Program-made: the position numbers and the translations under genes
The notes under the pieces: generated by a model
Told to the model about the DNA's origin: nothing
Database searches by the model: none
Seen by the model: the letters and a program-made list of their open reading frames with translations, nothing else
In this document: one piece after another, positions 1 to 64,000 of the stretch
How the letters are laid out: each line of letters begins with the position of its first letter
Numbering within the stretch: the first letter of the stretch is position 1
Source: Polytrichum commune
Lineage: Eukaryota > Streptophyta > Polytrichopsida > Polytrichales > Polytrichaceae
Assembly: GCA_950295325.1 (NCBI GenBank)
Contig: OX485807.1
Location: 39,898,440-39,962,439, forward strand
Direction: 5' to 3'
DNA: 64,000 nucleotides

Positions 1-240
1 TGAATGAGGAGAACCAATTTCTAGTTACAGATGCCTTGAGAAATAACCGGCTGAAGTTCAAGACTTCAGGAAAATTACTGGTCTTTTAAGAGGAATCTAT
101 AGAATATACCCCCACATCAATAAAGAAAACCGAAAGATGTCAACATGTGACCAAGAATATTCCCAGACCACCGGAGAGGTTTTTGAGCTTAATCAGTCAA
201 AATCCTAGTGTTTCCAAGTCCAACCAGTTGCATTTGAGAC
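1..240. repeat. Dispersed repeat R1, copy 1
   Basis: This stretch shares a run of similar sequence with 4607-4850: both contain a segment around 'gagaaataacc', then 'agacttcagg', then 'aatctatagaatatacc'. Part of it (about 160-240, with 'atcctagtgtttccaag') also recurs at 1256-1350 and 1828-1915. It has no coding potential that I recognise. It is probably an old non-coding piece of a transposon, family unknown. 241-631 holds no gene that I can see. Confidence 0.5.
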
Positions 241-631
241 AATTACTCTAACCGGAGCCTTAACTGGAGCCTTAACCGAGATATGTGGCTGGACCCGAAG
301 GGTCTAGTTACACTGCCTAGTTAGAACATTGGTTAGGGTAGATTTGTGCATAAATTAACTAATTATGGGCTGCACTTAAGGGTCACCTAATTTTAGTCAT
401 GTAACTAAAAGTCAACTAACTTTCTAGAAAGGAGTTTTAACAAAGAACCTTGACTCCCGATGGAGGTTAATGTCAACTTATATTTTCTCTCCTCTTGCCC
501 CAAGCTTGACTCAAACCTCAAAACTTGCCCCCGTCTCTTCTTTCCTCCCTTGGCTTCCAACTCTCTCTTCTCTCTTCTAGTGTGTATTTCTTCTTGTCCC
601 AACAGAATAAAAGGTAGGGCCATAAATTAGA

Positions 632-836
632 CCTTTATTTTTTTCAATATAATTACAACAATAGCTCAGGAAGGCGGGTAGCAACCGGTCGGTAAGCACA
701 ATTTTTCCTGCTTATGACACACTAGCAGCACCAAGTCATAGGAGTGCACACTAAACGCTCAACGGACTCAACGGGAATCGAACCCGAACCGCCTAAAATG
801 CACCACAACCATCGTCCCTCAACCAACCGAGGACCC
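632..836 (-). mobile_element. tRNA-derived SINE, minus strand
   Basis: Read on the minus strand from about 836, the sequence has a tRNA-like head with an A-box-like 'TCGGTTGGTTGAGGG' and a clear B box 'GGTTCGATTCC' (plus-strand gggaatcgaacc near 770-781), at the spacing expected of an internal Pol III promoter. A non-tRNA body follows, then an A/T-rich end with a run of A (plus-strand ttattttttt near 636-646). This is the layout of plant SINEs. No flanking target duplication was identified, so the exact ends are approximate. Confidence 0.55.
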
Positions 837-984
837 ATGATTTGGTGTCCACTAATAAAAACATAACACAACTTATACTAGTAACACACAGACATCCACA
901 TGCTACAAGAACGACTGGGCTACATTTATATGTTTCCAGGTTACTAAAGTGTCTATCCTCGAAAGGGGAGAGTAGTCATGTACC

Positions 985-1080
985 AATGTTCCTTTGCCCG
1001 GTGGGTACTGGCCCATTGACAAGACGAACAGACACTCTATTCACGCCGGCCTCGAAAGAGGACCGGAGTTTTTATCTATC
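985..1080 (+). mobile_element. Short retroposon tail ending in (TATC)n, copy 1
   Basis: The segment 'gacgaacagacactctattc' followed by 'acgccggcc', a short CCTC/GAGG-type hairpin, then 'gagtttttatctatct' is shared with 8240-8361 and 8793-8862. The common 3' end runs into a simple TATC repeat, as SINE or LINE 3' ends do. The 5' boundary is not clear. It could also be the 3' end of an uncharacterised LINE. Confidence 0.5.
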
Positions 1081-1255
1081 TCTCATATGTGTATTTCTTC
1101 CTCTTGATTCTTGTTTGATTTGCATGCAATCAACTCATGTCAGGTTTGTAGGGACATCCTCAAAAAAATTGAATTTAGGGGTGGAGCCTTGCAATAGCAT
1201 GCAACTAGGAAGTTACATTTTGAGGTTGAGCTTTTGTGAGAATTGGTTTCAATGA

Positions 1256-1624
1256 ACCAATGTCTGGGAAGATTTTTAGGCATAATCGGTGGAAATCCTA
1301 GTGTTTCCAAGGCCAATTGGTTACATGTTGACATTTTTCGTGGGATTTGTGAATGTCAATTTGATTGCATAGTTCTCACTTAGTGTTTGGCCTCTCTTCT
1401 TGATTGCCAAATACATTACCATATGTCAATCAATTGTTTGTTCATCAGTCATAAAGTTTGTGCTAATATTCAAATCACTCATGTAGTTTCTAGAATCAAG
1501 GTATTCAACCTGGGACATTTTTGCACCCAAGTAAGTTATGCACACCTCAAGGTTGGCAATAATCTCGAGGTGCAACTGCACTGCGTGGTTAGGTTGGGCT
1601 TTCATGAGAATTGGATTCAATGAA
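1256..1624. repeat. Direct repeat R5, unit 1
   Basis: This segment is repeated about 574 bp further on (1828-2120). Shared landmarks in the same order are 'gtctggga', 'aatcctagtgtttccaag', 'gattgcatagttctcactta', 'gattgccaaatacattacca' and 'tgctaatattca'. A MITE (1625-1827) lies between the two units. No protein is recognised; short open stretches inside are not coding by any sign I can see. Confidence 0.6.
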
Positions 1625-1827
1625 CTACACCATTTATGGTATTTAGTGTCACTTACTATTTGGAATTGCGCAATGCAATAATTCTTACTCACAAAAGTTG
1701 AATAGGTTGTTCGGACATTATAAAACATAAATGAGTTTGCTTGGTAAAATTCTACATTCTCAATAAATAGTTATAGCATTGTGTAGCTCCGAATAGCAAG
1801 TGAGACTAAATACCATAAACGATGTAG
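1625..1827. mobile_element. MITE (CTACA-ended family, short variant)
   Basis: The ends are inverted repeats: 'CTACACCATTTATGGTATTT' on the left against the reverse complement of the right end, which reads 'CTACATCGTTTATGGTATTT', and the match goes on with mismatches for about 50 bp. The interior (gcaatgcaataattcttact... tttgcttggtaaaat) is shared with the copies at 5952, 42560 and 47690, so these are one family with diverged tips. It is too small to code for a transposase. No clear target duplication was found. Confidence 0.7.
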
Positions 1828-2120
1828 TGTCTGGGAGAGATCTTTAGACATAATTGGTGGAATCCTAGTGTTTCCAAGTCGAATTGATTACATGTAGACA
1901 TCTTTCGTGGGACTTTTGAAAGTGATTTCGATTGCATAGTTCTCACTTAGTGTTTTGCCTCCCCTTGATTGCCAAATACATTACCATCTTTCAATAAGAT
2001 GTTTGTTCATCAACCGAAAAACTCATGCTAATATTCATATCACTCTTGTAGCTTCTAGAATTACGGTATTTTGCTTGGGCACATTTTTGGGATCATATGT
2101 GCATCTTAGCCCCAATGCAA
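1828..2120. repeat. Direct repeat R5, unit 2
   Basis: Second unit of the repeat at 1256-1624, with frequent substitutions and small indels. The two units together with the MITE between them suggest an old tandem duplication. 2121-2672 holds nothing recognisable. Confidence 0.6.
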
Positions 2121-2672
2121 ATGCATTCTTGTTTTTGGAGCTTGTGCAATACAATCAAGGCCGAGTAGAGATTTATGTTCAACTTGAACACATGTGAGGC
2201 TACATTTTTCGTGAGCCAAGAAAGCTCTATTTGTGGCTTTAACTTTGACATAGCTTCATTGCATTTACCAACTACCAACAACATCACTGTGTGCAAGCAC
2301 ATTGAAGTGTCCGTTTTTATACTCATGAGTTTCAAGTGATAGAGTGAATCAATAAAGGATGCCCATATTGCACAAGTGGTGGTTACATTATCGGGGACGA
2401 AGCGAATACCCTCGAAATAAAGTTAATTCCTTGGCATTGTGTTTGCATGCCAACATACAACAAAACTTATGCAATTCAAATTTCGACCTGGTGATCTTCC
2501 CCACTACAAAGTTGGTGCAAGATGCTTCAAAGTGCATGAAGAACCGAGAATCCTTCACACCTTGAAGGACTGAGACATGAAAGGCTGAGAATGGTGTGAA
2601 TGTGTGGAAGGTTGGAGGTCCATCGGGCAAGGAACACTAATTCTCAATGGCTACCCTAACTCAGGCTCTTAG

Positions 2673-3014
2673 CTACACTAAATAGGTAGATTAGTGTTGG
2701 AAACACTAATAGTCGACGAAAATGCTAAATGTAAATTGTCTCTATAGTGTTAGAACACTAAATGTCAACTCTAACACTATATGTACCAAGTAGTAACTTT
2801 AAACATTTACATGAGCGCATTTAGTGTTAGATGATATTTTGTAAATCTTGGAATGAAGAATTGAAGGAAGAAGAATATGAGAACCTCATAAAAAGGTATA
2901 ATTTGTTCAAACCCTATTCAAACACTAATTGTAATATCAGTTGAAAATTAGTGTTTTAGGTAACTATTGCATCTACTAATCTTCATCTAACACTAATCTA
3001 CCTATTTAGTGTAG
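2673..3014. mobile_element. MITE, TIR CTACACTAAATAGGTAGATT
   Basis: The 342-bp element begins 'CTACACTAAATAGGTAGATT' and ends with its exact reverse complement; the match continues through AGTGTT. The interior is rich in 'aacacta' and 'tagtgtt' words in both orientations and has no open frame. The CTACACTAAATA tip resembles that of 48025-48404. Superfamily uncertain: no clean target duplication is visible. Confidence 0.8.
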
Positions 3015-3625
3015 TTGACTTTGTCGAGTTTGCTGACCAACTGGTGTGGCCTCCAAACATGTCAAGAGTGACATTCGATCAACTATTTTTTCTTAACCCT
3101 TGAGTTAGTTAATGTGGCTACCTAAGCGATGCGATTGCACCCTAAGTGAGTCAATTAGCTCGAATCCCCAACCATAGACTTCATAAGAATCAAGAATCCA
3201 ATCAAGAGTTCCATGCCCAAATTGCTGCAAACTCTTTACATAGGACCGCTAATTTATTGTGTGTTCAATGGATGTACGGTGGTAGGGCCTTATAAGTACT
3301 AGTGGAGCGTGATATGTAGCTCGGTGGTACATATCAAGAAAGTAGGGAAAAGGGCGAGTCGAGACTTGATGAGCTGTGGGGCCTTTGGGAGTGATTTAGT
3401 TGGGGTCTCACCTACCAAACCCAATTTAGAGGGGATCTAGATTTGGCCTTATACAGGGCCCAAGGGGCTAGAGCATCTTGTGCAAAGATTGAAGTACTTT
3501 CTAAGAAATTGCTCATTTAGGGTTGACAATTTGTTGATTCTAATAAGGTATGCGTCTAATAATAACAATAGTAGCAAAGTCCGTGAAGAATGAACTTGCC
3601 GTTGTCTCTCAAAAAATGTTCACTT

Positions 3626-3785
3626 ATAGCCCACCCACATTTACTGGTGCAGGCCGCCAGTAAACAGTGAGAACCAACACTGGTTGTATCCAGTGGCTCT
3701 CATTGGTTAAACCGACTCTAAAAGTGGCCCCTGTTGGTAGGAACCATTCACTGGTGACATGCACGAGTAAGTGTGGGTGGGCTAT
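3626..3785. mobile_element. MITE, TIR (A)TAGCCCACCCACA, copy 1
   Basis: A 160-bp element with about 36-bp inverted ends (TAGCCCACCCACATTTACTG against TAGCCCACCCACACTTACTC). If the tip is TAGCCC, it is flanked by TTA on both sides (cacTTA-TAGCCC ... GGGCTA-TTAgtgg), the 3-bp duplication known for PIF/Harbinger elements; this assignment is inference. A diverged relative follows at 3897. Confidence 0.7.
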
Positions 3786-3896
3786 TAGTGGAGGTAGTCT
3801 ATATAGTCATTCAATGTATCATTTATACATTTGAAGGTTGTGCTAGTGTGAAAGAAAAGTGGAGTTCGTTTCGTTAAAATGGCTACTTATGGACAA

Positions 3897-4032
3897 TAGC
3901 ATGTCCACACTTGTTGGTGTGGGGGCACCATTGGATGCCTCATGCTATCATTGGCTTAATCGGAGTTAGAAATGGCCCATGCTGGTAGGAGCCGTTCGTT
4001 GATGGCCCACACCAGTAAGCGTGGACATCCTA
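3897..4032. mobile_element. MITE related to the 3626 element, copy 2
   Basis: The ends 'TAGCATGTCCACACTTGTTG' and the reverse complement of 'ggtgtgg..ccagtaagcgtggacatccta' pair with mismatches. The interior words 'aatggcccatgctggtagga' and 'gatggcccacaccagtaag' match the neighbour at 3626 and the copy near 49233. It is more diverged than copy 1. 4033-4422 holds nothing recognisable. Confidence 0.55.
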
Positions 4033-4422
4033 TGAGTTGACGGGTGATAATTTATTCATAACTCATCTTGAAAAAGGTTACTACAATGTAGACTCATCGC
4101 TTATTTCATTTGATTGAGAATCAAATAAACTATGGACATCACAAGAACATGATTTGAAAGCTCACCGCCCTCACAAATGGTTGGGAGAAAATCACTCATT
4201 TGGTTGATCAAAATTAAAACTTTGTTGTTGTGGTTGTTGATTTAAAAGTATTTGAAATAACTCGATGAAATAATTTCAAATCAAATATGTTGTGATGGAA
4301 TCTAAAATAAATAAACAAAGCCCCAACTCTTCTGTCGGAAGTTATCAATTGATTGGTGTTAGAGGTTACCAATAACCATCATTAAAGTTGAGAGAAGTTG
4401 CTCATACAAAGGAAGAAAACAC

Positions 4423-4563
4423 CATAACATTATTCAGATCCATAACAATGTTATGTGGGAGTGACAATATTTCACAAAATATTCCTCACATTCAAACTGA
4501 ATGTAGGGGATATTCCGTGATAACACATAACATAAAACTATTACGAATCTGAATAATATTATG
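4423..4563. mobile_element. Palindromic MITE, TIR CATAACATTATTCAGATCC, copy 1
   Basis: A 141-bp near-palindrome with arms of about 40 bp. Left arm 'CATAACATTATTCAGATCC', right arm the reverse complement of CATAATATTATTCAGATTC. It is flanked by ACAC on both sides, a possible 4-bp target duplication. A better preserved copy lies at 44410-44555. Non-coding. Confidence 0.7.
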
Positions 4564-4606
4564 ACACCTCACTAAGCACAACCAATTTTAACAAGGTCCA
4601 CTTCTA

Positions 4607-4850
4607 TGTCCTGGAAGAACCGGTGGTTAGTTACAAATGAACCGGTTGAGTGTGAGAAATAACCAGTTGAAGTTGGAGACTTCAGGAGAATCACTGATCA
4701 TTTTAGAAGAATCTATAGAATATACCTTAAATGAATAAAGAAAAACCGGAAAATGTCACATTGTAACCATCTTAATTTAGAATCACTAGGATCTTGACCG
4801 ACTATGCCCAAAATCTTCCCATGCATTGGTCCACTTGTTAGGTGCCTTAT
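4607..4850. repeat. Dispersed repeat R1, copy 2
   Basis: Similar to 1-150 in the part before about 4770. The part 4770-4850 is the reverse complement of the words at 1256-1330 ('gcccaaaatcttccca', 'aatcactaggatct'). Old, non-coding. Confidence 0.5.
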
Positions 4851-4959
4851 GTGCTTCACATGAAGCATCTACATAAAGGTATTTTGGTTCTCTCTCTCTC
4901 TCCCCTACACCTCAACTCAACATTCTTAATCCTTTGTAAGGATGCTCCAATCCATTATA

Positions 4960-5480
4960 CAATCCACCCTCTATAAATGTTACACCTATAAGTGTTAACC
5001 CTCTCTAAATGTTAACTTTCTTCTACTCCCCACATATTGGACACTATAAATGTTCAACGTGTTAACTGTTAACAAAATGGTACTTTGTAAATTTGACTCT
5101 ATAAATGTTAACGAATGAAATACAACCATAATATGGATGATAAAAACTACACATCATGTGATGTGTCCAAGTATGTGGGTTTGTTGGTGCAGATTGAGAA
5201 ATATTTGCAAGTTGTGCATGCAGATGAATCTCACCAAAGAACCATTGATTCATACTTCACCCGTGATTTGTAAACTTGATATTGAATAAAGTTTTGATTG
5301 GGTTTGCAATTTTATGAATGGTATTCTCTCACAAGGACTCTTCACAATTGCTTATATTTATAAATGTTAAGATTTGTATATTGCTCAAAAAAGTAATTTT
5401 ATAATTGTTAATTGTTAACACCTCTATAAATGTTAACTTTGATCCACTCCCGAGGGTTAACATTTATAGAGGGTAGACTG
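4960..5480. mobile_element. Pogo/Emigrant-like MITE with TA target site
   Basis: The ends are near-perfect inverted repeats: CAATCCACCCTCTATAAATG on the left against CAGTCTACCCTCTATAAATG read inward from the right (18 of 20), continuing as TTAA. TA stands directly outside both ends, as expected of Tc1/mariner-type insertion. The tip closely resembles the published terminus of Arabidopsis Emigrant/Lemi1 (pogo-like) elements, which also carry CCTCTATAAAT; that comparison is from memory. The subterminal word 'ctataaatgttaac' recurs several times inside. At 521 bp there is no transposase frame. Confidence 0.75.
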
Positions 5481-5951
5481 TAGCTTCGAGAATAAATGTC
5501 CAAGAAACAAGGTCCCCCATTGCATGTATGAGTGTCAAGGATAGACGATCGAGCCAATCAAGTGGCAAATTCTCATGCATCTCAACACCTCAACATTGTC
5601 TATATTTCGACACGTGGCCTCATATGGTCCCATCTACCAAGATTCAATTGAAGAGATGGGCCCCAAAATGGGAATATACTTAGGTTATCCATGTTACCGA
5701 ATAATTACTCCATTTGCATTGGGAGACCACATACCTACTAAGAAATGAAAAATGGATTTGGTTGATGGATAGGAGGTGCGCTAAAGATGTCCCCTAGAAG
5801 AATGTTATGTATCTGGGGTGGACATGAGAGCAAGGGTTTGTTGCATGCTAATGAGGTTTTCAACTTAGAGACGGACCCACAAAAATAGCCTTTAACTTAT
5901 TTCTTGGGTATGGATGGACACGATTGAAAACCAATGAGCTTCTATTATCAC
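5481..5951. other. No gene seen
   Basis: An AT-rich stretch of mixed low-copy sequence. I see no open frame with a recognisable product, no RNA gene and no repeat structure. Confidence 0.5.
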
Positions 5952-6350
5952 TACATTGATTATCCCGATTAGTGCATGTAACTATTCATAACACTATTAA
6001 GCAATGTGCGCTCATTCATGTGGGCCTTGGGAATATAACCATGGGAAAGCCCTAACGTAGTGTAGGGAAACTCAAATTAAGTTCGTGCACTAGGTTCGAG
6101 CATCCGATGGTTATATTCCCAAGGCCCACATGAACAAATGCACAGTGCTTGATAATGCTATGTTTGAAGTTACACATCTCAACAATGCCGTATTCAAGGG
6201 TTTAACTTTTACTAACAAAATTTCAATAGGTTGTTAAGGCATTATAGAACAAAAATGACTTTGCTTGGTATAATATTGCATTCACATCAACTAGTTTTAG
6301 CACTCCGTAATTCCAAATAGTAACATGTGTTAATTGGGATAATCAATGTA
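5952..6350. mobile_element. MITE, TIR TACATTGATTATCCC, with internal hairpin, copy 1
   Basis: Outer ends are TACATTGATTATCCC and its reverse complement GGGATAATCAATGTA, with similarity running on (gtaactatt). Inside lies a second inverted repeat with 28-bp perfect arms at 6015-6042 and 6107-6134 (left arm starts TTCATGTGGGCCTTGGGAAT). The rest of the interior (tttgcttggtataatattgc) matches 1625, 42560 and 47690. The hairpin is present here and in the 42560 copy but absent from the 47690 and 1625 copies, so it is a separable part. Confidence 0.8.
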
Positions 6351-8239
6351 CTGATCATTTTCACATCCAACGACCCTAGCTTTCCTTCACATTAGTGACT
6401 CTAATATATTGACTTATCACTTGGGAGAGTACCTCTCACATATCCTACATAAGAACTTGGTCCCCTCTATAGGTTTGTGGGCTGATTTATCTCAAATGCT
6501 TGGACAAAATTGATTTGGGATTTTTAATGCTAATTTCAATGTCTCTAGATATTATCCTTTGGGATTCATACTATTTCAAGGATTTTATGTTGGATGAATG
6601 AAAGGTATGCTTGTGGGCGCAAGCATGGTTAAGTACACAACTTCATTCCTCTACATAAGTTTTAAGTGAAAGTGCTTCAAAAGTATGTATTAACTTTGAA
6701 TTTTGTGAAGGAAACAAATCATAAACATTTGAGAAACACGTTGATATACAAAGCGAAGTAATTTATGTTGCCCAAAAAAGTTTCAAGAAAATTCTACATA
6801 TTTTAGAAGATGGTCCAAGTAGTGTGCAAATAGATATATTGAACACATAATTGTCAAGAATTTGTTTAAAACATGATAAAACTACATTAAATTGATTGTT
6901 TTCTCAAAAACTTGTAAAGTTGCCCTCAAGTTTGTAATGGATTCAAGAATATCAAAAAATTCAACTTCAAAATATTTAAGGTCATGAAATCTACGTCCAA
7001 AACTAAAATTAGTAACTACCTTATGAGGAATATTTTAATGATAAGTTTTGAAGATCTCATATTGATATTCTATATTTGAGTACCTAATACAACAATAAAG
7101 GGCATCATGAAAAAAATCCAATTTAAACAACACTTTTGCTACTACTTTTAAGCATTGACCAAAAAATTAATGGTTTTTTTAGTTTAGTTCAATGTGTATG
7201 TGATAATTTGCTCCTTTCATCAAATGATTACAATGTCATCCATATGGGTGAAGAAATTAATATAGAAAATGCATCCTCCACAATGAATGTAGAAGTAAAT
7301 ATTTTGAGAATTCATCAATATCACAAATCTCATTGTCGTAATGAGAAATTGATAGGATTGGCTAACATTGCATACCATGGGTTGATATCGAATTGGGCAC
7401 ATTTTGCCCAAAGTTTAGTTAAATTTGAAAAAATCTTAGGTGGTCTGTAAGAACATTCATGAAAAGTTAGGCAAATACATATATGTATAGTGTTCATTTA
7501 GGCACATAGGATATCCTACATACAAATCCATGTACTACAACTTATTTCCATCCATTCATGGCGCCTAAGTATGCAATGTTAGCCTTGAGGGTTTAGTTTA
7601 AGCCATCCTAGTGTGCTAATGTAGGTTGTGAACAAGAATTGATTAGCACAAAACGATTAAGCTATGTGGCCCAAAAACTAGGAGCTGAAAACTCAACATG
7701 CCCTCCAAACGATCAATATTTCATAATTTCATTACAATTTAATGTGCACACAATGGAATGACCTCCATTGAGCTTAAAAGTAGTTCACGATTGCACAAAC
7801 CATTTTGGAGCTCATATAAGGAGCCCAAATGAACACAAAAGTGGTTTCCCACTGCGGGAATTATCTTTGAGCTCATGAGCCTAAGTACTTCACTAGCAAA
7901 ATTAGAAATAGGGTGAGATCTAATACATGGTACTCTTTATTTGTGCACATATTTTTTTTTGAAAAATATTCAATGTAATACAACATCAATTGTATTCACA
8001 TATTGCATTATAAATACTACATGGTACCATATTGCATGTAATTTCATGTATTACCTTTTTTAAGAACTACAATAGGGTATTGTGTTTAGGATTGTATTGT
8101 TTAGTAGTGTTCTTGTAGTTGTGCTCTTGTTCATCATGTTGTATTCTTGTCATCATTTGGTGTGTCAATCCCTTGTCATTACTATATTCCACCCTTTATT
8201 GACATACTTAGTAACATAAGGTAACCCAAGTTATATGTA
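6351..8239. other. Long AT-rich stretch without recognisable genes
   Basis: The longest open frame here (7136-7450, plus strand, about 104 codons) resembles no family I know and has no codon signal or motif, so I do not call it a gene. The rest is AT-rich with poly-T and poly-A runs. Confidence 0.5.
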
Positions 8240-8361
8240 ATGGGTCGCACAATGGTCCTTTGTCTTGTGGGCTCTGGCCCATTGTCGAGACGAACAGACA
8301 CTCAATTCACGCCGGCCCCTTGAAAGGGCAGGTGTTCATATCTATCTATCTATCTATCTAA
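8240..8361 (+). mobile_element. Short retroposon tail ending in (TATC)n, copy 2
   Basis: The best preserved of three copies. It has 'ggctctggcccattgtcgag', 'acgaacagacactcaattca', 'cgccggccccttgaaagggc' (a small hairpin) and then an uninterrupted TATC run of about five units at the 3' end. This is the layout of a SINE or LINE 3' end. Confidence 0.6.
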
Positions 8362-8792
8362 TGGGTCGCCGTATGTTTGTAAGCATGTTGATAAAGGGTG
8401 CCTTAAAACACCACGTATACGGTGATTATGAACAACACTAAAGAGGCATCTTTTGAATCAGTAGAGGGTTAAGTTAAATGGAAAAAATTAAATTCAAACT
8501 ACCAATGGGTGCAAGATAATGGGGCAAAGTAGAGGTAGAAAAAATAGGGTATGAGAAAAAGAAACATGCTAGATAATAGCCCTCCCCCTTCCCCCCCCCC
8601 ATTTAAAAAAAAAAATGTTCAAGTCACATATATACATAAACTATGAGAGAGTGAAGTACATGTGCTCATGAGCTCCTTTATTAGCTCGAAAGCGGTTCCC
8701 CCACTATGGGAACCATTTTTAGCCTACTCGAGCTCCTGAAATTTGGAACATTTCTTTCACATTGAATTATGTTATGTAAGTGAAAGTCATTA

Positions 8793-8862
8793 CGAACGGA
8801 CACTTTATTCACGCCGGCCCCTTGCTTGAAAGGGGTTGGAGTTTCTATCTATCTATTTGTAA
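8793..8862 (+). mobile_element. Short retroposon tail ending in (TATC)n, copy 3
   Basis: The shortest of three copies: 'gaacggacactttattcacg', 'ccggccccttgcttgaaagg' and 'ggagtttctatctatctatt'. Its 5' end is cut relative to copies 1 and 2, as in 5'-truncated retroposons. Confidence 0.5.
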
Positions 8863-9724
8863 GTGAAAGTCTAATTTTGATTCATCGCTGCTCTTTATGA
8901 ACGTATTGGGATAGTTCATCTCACTAGTGCCCCCCTAGTTGGAGAACATATAGTGAAGTTGCCCAATTATGCCATAAATCACATGGGTACGCTAGTGGCT
9001 TTGACCACTTTCTCCCACTGTTGTGTGAAAATATTTAACCCAATGATATGGTCTAGTGGGATAACCATGTGATCCTTGTAGTGTTTGGAGTAATCAAACG
9101 AGCCACTCGGGGCCGAGGCCCCACCGTTGGTGGGAGGAGGAGGCCCTCGTAAGGGAGGTGGTTCATTTGGAAGGCAACGTGAATATGCGGGTGTGAAGTT
9201 AAGTCCGAAGTCAATCATGAGCTGCTCAATAAAGGGGAAAAAAACAAAAAAAAACTTAGAATAATGTCATTAAGGTATAATTACATGTTGACTTAGATTA
9301 TTTAATGTGATAGGGTGTTTCTTCAATTTTTCATTGTGAAAAAATAAACATAGGCTTGCTATAAAACTCAAACACTTGACTACACTAATTATCTCATTTA
9401 GTGAGGGTGGGATAATAGTGCGTGTGGGATAAAGTTATATTAAATTTCTTCATGCTATGAAATTAGAGCCACCATAAGATATAGGAAGCATTGTTCATTC
9501 CGACATTATTTACTAGAAAAATATACGCATAGCAAAACTATTCAAAACAATCATGCTATTCATACCAACATCACTTCTCCTTATTATCTAAGTTTGTTTC
9601 CCAAATTAGTTCAAATGATGTAGATATGAACCTATAGATGAGTTGAATCAACAATAAACATATAAGGGATTAAGTAATCGCTATATAAAAATGTAGATCG
9701 GGTTAATTTACCTATAAGGTGAAT
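8863..9724. other. No gene seen
   Basis: No convincing coding frame. A 79-codon minus-strand frame near 8979-9218 has no recognisable motif. Near 9240-9260 there is an A-rich run. Confidence 0.45.
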
Positions 9725-9792
9725 TAGGTTTGTTGTTGATTCACCTTGTTTATACCTACATTTACAAGTTAGGTGAATCAACAACAAACCTA
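9725..9792. repeat. Perfect 22-bp inverted repeat (stem-loop)
   Basis: The left arm starts TAGGTTTGTTGTTGATTCAC and the right arm is its exact reverse complement, with a 24-nt spacer. A diverged copy of the same word (gttgaatcaacaataaacat) lies about 85-145 bases upstream. This may be the core of a small foldback element; no outer ends were found. Confidence 0.7.
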
Positions 9793-10379
9793 TAGAGGGT
9801 CAATTTTTGATGTTGGATGGATGAGATATACGCTTGTATGCAATAATTCCCCCTCTCCAAATAGTTTGGACTTGTGTATGCAGGTAGATTACCGGGTTTA
9901 TTCACAAACATGTAGGTTTCATAGGCACAGTCAAGTAAGCATAATGAATTGAAACATTTTACAAACATCACACAACATCACAAGTGCAGGATAAATTGTC
10001 GACCAAGTCCATTTCACTCTATACAATAATGCTAAAAGTACAATTTATGTTGGGAGGACAACCTTGTGTTGATGTCCAATTGGCTGGAGTAAGAGAATGT
10101 CTCAAATGGCACATAGTATACTACATTCGCATAATTTAGCTACTACTTGCCCCAAGAAAACTTTGATGTGTCGTTTTTTTTTTGCAAATAACACTTTGAG
10201 GGATGTGTGTTAAAGTTTATATTCATGATTCTTTAATGACCAAAAGAACCCTGATTTAGCTCCCAGTAAAAGTTCTCCCTACAAGTTTGTATTCCTACTA
10301 AATGATTCCCCCTGTACGACTACCAGATGTAACGAGACTGACACTTCCTTCCTGACAAATCAGTCAAGACTTTGATGGC

Positions 10380-10640
10380 ATATCATTTGGTAAAGAGGTC
10401 ATCAACATGTTGAATCATAACACGTTTCCGGCCACCTGGTGGTCTCATTCTGAATTCAATATCGTCAGCTTCAAAATGTACAACCTGTACCAGCTAGAAG
10501 TAATGTTAATGAATAGGTCATTTTTAAGAGATGGTAGCATTAGGTCAGAATGTTCATTGCCATGAGATATGCTTCAAAGTAGTCACTGTGCTCTATGAGC
10601 ACAGTATATTCCTAAGAGAACAAGGAACATTGATTCCTCT
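10380..10640 (-). pseudogene. Ty1/copia RNase H-end remnant (degenerate), minus strand
   Basis: Read on the minus strand, a broken frame gives short words like those at the end of copia pol: a 'EAYLMAMN'-like piece (compare the copia word T.EAEY.A), then further on 'HVDDLFTK', which resembles the usual ADIFTK near the pol C-terminus. The frame changes several times and stops are present. The call rests on these two short words in the right order, so it is tentative. Confidence 0.4.
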
Positions 10641-11681
10641 CCTCAAAAACTTCGTCGAGGAGGAGGCTAACCCTAACCCTAACTCTCTGGGGCGACGTGG
10701 CCGCCTCAAAGGGCGGCATTTCGGGAAAGGCCTATAGGCCCTCCTCCTTGACTATCAAATAATGAATAACATTGCATCATACTGAGTACTCATAGGACAT
10801 ATTTAAACTTGTGTACAAGTGTAGTGCTATACATGCCCAAGGTATTAACTATTTTATTTAGTATAGGTTTTTGAGGTTCTTAAGGAACAACAACAAGCTT
10901 GTCCCTCTAATCATAGCCAATATCACTCATTGTCTATCAATTACGTTATACATGCCCTCTTTTTGGAGGCCTTTACCTGGTAAGTTCCATGTTCCAATTA
11001 AAGGCTTCCAAGGAGAGCTCCTCTATACCATAATTGGTGGACAATAAAGTTATGCATAAAGTCCTTTCAAGAGGATGAAATTGTGGCTTTGAGCCATCTT
11101 TGAGAGAAATTCATATTAAGAACATGCTATTTTGTCATGTGTAGAAGCCTAATTGTGAAAGTTGGGTGAAACTCCTTGGACCTCCTCTTGCATCCACATT
11201 TTGTTGAGATAACTTCAATGTCTAAAACATGGTATGTCCCTAGAACATGTCACCCTAAATCTTAGATAAGCTTACGCAGGGCTAGCTTGGTCCATCCATT
11301 ATTGTATGACATATTAGAAGTCAATTTCTAATAGCTCAACACCACTCTTTGAGCATGAACTTAATTGAAACCTTAAGAAAACTTGAGTAACTTTATGAGT
11401 ACATTTTCAACCTCACATTTCAAAAACTCATCAAAGATTTGATCCCAAGGCTTTACGTGTAACCCTAATGAGCAAACTTGGTCATAAATGGACGGACAAG
11501 GATGTCATCGTACCTTAAAAAAACCTCAAAAACCAATAATAGCAATTGCATTTTTCACTCTCCCATGGACCAATTCCAAAAGTTGTATCAAACAACCCTT
11601 CACCATGCATGCCATTGTCATCGTGGGCATCAAATATAGACAAACATGAAAGAGAATCCACATGGCACAACTGCAATATAG
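10641..11681. other. No gene seen; short telomere-like motif
   Basis: Near 10669-10684 the sequence reads 'aaccctaaccctaactc', a short CCCTAA-type run. The rest of the stretch shows no gene. Confidence 0.45.
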
Positions 11682-11728
11682 TGATGGCCAAGGTTGTGAT
11701 GGCCAAGGTTGTGATGGCCAAGGTTGTC
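11682..11728. repeat. 15-bp tandem repeat, three units
   Basis: The unit 'gtgatggccaaggtt' occurs three times head to tail without a mismatch. Small microsatellite-like expansion of no known role. Confidence 0.85.
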
Positions 11729-11934
11729 GCTTCAAAGACTTTTTGCAAGAGAACTTTACCTCTTTAGTACTACACTGTCTATGGTACCTAGTGTCACGTA
11801 CACTATTTGCGAAGGGTCTCAACTAGATGTTTAGAGGTTTCAAAGTGTAATGTCCGTTAGTTGTCAATATGATATTATTTGTCAACATAAATATCTTTAT
11901 GAAGGAAAATATATATATACATTATGACGTTTAA

Positions 11935-12053
11935 CATACCACATTGGGATACTTATGATGATACTTTTTCGTCTTTGTATGCAAGGGAAATATATTATTG
12001 AGCATACTAATGCAAGCATCATGTGTTTACATTTTAGTATCAAAGAGGAAGAT
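11935..12053 (+). repeat. Chromovirus LTR end followed by PBS-like sequence
   Basis: 11990-12031 ('ttgagcatactaatgcaagc' ... 'tttaca') resembles the 3' end of the LTR at 35863-36270 (caacatactaatggcaagtg ... tgtaca). It is followed by 'ttttagtatcaaagag', close to the TGGTATCAGAGC primer site common in plant Ty3/copia elements, then 'gaggaagat' directly before the next LTR start. This suggests an LTR-LTR pair with nearly all the internal part lost. Confidence 0.45.
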
Positions 12054-12127
12054 TGTAACGTGTTAGTATTATGAACTAGAATATTATGAAGCCTCAAGGG
12101 TGAACTCAAGTAGTGAACAATAGTTAA
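12054..12127 (+). repeat. Chromovirus LTR fragment, left part
   Basis: Starts TGTAACGTGTTAG and matches the beginning of the LTR at 35863 (TGTAATGTGTTA, atgaag.ctca, tgaactcaa). It is interrupted at a TTAA by the MITE 12128-12478 and continues at 12479. Confidence 0.7.
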
Positions 12128-12478
12128 CTCTCGGGGGGGGGGGGGTAGTCATTGGTTGGAGTAGCAATATACGTGCGAACAAATGATAGGGTATTTTAAA
12201 AACATGGGGGCAAAAAATTATAAATGGACTTAAGAGTAATATAGGGTATCAAAAATAGCACTGGACATCTTTAAAGTACTATAGGGTATGGAATAATAGG
12301 TAAGTTGGAATTATAAGTAATGCAAGCCATTTTTCTATTAACCCAAAGTAGAAAATTACATAATGATAGCATGTGAAAAAAACAAGAGAATTGAAAGTAA
12401 TACCCCCCTATAAAATAGTGGTTGTTCGCACCTATATCCTTAACTTTTTAACACACTCCCCCCCCCCCCCCCCGAGAG
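12128..12478. mobile_element. TTAA-flanked MITE with poly-G/poly-C termini
   Basis: A 351-bp insertion inside an LTR fragment. The ends are CTCTCG followed by 13 G on the left, and 16 C followed by CGAGAG on the right. Further in, 'gtgcgaacaa' (12173) pairs with 'ttgttcgcac' (12422). TTAA flanks both sides (12124-12127 and 12479-12482), while the related LTRs at 35863 and 44813 carry the same site with a single TTAA (tagTTAActac), so they serve as empty sites. A 4-bp TTAA duplication is typical of piggyBac-type insertion; a TTA or TAA duplication (PIF/Harbinger) cannot be excluded. Non-coding. Confidence 0.8.
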
Positions 12479-12549
12479 TTAACTTATAGCTCCTAGTGGC
12501 AATCTTGCTAACTACTTGTAACAACTCTTAACTCCTCTTATTTACGACA
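12479..12549 (+). repeat. Chromovirus LTR fragment, right part
   Basis: Continues the LTR interrupted by the MITE: 'tagtggcaatcttgctaact', 'acttgtaac', 'ctcttaactcctctt' all match 35968-36035 in order. It then breaks off into copia-derived sequence. Confidence 0.7.
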
Positions 12550-13125
12550 ATGGCATTTGATACATATGAGGTAACTGCTCCAATCAATGTTCATTTGGGT
12601 GATGATAGCGCCATGGAAAATTTTGAAATGGGATCCATTGTCATCGAGGTACTAATGAAAGGTGAAACCAAAAATGATTCACATCAAAGATGTCTTTTCA
12701 TATTCACAAGTCGCAAACAACTAAGCCTTTGGAGATTGTGCATTTGGACGTGTGGCCCCATGAGGACAATATACATGAGCGATACAAGACATTTTGTGAC
12801 CCTCATTGACAATTTTTCAAGGAAGGTGTGGGTGTACATGTTGAGTTTCAAAGAAGTGTCCTTGAAGAAGTTAAAAGAATTCAAATCCTTTTTAGAGATG
12901 TGAATTGGAGCACAACATCAAGACGATTTGGTTAGAAAATGGTGGTGAGTTCATTTCAGGAGAATTCTAACATGATGTTGAGAAGCAAACATCCACCGAG
13001 TATAGGTTGCAACAAAACAAAGTGGTGCAGCATGCAAATCGCTCCATTGTGGAGTACAATGAACATGTTTCATGCTTAAAAGCTCAACAAAATACGGTGA
13101 TGTAAAAAAAAGACAAGGAGTGGAG
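12550..13125 (+). pseudogene. Ty1/copia pol remnant (protease tail and integrase)
   Basis: An open frame of 117 codons starts with a protease-tail-like piece (VHLGDDSA... KGETKN) and goes on, with the integrase zinc finger missing, into the integrase core (CGPM, then FVTLIDNFSRKVWVYMLSFK, the copia word for D-D-Y-SR-..-W-V-Y). After a stop at 12901-12903, other frames give NGGEF and 'YRLQQNKVVQHANRSIVE', the degenerate QQNGVAER-N-T region. Several frameshifts and stops show it is dead. It sits between chromovirus fragments, so it is part of a nested cluster. Confidence 0.75.
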
Positions 13126-13389
13126 GTGACCATGTCATTCCGAGCATCGTTTATGTGCCTTTGTGTATGTGTATTTGTTTATGCAATATGATCTCAATTT
13201 TTATCATGCTTTAGTAATTATGTTCATTTCATGGGCTATGTAAATGTTTTTGAAGCTTTATTCAAGGATATTCAACCCTTGTTGCCCTAGTTACCAATCT
13301 AACTTGACATAATGTCAAGTATGAGTGTACATGTGAATATCAAGAATTTTTGGAAAAGGTGAAGTATGAACTAATTCACATTCATGTGT

Positions 13390-14475
13390 TAGCCTTACCC
13401 ACTTTAACATAACCTTTAAGGTAATATGTGATGCCTTCATGGTTCGTATAGATGCGAATCTTTATCAAAAAAGGAGACCAATACTTTTTGAAAGTTTAAA
13501 GCTATCCCCTACGGAAAGGAAGTATACCACTAGAGAACATGAACTTATAGTGATTTTTGACACCTTATGCACTTGGCATTGTTATTTAGAAGGTGCAAAT
13601 TATGTGGTAGTTACATATTACAACCCTCTCACATACTTAAAGTCACAACATAATTTATTAAGGCGTCAGGCATGATGGTAGAGTATTTGGAACAACACTT
13701 TACGTACATGTCATAATACAAGCCATGCACATTAATATTGCAGACCCTTTGAGTCACAACCCTCTAGGTGGTGATAATTATATGTTGAAGTCTTAAATCA
13801 TGATCTCTTTGGGATCTGTAGATGCTAGGTGAAAAACCTTACTAGCTAAAATCTTTTAATGTTGAGCTATGGAGAGATGGTTGTAGATGTCTCAAAGGGA
13901 GATCCCAAAGTGCTAACAAATGAAGTGTGTAGAGATCATGAGTGCACCAATGAATATTTGGTTGCTAGAGAACATATGATCATTTTAATTCATTATAGCA
14001 TGATATGCATAATCCATGGTTCATGGATTTGTATAACATTTCAAAATCAAATTTCAAGGATGGCCTTTGGTGGCATTATGATGGAATTGTAATATTTAAC
14101 AAATCGAATTTGGGACATATAAAAGATTGCATTATCTATGACCATCATGATTTGCTGTATAGTGGTATCTCTGAGGCGTTTAAGAAGATTCGGACTTGTT
14201 TTTAGTGGCGAAATATGAGAGATGTTGGTTAGAGATACGTGAATGCTTGTAATATTTTTCAACTTTGCAAAACCCCTACTACCAAATCTAGTGGTTTGTT
14301 GCAACCCTTACAAATACATGAGTGGAAGTGAGAATTTGTAAACATAGACTTCATCATCAGTCTTACTCCTACTAAACAAGGATATAATGCAATCTATTTG
14401 TGTGTTGATTTATTGACCAAGATAGATCATTTTATGTTGACCACGACAACTATGACCATTGAGGACATGACATGA
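13390..14475 (+). pseudogene. Ty3 chromovirus pol remnant, part 1 (RNase H and integrase start)
   Basis: 13439-13675 reads as RNase H: 'RPILFESLKLSPTERKY', 'HELIVIFD', 'WHCYLEG', 'PLTYLKSQHNLLRRQA' match the usual order of this domain, with the first catalytic Asp context degraded. 14005-14475 then gives the integrase zinc-binding and core start in shifted frames, including 'CNIFQLCKTPTTKSSGLLQP', 'FIISLTPTKQGYNAIYLCVD' and 'LLTKIDHFM'. Stops and frameshifts make it a pseudogene. It is cut at 14475 by the giant element and resumes at 34784 with the same target bases CATGA. Confidence 0.85.
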
Positions 14476-15326
14476 TGTACACCATCCCAGCCTCCAAGCA
14501 GCCAGGTAGGAGAGACGAGCACCGAGAAGAGCAGATAACGAGGGCCGCGAGGGAAGAGCACTGAGAAGAGCAGAGGACGAGGGCCGCGAGGGAAGAGCAC
14601 CGAGGAGCAGGCGGCCATCAGAGCAGCAAGGCATCAGCAGCGAAGGAGGAGCCGGGTATCGGAGGAGAAGGAGAATGGCAGCGAAGGGAGCGGGTATCAT
14701 GGACAGCTCGAGCGAGGAAAGGGGGACAGATGGCAGCCCAGGGTCGAAGACCGGTGAATGGCCGAGGACCGGCTTACCCGGTTATATAGGGAGCATGGGA
14801 GCGCACCAAGGCGGCCCGGGAACGCGGGGAGCGCACGGGAACGCACCGAGACGGCTCGGGAACGAAGGGAGCGCACCGGGAACGCACCGAGAGCCGGGAG
14901 GAGTGAACGACACCGGGAACGTCGTCATCAAGCCGGGAACGGACAAGCAACTAAGTAGGGTAGGATAGTTAGTTGCTAGTGAACACCTAAGCAAGGGTAG
15001 ATGAAGGACATACCTAAAAGGGATGAAAGTCCTTTTTAGATGAACATAAACTATTCCCTTTAAATGAATAGTTGCATTCCGGATGAAGGAGATCCATGGA
15101 TGGTAACCGTACCGAGAGGCACATCTAGGTTAAGCCAAGAAATCCAACGAATGAACTTCACAAGTACATTTTACATTCGGACATTATAACTGCTGTAAAT
15201 AGATCCGGGCAGCCTAAAATTAGACTGTAACCGGATACAGGGATAAAATTAGCCTGAAATAAACATGTGGCATTAGGGGAAGTTAGGACTAACCGCCACA
15301 TCTAATTAAAGATAGATTTTGAACAC

Positions 15327-15334
15327 TATATAAG
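15327..15334 (+). promoter_or_regulatory. Probable LTR TATA box (5' LTR)
   Basis: TATATAAG stands in a short AT-rich context about 850 bp into the LTR, with GC-balanced sequence on both sides. It is the only strong TATA word I see in the LTR. Transcription would start near 15360, placing the CCGAG/CTCGG repeats in the RNA leader. This is inference from sequence only. Confidence 0.5.
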
Positions 15335-15427
15335 AGGCCAAACTTAAGGCACCTAATACACTTCATTTGAACACGCAAACTCTACATGAGTGTCGGAGCC
15401 TCTAGCACTCTCTCAAGCTAGTACATT

Positions 15428-15690
15428 TAGCCGAGGTTTTCGTGCCCTAACTCGGAGGGCAATCGAGCTAGCATCGCAATTAGCCGAGGCATTCGAGCCC
15501 TAACTCGGAGGGCATTGGAATATTAATGCGAGTAGCCGAGGCATACTTAAGCCCTAACTTGGAGGGCATTGGAGACAATCATGCACGAAGATAGCTAGCC
15601 GAGGCAAATACATACCCTAACTCGGAGGGCATTCTAAAGTGTTAAAATATTTAGCCGAGGTTCTCAAATCCTAACTCGGAGGATATTAGC
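15428..15690 (+). repeat. Five-unit TAGCCGAGG...CTCGGAGG array in the LTR (5')
   Basis: Units start at 15428, 15481, 15533, 15596 and 15652. Each has TAGCCGAGG, a 9-14 base variable part, then CCTAACTCGGAGG (unit 3 has CTTGG, unit 5 AATCCTAACTCGGAGG). CCGAG and CTCGG of one unit can pair, giving a row of small hairpins. The identical array is at 33369-33631 in the 3' LTR. The stems are kept while the loops vary. Confidence 0.85.
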
Positions 15691-16845
15691 ACATGTTACT
15701 ACACTAAGGCAAATTGGTCAGAGCTTCGGATTAAGTTTGCTCCGGTAACTAAGACCTTTGACGAAGGAGAATTTCGAGCCGAAGGACCCGAAGGGAAATA
15801 ATTACAGAGAGGAGGAAATCTCATTCGGCGGTACACTCGAGTTAATCCCCGACCTCAAGCCGGCCAAGTAAGATAAATTATTACAGTAAAAGCCCAAGTC
15901 ACTCATATTTGAGGAAGGTAAGTTGTGGGCTTACCGGCTTACCATCACGTCATACCGGGTATGACTAGATACTAAATTATTACGCGGTGCCAAATCCAAT
16001 TCAAAGGGAATTAGCCTAAGGGGATTTCAAAGCATCTAAGGGGAACACTTGGGGAAATTTAGGCCATGAGTTTAATACCTCATAAATGAGGGTGATAATA
16101 ATCAAACATCTTTAAGTGGAAATCGGTTTACCATATACATTAGAATCAACAAGGATTCTAATCCCTCAAATATTCTCAAGTGAATTTGGAATGTTGAAGG
16201 ACCAAGGATACCATCAGAACAATATAATCAAGGTTAAAGAGGCAAGATGATTCTCAAGATTTTCATAATGTTAAAGAATATGTTTTGAACTAGAAACTCT
16301 TTATGAAGACATTCTCGGAATATTCTTAGAAAGTAATGAAGATTAGATGCATTCGAACCATGAAAGATATTGTTTGCAACATTTAGAGTTTCCCTTGAAA
16401 CACTTAACCTCGACATTAGGATTTCGGGGAACATAATCTCGAAAACCTAAGGCACTTTCTCCTTGGAGATTTATAAAAAGGGATCTTCAAATACAACATT
16501 CCGGAATTGAAGAAATAAGATTATCTTGCGAGATCTTTCAAACCATGAAAGATGCAAGAGCGAATAGATGATTAAGAACTAAGGAAAGTAGTTTCTTAGA
16601 GAGCACTTTAATATTAGATTTCGGGGAACATAAACTTGTAACCTCAAGTCAACGATTCCAAGAGGATTTCAAAAGCAATAAATTAAAGATCACAAGAATT
16701 AGTCAACAAAGAGTTAACGGACACCTTCACAAGTTTTGGAAACTAAGAGAATCTAATTTTGGTGGGAGTAACTTCCATGTAAACCGGTCAGCAACGGGTT
16801 ACACCGTCTAAGTTTGCTGAGGGTTTGAAGGTGACCTCGACATTT

Positions 16846-16863
16846 TGGCGACCATGCTGGGGA
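16846..16863 (+). other. Primer-binding site (tRNA-primed)
   Basis: TGGCGACCATGCTGGGGA begins three bases after the 5' LTR. Its reverse complement ends in GGTCGCCA, i.e. a tRNA 3' end with G before CCA. It differs from the tRNA-Asp-type site TGGCGCCGTTGCCGGGGA seen in many plant Ty3 elements. An arginine tRNA is a reasonable guess but was not checked. Confidence 0.75.
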
Positions 16864-16951
16864 TTCGCCACATGGACGTTACACTTACCTAGATTAGAAG
16901 ATAAAATTTACAACATACAATATTTGGGAGTAAGTTGGATGGCAGGCGTCA

Positions 16952-17590
16952 ATGGAGAACATGTACTACCTATATTGTGGAAAACTCCAACAGGAGATGA
17001 ATGAGAGACGCAAATGGGAAGAAACCTTCGGACCACGGAAGCAAGATCGTATAGAGAGAGCGGTGCAACGGAGACTCGAACAGTTTAATCTCCGAGGATT
17101 CTACGTGCAAGGAAGCGAAGGAGGAGAAGAAGAGAACTCAAAGCAACAAGAAGTCTTGGCTTTGGGTAAGTGGCCATGGGATTATCCAAAGTATGATACC
17201 AGTCGAACAACCTTGAAGAAATGGGAAGGAACCAGGAGATTCCACGATCTCATGTGGGATATGCAGAAGATGTATGAAGACAAGGTCTGGCAATTACATC
17301 AAGAAAGAGAAATAGGATTCACGTACCGGTCACAATTTGAGAGAAACATTGCTGAGTTACCAGAGGAGCTGCAGGCAGTAATTTTCTCTAAGATATGGAA
17401 TGACGGAAGAGAAGGAATTAACGCCTATGTGTTAGGAGCAACGCGACATCGAGGTTACCATTACAAACAAGAAGGTTTGTTGTACGATTTGTATGTTAGA
17501 AAGATATTCTTACCTCTGTATGGTGGTTTGCATGGTAGTGTGGGGAACTTGAATTTGGGGCAGGAGCAGGAGCAAGAAACAAGAACTTAA
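16952..17590 (+). CDS. ORF1 of the giant element, function unknown
   Basis: 212 codons from ATG to TAA, beginning about 110 bases after the 5' LTR and ending 115 bases before gag, in a different frame from gag. The protein is hydrophilic, rich in Glu, Arg, Gln, Tyr and Trp, with a charged helix-like N-terminus (about 1-60), a Trp/Tyr-rich middle (WPWDYPKY near 74) and a possible amphipathic part around 95-150. There are no Cys-His motifs, no signal peptide and no membrane segment. I do not recognise it. Extra ORFs upstream of gag are known in Ogre elements of the Tat branch, which fits the position, but I cannot claim homology. A separate polypeptide expressed from the full-length RNA is the simplest reading. 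Confidence 0.75.
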   Translation: MENMYYLYCGKLQQEMNERRKWEETFGPRKQDRIERAVQRRLEQFNLRGFYVQGSEGGEEENSKQQEVLALGKWPWDYPKYDTSRTTLKKWEGTRRFHDLMWDMQKMYEDKVWQLHQEREIGFTYRSQFERNIAELPEELQAVIFSKIWNDGREGINAYVLGATRHRGYHYKQEGLLYDLYVRKIFLPLYGGLHGSVGNLNLGQEQEQETRT

Positions 17591-17705
17591 ACCAAGTGTC
17601 CAAGTAATCATCCATAGGCAAACAGGTGAAGTACGGGTGCATTGAGGCGTCAGAGCTGAGAGAGCCGGCCAAGACCATGACCCCGAAACACTCTCAGTAG
17701 CATAC

Positions 17706-20700
17706 ATGGTTGATCATGAGGATACATCTAGTACGAGAAGTACATCACCAACTCCTAGAGAACAGGAGGCAGAGAAGAAGCATGTGGAGCGCATGCATTC
17801 CAGAGAAGACCGCATAAGGCGGACTGAACAACTCAAGAGAGAAAGAGAAGAGAGGTACGCTAGGCGTACAAGACAAAGAACTACAGGAAGTGAAGAGAGC
17901 CGATACGCCTCTGAACCACCGGCAGTAGGTTCCCACACCCCTAAGCCCAGCCACCATAGAAGTCAAAGTGAAGGAGGAGGTAATGGTGAGACAAACAAAG
18001 GACATGAAGACTTGGATGAAGAGAACTTGAATCAGGGAGAAAACGAGGAAGATGAGGACGATCTGATAATAGGTACCCCTCTTGGAACCTATGTGTTGAG
18101 AACAAAAGGTACAGGTAAAAACACGGGTACACATACCCCAGTAGATAAAGCGCAGGACAACACCCATCAAGGAAACACGGCCGAGGAAAATCTTTTCAAC
18201 CCAAGGAGTTGGGAGAAATTGAAAAGAAATTTTGAAGAACAATTCAGCTTTGAAGACTCCGGCTACTCTGGAGAGAGCACACAAGATAACACGGACCAAG
18301 GAGTAAAAAGACCCATCAGTCAAGAAGAGTTTGACGACCTACGGAGGAAGTTTGAAGAGAAACTTAAGCAATTCCAAAACCTTGGAATTAACACCGGAGT
18401 CAGCCCACCACCAGCCAAGAGCAACAACCCACCTGGGGTTGGAAGCAACTTACCCAACCCAGTCAACATGGCCGCACAACCCCGAAGAACGAAGGTTCCC
18501 TTACCAACCTACAAGGGTAAGACGGATCCCGATACGTATATGCAAGAGTTCAACAACGTGTGTCTCGCAAATCAAGAAGACACAGACGCGATCAAATTAC
18601 AACTATTCCCTGTTACCTTAAAGAAACGAGCCTTGGAATGGTACTCCCAATTTGGCCCAAACCATTTTCCGGACTGGCCAAGTTTAGGAACTGCCTTCCT
18701 TATGAGATTCAGATCAAAGAAATCAGAGGGAGAAGTCATTGAAAGCCTAGGCTCCCTCAAACAGAAGAAAGACGAGACCGTCGAAGAGTTTTATGAAAGG
18801 GTTATGGTGGAATCATCAAAGATTCACCCTCAACCTAGTAATCAATTCAAGAAAGCATGGTTCCTTAATGGGTTGAAAAAGGAATACGCTAAGCACATTG
18901 ATTTAATGCCGACCGATGACTTGGATGAAGCGAAAGCATCGGCACGGAAGTTGGAATTGGGGCAGATGAGGAAAGGAAGATTCCTCGAGGAGAGTGATAG
19001 TGAAGAGTCAAGTGATGACTCGGAGGAAGAACGGCGAAAGAAGAAAAAAAAAACAAAGAGCAAGAAGACCAACTCAACTAAAGATGATATCAAGACTCTC
19101 CGAGAAGAGATAGAAGGATTGGCTTTGGGAAGCCGAAAATTCAGAACGGGCATAATTTGCCGGCGATGCCGAAATGAAGGGCACTATGTGCAAGAGTGTC
19201 AGATGAAACAATGTACGAATTGTAACAGCTTAACCCACAACACTAGCGAGTGTGTTTACGAACGGCATGAATCTCGGAGACCCCGAGATAGAAGATATGG
19301 GGTAAATCAAATACAACCCCAAACCAATCGAAGGCCAGGAGCGATCACTCCTAGGCGAGAAACGAATGACAGAAGGGTTCGGTTTGAACCAAGGATAGAA
19401 TTCAGAAGAGATGAGAGATCCCCCTTTAGGGAAGGCGATTACCGGCGGGAGGCGGGAGGCCCCTACCGGGGAAATGAATATCGCAAAGAAGAACGGCCCT
19501 ACTATCGGCCCAACGACAACTACAGAGATGATTTTAGGAGGGAAGGTTATTACCCCTACAAAAGCCAAGATTACCGGAGGGAAGATGGATACCCCTACCG
19601 AGGAGGCCCTAGAGGACCTATTAACCATGACAGGTATGAGTATACCAGAAGCCTGATGGACAATAACAACACCAAGGCAGCGCCGAGAACTGGGTTCACT
19701 GGCGGACCACAGCGAGATGGCAACCCCGACGAGTGTTTCTATTGTCATCAGAAGGGGCACCGGAAGCCGGATTGTCCGCACTATATTAAACATCAACATG
19801 AGTTGAATGGATTTAGAAACACAAAGCCGGCCGTGGGAGCCAACGCGGTGTCCCCCGCGGTTTGTGTAATGACGAGAGCCCAGCGGGCTGCAGCCGAGGA
19901 AGGCAAGGAAGATAGCGAAAGTGACGACAGTGATGATGACGATGATTCGAGCAGTGGCAGCTCTGAGGAGCAGGAAGACCACCAACAAAGAGATGAGAAC
20001 TCTGATGAAGAGAGAGATGTTGTGCGTGAGCCGGACGCACACCCCGATGAAGACAAAGAGGTGTTCAAGCAAGATGAACATGTTGATGATAAGGAAAAAG
20101 AAAGGCCGATAGGAGCCAACAGCGATGAATGGGAAGCTGATAGGAGAGTCCACCGGGAGGTGAGTAAAACTATCACGGAAATACAGGAGGAAGAGGGCGA
20201 AGCTCTACCCACGCCAGAAGAGTTCGCACCTTGGTACCCAGAAGAAGGAGAGGCAGGGAAGCCTAAAGAACGGAGCCCCGAGAAAGGAGGCGTCCCAAAG
20301 ACTACCCAGGCAAGGGTAGATGAGATCTTAGAGAATGTGATGAAGCACACAAAAGCAAATATTTCAATAGGGCAACTACTTGAGATAGCCCCCTATTGTA
20401 GGAAACGGGTAATGGCTGCCCTTACCAGCCAAGAAGGAACGTCTGAGAAACCGACCTCTACATACCAAGTGACAGCAAAGGCATTCGATGAGGAAATGCC
20501 TATGATATCGGTAATCATGAAGAATAAGCGAATACCGAATGCATTGATCGATGGTGGATCAGGAGTGAACATCATCACTGACACATTAAGAAGGAAATTG
20601 GGGCTCAAGAAGATAGAGCCTGCACCATTCACCATAAAAATGGCTGACCAAAGAAAGGTCATGCCCAAGGGAATCATCCGAGACGTACGACTCGATGTCG

Positions 20701-23700
20701 GCGGCATCGTGATTAGAACGACACTCACCGTCATAGACATGGTGAGCACCGAAGACAGTTACTCCCTTTTGCTAGGGAGGCCATGGTTAAAAGAGGCCCA
20801 AGCACAACATGATTGGCCCCTCAACAAATTGACCTTAACGCAAGGAGGAAACAAGGTAGAAATAAGCACCCAAAGAACGCCGGCCCTATCACCGGCCAAA
20901 AGACCCCTAAATTGGGAAGACTACGACTGGGAAATGGGATTGTCCGATGAAGAAGAAGCGATAGTCTATGAAGCCTTCCCAGAACTTCTACCCATGGGGA
21001 ACTTTGATTTGAAAAGCTTGAGAAAGCTAAGAGATCCAAGCTGCAACACAGTGAAGATTGATACTCACCACGAACCAGGAAAACTTGGAGCAAAAAAAAA
21101 AGAAACCGAGAAACCTCGGTCAAGAAAAGCAACGAGGAAAGAACAAGAAGCTATGGAGGAGAAACCGGTATATCCCTCCCAGTTTTACAAGGCAAAAGAA
21201 GGAGAGATAGAGATTGATCGCACCCCTGCCTTAGAAGCCGTCAAAGGGAAGAAAATAGCAGGGTGGACAGTTGAAGATGAAGACTTGGTGAAGAATTTAA
21301 ACTTAGGAACTCCGGAGGAGCCTAAGTTAGTCAAAATCGCGAAAGACTTGGGAGAATACGAAGCAAAGGTGAAAGAGCTACTCCTAAAATTCAAGGATGT
21401 GTTTGCTTTCACATATAAAGACATGAAAGGCATACCCCCTCATGTGTGCGAGCACAAGATTGAGCTGCAGCCGGAAGCCAAGCCGGTGCGACAAATGCGT
21501 TATAGGATGAATCCTAATTACGCAGCCAAGGTGAAGGAAGAAATCGACAAGTACTTGGAAGCAGGATTCATATATCCGGTGGATAAAACAGAATGGTTAT
21601 CCCCGATCGTGATTGTACCCAAGAAGAATGGGAAACTACGCGTGTGCGTAGACTACCGGAAATTAAACGCTGTCACCAAGGTAGATCCCTTCCCTTTACC
21701 TTTTACCGAATCCATCTTGGAAGCGGTTGCAGGACACGAAATGTACACGCTAATGGACGGGTACAGCGGCTACAACCAAATCATGATCGCCTTAGAAGAT
21801 CAGCTGAAGACGTCTTTCATCACCGAATACGGAGCGTTCGCGTACAGGGTGATGCCCTTTGGATTAATGTGTGCACCCGCCACCTTCCAAAGGGGCATGA
21901 TGAAGATATTTGCCGACTACTTAGACAAATTCATGAAGGTGTTTTTAGATGATTTTACAGTTTATGGAACCAAGGAAGACCACATTGAGCATTTGGAAAA
22001 ATGTCTCATTAAGTGCCGCGAAAATGGAGTAAGCCTGAACCTAGAGAAGTGTTTCTTCTGCGTCAATTCAGGGAGACTCTTAGGGCACGTGGTATGCAAG
22101 GAAGGATTGTTGGTGGATCCGAAGAAGGTGGAAGTCATAAAGGGATTACCTCCACCAACCACCGTACGAGGAATTTGGAGTTTCCTGGGACAAGCTACAT
22201 ACCATCGAAAATTCATATGGTTGTACGCTGAGATAACTCGGCCTTTGTACTTACTACTCAAGAAAGGAGAGAAGTACATTTGGACAAAATCTTGTCAAGA
22301 GGCCTTCAAAGAAGTGAAGAAAATGTTAACGACTACACCCATTTTGATAACTTCCAATTGGACCATGGAGTTCCACGTGCACTGCGATGCCTCGAACATC
22401 GCGATTGGAGCCGTTTTGGCTCAGAACATACACGGAGATAGAGATTCTCCAATTCATTACGCAAGTCGACTCTTAAACAATGCGGAGAAGAACTACAGTA
22501 CGACGGAGCGTGAAGCCCTAGCGATGATCTACTCGGTAGGCAAATTCAGGCATTATCTACTAGCGAACCATTTCGTTTTCTACGTGGACCATCAAGCCCT
22601 GATATACTTGGTCAATCGACCAGTGGTGTCCGGGCGCATTGCGAGATGGATGCTACTACTTCAAGAGTACGATTTTGAAGTAGTGTATAAGCCTGGTAGG
22701 AGCCATGTAATGGCGGACCACCTATCAAGGATAGAAAGCGGAGAAGACCCTTCAGGGGTACAAGACCAATTTCCGGACGCAAGTTTATTCATGGTTCACG
22801 TGCAACCATTCGAAGACTGGCGAGCACCTTTTATTGAGTACCTTACCCACGGAAGATTGTTGTCAGCTTTAGCTACCCCACGAGAGCAGAACAAGATCAG
22901 ACAACTGAGTGAACCGTTCGTTTTGGACAACGAAAAACTCAAGCGGGTCAGTATCTCCGGCAAAATACATGAGTGTGTTGCCGGTGACATCATCGAGGAA
23001 ATTATAAGTGAAGCCCACGAACACGAGGGTACTCATTCCAATCTTAATACCACATGGCACTACGTTTTGTGCACCCCATACTGGTGGCCTACTCGTAGGA
23101 AGGATGTTTTGGCATATTGCCAAGAATGCCCAGTATGTAAAATTGCAAACACAGGAGAGATGCACGACACATTTACCCCACCCGACACCGAAGACCACGA
23201 TGAATTACTACCAACTGAGTCTTTGGAAGCAGGGGAAAATTTGACAGGAGGAACAGAACCCGATTGGACAACCCCGTATGTCCAATACCTAACCCATGGA
23301 ACCAAATGGGAAAGTGACCTACCTGAGGTAGAGAAGCAATTGATAGCTCATCGCAGTCAATTCTTTATACTAAAGGAAGGGGAATTACATCGTATTTTCC
23401 ACAACAACGTCATCAAAAGATGCATGCCCGGGAAATACGTGAGAAGTTATATAAAGGCTTTTCACATCCGAGAGAATCGGCATTACTCAGTTGATGCCAC
23501 CCTGCAACTAATCTTACGAGAGCCATATTGGTGGCCCACCATAGCAGAAGATCTCTCGTTGTTCATTACATTGTGTACAGGATGTCGTGGAAAAGGGGAA
23601 GAGTTGGCCGCAGAAGGAGGCCCCCACGAACCTAGTACCGCAGAAAGTACGATACCTCATAATGAGACCTTCCACGACTGGAGGACACCTTTAATCGAAT

Positions 23701-25355
23701 ATCTGACTGATGGTGAGATCAAAGTAGGGACACTTACGCGAAGAGAACACGTAGAGGTTGTACGAAGGAGCAAGTTTTTCACAATGAAAGAAGGAAAACT
23801 TAAAAGATTGGAAAAGAACGGAAAGACCAGGGAGTGCATTGCAGGAGATCAAATAAGACAATGGGTAATGGAAATGCACATGTACCAACAAACACACTTG
23901 AACGCCGATCAAACCTGGTTTCGGGTTTCGAAAGGAAATCGGTGGTGGCCTACTATGGGAATTTGTGAAATACAAAATTTTATCAAGTATGATTGCCCAA
24001 CATGTAAGGAGCAATTTCAAAATAAGCCCCGAAACATAATGTGCGGGTCCATCGCCATACAACCACCTGACAACAAGGATTGGAGGAGGTTGTTAATAGA
24101 ATACCTCACATACGGGTACCTGAAAGGACCCCACATCTCGAAGAATCAATACAAAAGGATAACTCGACAAAGCCAGAAATATTTCATTGAAGAAGGAAAA
24201 CTAAAGAGGATATTCTCGGATGGAGACGTGAAAATATGTATTGCGGGACGTGAAATCAACAAATACCTGCAAGAATTACATGTTACGGAATCCGGGGAAC
24301 ATCTTAGCGAAGAAATAATGTGGCACCTAATCATGTTTGGGCCATACTGGTGGCCCACATGCGGAGCTGACATTAACAGCTTATGCCGTCGAAAATGTAC
24401 GGTATGCAACAACCAAGCAGAATTTTCAAAGGACCAGCAAGCACCGTCACCTCTGGACCGGAAAAACCTACTAAGAGGGATTGCTGCAGATTGGAGACGT
24501 CCTTACATGGAGTACCTAACATGCAAGGAAACCTTCGACCAAACCTTACCACCAGAAGTAAAAAGGGCGGTAACACAAAGCCATAAATACTTTGTGTTCA
24601 CCAACGGCACGTTACAACGGATACGCAAAGGAGGAAAGAGTAACCAAATATGTATACCTGAGGCTCAAGTTCCCAGGTACCTAGCCGAGACACATGGGGA
24701 AAGCGGACCCCACTTAGCCGCCATAGAAACGTGGAAGGCTGTGGCCACAGGAGCGTACTGGTGGCCAACATGGGGAAACGACGTGTGCAATCATTTAAGA
24801 TACTGCAAAATTTGCAGAGGAACGGAGACACCCGAGAAATGCCCCAGGGAAAATCAAAACTCATCTTCACCAAAACCAACACCTAACCCAGATTGGAGAC
24901 AACCGATTACCCAACGATTGAAGATTTTTGAGGAGTTGAACCACATTGGCACACATGAAGAGTTGGGACTACTCAGCCCCGATGCCGATACTTATTTCAT
25001 AACCGAGGATGGTTTGAAATATCGGTTACCTAATGAGGAAGTAAAAATGTGCGTGACAAGAGAGGAAGCGTTGGATTGGATAAAACGGATACATGAATAC
25101 CAAATGCCACATTTGACGAGAAAAGAGGTACTCACACAAATACACAAAGGCCCATATTGGTGGCCAACCATTTCTTCAGATGTGACACAAGTAATTGACG
25201 AATGTACACCATGTCAAAACCCCACAACATCAGGCCCCAAAATCGAGAACTACGGGACTATCTTCTTCCAGAATCAGAAAGCACATGATTGGAGAGAACC
25301 AATCATTCAATACCTCAAAAAACCCAATGGAACTAAGCGACTTCGCCTTCCATGA
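17706..25355 (+). CDS. Gag-Pol polyprotein: gag, protease, RT, RNase H and H2C2 module array
   Basis: 2,549 codons, open from ATG to TGA. Domains in rough residue order: charged N-terminal region (1-255); gag core (262-420, PTYKGKTDP... EFYERV); CCHC knuckles at about 485 and 504; a Tyr/Arg-rich low-complexity part (560-645) and a third knuckle at about 677; an acidic part (about 715-790); protease with active site LIDGGSG (about 945); RT (about 1250-1430) with FLDDF at 1412; RNase H (about 1550-1680) with CDAS; then integrase-type H2C2 modules starting with DW at 22815, 23262, 23676, 24078, 24489, 24891 and 25287. The frame is lost in module 7: after the A6 run at 25317-25322 this frame meets a TGA, while homology goes on one base over. 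Gag and pol are fused in one frame. It acts in particle formation, polyprotein processing, reverse transcription and integration. Confidence 0.93.
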   Translation: MVDHEDTSSTRSTSPTPREQEAEKKHVERMHSREDRIRRTEQLKREREERYARRTRQRTTGSEESRYASEPPAVGSHTPKPSHHRSQSEGGGNGETNKGHEDLDEENLNQGENEEDEDDLIIGTPLGTYVLRTKGTGKNTGTHTPVDKAQDNTHQGNTAEENLFNPRSWEKLKRNFEEQFSFEDSGYSGESTQDNTDQGVKRPISQEEFDDLRRKFEEKLKQFQNLGINTGVSPPPAKSNNPPGVGSNLPNPVNMAAQPRRTKVPLPTYKGKTDPDTYMQEFNNVCLANQEDTDAIKLQLFPVTLKKRALEWYSQFGPNHFPDWPSLGTAFLMRFRSKKSEGEVIESLGSLKQKKDETVEEFYERVMVESSKIHPQPSNQFKKAWFLNGLKKEYAKHIDLMPTDDLDEAKASARKLELGQMRKGRFLEESDSEESSDDSEEERRKKKKKTKSKKTNSTKDDIKTLREEIEGLALGSRKFRTGIICRRCRNEGHYVQECQMKQCTNCNSLTHNTSECVYERHESRRPRDRRYGVNQIQPQTNRRPGAITPRRETNDRRVRFEPRIEFRRDERSPFREGDYRREAGGPYRGNEYRKEERPYYRPNDNYRDDFRREGYYPYKSQDYRREDGYPYRGGPRGPINHDRYEYTRSLMDNNNTKAAPRTGFTGGPQRDGNPDECFYCHQKGHRKPDCPHYIKHQHELNGFRNTKPAVGANAVSPAVCVMTRAQRAAAEEGKEDSESDDSDDDDDSSSGSSEEQEDHQQRDENSDEERDVVREPDAHPDEDKEVFKQDEHVDDKEKERPIGANSDEWEADRRVHREVSKTITEIQEEEGEALPTPEEFAPWYPEEGEAGKPKERSPEKGGVPKTTQARVDEILENVMKHTKANISIGQLLEIAPYCRKRVMAALTSQEGTSEKPTSTYQVTAKAFDEEMPMISVIMKNKRIPNALIDGGSGVNIITDTLRRKLGLKKIEPAPFTIKMADQRKVMPKGIIRDVRLDVGGIVIRTTLTVIDMVSTEDSYSLLLGRPWLKEAQAQHDWPLNKLTLTQGGNKVEISTQRTPALSPAKRPLNWEDYDWEMGLSDEEEAIVYEAFPELLPMGNFDLKSLRKLRDPSCNTVKIDTHHEPGKLGAKKKETEKPRSRKATRKEQEAMEEKPVYPSQFYKAKEGEIEIDRTPALEAVKGKKIAGWTVEDEDLVKNLNLGTPEEPKLVKIAKDLGEYEAKVKELLLKFKDVFAFTYKDMKGIPPHVCEHKIELQPEAKPVRQMRYRMNPNYAAKVKEEIDKYLEAGFIYPVDKTEWLSPIVIVPKKNGKLRVCVDYRKLNAVTKVDPFPLPFTESILEAVAGHEMYTLMDGYSGYNQIMIALEDQLKTSFITEYGAFAYRVMPFGLMCAPATFQRGMMKIFADYLDKFMKVFLDDFTVYGTKEDHIEHLEKCLIKCRENGVSLNLEKCFFCVNSGRLLGHVVCKEGLLVDPKKVEVIKGLPPPTTVRGIWSFLGQATYHRKFIWLYAEITRPLYLLLKKGEKYIWTKSCQEAFKEVKKMLTTTPILITSNWTMEFHVHCDASNIAIGAVLAQNIHGDRDSPIHYASRLLNNAEKNYSTTEREALAMIYSVGKFRHYLLANHFVFYVDHQALIYLVNRPVVSGRIARWMLLLQEYDFEVVYKPGRSHVMADHLSRIESGEDPSGVQDQFPDASLFMVHVQPFEDWRAPFIEYLTHGRLLSALATPREQNKIRQLSEPFVLDNEKLKRVSISGKIHECVAGDIIEEIISEAHEHEGTHSNLNTTWHYVLCTPYWWPTRRKDVLAYCQECPVCKIANTGEMHDTFTPPDTEDHDELLPTESLEAGENLTGGTEPDWTTPYVQYLTHGTKWESDLPEVEKQLIAHRSQFFILKEGELHRIFHNNVIKRCMPGKYVRSYIKAFHIRENRHYSVDATLQLILREPYWWPTIAEDLSLFITLCTGCRGKGEELAAEGGPHEPSTAESTIPHNETFHDWRTPLIEYLTDGEIKVGTLTRREHVEVVRRSKFFTMKEGKLKRLEKNGKTRECIAGDQIRQWVMEMHMYQQTHLNADQTWFRVSKGNRWWPTMGICEIQNFIKYDCPTCKEQFQNKPRNIMCGSIAIQPPDNKDWRRLLIEYLTYGYLKGPHISKNQYKRITRQSQKYFIEEGKLKRIFSDGDVKICIAGREINKYLQELHVTESGEHLSEEIMWHLIMFGPYWWPTCGADINSLCRRKCTVCNNQAEFSKDQQAPSPLDRKNLLRGIAADWRRPYMEYLTCKETFDQTLPPEVKRAVTQSHKYFVFTNGTLQRIRKGGKSNQICIPEAQVPRYLAETHGESGPHLAAIETWKAVATGAYWWPTWGNDVCNHLRYCKICRGTETPEKCPRENQNSSSPKPTPNPDWRQPITQRLKIFEELNHIGTHEELGLLSPDADTYFITEDGLKYRLPNEEVKMCVTREEALDWIKRIHEYQMPHLTRKEVLTQIHKGPYWWPTISSDVTQVIDECTPCQNPTTSGPKIENYGTIFFQNQKAHDWREPIIQYLKKPNGTKRLRLP

Positions 25356-26889
25356 AGAATTGGGTACCTTACGAACGGAATTACCTCATTACTTTCTAAA
25401 GAAAGGAAAGTTGAAACGAAGTTTTGCAAATGGGCAATCGAGACTGTGCATCTCTCAAGAAAAGGGAATCGAATGGTTGACAACCATTCACAATCAACGG
25501 TACCCCCATCTTTCAATGGATGAGATGATTTTACAAGTCACCCAAGGGCCTTATTGGTGGCCCACAATTCCTCCGGACATTGACCATCTATGCAAGAAGT
25601 GTAGAGTTTGTTGGCCCAATGAAACCCCGGAGCATGTTGTTGACTGCAAAACTGTCACGATCAAGGATAAAGAAGAATCGGACTGGAGAACACCTTTCAT
25701 TGATTACTTAACACACGGGAGGCTGACCACGGAAGCCTCAACCACGCAGCGACAACAAATCGCCATACGAAGTCGTCCATACATGCTAAACCACAACGGG
25801 ACTCTGATAAAAGAAGGGCCCGATGGTATACGGAGGATATGCGTAGCTGGACCGATAACTACAGCCATTATCGCGGAGGCTCATGAAGGAATAGCTGGAG
25901 GGCATTTTTCGGCGAATATCACCTTACACAAGGTTTTAACTGCCTTGTATTGGTGGCCCACCATGAAAAGAGATGTCCATTTATATTGCACTCAATGCGA
26001 TATCTGCCAAAGGGTTGGCCCAAAAATCTCAACCAACCTCCAACCCTTACATCCCGCAATGCCCACGGAGGTATTTCAGAAATGGGGTCTGGATTTCATT
26101 GGACCGGTCAACCCGCCAGCCAAAGGCACCAAAAATCGGTACATAATCACAGCTACGGACTACACCACCAAGTGGGTGGAAGCCCGGGCTTTAAAAGATA
26201 ACACGGCTAAATCTACAGCCAAGTTCCTTTTCGAAGAGATAATTACAAAATTTGGATGCCCATTGGAATTTGTGAGCGACCAAGGCAGCCATTTTATCAA
26301 CGACACTATTAAGGTGCTCACCCAAGAATTTATGATTTTACACCGGAAGTCAACCACGTACTACCCGCAAGCCAACGGCCAAGCGGAAAGTACCAACAAG
26401 GTAATAAAGATTGCCTTAACCAAAATGGTGAACGCCAATCGAACTGATTGGGACACCAAGTTACACGCAGCACTTTGGGCCTATAGGACAGCCTATAAGG
26501 TCACGACGAAGCACACTCCATTTTCATTAGTATTCGGGACGGAAGCATTGTTACCTATGGCGTACCTTCATCCCGATGTTTATCAAAAGCGGAGTCAAGA
26601 AATTCATCCCATCCTAGAAAAGAGGATGGAACAACTCAAGGTGGTGGATCTCACTCGACATGAAGCTGAGGAGAACATGAAACACATGCAGATACTACGG
26701 AAGGAGAGACATGACAAGCCAAAGGTGAAGACACCATGTAAGCAGTGTGGTCACGGGATAACCAAGCTTCCACAGAAAGAGACCAAGGAACATGATACCA
26801 CGCAAACGAGAGGGGCAATTCAAACCTCTTCCAAAATCAAAGAGGCGGAGCCAACCCCTACAACCAAGACCCGATTTTATCCCGGATAG
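25318..26889 (+). CDS. Integrase part of pol (after the frameshift)
   Basis: Continues module 7 of the zinc array in the +1 frame, then module 8 (DW at 25681; H-x5-H, YWWPT, C-x2-C), which is the regular integrase N-terminal domain. The catalytic core follows with Asp at 26092 (GLDFIGP), Asp at 26278 (VSDQGSHF) and Glu at 26386 (GQAES); the second Asp and the Glu are 35 residues apart, the standard DDX35E. An ATG lies upstream at 25195, but that part is out of frame with the modules, so translation more likely arrives by frameshifting or the copy is broken. The frame stops at TAG 26887-26889, just where the C-terminal integrase domain should begin. All catalytic residues are intact. Confidence 0.9.
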   Translation, partial: KNPMELSDFAFHEELGTLRTELPHYFLKKGKLKRSFANGQSRLCISQEKGIEWLTTIHNQRYPHLSMDEMILQVTQGPYWWPTIPPDIDHLCKKCRVCWPNETPEHVVDCKTVTIKDKEESDWRTPFIDYLTHGRLTTEASTTQRQQIAIRSRPYMLNHNGTLIKEGPDGIRRICVAGPITTAIIAEAHEGIAGGHFSANITLHKVLTALYWWPTMKRDVHLYCTQCDICQRVGPKISTNLQPLHPAMPTEVFQKWGLDFIGPVNPPAKGTKNRYIITATDYTTKWVEARALKDNTAKSTAKFLFEEIITKFGCPLEFVSDQGSHFINDTIKVLTQEFMILHRKSTTYYPQANGQAESTNKVIKIALTKMVNANRTDWDTKLHAALWAYRTAYKVTTKHTPFSLVFGTEALLPMAYLHPDVYQKRSQEIHPILEKRMEQLKVVDLTRHEAEENMKHMQILRKERHDKPKVKTPCKQCGHGITKLPQKETKEHDTTQTRGAIQTSSKIKEAEPTPTTKTRFYPG

Positions 26890-27693
26890 CGAATTTTGTG
26901 GCATCTACGCCATAAGATACCCGGACCGGGTAAATTCAAGATCCGATGGGCAGGACCTTATCTAATTCAACAAGTCTATGATAATGGATCAGTGGATGTT
27001 ACCACCCTACAAGGGGACAGTTTGGGACGAGTCAACATGAACAAACTAAAACCTTACCAAGAGCCCGAAACAACTCAGGCTTATGCCTTACAAATTCTAG
27101 CATGCCACCTTTTAGAAACGGAAATACGAGCAAAACGAAATCCTTTATACAAAGGGACGAGTACTACATCAATTCCCATCACCCCATCTTCTCAATCAAA
27201 TACGGAAATCATTTCACATATTGGTTCCACCTCTTACCAAAGTCAAGAAACCTTAGATGCTGAAGATTTGGAAATACATAGGGTCATGCTAGAAGTATAC
27301 CAAATACATCCCTCAAAACAAGAGAATGTTCATCCAAAAGATACCTTAAACCCCATAAGGCACGACCAAAGGAAGGAGAAAGAAACCAACCTACATACCA
27401 TACAATTCCAACAAGAGAAAGATACCTTAAACCTCCTAAGGTATGACCAAAGGGATGGAAAAGAAACCAACCTACATACCATACAATCACAACAAGAGAA
27501 AGAGGCCTTAAACTTCTTAAGGCGCGACCAAAGGGATGGAAAAGAAACCAATCTACATACCATATCCCAATGGGAACCACTATCCAGTTCAAGAGAAGAT
27601 TCGGGAAGCGCAACACCTATGAGGGATACAACCCATGCTTACCCCGCCTTACCTGGCTTGGAGCCAACTGGGGTGGAGCCAACTCCCATATGA
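26890..27693 (+). CDS. Integrase C-terminal domain and repeat-bearing extension (after in-frame TAG)
   Basis: Directly after the TAG the same frame continues with LWHLRHKIPGPGKFKIRWAG and PYLI, the usual integrase C-terminal strand region (K-x-RWxGPY), then LKPYQ. No ATG lies near the start, so it is read-through or relic, not a separate gene. About 60 residues on, the match to known integrases ends. A hydrophilic extension follows with three copies of a 27-residue unit (81 bp each, at 27340, 27421 and 27502) containing LRxDQRDGKETNLHTI. The end is Pro/Gly-rich. There is no chromodomain. The extension's role is unknown. Confidence 0.8.
   Translation, partial: RILWHLRHKIPGPGKFKIRWAGPYLIQQVYDNGSVDVTTLQGDSLGRVNMNKLKPYQEPETTQAYALQILACHLLETEIRAKRNPLYKGTSTTSIPITPSSQSNTEIISHIGSTSYQSQETLDAEDLEIHRVMLEVYQIHPSKQENVHPKDTLNPIRHDQRKEKETNLHTIQFQQEKDTLNLLRYDQRDGKETNLHTIQSQQEKEALNFLRRDQRDGKETNLHTISQWEPLSSSREDSGSATPMRDTTHAYPALPGLEPTGVEPTPI
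27340..27570 (+). repeat. 81-bp in-frame tandem repeat, three units
   Basis: Units begin at 27340, 27421 and 27502, with 'ccttaaac' near the start and 'gaaaccaacctacatacca' in each. The period is a multiple of three, and the units stay in frame and free of stops, so the expansion was tolerated by the protein. Confidence 0.9.
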
Positions 27694-29732
27694 AAATTTT
27701 GAGAGAATAAAACCTAGGTAAAGACTCACCTGGGATAACCCACTGGCATAGTAAACCAGTTAGAGCCCTATTGCCCCACTAAAAGATGAAAGGAGTCAAT
27801 AGGAAATGTATTTACCCAAGCAGGCACAAAAGGGATGTAGCCGAAATAGATTTAACCTAGGATCATTAGAAGTCAATAGCAACCAAGTAAAGAAGAGAGA
27901 AGATTCCCAAATAAATAAATGACATGGGGACGTGTCACCACCCACCTTATCGAGTGACGACTCAACTAAGAAAACCTGTTTTTGTGAGTACATATTCCGA
28001 TGGAGTGATCTTACAGAAGGAGACTAAGTCCCAACCTTGAAGAACGGAGTTGATTATAGACACGGAGCACCTTTTAATAAGAGTCAATTATCAAACAAAA
28101 ATTTGCTTGGAAAGAAGAAACTTGATTGTACCAGGAAGGGTAGTACGGCATACTTAAACATATGCGGCCGGAATGTGGCAATTACTTAAAATTTTACTGG
28201 GGAAATATATAGGAACACGGGAATGGATGAACAGATAAGGAGGATTACGACGATTTCAATCACCAGAAGGAGTTTTAAAATATGGACTCAACTTAACCGA
28301 GACGGAAAATAATTGGGATATTTTTAACCTGATAAGCCACTTGAAGAGTATGAATGTGTCATAGTGTACATAGGTATAGAATCACCTAATTTTGGGACAT
28401 CTTTTGTAGCAATCACGTTGTTGTTCCCTAAAGGCAAAATATTATTTTTCCGTTCTGATAAAGAACGAATCAACCAGACTGATGAACAAATCACGGAAGA
28501 AGGATGGATGAATAAGTTTGGAGCTACTACCAAAGAACTATCCTTATTGGAGGACGAATAAATATGATTACTACCGTATAAGAAGAAATGCTACTAAGTT
28601 TACTGACGGCCAGAAAACGAGTGAATATCAGAAAAGTTTGATCTACAGGTGTGGCAAGTTGCATGAAAACATTACCCCAATTACAATTATCATATGAGAA
28701 AAGATCAGATACTATGAGAAGATAAGATAGTCTTGAACCTGTCAAAATTTTGGAATAAAAATTTTGGAATAAAAATTTTGGGCCGCAGATGAAGAAAGTT
28801 AAAACGCAATTACGATGACCAATTTAGAGCCTTTGAAGCGAAAGAGATGATTGTTTACTGCAAGCTCAATGTAATTGTCTCATATGACAACGGGTGAATA
28901 TAAAAATGAATACCGTCTCGACGGATGACGAAAAGAAGGAATGGAATCTGGAAAGCCAAACGATGGATGAAGTTCCAGAAGAGTTAAGTTGAATGAAATT
29001 TACAGGGATGAAGAAGTTTTCAGGAGTGAATGGAGTTTGATTTGAATAAAGGTCGAACACATGCAGACCAATAAATGATCACTTCAAGATCAGCAGAACC
29101 GTCGAATGGGAAGGTTAATTAAGTGAATTTTTTGCGTTCGTTGAATATAACTGGGCACAGCTGCGAATAACTTCCGAGGATTTCAACCAAGAACTGCAAA
29201 GCCATAATAAATATCAACAAAGACTGAATGTGTAGGAAACAAAATAACAAAGGCTAATTAAGATTATACACAACTCAGCCTAAGGAACAGGAATCAACTC
29301 CAATTTATTTTTATTGGAGGGGCCCACACAAGGTGAGCCCCAAAGAAAATGGGGATTCAACCCACCGAAGTGGGGAATCCCACGGAAGAGGAGGACTTAC
29401 GGTACCTACGAGAAACCACTCACACCCAGTTAGCAAGATAAGTAAAACAAAACTTACAGAAGTAAAAAAAAGGTTGAAGGGTAATACCTGGAGAAAGGTC
29501 GAGATGTCCAGCGTGGTACAGAACCTACAGGCAAAGGAAGCAAGCCAGCTGGAGCTTTCAAAACCTGAACACAAGAACCCCAACTGTCAAAGTTCAGCTG
29601 AACCTAAACCGAAGGAGTTGCAGAGTGAAGCCCAGCTCTCATACCGGCGCTCACACACGTAGCGGTTGCCACACCTGATTTCGGGAAGTTAGAGGAGTAA
29701 CAGAATTGCCTTAAGCAAGGAAGAGAGTCGCA
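27694..29732 (+). other. 2-kb spacer between pol and the 3' ORF of the giant element
   Basis: No open frame above about 110 codons. A 109-codon frame (29333-29662) and a 65-codon frame without ATG (28364-28561) are the longest on this strand and show no motif. There is a small direct repeat 'ttttggaataaaaa' at about 28748-28780. In related elements a spacer like this can hold splice sites for a subgenomic RNA; I see 'ttgcag'- and 'aacag'-type acceptors but cannot choose one. Confidence 0.55.
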
Positions 29733-32375
29733 ATGGAGAGCCTATATGAACTTGTGCCACAGCTGAATGAGCAGGAGACATTTTGGAAACAATTGCGAGT
29801 CACGTGTCTGAAAGGCTTCACCTCAGTGCGGTGGAGCACAAAGGAGCTGCAGTGGCATCCCCTTTTATGCAAGTTCCACACTTACCAGAACTTGTGGTGC
29901 CAAGCAGTGATCAACCTCAAGGAGTCAGATTTTGAGATGAAGAGACGACAAGGAGAAGAAGAACCTGGGAGGTACATTTTCGTGGTTGATGCAGTTCTTA
30001 GGAACCATCAGTTTACCATGGAAGAGGTTAACTTCCTGAAGCAAATCAACCTGGAGGGCTTTGTGACCAGAACCACTTGGGGAGTATTGCATGAGGATTT
30101 AGTTCGGGAGGCATTAACAAACCTCAAAGAGGACACTCTGGTTACCACGGTGCGAGGCAAGACCTTTCCAATCATCGCACCAGAATGGAGAGCGCAGATG
30201 AGGAACCTCTTCGAGCTCACCAATCGCAAGATCACATCAACCAAGCAGTGGGAATTATCGGAGCTTTTTCCTTCACTCAAAACACTGACCGAAGGACAAG
30301 AAACAGTGAAGGTAACAGATTGTTCATACCCCGGGGCCAAGAAACCTCTCAGACTTTTGAATTCTTTATTTTGTCTTAACAATACTGGCCAAAATCACAT
30401 TTCTGTACTTTTTGCGGAGCTTGTCCTGGCAGCCCTAAATGGCCAGGCAGTAGATTGGCCGGGAGAATTCCATCAGGAATTTAGAGAAGAAGTTTTAAAA
30501 CTTCACCACAAGCATTCTCAAACCATGACGAAAGTGACGAGGACCACAATAGGCCCCCACCTCACCCTTGTTATTAAGGCAGCAGGCGCTATGAACCTAA
30601 GGCACGAAATTGAAGCGGGATTTCACATTGCCAAACCTTTCACTACAGCTGCAGATAATGACCAACCCAAAAGGAGGAAGTACACTAAGGCCTCCATACC
30701 ACCACCCACTCTCCATAGCACAGTAAGGGTGGTACCACCTGGTCCGGATCGTCAAAAGGGCCCTTCCGCATCCGCACACCCATCAACCTCGGAGACACCT
30801 CGCTCTGTGATCATCGAGACTGAAGAACCATGGCAGGTTCCAGACGCTATCCCCAACATCGTCGAACAGGTAAAGCAGGTGCACAGGAGGATGGAGAACC
30901 TACTTACCACCCTCGCAAACAAAGCGCCACCCAAGTTACTGAGAGAATTGGACTCTCAGTTTTACAAAATCCAGCGGGAGGCAGTCCTGCATGAGGACAC
31001 GAAACTCCCAGGTAGCAGCCCAGAGAGGTTGCAATCAGAAATTCTTAGAACTCACCACGTGCAAATAGAACAACTGGAGAAGAAGCTTCTCGATGCAGAG
31101 GAACTCAACAACTTGTGCATCGAAGACTCTTTCGGAGTACAAAATCAACTTTCAGAGATGCAAGAAGAGACTGAAAAGTTGAAGAAAGAGATTCAGACTC
31201 TCAACCACGAAAACCGAAGTCAATTAACCACAATTCAGGACCTAGAAAACGCCAATTCACAGCAGTTCAGAACCCATGAGACAGAAATGGCAGCAATGCG
31301 TGCACAAATTCACAATCTTACCGAGACATCGGAAGCCCGCAGCCTGCATGCCAGTAAAACCGCCGAAGCACTCCGGAACCAACAACAACAGGAGAGGTCA
31401 GAGCTTACCCGGCTGCGTGCCGAAAACAGGGATCTGAAGGCGGAGTTGGCCGCCAAGAAACCAAGTTCCCCATCCAAGAGAGACTACGATTTCCGCCAGC
31501 ACCCACACAGGCCCATAGATCGTACTGAGAGGCAGGCATTGGCCGAGGGAGCAGCGGAGCAGATACTTAGTGATCTGCAGCAGGAGCTACAAGCAATCAA
31601 GCAGGAAAAGGAGGAGTTGCAACACCAACTCCAGCAAGGGAACCCAGTAGGGCCAGTGGGACTACCCCAATCCTACAGTTACCCTAAATCTGAAATTTTT
31701 CAGAGGTTGCTTACCCACACCGAACCCCTCAGATCCATAATGCAAAGCTATCATGCACACGGGGCGATCAATCTGCTTACAAGCAACTTACCCATTCTGA
31801 AACGAGGTACCTCCCTCAGCCAGGAACAATTCGGGGAACTATGGGCGCAAGCTAATTCCAGGGCTAAAGACACTTTGATGTTTATGTGGGCACTAGGCGA
31901 TGTTAAATTGCCACTGGGGAGCGCGGAGGTGGTCACAGGATCCCCTCCCTTCTTTATCAGAAGATACATACTCCGCAGCATAGCCTTTTTGGGCCAGCAT
32001 CAAGCTCACCAAGTAAAAGCACACAACATCAACCTTGCATTACCCTCATTGCGCCCTTACACACACAGCCAGAAGATTGCGATCGCCAAACTACAACAAC
32101 AACATAAAGCAACTTTCCAACAAGCCATCAACGCGTTGAAAGGTGAAGACACGGCAGTCTGTTTCGAGGTGACGAGGCGACACCAATGGATATTGGAACA
32201 TTTTCCCCACCACTCGACACACGTGACCATATTTCAGCTCAAGGAATATGTTAATCAAACCCTGGAAGAGCAACAGATCACGATCACCACAGGGCGATTT
32301 GGCACCATCAACCAGGGCACGATACTTCGAATCGGATTACCAGATCATCCAGGGCACAACCAGCAAGCACTATAG
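29733..32375 (+). CDS. ORF3 of the giant element, 880-aa coiled-coil protein
   Basis: 880 codons, ATG to TAG, ending 25 bases before the polypurine tract. Four parts are visible: a globular N-terminal part (1-300) with many Trp/Phe positions (for example KGFTSVRWSTKELQWHPLL); a Pro/Ser-rich basic linker (about 305-430) with PKRRKYTK near 312, which resembles a nuclear localisation signal; a long heptad-rich coiled coil (about 433-590 and 605-640, Glu/Gln/Leu-rich); and a C-terminal domain (650-880). There is no signal peptide and no membrane segment, so it does not look like an envelope protein. The N-terminal part recalls uncharacterised ORFs downstream of pol in plant Athila/Tat elements, but I cannot name a family. 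The intact frame in a young element suggests it is under selection. Confidence 0.85.
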   Translation: MESLYELVPQLNEQETFWKQLRVTCLKGFTSVRWSTKELQWHPLLCKFHTYQNLWCQAVINLKESDFEMKRRQGEEEPGRYIFVVDAVLRNHQFTMEEVNFLKQINLEGFVTRTTWGVLHEDLVREALTNLKEDTLVTTVRGKTFPIIAPEWRAQMRNLFELTNRKITSTKQWELSELFPSLKTLTEGQETVKVTDCSYPGAKKPLRLLNSLFCLNNTGQNHISVLFAELVLAALNGQAVDWPGEFHQEFREEVLKLHHKHSQTMTKVTRTTIGPHLTLVIKAAGAMNLRHEIEAGFHIAKPFTTAADNDQPKRRKYTKASIPPPTLHSTVRVVPPGPDRQKGPSASAHPSTSETPRSVIIETEEPWQVPDAIPNIVEQVKQVHRRMENLLTTLANKAPPKLLRELDSQFYKIQREAVLHEDTKLPGSSPERLQSEILRTHHVQIEQLEKKLLDAEELNNLCIEDSFGVQNQLSEMQEETEKLKKEIQTLNHENRSQLTTIQDLENANSQQFRTHETEMAAMRAQIHNLTETSEARSLHASKTAEALRNQQQQERSELTRLRAENRDLKAELAAKKPSSPSKRDYDFRQHPHRPIDRTERQALAEGAAEQILSDLQQELQAIKQEKEELQHQLQQGNPVGPVGLPQSYSYPKSEIFQRLLTHTEPLRSIMQSYHAHGAINLLTSNLPILKRGTSLSQEQFGELWAQANSRAKDTLMFMWALGDVKLPLGSAEVVTGSPPFFIRRYILRSIAFLGQHQAHQVKAHNINLALPSLRPYTHSQKIAIAKLQQQHKATFQQAINALKGEDTAVCFEVTRRHQWILEHFPHHSTHVTIFQLKEYVNQTLEEQQITITTGRFGTINQGTILRIGLPDHPGHNQQAL

Positions 32376-32400
32376 GAAGCATGGGGACATGCTTCTTTCT

Positions 32401-32416
32401 GAGAGGGGGGATAAAA
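32401..32416 (+). other. Polypurine tract
   Basis: GAGAGGGGGGATAAAA lies directly before the 3' LTR. All bases but one T are purines. It is the expected primer for plus-strand DNA synthesis. Confidence 0.85.
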
Positions 32417-34783
32417 TGTACACCATCCCAGCCTCCAAGCAGCCAGGTAGGAGAGACGAGCACCGAGAAGAGCAGATAACGAGGGCCGCGAGGGAAGAGC
32501 ACTGAGAAGAGCAGAGGACGAGGGCCGCGAGGGAAGAGCACCGAGGAGCAGGCGGCCATCAGAGCAGCAAGGCATCAGCAGCGAAGGAGGAGCCGGGTAT
32601 CGGAGGAGAAGGAGAATGGCAGCGAAGGGAGCGGGTATCATGGACAGCTCGAGCGAGGAAAGGGGGACAGATGGCAGCCCAGGGTCGAAGACCGGTGAAT
32701 GGCCGAGGACCGGCTTACCCGGTTATATAGGGAGCATGGGAGCGCACCAAGGCGGCCCGGGAACGCGGGGAGCGCACGGGAACGCACCGAGACGGCTCGG
32801 GAACGAAGGGAGCGCACCGGGAACGCACCGAGAGCCGGGAGGAGTGAACGACACCGGGAACGTCGTCATCAAGCCGGGAACGGACAAGCAACTAAGTAGG
32901 GTAGGATAGTTAGTTGCTAGTGAACACCTAAGCAAGGGTAGATGAAGGACATACCTAAAAGGGATGAAAGTCCTTTTTAGATGAACATAAACTATTCCCT
33001 TTAAATGAATAGTTGCATTCCGGATGAAGGAGATCCATGGATGGTAACCGTACCGAGAGGCACATCTAGGTTAAGCCAAGAAATCCAACGAATGAACTTC
33101 ACAAGTACATTTTACATTCGGACATTATAACTGCTGTAAATAGATCCGGGCAGCCTAAAATTAGACTGTAACCGGATACAGGGATAAAATTAGCCTGAAA
33201 TAAACATGTGGCATTAGGGGAAGTTAGGACTAACCGCCACATCTAATTAAAGATAGATTTTGAACACTATATAAGAGGCCAAACTTAAGGCACCTAATAC
33301 ACTTCATTTGAACACGCAAACTCTACATGAGTGTCGGAGCCTCTAGCACTCTCTCAAGCTAGTACATTTAGCCGAGGTTTTCGTGCCCTAACTCGGAGGG
33401 CAATCGAGCTAGCATCGCAATTAGCCGAGGCATTCGAGCCCTAACTCGGAGGGCATTGGAATATTAATGCGAGTAGCCGAGGCATACTTAAGCCCTAACT
33501 TGGAGGGCATTGGAGACAATCATGCACGAAGATAGCTAGCCGAGGCAAATACATACCCTAACTCGGAGGGCATTCTAAAGTGTTAAAATATTTAGCCGAG
33601 GTTCTCAAATCCTAACTCGGAGGATATTAGCACATGTTACTACACTAAGGCAAATTGGTCAGAGCTTCGGATTAAGTTTGCTCCGGTAACTAAGACCTTT
33701 GACGAAGGAGAATTTCGAGCCGAAGGACCCGAAGGGAAATAATTACAGAGAGGAGGAAATCTCATTCGGCGGTACACTCGAGTTAATCCCCGACCTCAAG
33801 CCGGCCAAGTAAGATAAATTATTACAGTAAAAGCCCAAGTCACTCATATTTGAGGAAGGTAAGTTGTGGGCTTACCGGCTTACCATCACGTCATACCGGG
33901 TATGACTAGATACTAAATTATTACGCGGTGCCAAATCCAATTCAAAGGGAATTAGCCTAAGGGGATTTCAAAGCATCTAAGGGGAACACTTGGGGAAATT
34001 TAGGCCATGAGTTTAATACCTCATAAATGAGGGTGATAATAATCAAACATCTTTAAGTGGAAATCGGTTTACCATATACATTAGAATCAACAAGGATTCT
34101 AATCCCTCAAATATTCTCAAGTGAATTTGGAATGTTGAAGGACCAAGGATACCATCAGAACAATATAATCAAGGTTAAAGAGGCAAGATGATTCTCAAGA
34201 TTTTCATAATGTTAAAGAATATGTTTTGAACTAGAAACTCTTTATGAAGACATTCTCGGAATATTCTTAGAAAGTAATGAAGATTAGATGCATTCGAACC
34301 ATGAAAGATATTGTTTGCAACATTTAGAGTTTCCCTTGAAACACTTAACCTCGACATTAGGATTTCGGGGAACATAATCTCGAAAACCTAAGGCACTTTC
34401 TCCTTGGAGATTTATAAAAAGGGATCTTCAAATACAACATTCCGGAATTGAAGAAATAAGATTATCTTGCGAGATCTTTCAAACCATGAAAGATGCAAGA
34501 GCGAATAGATGATTAAGAACTAAGGAAAGTAGTTTCTTAGAGAGCACTTTAATATTAGATTTCGGGGAACATAAACTTGTAACCTCAAGTCAACGATTCC
34601 AAGAGGATTTCAAAAGCAATAAATTAAAGATCACAAGAATTAGTCAACAAAGAGTTAACGGACACCTTCACAAGTTTTGGAAACTAAGAGAATCTAATTT
34701 TGGTGGGAGTAACTTCCATGTAAACCGGTCAGCAACGGGTTACACCGTCTAAGTTTGCTGAGGGTTTGAAGGTGACCTCGACA
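32417..34783 (+). repeat. 3' LTR of the giant Ty3 element
   Basis: 2,367 bp, same length as the 5' LTR, and no differences found in the segments I compared along its length. It carries the TATATAAG at 33268-33275 and the five-unit hairpin array at 33369-33631. It ends CGACA, followed by the target duplication CATGA and the resumed chromovirus integrase. Confidence 0.96.
33268..33275 (+). promoter_or_regulatory. Probable LTR TATA box (3' LTR)
   Basis: Identical to the TATATAAG of the 5' LTR. In this position it could drive outward transcription into 34784 onward. Confidence 0.45.
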
Positions 34784-35850
34784 CATGATTATTTAGGAAT
34801 TATGTATTTAACTTACATGATATTATTCTTAAGATAATTAGTGATTGAGATGCGAGATTTACATATACATCTTGGCAAGAGTTGTACTATTTGTTAGGCA
34901 ATCAATTGGCCATGTCTACATCTTTTCATCATGAGACCGACGATCAAACACAAAGGTTATATAATGTTCTTTAGGTTATGCTTGGGCATTATGTGAGTCC
35001 TACTCAATATAACTAGGATGGAATTCTATCATTAGCCATTTTTTTCCTATAATAACTCGTGGCAAGAATTCATCAAAACAACCACTTCTTTGTTGAATTG
35101 CGGTCAACATCCTATAACTTATGTTGACATGAGGATCAACGAGTCACAAGTCCTAGTTGCAAGAGGCTTCGCCTTGCCTATAAAGAATGTTATTAGTAAG
35201 GCTAAGAAACATTTTTTGATAGCCCAACAATCGGCAAAAGTCCTATGCTCACACGAAGTGACGTGATGTGGTGTGTGAGGTGGGTTTAAAAGTTGTTCTT
35301 AGTACTTCCAACATTAAGTTGAAAATCCCAAGTTTGAAAAAGATTGCTTTATCACTGGATGGATCCACTTGAGATTGATATGAGAATTGGCATTGTAACA
35401 CACCGTTTTAAATTGCCATAGACTTTAAGAAGTTACAATATTTTCATGTCGCATTGTTGCCCTACAAGGCTAATGGCAAGGTAAAGCCTTTGCCACCACC
35501 AATCACTGAGAATCACGATATATCCTACAAGATGGAATGTATGTTGCAACATGAAGTTAGAGGAAGTTGTTCCCACCCTTGCAAATTCTACCTCACAAAG
35601 TGGCTTGGTTATGGGCTTGAGCATAACTCTTGAGAGCCTGAAGCTAATTTGAGTCATGAGGTATTCAAAGAATATTGAGACTCTATGGCTCACTCAAGTG
35701 AACGCCTATCACATCATGGTGTTAGACGTGAGAAGTTACCCAATGCTTTGCCTAAAACAATATCAGAATTCTCTTTCCTTAGATCTTTGAATAATTTTTA
35801 TGTTGGTTGATGGGTTTTACTTCTGAGTTGAGCATAGACGATCAAATCTA
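34784..35850 (+). pseudogene. Ty3 chromovirus pol remnant, part 2 (integrase end and chromodomain)
   Basis: Reading resumes across the giant insertion in the same frame when one CATGA is removed (EDMT before, LFRNYVFNLH after). Then come 'DARFTYTSWQELYYLLGNQL'-like words, 'FHHETD', 'YNNSWQEFIKTTPFLLNCGQ' and 'HPITYVDMRI', in changing frames. The C-terminus holds a chromodomain-like end (KFYLTKWLGYGLEHNSWEPE, near 35580-35645), which marks it as a chromovirus. Many stops and frameshifts. It ends just before the polypurine run GAGGAGGAGGAG at 35851-35862. Confidence 0.85.
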
Positions 35851-35862
35851 GAGGAGGAGGAG

Positions 35863-36270
35863 TGTAATGTGTTATTAGCATGAGCTAGACTATCATGAAG
35901 TCTCAATGGTGAACTCAACTAGGTTATTATGAAGCCAAGTGGATAAGAATGAATTAGTGGCAATGTAGTTAACTACTTGTAACTCTTAGTGGCAATCTTG
36001 TGAAGTACTTGTAACTCTTGTTAACTCTTCTTATCTTGGACAAGTGGCATGGGGGTGATCATGCATGATGATGGCTTACATGCTAAGGTGGCTCCTTCCT
36101 TTTGGGTCTAAGGTGGGGTGGTTCATGCCGCACTTGGATGCTTGTTGCTCTTGCTCTCTCTCCCTCTCTCACTCCTCATTGTTACTAGCCCAAGGGTTTG
36201 CTTTTTTCTTTTTTATTCCGAGCTTTGTGATATTCTTCAACATACTAATGGCAAGTGTTATTTCTGTACA
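35863..36270 (+). repeat. Chromovirus 3' LTR
   Basis: Starts TGTAATGTGTTA right after a polypurine run and ends TTTCTGTACA, about 408 bp, with TG...CA ends. Its first 170 bases match fragments at 12054-12549 and, inverted, 44813-44992. Contains CT-rich runs near 36149-36175. Confidence 0.7.
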
Positions 36271-37350
36271 TTTTAGTCAACTTGTAAACCATTGTGTAAC
36301 ATGGGTATACACCTCATAACACTATTGAACATACTCATGCCAAGATATTAGTAAGCACACTTAAACGCCAAGTGTCATGAGGTGACATAAATGATAAAGT
36401 TGTTGATCATTAATGCAACCTAGCATACATGCCTCAAATTAGGTCAGTGACATTATAACGCATGTGATACTAAATACAATGAACGGTGCATTCCTTGTTC
36501 CTTTCTGTCTTTTTAAAACCACTTCCACGCTTCCACAAATGTAGTGTAAAATTAATTTTCCTTGCAGTGGTAAGTTGTTCGTCATGACTAGGAGAACCTT
36601 ACATGCCATATTCTCATGGGCCTTTAGCTTGCTTATGTATGCGTGTGTTATTTGGTTTGTTTGCTTGTTCTCCTTCTTCTATTGATCAATTTTATGTCTT
36701 CCAATTTGTGTGGCAAATTCAAATCTACGGTGACGCATCAACAGAAAACTGGATTAAAAACCATGCCTACTTCAATCTATTTATGGTTATTGAAAGTGCA
36801 CATTTGTGGATATTTTAAAAGAATACATAGGTTCTCCCAATTGTGTTCATAATTAAAAGTGGAGTGAGTAATCAATACAACTTGAAGATGTATTCCGATA
36901 TCTTTTAAACATGTGTTTGTTAATTCGATCCTCACCTAACCACATCAATCAAATATAGGTGTTTGATTTTTAAAAGGCAAACAAATAACACCTAGATATG
37001 CTTAAGGTATATGGCCTTATTGTGGGCACATCCAACTCCGCATATGAATTTGGCCGTTGGATTGGATAAAGGATGGTCTCATCTCAGTAGCACTTGTGAA
37101 TCGTGAAGTTTGTCATCTCAAGTTTTCGGACTGAGTAGAGTTTCAAAATTTGTGAGAGCCCAAAGGTGAAGATTCTCGTCCTCTTAGAGTGAACAGATGG
37201 GCCCTCCCAAGTGTGTTAACCATTGAACCGAGATCGGTAACATGTTTGGAGCACATAGTCCAATCTTTTGTGTAACACGTCTCTGTATGATTCATGTTTT
37301 GAACTATAAGCCTTGCCATGTATCACTCAAATATAAGTGTCCGATGACTT
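36271..37350. repeat. Dispersed composite repeat R2, copy 1
   Basis: Three blocks in order recur elsewhere. 36550-36850 (tgttctccttcttctattga, cataggttctcccaattgtg) matches 41490-41800. 36890-36985 (cctcacctaaccaca, tcaaatataggtgt) matches 42335-42480, partly 37255-37350, and inverted 46700-46840. 36990-37130 (ttattgtgggcacatccaac) matches 38940-39120 and, inverted, 40155-40320 and 40990-41150. It is old, non-coding and of unknown class. Confidence 0.5.
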
Positions 37351-40300
37351 GAAGAATGTCCACATAAGGCCCACATGTGTAAGGTGCACAATATATGTGT
37401 GGGAAGTAATATAAATGTAAGCTGATACATGTATTGTATTTGTAAGTGACTACACAAGGTTACGTTTGCCAATATAATGAATTTTATGTGATACATAGGG
37501 ATTCTTTGCAGGCTGCCACCAATGTGGACATGACACATGTCATAAAGCTTGGAAAAATGATTGATTTATTCTGAATTTTGTAGGATTATATCATTTGATA
37601 ACTAGAGACAACATGTGAGTCAATTTGACTTTCGTATCACAATTTATTAAATATGCCACCATAACAACTTAATAGGATAATTTAAAAACTGGGATCATTA
37701 CATTTGAGTATTGTGAAAGGGTCGATTTATTCAACCATGGCTCGATATGACACATGTATTTTCTTCATAAACCCTTGGAAAGGGCAAGCTTGGCATTCTA
37801 TACAAAGTCAGTGTTTTACACGTACCAATGAAATATGTGTCAGTCTAATGTGAAATCTACTGCTTCAAACTGCATCGAGAAGTTTGAATATAAGTTAACC
37901 TGCAATTAGTTTCATGGTCCAGAACATGTATCAATTGATCATGGGCAAATATCTGCAATTTGAGGTGTAGCTTTATTATAGCAATAGTACTAAGAATTCA
38001 CACCTCAATCATAACATTAATCAACTATCCTGACTTCAGATTCAATCTGAATCAGTGGGATTCCAACATCCAAAGTCTTTACTCTCAAGTCTATTGTTGG
38101 GCCCATGAATACAACTCATCAGCTAAGTAATTTAATGATTAAGAACATATCTACCCAATGTTATAATATCAACTATTTTCTAATACGATGGAATATTCCT
38201 TGCCTCTTAGCCATGCTCTGTATACTTGCCTTGGGTTTACATGTGAGTTTTGACAAAGAATGAAGCGTCTCTCATGCCCGGATCACACCAAAATTTCTGT
38301 CCGATTCCAGCCATGAAATTGTTGAGCATTATGTTGAGAATTAGATGTTGACCCACCACTTTCCACACTATTACAGCCGGAGATGTCAATGGATGGTGCC
38401 AGTAGTGGCAAGGTTGATTTCATCTCTCTCAGCTGAATCCTTCATACTTAAATAATGGGTTTGCAGGATTCAATTTTACTATGAACTCCACCGCAAATGC
38501 AAGGAGGTGGAACTTATACCTGTAATTGGTTTGGTGTTTGGCCTGCATCATCAAAAGAGAAACAGTCGAGCTTGAAGCTTCAAATCCAGGAGTCATACTC
38601 TCCAATTTCTAAGCACACCAAAAGTCTGTGGACACTTAGACCCAGTGATCCCTCTAGTGTAGGTGTGAGCAAGCAATTCTTACATACATTGTCCGGCCCA
38701 GAAGCCTGCAAGTCTTCAATTTCTTGACACGGGTGAGGAACAAACCTGGTGCAACAATTTGGGATGGGAGGAGTGAAAATCTCAGAAAGAGATGGGTCCT
38801 TCATGTCTGCTTGTGTGTGTGATTACTTTGGTGAGAATGAAGAAGGTGAGGAACGAAGTTTCACCTATCAATATGGACAATGTTGTGTTGCCGATTTCAC
38901 TTCAAATTTGACTTGCCTGGCACAAATCGGTCATTATTGCTGCATGAGGTATGTGTGCCTATTGTGGGCACGACTTCCAACATTACAGACCAATCTTGCC
39001 ATTGGATCAGTGAACTAAAGGATTCTATCTGCAAGCATTTTTGAATGTGGGAGAATGTTGGTGAGAAATTTGCAATTGGAGTTTGTATGCTCTTGGGATC
39101 TCCAGTCATTTAGTGGTTATTTTATGACTCAAGAGTGGTTGCGTAGAAGGGGGGTCTATTTCGAGGTTTATATGTGCTTAGATTGGCATTTTGTGTGTGT
39201 TTGCCCAGGCGTCTGATACTGTGCTAAATTCTAGTCTTTCACATTCAAATAAGCATGTCTTGTGTTTGAAACTTAGCCCACGAGGCACTTGTTGGATACA
39301 TGGAATCGGTCCCAAATTGGTTACAACAAAATAAACCTTCAATTGGAAGTGATCCCAAAATAGTTCCGCACCTTCTTCAATTGCCAGAATCAAGTTCCAT
39401 GATTGAAAGTGAAAATGGTCTGGTATGAGGATGTGCAACTTATTCCAATAGTGGCATGATCATTTACAATATACACATGATCAAAATTCGACCAATTTAT
39501 GTGTGCTTAAAAGTCCAATTAAAACCCCAAATTAGGTCGCTAGCCACGTAAGACAAGTGATCATGTGAATACACACATAGGTTACAGATCATCAACCTCC
39601 TTTTCTGAATATTAATCACTGATTTTCGAAGAACTTTTGTACAGAGTGCATTTCTGATATCATCATGCGACAGATAGGAAATTGAGCTTGAATTGATCAG
39701 TATGGTTTCAATATTCCCAACTTCCTGTGAAGGCACTCACTGGGTGACTTGGACGTAACCACTTGATATATACATGTAACATGCTTTACACAATTTTTCG
39801 AGCATATGTAAATCTTTGAAGGTCAGTGTCCCACTCTCACCAATTGTTGACAGACTGCAAGCCCTTGAGAAGATATTGTCAAATAGCAGTCTGTCTAAAG
39901 GCCCAAGGAATTGAACAGCATAAATTGGAGGACATCGATTAGAGCTAATTAAGGTATGTGGGCCTTATGCTGTCACTCTTCTTGACCCGACACCTATGTT
40001 TGAGTGGTAGAGGGCAAGGCTTTGTTGTTGAGTGCAGACACCAAGAAGTCACATGTCACGACGAGATTGAACTATGTGCTCAAATGTCGATAACATTCAA
40101 GGTTCAACAGTCAACACAGTTGGAAGGCCTACGTGATCGAGAATCTTCACTATAGCCTGTTTTAACTTTTGCATCTAAACTTCGATTCAGAAACTTGGAA
40201 TGGCAATTTTTCCAAATAGCAATTGCTAACCGGATGAGCGTATTCCTGATTTCTTCCAACGTCCAAAATTGTCTGTGGAGTTGAAATTGCCCACAATAGG

Positions 40301-41489
40301 GCCGCATACCATATGAACATGCTTTCAGATGCAGATCAAGTCTTGGTGCTACCTTCAATTCACCCCGAGTACACATGCATTTTGTAATATAATCCTATCC
40401 ACAAATTTCTCAACCTTAGCTCACATGCTCGAGATTTTCTTTTTCGAACTTTCAAGGCAATTTCTATGCTGGCGAGTACATTTCAATGGCTACAAGGGAA
40501 CACGTGGTGCAAGGGTCAGTGACTCACTGGTTAGGGTTTCAAGCCTTCAGAAGTGAACCGATTCAACTACCTCCCAAATGTAAGCTTCATCATCGGTTGG
40601 CAATTTGAAAAGCCACTATCTCGGGCTCTGGAAGACTCTGCACTAATCAGAATTGATGTTAAGAAATGTACACTTCAATTGAAGTGTCAGTAGTCCTTCC
40701 TTATCTGAGGTGAAAATTTCAAGCATCGGTCGGTAACAGTTCAATGCCAAAAACTCTTAAACTTTTACATACATCCCCCAATCCCAGCAAAGTTTTGCAA
40801 CTGTCAACGATTTGTCCAGAAAACACTTCCGACATCACTCCAAGAAGCTATAGTGATAGTTTAGGGTTTAATGAAGTAGACCTACCCATAGAATATGTGC
40901 TCAAAACATATAGACACCAATTACGTCCGATAGCCAACACAATTGGGAGGGCCTATGTATCACTTCCAGGTGAAAAAGAGGATACTCACTTTGACCTCTT
41001 ATAACCTTTGCATCTGAACTCCGATTCTGTACCTTGAAATAACAATCCGCCTGATTCACAATTGGTAACCGGATGAAACAATTCCCGAGCTGATCCACCA
41101 GTCAAAGTTGTCTGTGAAGTTGGAAGTGCCCACAATTAGGTCACACACATTAGAGACAATCTGAATAACCTCAGGTTTGTTGCACACACTGCAATACAAC
41201 ACTAGGAGATTAGGAAGTTTGTGTCCTCCTGTACATCCAATAACTTCAAATTATAGGGTTTAGAATGCCGAGTCAAAATCTAAACCCTAAAATTTCCAGA
41301 AGCCAGCTAGTACCATTGTTGCCTGTACCATGCATGTGGCCTCTGGCATTGAAAACACCTGCATGCTCCAATTTCAAATCTCTGGAATGACCAATAATAC
41401 ATTCAAGATCCATCAAGAATGTGTAATCTGGACCAAAAAAAAATGACCATCATCATGGCCATAGCAAAGCCACAGCAAAGTCACTGCAT
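37351..41489. repeat. Old repeats, no gene seen
   Basis: Contains further R2 pieces: 38940-39120 on the plus strand, and 40155-40320 and 40990-41150 inverted; the last two are direct repeats of each other (tttgcatctgaactccgatt, gcccacaatt.gg). Near 38274 'catgcccggatcacaccaaa' resembles the tip of the MITE at 48821, but no second end was found. No convincing coding frame. Confidence 0.45.
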
Positions 41490-42559
41490 CTCCAAACATA
41501 ACAAATTTGGTTTCGATCCAGCACAAAATACTTTGTGACCATTAGCATTCTATGCCGTCCCATCACAAGTAAGGTATGTGGGTGTTATTGGGTTCGTTTT
41601 GATGTTCTCCGACTTCTACTGATCAGATCCACAGAACTAATGCTCTGTTGCATTAGCAAAACTACAACGAAGCATCAGCAAGATTCAGGCCTCGAGTCCC
41701 TTGATTTAGTTGTGGTTCTCGGAAGTGCATGTTTGTTGATTTCTCAATTAGAATACATAGGTCCTCCCAATTGTATTCACTATTGAGGCCACTTCACACA
41801 TGAGCCAAGAGCCTTGACTTGTAATGGTGAGGACCCTTGACTCTCATCCAAAGGCCGTACCACGAGTGTTAGGAAAGCCGATTTATGTAGTCACGGGCCC
41901 TCAAGCATAGTGTGAAGTGAGAATGAACCATGTTGCAGGACCATTGCATATTTTGTTGACGGGAAGAGAGGGGAGGATTTGGTTTAATATAACTCTATCA
42001 ATTTAAGAGAATTACTTGGTGGTGTTTGTTTGTGTTGGAATTTGTTATGGAATCTACCTTGCAATATGTCCTGCTCGAAAAAATATTGAAAAAAGTTATG
42101 GTTTGGAGGTGGGCCTGACGAAAATACCGGGAGATAATGAATCCTTATCCATAGTCCGCCATGTAGGACTCCATGTAGATTTTTCATCCATGAAGTCTCG
42201 GGCCTTTAGGCCTTCACTTTTGTGTGTGAAGTGAACTTGAACGGTCTCCGCCCTTTCAACCAATGAGAGCTCTTAGATTGCAATGGTCACGGGCCTTCAA
42301 TCTTGTGTGTAAAGTGACCTTGAGTATGGAGTAGTTAATAAAATCCGAAGACAAAGTCCAATGTCTTTTAATCATGTGCTTTCATGGTGTTTGTATCTTT
42401 GGTCCTCACTTAACCACACACGAATCAAATGTAAGTGTCTGATTTTAACACTACAAGTAGTCGAATTACACCTCCATAACTTAAGCGTCGGCCTACTATG
42501 TCAATTTGTATGTCGATATTCAATATGAAGTGTAATTCTTTTGTGAACTATAAACTCAC
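41490..42559. repeat. Dispersed composite repeat R2, copy 2
   Basis: 41490-41800 and 42335-42480 match the first two blocks of copy 1 in the same order and orientation, with an insertion or extra sequence between them. Non-coding. Confidence 0.5.
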
Positions 42560-42935
42560 TACATTGATTATCCTAATTAGTGTGTGTTACTATACATAGT
42601 TACGCACTGCAATAACGTCTTACATAACATTATTAAGCAATGTGCATTCGTTCATGTGGACCCTGGGAATTTAACCATGGGATGTTGTAGTTTGAATCTA
42701 CATTAGTTGTAGCATCCCATGGTTATATTCTCAAGGGCCACATGAATGTACGCACACTGCTTAATAATGTTATGTACTCAAGAGTTTAATTCCTTCTAAC
42801 AAGAGTTCAATAGGTCGTTTGGACATTATAGAACATAAAATAAATTTTCTTGGTAAAATATTACAATTTGATTAAATAGTTATAACATTAGGTAACTCCA
42901 AATAATAACACACACTAATTAGCATAATCAATGTA
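42560..42935. mobile_element. MITE, TIR TACATTGATTATCC, with internal hairpin, copy 2
   Basis: Ends TACATTGATTATCCTAATTA and the reverse complement of TAATTAGCATAATCAATGTA. The internal hairpin (TTCATGTGGACCCTGGGAAT paired with the arm ending 'gccacatgaa') has a few mismatches, unlike the perfect one at 6015. The same interior as 5952. Confidence 0.8.
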
Positions 42936-44409
42936 GAAAAGCTTGTGAAATTCATTGATTTCTACACTTGTTGTAAATATTTATCCCATAGCCATGCTCT
43001 ATAAACCCACTCCAGCCATGTACGTATGACCTTGCGGCTATGGTAGTGTGAAGCGACCCTCTTTCACACCAACCTTGAAATGGTGTCATTGTCTTTCACT
43101 CACTTGTTGTTGCTAAAAATACAATAGTGAAAATTATCATGAGTGTTATAGAATCGACTATGCAAAATCCAACATGCAAGGTAAGCAAACCTAATTCAAT
43201 CACTTATTGTAATTGTACACCTATATTAATTGAGTGGAGTGTGGCTAGGTGTGGATCTAAGAACGGACAACAATTGACATGATGATGACCTACCTATTCA
43301 TCCTTTATTGACTTTCATCGTCCCATCCATATACACCATCTATGACCTTAAGCTTCCTAAAACATTTAATAAGTATTCAACTAAAATCAAACAACAAGGA
43401 GTTTAAATTTACATTCAAATTAATGATGATTAATGATAAGTTAATTAGATAATGAATAATAAAAGCCCCACAACATTCTAGTGGACAAGAATGGGACCAA
43501 GGGCACTCCTGCTGCCCATATTATTATGGGCTTTAAGTAAAATAACAAGTATTATAAGAAAAGAGAAGTAGTAAAGTTTACTACAAATTTCATAATGGAT
43601 TATTATAACAAGTTTATTCTCCAAGAGGGTTGGGAGGTCCCCATCTATGCCACTCGAAATAAAATGCACTCAACAAAATACATAAAATGAAGCACATGTG
43701 GACAGTAAAAATGGGATTTGGAATATACAACTTTATTCATAAAATCTCGAACACAAGTTGTGCATTGAAATGAAATTGTTTTCAAAGTTCAGGATGTCGA
43801 AAAAGCTAATGGGACTGAAAGTACATCATGATGGTTTCAAAGCAACTAATTATATAGAGTGGCAAGGTGCGGTAGCACTCCAAGAGGTAGAGGCTACTAT
43901 CAACTTGTTGGTCTAATTGAAAGAAAGCCTTGAGGCTCCCTGCAACTCGTCATGTAAGATGACAAAATTTGAATGCGATGACAAAGAAATGACCAAGGCG
44001 CTAAATTCAAACTAATGTTAGGATTGTCGGATGCCACATGATTGCATTTGATCCATGATCCCAAAGGACTCCTAGACAAATTCCCACCCTTCCAGACCAT
44101 AACGACGTCATAGAATTTGCAACTTAGAGGATAATTTAGGTAATGTGTTGGCTACAGCTTGTATCTACACTTGCTTACCAAATGAGGTTGTTGGCATAGA
44201 CAAAATAAGTCCCAATCACGTTGGCGTGATGGTTGTCAACGCAATGCCTTGACATGGTGAGTATATAATGTCCATGAGATTGTGGCCTCTTATAAAACAC
44301 ATTTTGATAATGGTATTTTACTCTTTGAGATTCATGAATTTCTATGTGAAAATCCTTCCTGTGAGAGTGGAGAATAATTCTTTAATGGGGTGAAGAAAGC
44401 TCCTTGTCA
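42936..44409. other. No gene seen
   Basis: No recognisable frame, RNA gene or repeat structure. AT-rich. Confidence 0.45.
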
Positions 44410-44555
44410 CATAACATTATTCAGATCCATAACAATGTTCTGCGGGATTGACAATATTCCAAGGAATATTCCATATATTCAGTGTGAATGTGGGGATATT
44501 CCCTATAATATTGTAAGTCCCGCAGAATATTGTTATGGATCTGAATAATGTTATG
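44410..44555. mobile_element. Palindromic MITE, TIR CATAACATTATTCAGATCC, copy 2
   Basis: A 146-bp palindrome with arms of about 50 bp and very few mismatches: CATAACATTATTCAGATCC on the left and its exact reverse complement on the right, extending through 'ataacaat.ttctgcggga'. The RNA would form one long hairpin. Better preserved than copy 1 at 4423. Confidence 0.8.
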
Positions 44556-44812
44556 CACAATTCCATCAGGAAAACCATCATATTAGATAAGGTTCCAAAA
44601 ATTAGCCTATCTCCTTGATGTGAGATCCATTCATGTTGTTAGTGCTCATGAATGTTATTCACATAATTGTTGTCAGGTTTTTCCATGGACATCCATCCAA
44701 CTCGTTAAAGTAATTTTTTTGCACAAGTCTTTCGATGAGAGGGAATATAGTATTGATAGTTTTAGAATGGAGATCCCTTGCCATGCAAGCATTCCTCATG
44801 CATAGTGCTCAC
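44556..44812. other. No gene seen
   Basis: A 61-codon frame lies here without any motif. Nothing else recognised. Confidence 0.4.
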
Positions 44813-44992
44813 TCTCCAAGATAAGAGGAGTTAAGAGGTATTATAAGTAGTTAGCTTGATTGCCACTAAGAGTTACAAGTAGTTAATTAGATTGTCACTA
44901 ATCCATTCTTATCTACTCGACTTCATAGTAGCCTAGTTGAGTTCAACATTGAGGCTTCATAATAGTTTAGTTCAGTCTACTAACACATTATA
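44813..44992 (-). repeat. Chromovirus LTR fragment, minus strand
   Basis: Reverse complement of the first part of the LTR at 35863: read on the minus strand it gives 'tataatgtgttag', 'attatgaagcctcaat', 'gttgaactcaactagg', 'aactcttagtggcaatc'. It carries a single 'aTTAAcTAC' at the place where the copy at 12124 has the TTAA-flanked MITE, so it serves as an empty-site reference. Confidence 0.75.
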
Positions 44993-47689
44993 GATGGGTG
45001 CAAAAATCAAATCCTAAATTGCCCATTCATTCACGTTTGTTTTGCAAGCTTTTCCCTTTTGGATAAGGTAATATTGCGGGTACTCAAAGGACACTATGGT
45101 AGCATTGCTACTTAACATTACGTAACGAGTATTTTGCATTATTTTTATATTGGCGAGGTATGAATCTTTGACAATATTTTTGTTTTCAATACCATACAGG
45201 TGTATATTATGTAAGAAGTTTGATACCTAGGCATTATCATTTAAGTGTCAATATGGTCTAGAATGGTCTTGATTCAAAGAATAACTCAAAAATATAAAGA
45301 TTCTCTCACCCTTGTCATACCCATCAAATATCAATATTTGATTCGTATTAGAATTTTGATACCCACAGGCAAGTTCTTTTATACCATCATTGATTGTTGA
45401 TTATTGTTACCATGCATTCACCTATATACCATACCAACATTGGTCCAAACCACCCCTTAATGGACCTTTCTCTTAGACTCAAGATTTGTTTCTCAAACCA
45501 AGTTGAGTATCAAATTAGGAGTATTTTTTTTTTAGTGGGTTGACAAGTTTCAACACGGAAGTAATGCCACACAAATTACTTTAAAGACAACGCATGCAAA
45601 CTTGGAATATCTTGTAGACTTGTAACATATGAGCTTGAATCAAGCTTTATCAAGTACAACTTGTTGCGCATATCAAATTTGCAAATGTAATAGTATGTGG
45701 CAAATTGCAAGATGACCAAATGCACCATGTAAGACAAGGAAAACCTCACTTTGGAAATTAGGTTTTGAGGTATCTAGACTATTGCATTATGTACTTGTAT
45801 ACATGTAGTTTTATTAGCGGATTTAATAATGGAAATGACAAAAGTTTATCATAGATGCAAAATTTGGCTAATCCATGATAGGAATCATATTTAGTTATAA
45901 ATTGTATGAGGGTATTGCTACTTCCAATAAAGACACAAGCTATGGTGTTCTAGGAACTTTGACCACGTATTGTCACATCAACATTTAGCATCATAATTAT
46001 TGTGTCAAGAGTTCAAAAGTTGATACATAATTGCTAGCCATACACTTGGGAAGACATTGATAATTGTGCCTTAGTGTGTGTATATGTATTTGGTTTCATG
46101 TCATTTTGAAATCTACACTGAAATGGTTTTGTGGGAGGTGATTTGGCCAATATTTTTAGCTATAATATTTTCTAAAAGAACTTCAATGGTTGTAGTAAAT
46201 ATGTTAGACATATATATATATTCCCAATGATTACTCTATGAAATCTAATGATTTGTCATGATTCATGGATCCGTTTAGCTCAAACCTAGGATCCTAGGTC
46301 AAAAATGACATGGTTCCAACACATTTACTAAAAGTCAATGAGATTCCTTATTTACTCATTTGCAAGTGCAATCCATTCATTTAAAAACCCAAACAACTAT
46401 ATTACATTTGTTACGATACAAAATTTTGGTGGATTCAAAGATCATGTGCTAGCATTGCTACTTAATGTCTGGGTGACATCATTTTCTCTTCCCCACCAAG
46501 TACAAAATTAATGTCTAGCTTTCAAGTTGAATTGTGATGCTCCACAACAATCAAGTCTCGAAGGTTTTTGCTTTCCATCCACTCTAATAATGTAAGGAGG
46601 TCCACCATAATTGTTTCCTACCCATACCATTTCCCCTATCAACACAAAATTTCTTATACATTCTAGTACACACATGTGCACCTTTCAAGGTGAAAGCTCA
46701 TCCACTTCTAACACAAAGCTATGTGGGTGTTATCCAGTTCTTACGTTTCGTAATCGGACACCTAGATTCAATTGGTGTGTGATTCGGTAAAGATAAGATA
46801 AAAACAAACACCATAAAGCCATGTGCTTAAAAGAGATCTTCAATATGCGGTCTCAATATGACCAAAAGAAATTACCTCAATATGGCAAAAAGAAAACTAA
46901 CCTAATATGCCAAGTGCCACCACGAAACTCAAACAAATTTACGTGCCTTTAGAGTGCCTCCAAATCATGTGCACAGCTCATGGTTGCAAAAGTCTCCTTT
47001 TCAATTCCATGAAGCACACGTGCTTTCGTCGCCATGCTCCGGGATCACTTTGGGCCACAATTGAAAACTTTTGATGTGTCCGGAATTGAGTGGAGGTGAG
47101 AAGTGCACATTTTCCGCACTTGCTTCCGTGTTTGGTCAAAAGTTGTTGCCAAGTAGGGGACCCATTTCCGTTAACTAAAGCAATTCCAAGGGTGTAATAT
47201 TGGAGTGGTTTTTCACAGGTCTGGAAATTTGATACCACAATGTTTAACGAAAAAAACAAAACAAAACAATTTATTTCCAAGTTTTGAAGGCTAGATTCTG
47301 CCCTAGTCCATAGTCACAACATAGTTTGACTTATTTCTAGTAACAAGGAGACGAAAAATTGAGTACGATTAGTGTCCTTTTCAAGGAACCCAAATCCACG
47401 TCTTCTTAACTTCTTGTTTCCCTCATGCCTAATGTGATGGTGACATGTGTGAAACTTGAAAAAAAATTCCATCACATTAGAGAATGACAGCTACATGCGT
47501 GGAATTTCACTGCTTTAGGGTACTCTATGTATCAAGATTGGAGAGGAGGGGAGGGGGGGGGGGATGGTTGTTGGAAATGAGTTTGTCTGCTCTATTGAGT
47601 TGATTGTTTGAAGATCTTGTGCAATTTAGCTCGCATTGTGGTCCCTAATCTACGTTTCCCCACTTCCAACTTGCTAGAGTGCATTGATT
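44993..47689. other. No gene seen; one inverted R2 piece
   Basis: 46700-46840 is the reverse complement of part of repeat R2 (caccaattgaatctaggtgt on the minus strand). A G-run lies near 47545-47562. No coding frame recognised; the longest (46978-47280, minus) has no motif. Confidence 0.45.
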
Positions 47690-47910
47690 ATCCCAACTAG
47701 TGTGTGTTACTATTCGAGGTTAGGTAATGCAATAATGTCTTACTCATGAGTTTAATTTTTACTAATGAAAGTTCAGTAGGTTGTTCAAACATTATATGGA
47801 GAAACATGAATGACTTTGCTTGGTGAAATACTACATTCTCATTAAATAGTTATAACACTACATAACATAACATTGAATAGTAACACACACTAATTGGGAT
47901 TTTCGGTGTA
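47690..47910. mobile_element. MITE, TIR (T)GCATTGATTATCCC, hairpin-less copy 3
   Basis: Same family as 5952 and 42560 (ends with 'gtgtgttactatt' and 'aatagtaacacac' inside the tips; interior 'gactttgcttggtgaaatac'). It lacks the internal hairpin and is 221 bp long. The right tip is diverged (gggattttcggtgta). Confidence 0.7.
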
Positions 47911-48024
47911 GTAATCGTACCCTGCACTTTTACTGCTCCATTTTTTAGTTCCACAAAGTGATTCCTTTGTTGCTAAGATAGCTTGATCTACAAGAGAAAA
48001 CTTTAGAACCAAGACACTCACTCG

Positions 48025-48404
48025 CTACACTTAAATATTGTATTTAGTGTCACAAATTCTATTTGTCTTGCTCAATACTAATTGTAAATCGCCCATGTAG
48101 TGTCATCAACACTAAATGTACACCTAACATTGTTTGTCATTCTTTGTAAAAATTATGGGGCGTCATAGATTTACAATATTGCAATAAGTTTCATTTACTA
48201 AGTGGTTTTTTTAACCAATTTTCAATCATTCATGACAATATTTCATTACAAAAAAGGTTTGGAGGCGGGATATGCCAAAAGTGGATGAAGTAAAAGTAAG
48301 TTGGGATGACGATATTTATAAACTCATTCATACAAAGTGCCATTGGTAAACTTACCACAATGACATATCATACCATATGGCACTAAATACAATATTTAGT
48401 GTAG
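48025..48404. mobile_element. MITE, TIR CTACACT(T)AAATATTGTATT
   Basis: A 380-bp element whose left end CTACACTTAAATATTGTATT pairs with the right end, which reads inward CTACACTAAATATTGTATTT. The left 70 bp recur at 63925-64000, where the window ends. Interior non-coding. Confidence 0.8.
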
Positions 48405-48820
48405 CTCTTCTCTCATAGATCAAGCAAGTGAGAAGTCAAACAAAGTAAGCGCGTGTAGCACATGCGCACGCATTGAACAAGAAGATCATCATCAAAGGAT
48501 CGTTGTCAAAAGATTTATAACATGTGTTGGAAGGAACTGTTCACTAGTGGCCCACACCAAAAACCTCAATGCTCAATTTGTTGAGGAGGTACGACGACCC
48601 CTATGAATGGTGGAACGCTTTAAAGAAGTGATATAAGTTAGATAGCGGCCCTCGTAGAGTAATGTTGATAGCGAAAACCTTGAATTTTAGGAAGATTGAA
48701 AGCACGAGCATGGACTCGTACATGATGCAAACCTCGAGACTAAAAAAATAATGCATGAAGCATGCGAAATCCACTCTCAAAAAATCCAATCATGTGCATT
48801 AGGTCGTCCAAGTCCAACTC
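48405..48820. other. No gene seen
   Basis: Short non-coding stretch between MITEs; part of 48520-48570 (ggaactgttcactagtggcc) resembles the MITE family at 3626. Confidence 0.4.
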
Positions 48821-49221
48821 ATGCCCCGATCACACCAACTTCTTGTCAACTTCCGGATGTGAAATAGTTGGGGATGTCATGACGGCCGGATGCCAAGTTG
48901 TTCACACCAACATCTCGGTTTGGTCAACATTTTGGCAGCCGGTGACCACCGTCATGACCGGTCAAACGAGTTGGCATAGACTTTTAAGGTGTAGCAACCG
49001 GAATAGAGTGACCGGCAGAGGTTACTATTGGAGGGGTTACCGTTTTCGGTGGTGGGACCCACATGTCCGACGGACGTCCAAACGTGGATGTCAAATTATA
49101 GGTGGTGGCCATCTCCGGCACCGTCATACATCATGAACGGTGATGGCCCACCATGAAAATCACTATTGGAGACTTATTCATCTACTGAAAATGAACTTTC
49201 CGTTTGGTGTGATCGGGGCAT
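48821..49221. mobile_element. MITE, TIR ATGCCCCGATCACACCAA
   Basis: A 401-bp element. The left end ATGCCCCGATCACACCAA is exactly repeated in inverse at the right. Flanks are 'aactc' and 'cactc' (4 of 5 equal), a possible target duplication. The interior is GC-richer than its surroundings, with short internal inverted words (gtcatgacggccgg, accgtcatgaccgg). A 124-codon frame inside has no known motif and is probably chance. Confidence 0.75.
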
Positions 49222-49232
49222 CACTCTTCTAA

Positions 49233-49388
49233 CTTCATACCTACAGTTATTGGTGTGGGCCATTAGTGGAAGGTTCTTATCAACACTGGTTACATCAAGT
49301 GAGCATCACTCACCAAATTAGAGCTAAAAACAACTCTTTCTGGTAGGAGCCATTCATTGGTCACCCACATTGATAAGTGTGGGCATAA
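49233..49388. mobile_element. MITE related to the 3626 family, copy 3 (degenerate)
   Basis: Shares 'ttggtgtgggccattagtgg', 'tctggtaggagccattcatt' and 'gataagtgtgggcat' with 3626-4032. Ends are not well paired. Confidence 0.4.
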
Positions 49389-50467
49389 GGTAGAAATACC
49401 ATAAACCGTGAACTACCCTCTACTCGTGCAGTAGACTTTCGTCATAATAATGAAGTGCCATTTCTGAAACCGATAAATGCGAGGCTGACAACTTGAAATG
49501 CGTGTACAATCAGTTTAGCCAAATTTAGTCATGTTTGACTACCATCAATCACAATTTAATGTACTCATGAGTTAACCGGTTTAGGTGATGTTCTTTGTGG
49601 AAATGAGCATTACCTTCTTTGGTTTAAGGAGATTCTAGTGAGCGAGTAGGGGGTTTGACAAACTTTCCACTTTGAAAAATTGTAGAATTTGTTTTTTACA
49701 GGGAATAAAAATATGAAACAACTTGCTTTCTTCATAAATCCTTATCTTCTATCTTATGATTTGAACACCATATCTTCAATGCGAATCACCTTATTTTCGC
49801 GGTTTATGATATTTCTACCTCTCTATAAGACACCCAACGCAATGACAAGTCTGAAATCCATGTGCAAGCACGGCCATATCATTGTCCTCACTTGTTCATC
49901 ACTAAGAGGATGAATCAACTTTAAAGCCAAAACCTCAAGAATCAAGGCTCTCTTTGGAAGATCCTTGACTGAAGCCATTCCACCATCCAGCTCAACACAC
50001 TATGAAGAAACAACAAGAACGCCCAACATGACATATGCAATCTGATGTGCTTTGATTTATATGTAAGTTGATGTAACCTGATGTGCTTCCCTCATGGACT
50101 ACTAATTGCAGACTTAATAATTATAATGACCATATAATTATGAAGAATGACCATGTAAGATGCACATAACTTACTGAATTTTGTTGTTATGTTGCAAGAA
50201 ACACAAGAGTATGCAACGGCGATTAATATATGTTATGATAGGCAGACTGCACCCTTGCAAGCCTGAGTCCCAAGTGGGCTGACTTGGGCTATGGCAAAGG
50301 TGGTCACAGAGACTTTGCGCCCTGTCGTGCAACAATGCATTTTAAACCAATCTCGCGGATATTGGCTTTTGAACAATGCATTGTATGCAACCTTCTATAT
50401 AAACATCTGACTACAAAATGAGTATGATCGGAGGATGCATGCGGTGTCAATACTTCAATGTGGGTAG
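49389..50467. other. No gene seen
   Basis: No recognisable coding sequence. It may include degraded upstream parts of the hAT transposase that follows, but I found no convincing words of it. Confidence 0.4.
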
Positions 50468-51181
50468 ATGGACTCGGAGCTGCAACTACTTTATGGCCGC
50501 ATGGCTTTTGAATTAATTAAAATTATCAAACCATGTCTTGCATTTGTAGTTGATTTCACTCGTAAGAAGGCACATAATATGTTGTCGTTGATGTTAGACC
50601 CTAGGTTTAAGGGGTTGCAGGTGATTATTGACTATGTGGGACGTGAGAAGGCCATGCACATTGTGGCAGAATATGATCAACTTGTTTTGGTGCCTTTGCT
50701 TGTGAAAGTCTCACGGTTGCTGAATCCAAGCTTGGAGAATAACTTGGCACCCACATTGGAGGCTACAACTGATTCTCTTTTTGGACACACGAGTTCTACA
50801 GAGGAGGCTAGTGAGGGCATGCTGAAATCGGAGTTCATTTTACTTCGGAAGTTTTTTGTACTTGTAGATAAAGACATTGCTCCACTTGCTTGGTGGAGGG
50901 ATAATGCCCCTCGATTTCCGCATGTATCATTTCTTGTGAGGCAGATTTTAGCAATACCAAGTTCTCAGATTGAGACAGAAAGAATTTTTAGTGTTGCTGG
51001 ACTTTTGTGTTCCTTGTGTTGTTGTAGGTTGAGCATCTAAAATTTAGATGCATTCGTCATGATATTCAAAGATTGGCCCATAGATGATAGAGATAGGTGC
51101 AACTCTTTTGCAAAATCCGATCTCGGTGAATTTTTTGTTGACGAGGTTGTATTAGTGGATGCTCATAAAGATGAATTATAG
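50468..51181 (+). pseudogene. hAT transposase remnant (C-terminal dimerisation region)
   Basis: 190 open codons then a TAA at 51038-51040, after which the same frame goes on to TAG at 51181. Recognisable words in order: MLDPRFKGL; PLAWWRDNAPRFP; VSFLVRQILAIPSSQIETER with IFSVAG, the hallmark of the hAT C-terminal dimerisation domain; then DAFVMIFKDWP, the usual hAT tail. The BED zinc finger and the N-terminal half are missing. No terminal inverted repeats were found. It is a truncated, dead fragment. Confidence 0.85.
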
Positions 51182-52467
51182 GTAGCATGTTGCTTTAAGG
51201 AAGACCCTACTTGCTCAGATGACGAATTATATGGCTATAATTAGTATAACGTCTAGTTCAAGATGTTGGATGGCCAAGATGTATTTTTGCTTTTTTTTAG
51301 ACAAACGAAACATTTTATTTCATCGCCAACAAACCAAGATGCATTTTTTCACCACTTGTATTTGTATGTTTACATCTATAAACAAAATTTGATGAAGTTT
51401 CATTTGTTTTGGTGACATGGGCCAATGTGTTTGTCTTGAACTTTTAATTGAACAACAATTGGAGCTTGAAAAATTTATTGAACTTCACTATGCATTGAAA
51501 AGTAAGACTTAAAATCATAATATACCATTGTTTAGCCTTGGATGTTATCAACAAGGCGCTTGAACTAGTATTTGATACCATTGCAAAGTCATAATTCTTG
51601 CATGTTTAATATTATACCAGGCTCTACATTTCATGACCCCCCTAGTACCTTGACAAGGCCTATTAGTGAGCTACAAAGTCTTTGCATACCAGGACCCCAC
51701 TGGTATTATAAAATAATAACACTAGTCCAACACTGGTTAACACATCAATTCGCAAACTATTAAATCTATTGCAACACATCAATTAGGAAGGAGTAGGGTT
51801 AGGGTTAGACTTACTGGAGATAGCTCTCGCCTCTGGACATCCATGTCAAAGGATCAAAAGAGACAAGATTAGGGGTTGTTTAGGGTTTAGGGTTTAGGGT
51901 TGAACCATGGACCATGAAGTCGTCTCGAGGCCCAGTAAAATATGTGTCTAGCTGATGAACTTGTCCTGGGACCGCTTTGGTTTACACCAAGGAACAAATC
52001 TCAGAGTGACCATGGAGTTCGAGGTTCCCAAAAAACATGTTTTAAGGCTTTCATTATCCACCGACATGGTCCAACGGGCTTTGTGTTGGGAGAAGCAAAA
52101 GAGGTGCTTTGGTAGAACAAGGAAGGGACCCATGACAAAAAAAGAAGTTTTTATAGTAATTATTTGATGATTTTTTTTTTGAGAAAGACAAGATGAAAAT
52201 AAGAGAAGACAAAATAATGATCAAACTTGAACTTTTTCTCCAAAATTACCTTTCTAGAAATATGTTGAAGATAAGCTTTTGGTGCATGGTCATTCTTCTT
52301 GGTCCACATTCGGTTGACACCTAGTGAGGGGCCAAAAGGCTTTGGAAATCGATTTCTTCATGAAATCAGACCATGATGGAAGTTGGAGCATTGCCATGGA
52401 AAAAGGCCATCTTCTCCGACTTCGTGGTGCATGGTGTAGACCGACACTAAGATTCTGTTAAAGGACT
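51182..52467. other. No gene seen; short telomere-like motifs
   Basis: 51787-51803 reads 'agggttagggttag', and 51878-51902 has 'tttagggtttagggtttagg', i.e. three to four TTTAGGG units. No coding frame recognised; poly-T runs occur near 51290 and 52168. Confidence 0.45.
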
Positions 52468-52476
52468 GTGGTAATC

Positions 52477-55040
52477 GGTAGACGCTAAAGGGACCCCAAT
52501 GAGCTCTGTCCGGGGTGACAGACGTTGGTGGGGCCCACCACCGCCTCTGCCCCCCGAAACTTTTCGCGTCCCTACCCACGCAGTTCGGGCAACGCTGCCC
52601 GACATCTCTTCCCAAATGCTTCTCTTCCTTGATGTCTGCCACTTCAATAAAATAGCAATTGCTTTTTAGCAAAAACAATTCAATATCATGGTGTTGTCCT
52701 TCACTACAATTGTCCTTCAGTAGGATTGAAGGCCGCTTCTCCATATAACCCATATTGAATGCACTTCATCTTCAAGGTCTAAAATCCAATATATATGTTC
52801 ACTTCCAGTGAATAAATAAGCAATTGATTGGGATTTCCTTTTCAAGGTGAAACCGACAATAAAGCATGTAATTAACTTGGAGGTCAAAAACATTATAAAA
52901 GCCTCATTAACATTGAGGCAATATCTATTGAGACTTACCATTGAAAGGGACATTGTCATTCTAAAATGAAACTAAAATTAACGTTTCTATTTTTAGTATG
53001 TTTATTTTATAATAATCTAGGTATTGCCTTCTATTTCCGCAAGTATTTATACACATTGTCCTTCGGGACCGATTGTCCTTCATCACTTTTGTCCTTCACT
53101 GCAATTGTCCTTCAGGACTCAGTTTTGTCCTTCATGTGTGTTGTCCTTCATAGTAGGATTCAAGGCTGCTTCTCCATATTACCCATATTAATTGCACTTC
53201 ATTTTTAAGGTCCAAAATTGAATATATAAGCAATTGATTGGGACTTCCTTTTGCGAAGTTAAACCGTCAAGTTAATCCTACTTAAGCTGAAACTAAATGA
53301 ATGACATATTGTTAATGAAACTAAATGAAGAATAAATTTTTAATAAAATTAATTAAAGAACAAACTTTAATGAAAGAAATTTAAAAAATAAACTTATAAT
53401 GAAACTAACTGAAGGACAAACTATAAATGAAATTAACTGAATGACAAACTTATAATGAAACTAACTAATTTTAAAAACTAACTTATAATAAACTTAAGTG
53501 AAGAATGAAGCTTAATGAAACTAACTAAAGGAAAAAACTTTAATGAAACTAAATGAAGGACAAAATTCCAATGAAACTAATTAAAAGACAAACCTTTAAT
53601 GAAACTAAGTGAATGACAACCCATAAATTAAACTAACTAAAGGAGAAACTTCTAATGAAACTAAATGAAGAATAAATCATTAATGAAACTAACTGAAGAA
53701 CAAACTTATAATGAACCTAAAGAAAGAACAAATCTTCAATAAAACTAACTGAAAGACAAATTTCTAGTAAAACTAATTGAAGGACAAACCTTTAATGAAA
53801 CTAATTGAAGGACAATCTTTCAATGATATTAACCGAAAGACAAACATTTAATGGAAACTAATTAAAGGACAAAATTCTAATAAAATTAACTAATGAACAA
53901 ACATTTAATGAAACTAATTGAAGGACAAACTCCTATGAAACTAACGGAAGGACAAACTTGCTTAAAACAATTGAAAAAAAGAAAGTAATGAAGAAAAAAC
54001 CTATCATTAAAATAAACTCAAATATGTATTGTATAATTAATTAGGATACATAAAAATATTCATACACATTGATAGTACGGTATGAATACTTGTGTGAAAG
54101 TAAAAAATATTAACTAAATTAAACACACTAAAAAATAAACATTAATTTTAGTTTCATTTTAGAATGAAAAAACCCTTTTCAATAATAAGTCACAATAAAC
54201 ACAACCTTGGTGCTAATGAGACTTTTGAAATGTTTTTGACTTCCAATTTAATTACATGTTTTATTGACGGTTTAACTTTGCAAAAGGAAGTCCCAATCAA
54301 TTGCTTATATATTCAATTTTGGACCTTAAAAATGAAGTGCAATTAATGTGGGTAATATGGAGAAGCAACCTTGAATCCTACTATGAAGGACAACACACAT
54401 GAAGGACAAAACTGAGTCCTGAAGGACAATTGCAGTGAAGGACAAGAGTGATGAAGGACAATGTGTATAAATACTTGCGGAAATAGAAGGTAATACCTAG
54501 ATTATTATAAAATAAACATACTAAAAATAGAAACGTTAATTTTAGTTTCATTTTAGAATGACAATGTCCCTTTCAATGGTAAGTCTCAATAGATATTACC
54601 TCAATGTTAATGAGGCTTTTGTAATGCTTTTGATCTCCAAGTTAATTACATGCTTTATTGTCGGTTTCACCTTGAAAAGGAAATTCCAATCAATTGTTTA
54701 TTTACTCACTGGAAGTGAACATATATATTGGATTTTGGACCTTGAAGATGAAGTGCATTCAATATGGGTTATATGGAGAAGCGGCCTTCAATCCTACTGA
54801 AGGACAATTGTAGTGAAGGACAACACCATGATATTGAATTTTTTTTGCTAAAATGCAATTGCTATTTTATTGAAGTGGCAGACATCAAGGAAGAGAAGCA
54901 TTTGGGAAGAGATGTCGGGCAGCGTTGCCCGAACTGCGTGGGTAGGGACGCGAAAAGTTTCGGGGGGCAGAGGTGGTGGTGGGCCCCACCAACGTCTGTC
55001 ACGCCGGACAGAGCTCGTTGGGGTCCCTTTAGCGTCTGCC
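52477..55040. mobile_element. Foldback MULE-type element, 9-bp target duplication
   Basis: A 2,564-bp element with long inverted arms of about 790 bp: 52477 to about 53268 and about 54250 to 55040. The arms are about 97 percent alike by eye. Tips are GG(T/C)AGACGCTAAAGGGACC. Both sides carry GTGGTAATC (52468-52476 and 55041-55049), a 9-bp duplication typical of Mutator-like elements. The outer 180 bp of each arm are GC-rich. No transposase frame is present; the long open frames in the arms are mirror copies of each other and non-coding. It is a non-autonomous element. Confidence 0.88.
53287..53959. repeat. Minisatellite core of the foldback element
   Basis: About 25 diverged units of about 27 bp, consensus around 'taatgaaactaactgaagga' plus 'caaact'. 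The core word TGAAGGACA also recurs in the arms: as TGTCCTTCA several times at 53080-53152, and TGAAGGACA at 54385-54460. The array fills most of the space between the arms. Confidence 0.85.
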
Positions 55041-55049
55041 GTGGTAATC

Positions 55050-55743
55050 TTACCCTGTCTCTTTTACTGCTCCGCTCGTATCTTTAGGGTTACCCTTACT
55101 TGAGGTTACATTAGGTTACTGGATCTGTGCTTTTGCAATGTGTATCTCATTGAACCACACAGTGATTCCTGTGTTCCTACGAAAGCTTGTCCAACCCAAC
55201 CACCTCGGAGGACAATGTATCGGTATATTAATGTACTGTAGGTCTGAGAGTTGGTTCACAAGTTGAAGGTCAATCCACAGCTCGATTCAGCTCGGAGGAC
55301 AGTTTTGTTGAAGTAATTTTCTGGCTGACCATACAGCTAGACTGTCTGAAGGAGGGAATTCAACTTCTCGCCCGCACTTCTTACAAAATCTCAATTCAAT
55401 TCTGGATGTAGAGGCAAACTTGTCTTCGATCACAGAACTAGTTTTGCATTCAAGCAGTGTTCGGTATACCGAGCTGAATTAGTGGTTTCCAACTATAATG
55501 CCAGAAAATTGATAAACGGGTGCAGAGAACTGCGAAGTTCTTATTGTTCAGAGAATTTCAGTAGTATTCCAGTCGATGAGCTGACAAGCTCCGCAATTTC
55601 TCCGCTGCACTGTGAAACCACTTTGATACGAGGTGCTGTCGGCATTGTGAGTCTTGGTTATTCTGAATGTTTTGATAGTGAAAGCTAAATTTGAGTGTGT
55701 CCGCAGGAGCGCAGTGTAATACTTCTTTGCGGAGCTCGACAGA
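55050..55743. other. Upstream region of the PTC52-like gene
   Basis: Between the foldback element and the gene. 55050-55200 shares words with 47915-47990 (taccctg, cttttactgctcc, agtgattcct), a dispersed fragment. No clear TATA box chosen. The 5' leader of the gene probably lies within 55450-55743. Confidence 0.4.
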
Positions 55744-58700
55744 ATGTCGCTTCAACATCATCATGTGACATCGCTGCAACCGAGTAATTCATGTTCACGT
55801 CATCGCACTCGTGTTGGCCATGTCTTAGTTGCGACCAAGAATTTTCGGGAGCTATTGTTGCAACACGGTAACCGGAAGAAGGTAGGCTAATCAACTGCGC
55901 ACCTCGTCCCATTTCACATCGCCTCGCTTGTAGGCATCTCTGAATGTGCAATGCCAAGTGCAGTCTACTGAATGTGCATCTTACAAGTAAATTCTTCTCC
56001 TCGATTTGGATTTGCTCACCATCTCGTACCAATCATGTGTTTAATATCCTAGGAGAAGTGGGCTAGTTGGATGAAGTAACCATCCAAGATCCATCTACCA
56101 CGGGGAGGAAAGTGTGGTGCACATCCCTTGGAAACGCAAGGTATGTTTCTGCAGTAGAAGGAGAACGTGCTGGTAAGATATATGGGCTAGGTAACTCCCG
56201 AGGACCGGCTCCAGGGTCGAGCGCCATTTCCTCTAAATCCTCTGATCATGGATACCTAAGACTTAGATTGAAAATCAGTGAGGACAAGCGTTATGCTGAT
56301 ATGGAAGTCGTCCTCTTCCCCAATCCTGGAACTCTCGTGACCTCAGGCGCCAAATTGGGTATGCAATGCAACCCCTTTACGTCAATTATAATTAATTCTC
56401 ACATGGATGGTGCATCCACGTGGAGCAGAGTGCGCATGCATTGCGATGCAAGAGCGGCCGGAAAGTGTACGCAATTGCCGAGCCTCCCACTCGGACTGGT
56501 GGCGATGCGCCTAATTCCTTGTCGGAGAAGCCGAGCGCACAAGAGGATGAGATTAAGCGCGGGAGGAGCTTCGACTGGAACAGGCAGTGGTACCCGGTGG
56601 CCGTCACGAACGATCTGCACACCGATGCTCCCTACGGAGTGACCGTTATCGGTCGCCCGCTGGCCGTGTGGTGGGACGCATCGAGTAGCAAGTGGCAAGT
56701 GTACGCGGACGAGTGCCCCCACCGCCTAGCGCCCTTGTCCGAGGGAAGCATTACCGAGGACGGGCAACTGCGGTGCTCGTACCATGGCTGGACCTTCAAA
56801 GGCGATGGTGGCGACTGCACCCGAATCCCTCAAGCTCTTCCCGCCTCTGCTCGACCGGTACGTAAGAATCCACCCCTTCGTCCACGAGTCTTCCGAATCT
56901 TACACATTCCACCCCTTTGAAATCTTCTCGAGTTTGTTGAAACCAAGAGATTTTTCTTCCCAGATCTTCATAATGAAGCTGGCTTCCACATCCAAGTGGT
57001 TGATCATGGTATATGTTGGTGATAGTGGACCAAAAAGACATGTATTTTCAAACAGACTGTACTACGTCCTCACAGACTGTAACTATAATAGGTTGAATTC
57101 ACGACATAATAAAGGGGACCTATATGATCTCATTCAAGAAGAAAGGACGTCTTCACCTTGATATTGAGTAAGATATTCATATGAACTCCAAAAATGATGA
57201 AGAAAATGGCTATGACCTCAGTTTAAATTTCCTAATCATGTAGTCCTATCCGTGTGTGCACTGAGATCATCAGAGAAGTGGGTGCAGAGCTAAAGCTGTC
57301 AGTTTTGAACCCACTTACCTTACATACTCAACGCTGCCAACTAAGTGACTAAGATCGGGCTTAGATCAATCCTTAACCCTCAATAATTGCCCACGGGCGC
57401 AAATTTCCAATGAACTTGGAACTTTTACACCAACCTTATCCTCAATGTCGAGGAGGGCCAATTCAGCCCACTACCACCAGGCAACCCCAAGAAAAGTGAA
57501 GAAACCTGCTTAGGGGTTAATGCCCTACACAACCCAAACAACACATTGTGAGCTTATTGAACTGATTCAGTTACAGTGTAAAAATCTAAGAACCTCTACA
57601 AGAACATTGGTCGGAGCCGCATGAGATTCAATACCCACTCAGAGATTTGGATTGCAAGCGATCAAATCTGAAGATGATGTCTGAATTAAAACAAGCTTGA
57701 CTTGGATTGCAGTTGCATGAATCCAAACGAGCCTGCGTGCAAGTTTATCCTAGCATGGAGCAGCAAGGTATCCTCTGGTTTTGGCCGGACCTTTCTCAAG
57801 GCTCCATCAATGTAGAGGCAGCTGCAAGCCCACCGCCGAGTTTTCCATGGTTGAGCAACCCAGATTTTACGTATGACATGTCAACTCGCGACCTGGAGTA
57901 TGGGTGAGCCCGCGAGAGAGAGAGAGAGAGAGCTTCAACTGTGGTGAGCATGAATGGGGGACACACTTGCACGATGCTCAAACTTAAAACTGACACATGT
58001 TGATAGGGCTAAGATATGGACCAAATTGCTGTTGTCTGTCGGAGGTGGTCTCGTTTGGAAAAAGGGAGCCCTCAGGGAGCCAACTCACTCCAAGGTTAAC
58101 TTTAGTTTGTGTGTTTTTATCTTGGTTTATGATCGACGGTTGATCGGGTTAACTTACATATGGGCTCGGTCAATGCTCAAAAGGTGAATTTGTGAGATAT
58201 GAGTTTCAAAATGTGAGATGTGTTTTCATGCAGAAATATGTAGAGTTTAGGGCGTTTTTAATCGGTTATGGACGACAGCGATGAGGGGGAGGGCATCGTG
58301 GGATTTGAGGGCACGGCCATGAGGACGGGAGCCCGAGGGCAATGGCCGAAATTCTCATAATGACCGATCCGAAGTGCATTACACTTTATAAAACATAAGT
58401 CCTTTTACTTGTACGACGGACATAATGGGAAAAAGATCTGAACAGACGGGTATTCCGCATTGACAGAATGCCCTCCCCTCCAAAATGAGGATAGTATGCT
58501 TGAGAACGGACATACATTAAGAGAAGTTTTTTATGTGTGTATAACCACATATCGGCCGTGATGATGTTGAGTGTTGATGTAAAGGTTGATGTATGAGCCT
58601 TCGTCTTTTGAGTGTCAATGGGATTTGACTTGGTTGGGTAGCATTGCTGGGGACTTGGGGTCACAATCATGACATAATGTGAAGTCTATGAGTTGGATGC

Positions 58701-61700
58701 CCGAAGTGTTCTCAACTGTTGAGGTTGTGGTGGAGGTTAGGAGTTGATTCCGTTGTAGTAGATTATCTGGTTTAAGTCTAGCAGCTATTCATGTCATTGT
58801 CAAGTTTGCTAATCAAGTTGCTCAGTGTTTAGGGGGCTCTGTTTTTCACAGGTACGAAACTTTGGTGGAGAATCTGGTGGACCCTGCTCACGCCCCATTT
58901 GCTCACCACAACATTCAGGCGAGTATCATGATTTCAATTACCAGTCTAGCATTCAATTTGACATCGCTTGTGGGTGGGAATTAAATGTGGTTTCGGAGGT
59001 CAGGTACCATCTGTGTCTGACTGTATTGCACCTTGTTGAATCGGTTCTTGGGCTATAGGGAAGTCGAGAAACGGCGTTCCCGTTGACTTTGAGGGTGACA
59101 AAGATTGATCCTTCAGGACATGTGGGTGATGGTGATTTCGGAACTGTGGTTTTCAAAGGCCCTTGTTCTGTATCTTATGATATCAAATTCCCTCCGCACA
59201 TCACAATGCAAGATACCATTCCGGTAAGACAGCCAGTCGTTTACAAGATTGTGTATGCTGCTGTAACATTTTGTTGCGAAGATTGTTGTAGCTCTCTACA
59301 TACATATATTGTTATTCCATTCTAATCGGGCAATTTAGTGTAGCAGGGAGCGGTAAGCTCTGTTTTGCATAACATTCTTGAGTGGTTGGAAGACCTCTCC
59401 CATTAGATTTGCATCCCTCCAACATATTCCAAGACATGCCAGAAAGGATTCCCTCCCGGGGTGGCAACTCTCCCTTTAAGCAGAGTTGTTTCTAAATCAC
59501 TTCTATCACTTCTAATACTTCTAATGAAGGGATGATTTCTATTTTCACAAAGAAGAGAAACATGCATGGAAAGAGGGCACTGAGAGGAATCCATTAATAT
59601 GATTGGTGTCTGAATTTTAAATATCATTTTTAGAACTAATTAGAAGATTTTTTTTCTCTAAAACAGGGATCACCATCCGGACCCCCTAGGTGTTGAATTT
59701 CACTTCGAAGAAGATTTACAGAATTTCTTGGAATTTATAGTGACCTTAAATATGCCTATAAATGCGAAAGTAGCTCCCAAATAATGCTTCTTAGAAATAG
59801 TTTAGCAGCTCAAACTAAAGACAGTTGCCACCCTGGAGATTCCCTTTTGGAAATCAATTAAGTTGAAATCTAGACAATGTGTGTTGGTTTCAAGCTCTAC
59901 AATAGGTGACCTTGCGGTGAAGACCCATTGCCACTAACCTACTCTCGACTTTCATGCCCAGAATTGAGGACTCCTTTCCTGGAGATGGGGTCCTTGAACC
60001 AAATAGAGAAGGGCGGAAGCGCACGAATTACAAAGGCTTAATAATGTTGTGAGGTCTACTTCGTGGTATGCAAGCCTGACTAATTCTATGGTGGACTTGT
60101 GATGATGACAGGGTGAAAACTCGGGAAACAATTTCATGAAGGCAATATTCATCCTTCTAAACAAATTGAACCCGAAAAAGGAAAGGTTGGCAGGTCTTAT
60201 AGCATTGTGCATTCCAGTGTCACCAGGGCGGAGTCGCCTCATTTGGTCATTTCCTCGAAATTTCGGAACGTCCTTATTGAAGACCGTGCCAAAGTGGGTG
60301 TTACACATGACCAATAACTTGGTGCTTGATTCGGATATGACCCTCCTCAATTTCTTGGTGAGTTTTCCTCTTTTACTGATACTTTCCAGAGCCCACCATT
60401 AAAAGTGGACAGGGCCTCCAAACAAGGAAGCTCTTCCTTCATGCTTGCTCCCAGGGAGCCGGAGTTTAGGGAGCTAGAGTTTATAACTTTATACCTATAG
60501 ATATAATGGATTCTCAAAACAGAGGGATCATGATGTCAAATGTATGGAATCAAACACTCACCCAAGAACATAATGGTTATCAGAACTCGTCACAATTTTG
60601 CATCCATGGAGATGTGATATCGTCTTAATTCCCAGGTTTTGTCCATGAGTTCATTGGTTATGACTAAATGATCAGCTCAAGTAGGTGGATGAGCCGATGC
60701 TCGTCATCCATCCTCATCTCATCAGCTATCTTGTCCATAGCATTCTAGAGTGGTGTTGGCGGCGTCCCTTTCGTGACACCACTCACAAGCTTTTACACAC
60801 CTCTTGACTTCGAGTCCAACAAGGCGTCGTACGGTTTCCTTCGAGTGCAACTACAAATGGATATCATTTGAATGAGATACTTGATCTAACTAAACCCACA
60901 CTAGATATATGCCAAGATGGCGTGGGCTAGAGGCATTAAGTACATCAAGGGTAACCTTTTCTTTGTCAAAGCTCTCGTTGAGGTGTCCTTTGTAGATGTG
61001 ACATCCTCAGGATTACTTGCAACTAGAAGCTTCACCGACATTAGTTCATGTGTTGGTTCTCTTCAGTGATTTTAGTGGCAGGTCTGTGGTCGTTGGTGGT
61101 CTCAGGGTTGTCCTTGGCTAGTGGTTTGGTGGATGGTCTGCAGTGGTGGTTACGTGTCTTGTTCTCTTTTACGTGGTGGTGTGACCTCCCCTTGAAGTGG
61201 GAGCATTATCTTGATTCTTAATCTATTGGCGTCGGCTTTTTGGCCTCCTGCCTCAACAAATTATTAAAAAGAAACAAAAAACAACCACATCTAGTGTTGA
61301 TTGATTCATAACTAACTGCTGGATATGGATATTAGAGTAGGGTCCTGTTATATTAGACTCCATGTAACCTTGAGGCCGAGTCTATTGGCTTCATAAAGAG
61401 TGACAACTGGCAGAGATTGTGTATGTGGTCACCAACGTTTGCAAATTCATTATCAGTTTTCAGCTTCTCACTTATTTAATTCATTAGTTGTGTATGTCGC
61501 TGTTTCCCATCCCAGGAAAGAAGATTGGAGGTTCACGGTGCAGACAAATGGACTGAGTTTTGTTACGCACCTGCACCGGCAGATGGCTATGTCCATGCAT
61601 TCCGGAAATGGCTGCGAGATTATGCAGGTGGGGCTCCCGATTGGGCAGGACGATTTGAGAACCGGTTGCCACCTTCTCCACCCAAAAGGATTATGATGGA

Positions 61701-63107
61701 CAGGTAAGTGCAACTAGTGCAAGGGGGTAGGTTTAGGGTTTAGGGCTCATGTTAATCGGTGTGTCATGTGCACAGCCATCGCTACCACTGCTATTCTGTA
61801 TATCTAATTTACCACGGCACTGAAATTGATGTGTAATGTTGATCGGAGTGGCCTCCATGACTTATCCTGTAATAGCAAGTATTCCAAGACAATTTCTCTA
61901 GTTGCCACCCAATGATTGCAAGATCATTCATGTGGTTTGATGTGTAATAATGTGGGTCACATCGAATCAATGGTATTGTGTTATGATTGTAAAGTGAAAT
62001 ATTGTCTCGTCACTTTACCTTACAATTACACTATACATTGATTTAGTGTTCCCTGCCCAATTCCTCATCAACTACGTAAATGATCTTTCAATCACTGGGT
62101 GGTAACCAAAGAAGGTGGCATAGGACACTTGCCAGCTACTACATAACAAGTCGTGGAGGCTACTCTAATTGATATGGCACATCAATTTGAATGCTACACT
62201 TAAATTAGATGTATATTGTAGTGTACAAGCTTAGTCAATCGATCTATGTCACATGCAAGTTTTATTCCATGTGTTGTCTGCTAGAAAACTGTTGGCATTT
62301 CACCTTACAATTACACAATACATATGATTTCGTGTACCCTGCACAATTCTTTGTCAACCTACATAATGGATCTTGCAATCATTGGGTGGCAACACAAGAA
62401 GGTGGCTCTGGACACTTGCTGGCGCATGACAAGTCATGGAGGCAAGGCCACTCTTATTGTCAACGTGGGGCATCAATTTTAATCCCACACTAAATTAGAT
62501 GCATACTGTAGTTTGTACAAAGCTCACTGATTTCTTCAACACTGATATGCAATTAGGTTGCCTTCGCAAATAGGTTGCCTCTTTACCCATGTAAATGACT
62601 TACTTTTGGGTCAAAACCGGATTACAAAATCTTAAGGTTGTCCATTCATCAGTACAGAAACCACATTAAAACCCTAATTCATGTATTTTATTACTGTGGT
62701 AATACACATTCAAACCATCTTGAAATGTTAATATATTAGTGTGGGGCAACCTAACTGCACATGTTGCTGTAGGTATCTCCATTTTGCATCACCTCAATCA
62801 ATTGTGTGCAATTTCCTGTGTTCTGTGCAGGTACTACACACATGTTCTCAAGTGCAAGGGATGTCACAGGGCTTTGAAGAATTTCAAAGTCCTGGAGGTG
62901 GTGTTGCAAGCTCTTTCAGTATCCTTGCTCGGCCTTGTGGCAGCTGTGGCTGCAACTACTGAGGTCCCATTGTTGCGACAAGTGAGACCTTTCACTGTTC
63001 CCCTTGTGTGTGTGGCTGTTGCATCTGCACTGCTATCTCGGTGGCTCTCGCGATTCATCTACAGAACTTTCTACTTCCAAGACTACAATCACGCCGCAAT
63101 CAAGTAG
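55744..63107 (+). CDS. PTC52: PTC52/ACD1-like Rieske oxygenase, chloroplast inner envelope
   Basis: Eight exons: 55744-55881, 56429-56857, 57713-57903, 58852-58918, 59059-59223, 60112-60357, 61516-61703 and 62831-63107; they sum to 1,701 bases in one frame, 566 aa. Exon 1 and the start of exon 2 are the least certain; exon 1 encodes a Ser/His/Arg-rich, acid-poor stretch fitting a transit peptide. The Rieske [2Fe-2S] site is C142-x-H144 and C162-x2-H165; the mononuclear iron site is N260-x2-D263-x2-H266-x4-H271 (VDPAHAPFAHH). C483-x2-C486 and two membrane helices (about 499-516 and 530-547) close the protein, as in the PAO/PTC52/TIC55 family. Words such as CIPVSPGRSRLIW and MDRYYTHVLKC place it with PTC52 rather than PAO. 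PTC52 was described as a protochlorophyllide-linked envelope protein; the exact reaction here is not shown by sequence. No stops or shifts break it. Confidence 0.88.
58919..59058 (+). other. GC-AG intron 4 of the PTC52-like gene
   Basis: Exon 4 ends ATTCAG and the intron begins GCGAGT; it ends CTATAG. Only this boundary keeps the frame (NIQ then GSRETAF). At 140 bp it is the shortest intron; the others (547, 855, 948, 888, 1158 and 1127 bp) use GT-AG. Confidence 0.75.
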
Positions 63108-63924
63108 GTGATCACCGCAATTACTTCTCAACTCCACTACGTATTTGCACTCCAGACTAGATTGCATGAAACACATTTCAATTGCGATGATTTAGTGGTT
63201 GATGATGGGAGTGACTTGCACTGAAAGGTGCACATGTAATACTATATAGTTACAAGTACATGTTATAGAGAAGCTTTATAAGAAAATTAGAGATTATAGT
63301 TTAATAGACAACATTGGGGGTTTATTGTAAGTAGGTCAAGTTACGTGGGCAAGGTGCATCTCCATCACAATGCCATCTTGTCACATATGTTCATTCCTTC
63401 CAGTTGCAGTAAATAAGGTGCAATTTATGTACAGTTTCAATAGAAAACTTGGGATTCACTGTCGTTGATAATTTAATCATGCAAACAGGCTGTGGGCCTG
63501 TTGAAAGTGTATGATCATGTGCATTTTGAGCACATGCTGAGGAGATTTTGCCCTTTTCCTATCAGCTTCAACTCACACCCAACTTGTAAGTGATAAAGCA
63601 AATGAAGAACTTAATTTAAACCTATAAATCTCCTAGCTCTGATATGTTGTCAAGCACAATTAATGGTGAATGTAAGCTCACATGATGTAATTTTTTGGTT
63701 TTATGCGATTGTAAACATGAATCTAATGAGAAAATAGTATTGAATTACTTATTTGATTCCTTCGGTAAAGTCCAAAATTCTCACATCATGGACCAAGTAA
63801 AAATCTAAGATGCACTTTACACTACTTCTAATAGTGCACATCTAGTGTAAGACTTCATTGTTATAATGGGTACATAAATGATATATATATATTCACACAC
63901 ACACACACACATATTATGAGACTT
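63108..63924. other. 3' flank of the PTC52-like gene, no further gene seen
   Basis: Likely contains the 3' untranslated region and polyadenylation region; candidate signals such as 'aataaggtg' (63412) are weak. A (CA)n run lies near 63895-63911. Confidence 0.45.
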
Positions 63925-64000
63925 CACTGAGTATTGTATTTAGTGTCACTAATTCTATGTCTTGCTTAATACTATTTGTAATTGACCTGTGTAGTGTCAC
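63925..64000. mobile_element. MITE of the 48025 family, cut by window end
   Basis: 'gtattgtatttagtgtcact', 'aattctatgtcttgc', 'taatactatttgtaattgac', 'tgtgtagtgtcac' match the left 100 bases of 48025-48404 in order. The rest lies beyond the window. Confidence 0.65.

What the first reader, a model, noticed from the sequence alone, without database searches (positions are those of the whole stretch)
22815..26070. Eight tandem integrase-type H2C2 zinc-binding modules between RNase H and integrase
A normal Ty3 integrase has one N-terminal H2C2 domain. Here eight diverged modules of 394-447 bp stand head to tail, starting with DW at 22815, 23262, 23676, 24078, 24489, 24891, 25287 and 25681. Each has the same plan: a DW(R/T).P...YL segment, a Y/F....G.L.R strand pair, a Cys, then H-x5/6-H, (Y/R)WWPT and C-x2-C. 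All eight keep every metal-binding residue although the rest has diverged widely, which suggests old duplication followed by selection, not a recent slip. Possible roles (inference): extra nucleic-acid or chromatin contacts, a targeting or scaffolding array, or spacers cleaved by the protease. I know of no described element with such an array.
Basis: partly seen in the sequence, partly recalled or inferred. Interest (0 to 1): 0.92.

Follow-up and report, generated by a model that had tools for sequence, protein, structure and literature searches.

The report
Retrotransposon with eight integrase zinc domains
A large, recently inserted plant retrotransposon, probably from a fern, carries eight copies in a row of the zinc-binding front domain that integrases normally have once; related elements share the same array, which changes quickly while keeping its zinc-binding residues, so it is a real, old and unexplained addition to the integration machinery.

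Summary
A six-frame scan finds eight modules and no others, at the stated starts, each an integrase N-terminal extension plus HHCC zinc domain, in a 20.3 kb LTR element with identical LTRs and a 5-bp target-site duplication. Corrections: this copy is broken (the frame changes inside module 7; a stop precedes the integrase C-terminal domain), and module 3 alone misses Pfam's H2C2 profile, though it clearly belongs.

The array is not private. Pieces from independent public records cover all eight modules in the same order; no single record spans them all. Modules group by position. Module 8 is the ordinary domain; modules 1-7 form one derived group, shared with a second family of at least four modules. 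A two-module, fern-containing lineage probably duplicated separately (not proven). Modules 1-7 are 45-88% identical between relatives, against 90-93% for RT-RNase H and 90-99% for the integrase core, yet keep 179 of 186 zinc ligands.

Best reading: an old, fast-evolving, fold-constrained, multivalent integrase appendage, most likely facing the host (target or chromatin docking). Scaffolding and folded baggage remain open. New variant of a known kind.

The parts
14471..14475 (.). target-site duplication CATGA, left
   Evidence: same five bases follow the 3' LTR at 34784-34788
14476..16842 (+). 5' LTR (TG...CA)
   Evidence: 0 differences to the 3' LTR over 2368 aligned bases, which include one shared flanking A
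16846..16867 (+). primer-binding-site-like stretch just inside the 5' LTR
   Evidence: sequence; which tRNA it pairs with was not tested
16952..17590 (+). ORF of 212 aa upstream of gag, no Pfam match
17706..22814 (+). gag, protease region, RT and RNase H part of the 2549-aa gag-pol ORF
   Evidence: Pfam Retrotrans_gag, a weak zinc knuckle, RVT_1, RT_RNaseH
22815..23261 (+). module 1 (NED+HHCC) and linker
23262..23675 (+). module 2 and linker
23676..24077 (+). module 3 and linker; least conserved among relatives; no PF17921 match alone
24078..24488 (+). module 4 and linker
24489..24890 (+). module 5 and linker
24891..25286 (+). module 6 and linker; its counterpart has lost zinc ligands in two relatives
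25287..25680 (+). module 7 and linker; the reading frame changes inside it in this copy
   Evidence: AlphaFold2 pLDDT 85-91 over model residues 21-90
25681..26055 (+). module 8, the ordinary integrase NED+NTD
   Evidence: AlphaFold2 pLDDT 88-96 in eight of ten 10-residue blocks, 69 and 78 in the others
26056..26889 (+). integrase catalytic core (D, D, E motifs present) and start of the C-terminal region, ending at a stop
   Evidence: Pfam rve, motifs, PFV and Ty3 integrase matches
26896..27693 (+). integrase C-terminal domain and low-complexity tail, same frame, after the stop
   Evidence: 96% identical to P0008 over 69 aa
29733..32375 (+). extra ORF of 880 aa downstream of pol, no Pfam match above cut-off
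32402..32416 (+). polypurine-tract-like stretch
   Evidence: sequence
32417..34783 (+). 3' LTR
34784..34788 (.). target-site duplication CATGA, right

Best explanation
Shown: a Ty3-type LTR retrotransposon whose integrase N-terminal unit (N-terminal extension plus HHCC zinc domain, about 110 aa plus a linker) stands eight times head to tail. The last unit is the one next to the catalytic core and groups with the single domains of ordinary elements; seven diverged copies precede it. With moderate support, several of the duplications predate the split of two families. Inferred mechanism: the seven extra units fold as independent zinc-stabilised beads on linkers at the front of the integrase (or of a protein that the protease releases) and give it many weak contacts at once. 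Because they change much faster than RT or integrase core while fold-defining residues stay, I think these contacts are with host partners (chromatin or transcription factors at target sites) rather than with the element's own conserved parts. The array would thus do the docking that other Ty3 elements do with a chromodomain or with the single N-terminal extension.
For: Eight modules and no more. Homologous to PFV and Ty3 integrase N-terminal regions (m8 plus core; profile of m1-m7 against PFV integrase E 9e-7). m8 is predicted as two helices, three strands, three helices, and the modelled part of m7, which lacks the DW segment, as one helix, three strands, three helices, at high confidence over most of each. 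Same order in independent records. Positions group in the tree; m1-m7 and the second family's upstream modules are one side of a branch (100 SH-aLRT; 99.5 in the reduced tree). Ligands kept 179 of 186 in m1-m7 counterparts against 3228 of 4696 (69%) for the rest. Columns near-invariant among the window's modules are kept at 706 of 770 (92%), hydrophobic ones at 460 of 626 (73%), others at 2164 of 3372 (64%) in m1-m7; in m8 92, 86 and 89%. In this family RT-RNase H is 90-93% identical (2 records), core 90-99% (12 records), C-terminal domain 88-99% in 6 of 7 records and 70% in one, m8 81-95%, m1-m7 45-88%. No chromodomain found. In Ty3 the N-terminal extended domain stabilises LTR contacts and is reported to interact with TFIIIC (PMC8632968, passages).
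Against: No nucleotide sequence of a relative was available, so selection was judged on proteins only and positive selection was not tested. Relaxed constraint would also make the array diverge faster. Some relatives have lost ligands in single modules, and one module of the second family has lost its Cys pair in three of four records. No binding partner is known. Whether the array stays joined to the integrase after proteolysis is unknown. The array-bearing records carry no organism names, so they may be copies from few species.
Confidence: 0.4

Rival explanations
1. Self-scaffold: the array supplies, on one chain, the N-terminal-domain contacts that retroviruses obtain by multimerising integrase, either in the integration complex or in the particle, where it would organise the 20 kb RNA.
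For: In HIV-1/SIV, stacking of integrase octamers into filaments on RNA is mediated by NTD-NTD contacts, an NTD lysine touches RNA, and NTD mutants are highly defective (PMC13102720, passages). The element is very long (20.3 kb). The cores of modules 2 to 5 have net charge +2 to +5, m7 +1.
Against: Contacts with the element's own parts should evolve about as slowly as those parts, but m1-m7 diverge far faster than RT or core. m1 (-3) and m6 (-7) have net negative cores. In HIV/SIV the RNA contacts are mainly in the C-terminal domain.
Confidence: 0.25
2. Baggage: serial duplication made the array; it persists because misfolded modules would harm the polyprotein, so only the fold is kept (constructive neutral evolution or spacer).
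For: Fast divergence with retained fold residues is what this predicts; ligand loss occurs in single modules. In ZBTB11, mutation of any HHCC ligand fails to rescue while removal of the whole domain still rescues (PMC5384227, passages).
Against: About 955 codons of m1-m7 are kept at full number in the overlapping records, and several modules predate the split of two families, although deletion would cost nothing under this view.
Confidence: 0.27
3. Artefact: misassembly, or an array private to one dead copy.
For: This copy is broken in two places, and P0001 also ends inside m7.
Against: Independent records share the array in the same order, and nine are open through m7 (P0002, P0003, P0004, P0008, P0010, P0012, P0017, P0023, P0130). 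Modules 2-7 are only 25-39% identical to module 1, so an assembler could not have made them from one unit.
Confidence: 0.02

Closest known systems
Ty3 (Saccharomyces) integrase, PDB 7q5b; PMC8632968
   Same: N-terminal extended domain, HHCC domain, catalytic core and C-terminal domain in this order; sequence and fold matches
   Different: one N-terminal unit, not eight; a chromodomain is named in the paper's domain scheme, none was found here
Prototype foamy virus integrase (3l2q and others)
   Same: best solved match of m8 plus core, and of the m1-m7 profile
   Different: one unit
Plant Tat clade (Ogre, Retand and others) as defined in PMC6317226
   Same: extra ORFs, and in Ogre and Retand an extra module between RNase H and INT (passages); their large size is recalled
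   Different: their extra module is an archaeal-type RNase H; none was found here in the ORFs scanned
Two-module Ty3 elements, including six listed proteins named Adiantum nelumboides (a fern)
   Same: a duplicated N-terminal unit in front of the same kind of core
   Different: two units only; a separate clade by catalytic core (12 rows, five of the six Adiantum proteins among them, 100/99); a single origin with the array is not excluded (AU p 0.108 and 0.149); a retropepsin-like stretch downstream of integrase in P0025, weak in P0028 and P0082, the three scanned
ZBTB11, GIN1 and NYNRIN (host proteins with an integrase-like HHCC finger; PMC5384227, passages)
   Same: the HHCC unit occurs outside an integrase; in ZBTB11 its four ligands are needed for function
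   Different: single finger in host genes

Membership tests
Ty3/gypsy LTR retrotransposon (Metaviridae) | LTRs with TG...CA ends and a short target-site duplication | tested here: met
Ty3/gypsy LTR retrotransposon (Metaviridae) | RT and RNase H before integrase, on one polyprotein | tested here: met
   Pfam order; in this copy the frame changes inside m7
Ty3/gypsy LTR retrotransposon (Metaviridae) | aspartic protease | tested here: inconclusive
   no Pfam protease family at E 0.1 or better; a DGGS motif is visible, its meaning recalled
Ty3/gypsy LTR retrotransposon (Metaviridae) | D, D, E catalytic core of integrase | tested here: met
   rve match, three motifs
Integrase H2C2 domain (PF17921) | profile match of each module on its own | tested here: inconclusive
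   7 of 8 match at E 1.3e-4 or better, 5 of 8 above the curated cut-off, m3 none; each matches a profile of the other seven
Integrase H2C2 domain (PF17921) | H-x(n)-H and C-x2-C ligands in every module | tested here: met
   8 of 8 in this copy
Chromovirus | chromodomain after integrase | tested here: not met
   no match at E 0.1 or better in the C-terminal ORF
Tat clade | additional archaeal-type RNase H | tested here: inconclusive
   none in the seven ORF pieces scanned with Pfam; 27694-29732 was not scanned
Tat clade | placement in an RT-RH-INT tree with reference lineages | not tested

The most novel reading that the evidence does not exclude
A clade of fern-type Ty3 retrotransposons has turned the integrase N-terminal domain into a repeat protein: seven extra, individually diverging zinc beads that form a fast-evolving, host-facing docking array, comparable in logic to tandem zinc-finger proteins but built from an integrase fold. 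Duplication of the same domain happened again, separately, in a related lineage.
Probability: 0.35. Interest if true: 0.87.

Novelty: new variant of a known kind. Interest (0 to 1): 0.75.

Why it matters
Retroviral and Ty3 integrases carry one N-terminal zinc domain per chain, and assemblies that need many copies make them by multimerising. Here one chain encodes eight. That offers a natural test of what this domain does apart from catalysis (target choice, nucleic-acid scaffolding, host contacts), and shows a mobile element building a repeat protein out of its own integrase. It also points to fern retroelements as little surveyed: in the plant LTR survey that I checked (PMC6317226) the words fern, zinc, H2C2 and HHCC do not occur in the main text.

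Tried and rejected
Own genome: the genome search 'own' did not complete in 11 identical tries ('busy or cannot be reached'), so copy number, module counts in sister copies and dN/dS could not be had. One scan each of viral contigs and genome contigs found no relative. The structure job on m1-m6 gave mean pLDDT 40.4 and was not used for a fold search. VIA-align rows mostly cover the catalytic core (model 246-409), so they say little on m7. A single origin of the array and of the two-module duplication is not rejected (AU p 0.149 on modules; 0.108 on the core), so separate origin is only favoured. Programmed frameshifting at the break in m7 was considered: P0001 also ends inside m7, a little further on, but nine relatives are open through it, so I did not pursue it. 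Linker comparison for protease sites gave nothing testable.

Rows left out: the ligand count and column-class count leave out six proteins of the second family (P0022, P0127, P0128, P0129, P0014, P0020), whose modules are not position counterparts; their ligands are listed. The module tree used 115 of 147 extracted modules: all 90 from multi-module proteins and the window, and 25 of 57 single ones. The AU test on modules used 56 rows; the careful core tree used 49 of the 98 rows. One search listed 120 of 1772 matches and only those were looked at. Module counts of relatives rest on profile matches at E 0.001 or better, so decayed modules may be missed; 71 of 97 relatives there do not show the RNase H tail, so their counts are minima.

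Novelty searches: seven of the eight paper searches, with titles and abstract starts read: 20 of 102 listed; 20 of 154; 20 of 152; 15 of 22; 15 of 95; 40 of 55; 15 of 47. None of the listed papers is about an H2C2 or HHCC array in a retroelement by title or abstract start. The library holds open-licence papers only. One search was for integrase filaments.
Full report
What is there. The window holds an LTR retrotransposon at 14476-34783 (20,308 bp). Its LTRs are identical (0 differences in 2368 aligned bases), run from TG to CA, and are flanked by the same five bases CATGA, so the insertion is recent (inference). A primer-binding-site-like stretch follows the 5' LTR and a purine tract precedes the 3' LTR. 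The main ORF, 17706-25355, encodes gag, RT and RNase H by Pfam, and then the array. The catalytic core lies in a second frame, and the C-terminal domain in that frame after a stop. The copy is therefore broken in two places although its LTRs are identical; either it was mobilised by proteins from intact copies, or the breaks are recent, or they are sequencing errors (inference). Relatives are open at both places: nine proteins through module 7 (P0002, P0003, P0004, P0008, P0010, P0012, P0017, P0023, P0130) and P0008 and others before the C-terminal domain. P0001 also ends inside module 7, a little further on.

The array. A profile of the modules finds eight, and no others, in six frames of the window; the short first part of module 7, cut off by the frame change, is not significant alone. 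Leave-one-out scores are 80-112 bits against at most 9.9 in 999 shuffles per module. Pfam's H2C2 profile finds 7 of 8 singly, 5 above its cut-off; module 3 is missed. Each unit is a whole integrase N-terminal unit: a segment beginning DW, a strand-rich extension, then H-x5/6-H, WWPT and C-x2-C. PFV and Ty3 integrases are the solved relatives, both for m8 plus core and, at E 9e-7 for PFV and a weak 0.063 for Ty3, for a profile of m1-m7. AlphaFold2 gives m8 two helices, three strands, three helices, and the modelled part of m7 (without its DW segment) one helix, three strands, three helices; pLDDT is 85-91 over residues 21-90 and 69-96 over residues 121-220. The model of m1-m6 is too poor to use (mean 40.4).

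Relatives. A search with m1-m6 gave 11 proteins; the best covers 90% of the query at 62% identity. Overlapping pieces from separate records run from RNase H through m1-m3 (P0009), from m1 to the start of m4 (P0007), from the end of m1 to the start of m7 (P0001), from the end of m3 to m8 and the core (P0002), m4-m8 and the core (P0003), m4-m8 and the start of the core (P0004), and m5-m8 through the core to the C-terminal domain (P0008), always in the same order. No single other record spans all eight. A second family (P0022 and kin) has at least four modules and a last module 80% identical to m8. Its three upstream modules fall beside m4, in the group with m2 and m5, and beside m6/m7, with moderate SH-aLRT support of 81-86. 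So several of the duplications are probably older than the split of the two families.

Origin. In the module tree every module of the window groups with its position counterparts. m1-m7 and the second family's upstream modules lie on one side of a branch (100 SH-aLRT), while m8 goes with the single domains of ordinary elements (99.5 in the reduced tree). So m8 is the original domain and the seven before it are derived (inference from this grouping). Of 97 core-bearing relatives, 26 show an RNase H tail motif upstream; of these 22 have one module and 4 have two. The two-module lineage, with proteins named Adiantum nelumboides (P0064, P0066, P0070, P0071, P0082, P0095 by module count; all but P0066 are in the tree), is a clade of its own by catalytic core (100/99) amid single-module elements. 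The fewest changes on that tree is two, that is, two separate gains, but a single origin is not rejected (p 0.108 and 0.149). The host is therefore probably a fern (inference).

Evolution of the array. In position counterparts the zinc ligands of m1-m7 are kept at 179 of 186 sites against 3228 of 4696 (69%) elsewhere. The losses are five sites in m6 of P0003 and P0004, one in m1 of P0009 and one in m7 of P0012. Columns near-invariant among the eight (85% or more) are kept at 92%, hydrophobic columns at 73%, other columns at 64%; m8 shows 92, 86 and 89%. Within single records the flanks are far more alike than the array: P0008 core 99%, m8 95%, m5-m7 75-84%; P0003 core 98%, m8 92%, m4-m7 60-77%; P0009 RNase H 90%, m1-m3 55-75%; P0011 RT-RNase H 93%, m1 78%. 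Over all counterparts m1-m7 range from 45% (a partial m3) to 88%. The fold is guarded, and the rest is free or under changing demands.

How it may work. Three readings fit. (1) Host-facing docking: the N-terminal extended domain of Ty3 stabilises LTR contacts and is reported to interact with TFIIIC (PMC8632968, passages). A string of such units with fast-changing surfaces would suit contacts with changing host partners, in an element in which no chromodomain was found. (2) Scaffold: HIV/SIV integrase octamers stack through NTD-NTD contacts into RNA-bound filaments (PMC13102720, passages); an array would give such contacts in one chain. Fast divergence speaks against purely internal contacts. 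(3) Baggage kept folded: in ZBTB11 a point-mutated HHCC domain is worse than none (PMC5384227, passages), so ligand conservation alone does not prove a binding role. I put (1) at 0.40, (3) at 0.27, (2) at 0.25. That the array is multiplied integrase N-terminal units I hold at about 0.97.

Novelty. Seven literature searches (partial listings, counts under Tried and rejected) listed no paper that by title or abstract start is about tandem H2C2 or HHCC arrays in a retroelement. In the plant LTR survey PMC6317226 the words zinc, H2C2, HHCC and fern do not occur in the main text (passages only). It is a Ty3 element by structure and domains; no chromodomain and no Tat-type second RNase H were found in the pieces scanned. 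The array is a new variant of a known kind.

Noticed in passing
proteins P0025, P0028, P0082: Two-module elements encode a retropepsin-like stretch downstream of the integrase (P0025 E 6.8e-6 and 8.2e-6; weak in P0028 and P0082), an odd place for a protease domain.
   Followed up: partly
29733-32375: Extra 880-aa ORF after pol, coiled-coil-like by eye, no Pfam match above cut-off.
   Followed up: partly
16952-17590: 212-aa ORF between the 5' LTR and gag, no Pfam match.
   Followed up: partly
27337-27564: 81-bp unit repeated 2.8 times in the tail after the integrase C-terminal domain.
   Followed up: no
14510-14892 and 32451-32833: Two short tandem arrays (39 and 40 bp units) inside each LTR.
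   Followed up: no
52476-55041: Inverted repeat of about 795 bp, 95% identical, with a 28-bp minisatellite (53288-53959) in between; looks like a fold-back element.
   Followed up: no
50468-51040: hAT transposase dimerisation-domain fragment.
   Followed up: no
56420-56917: ORF with a Rieske domain (Pfam E 2.7e-22; PDB matches to dicamba O-demethylase and other oxygenases).
   Followed up: partly
35865-36040 and 44815-44990: Inverted pair of 176 bp, 84% identical, MITE-like.
   Followed up: no
P0127, P0128, P0129 against P0022: In the second family one upstream module lost its Cys pair in 3 of 4 records: decay of a single bead within an array.
   Followed up: partly
P0001, last 20 residues: The reading frame of this relative also departs inside module 7, not far from the place where the window's copy does.
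   Followed up: partly
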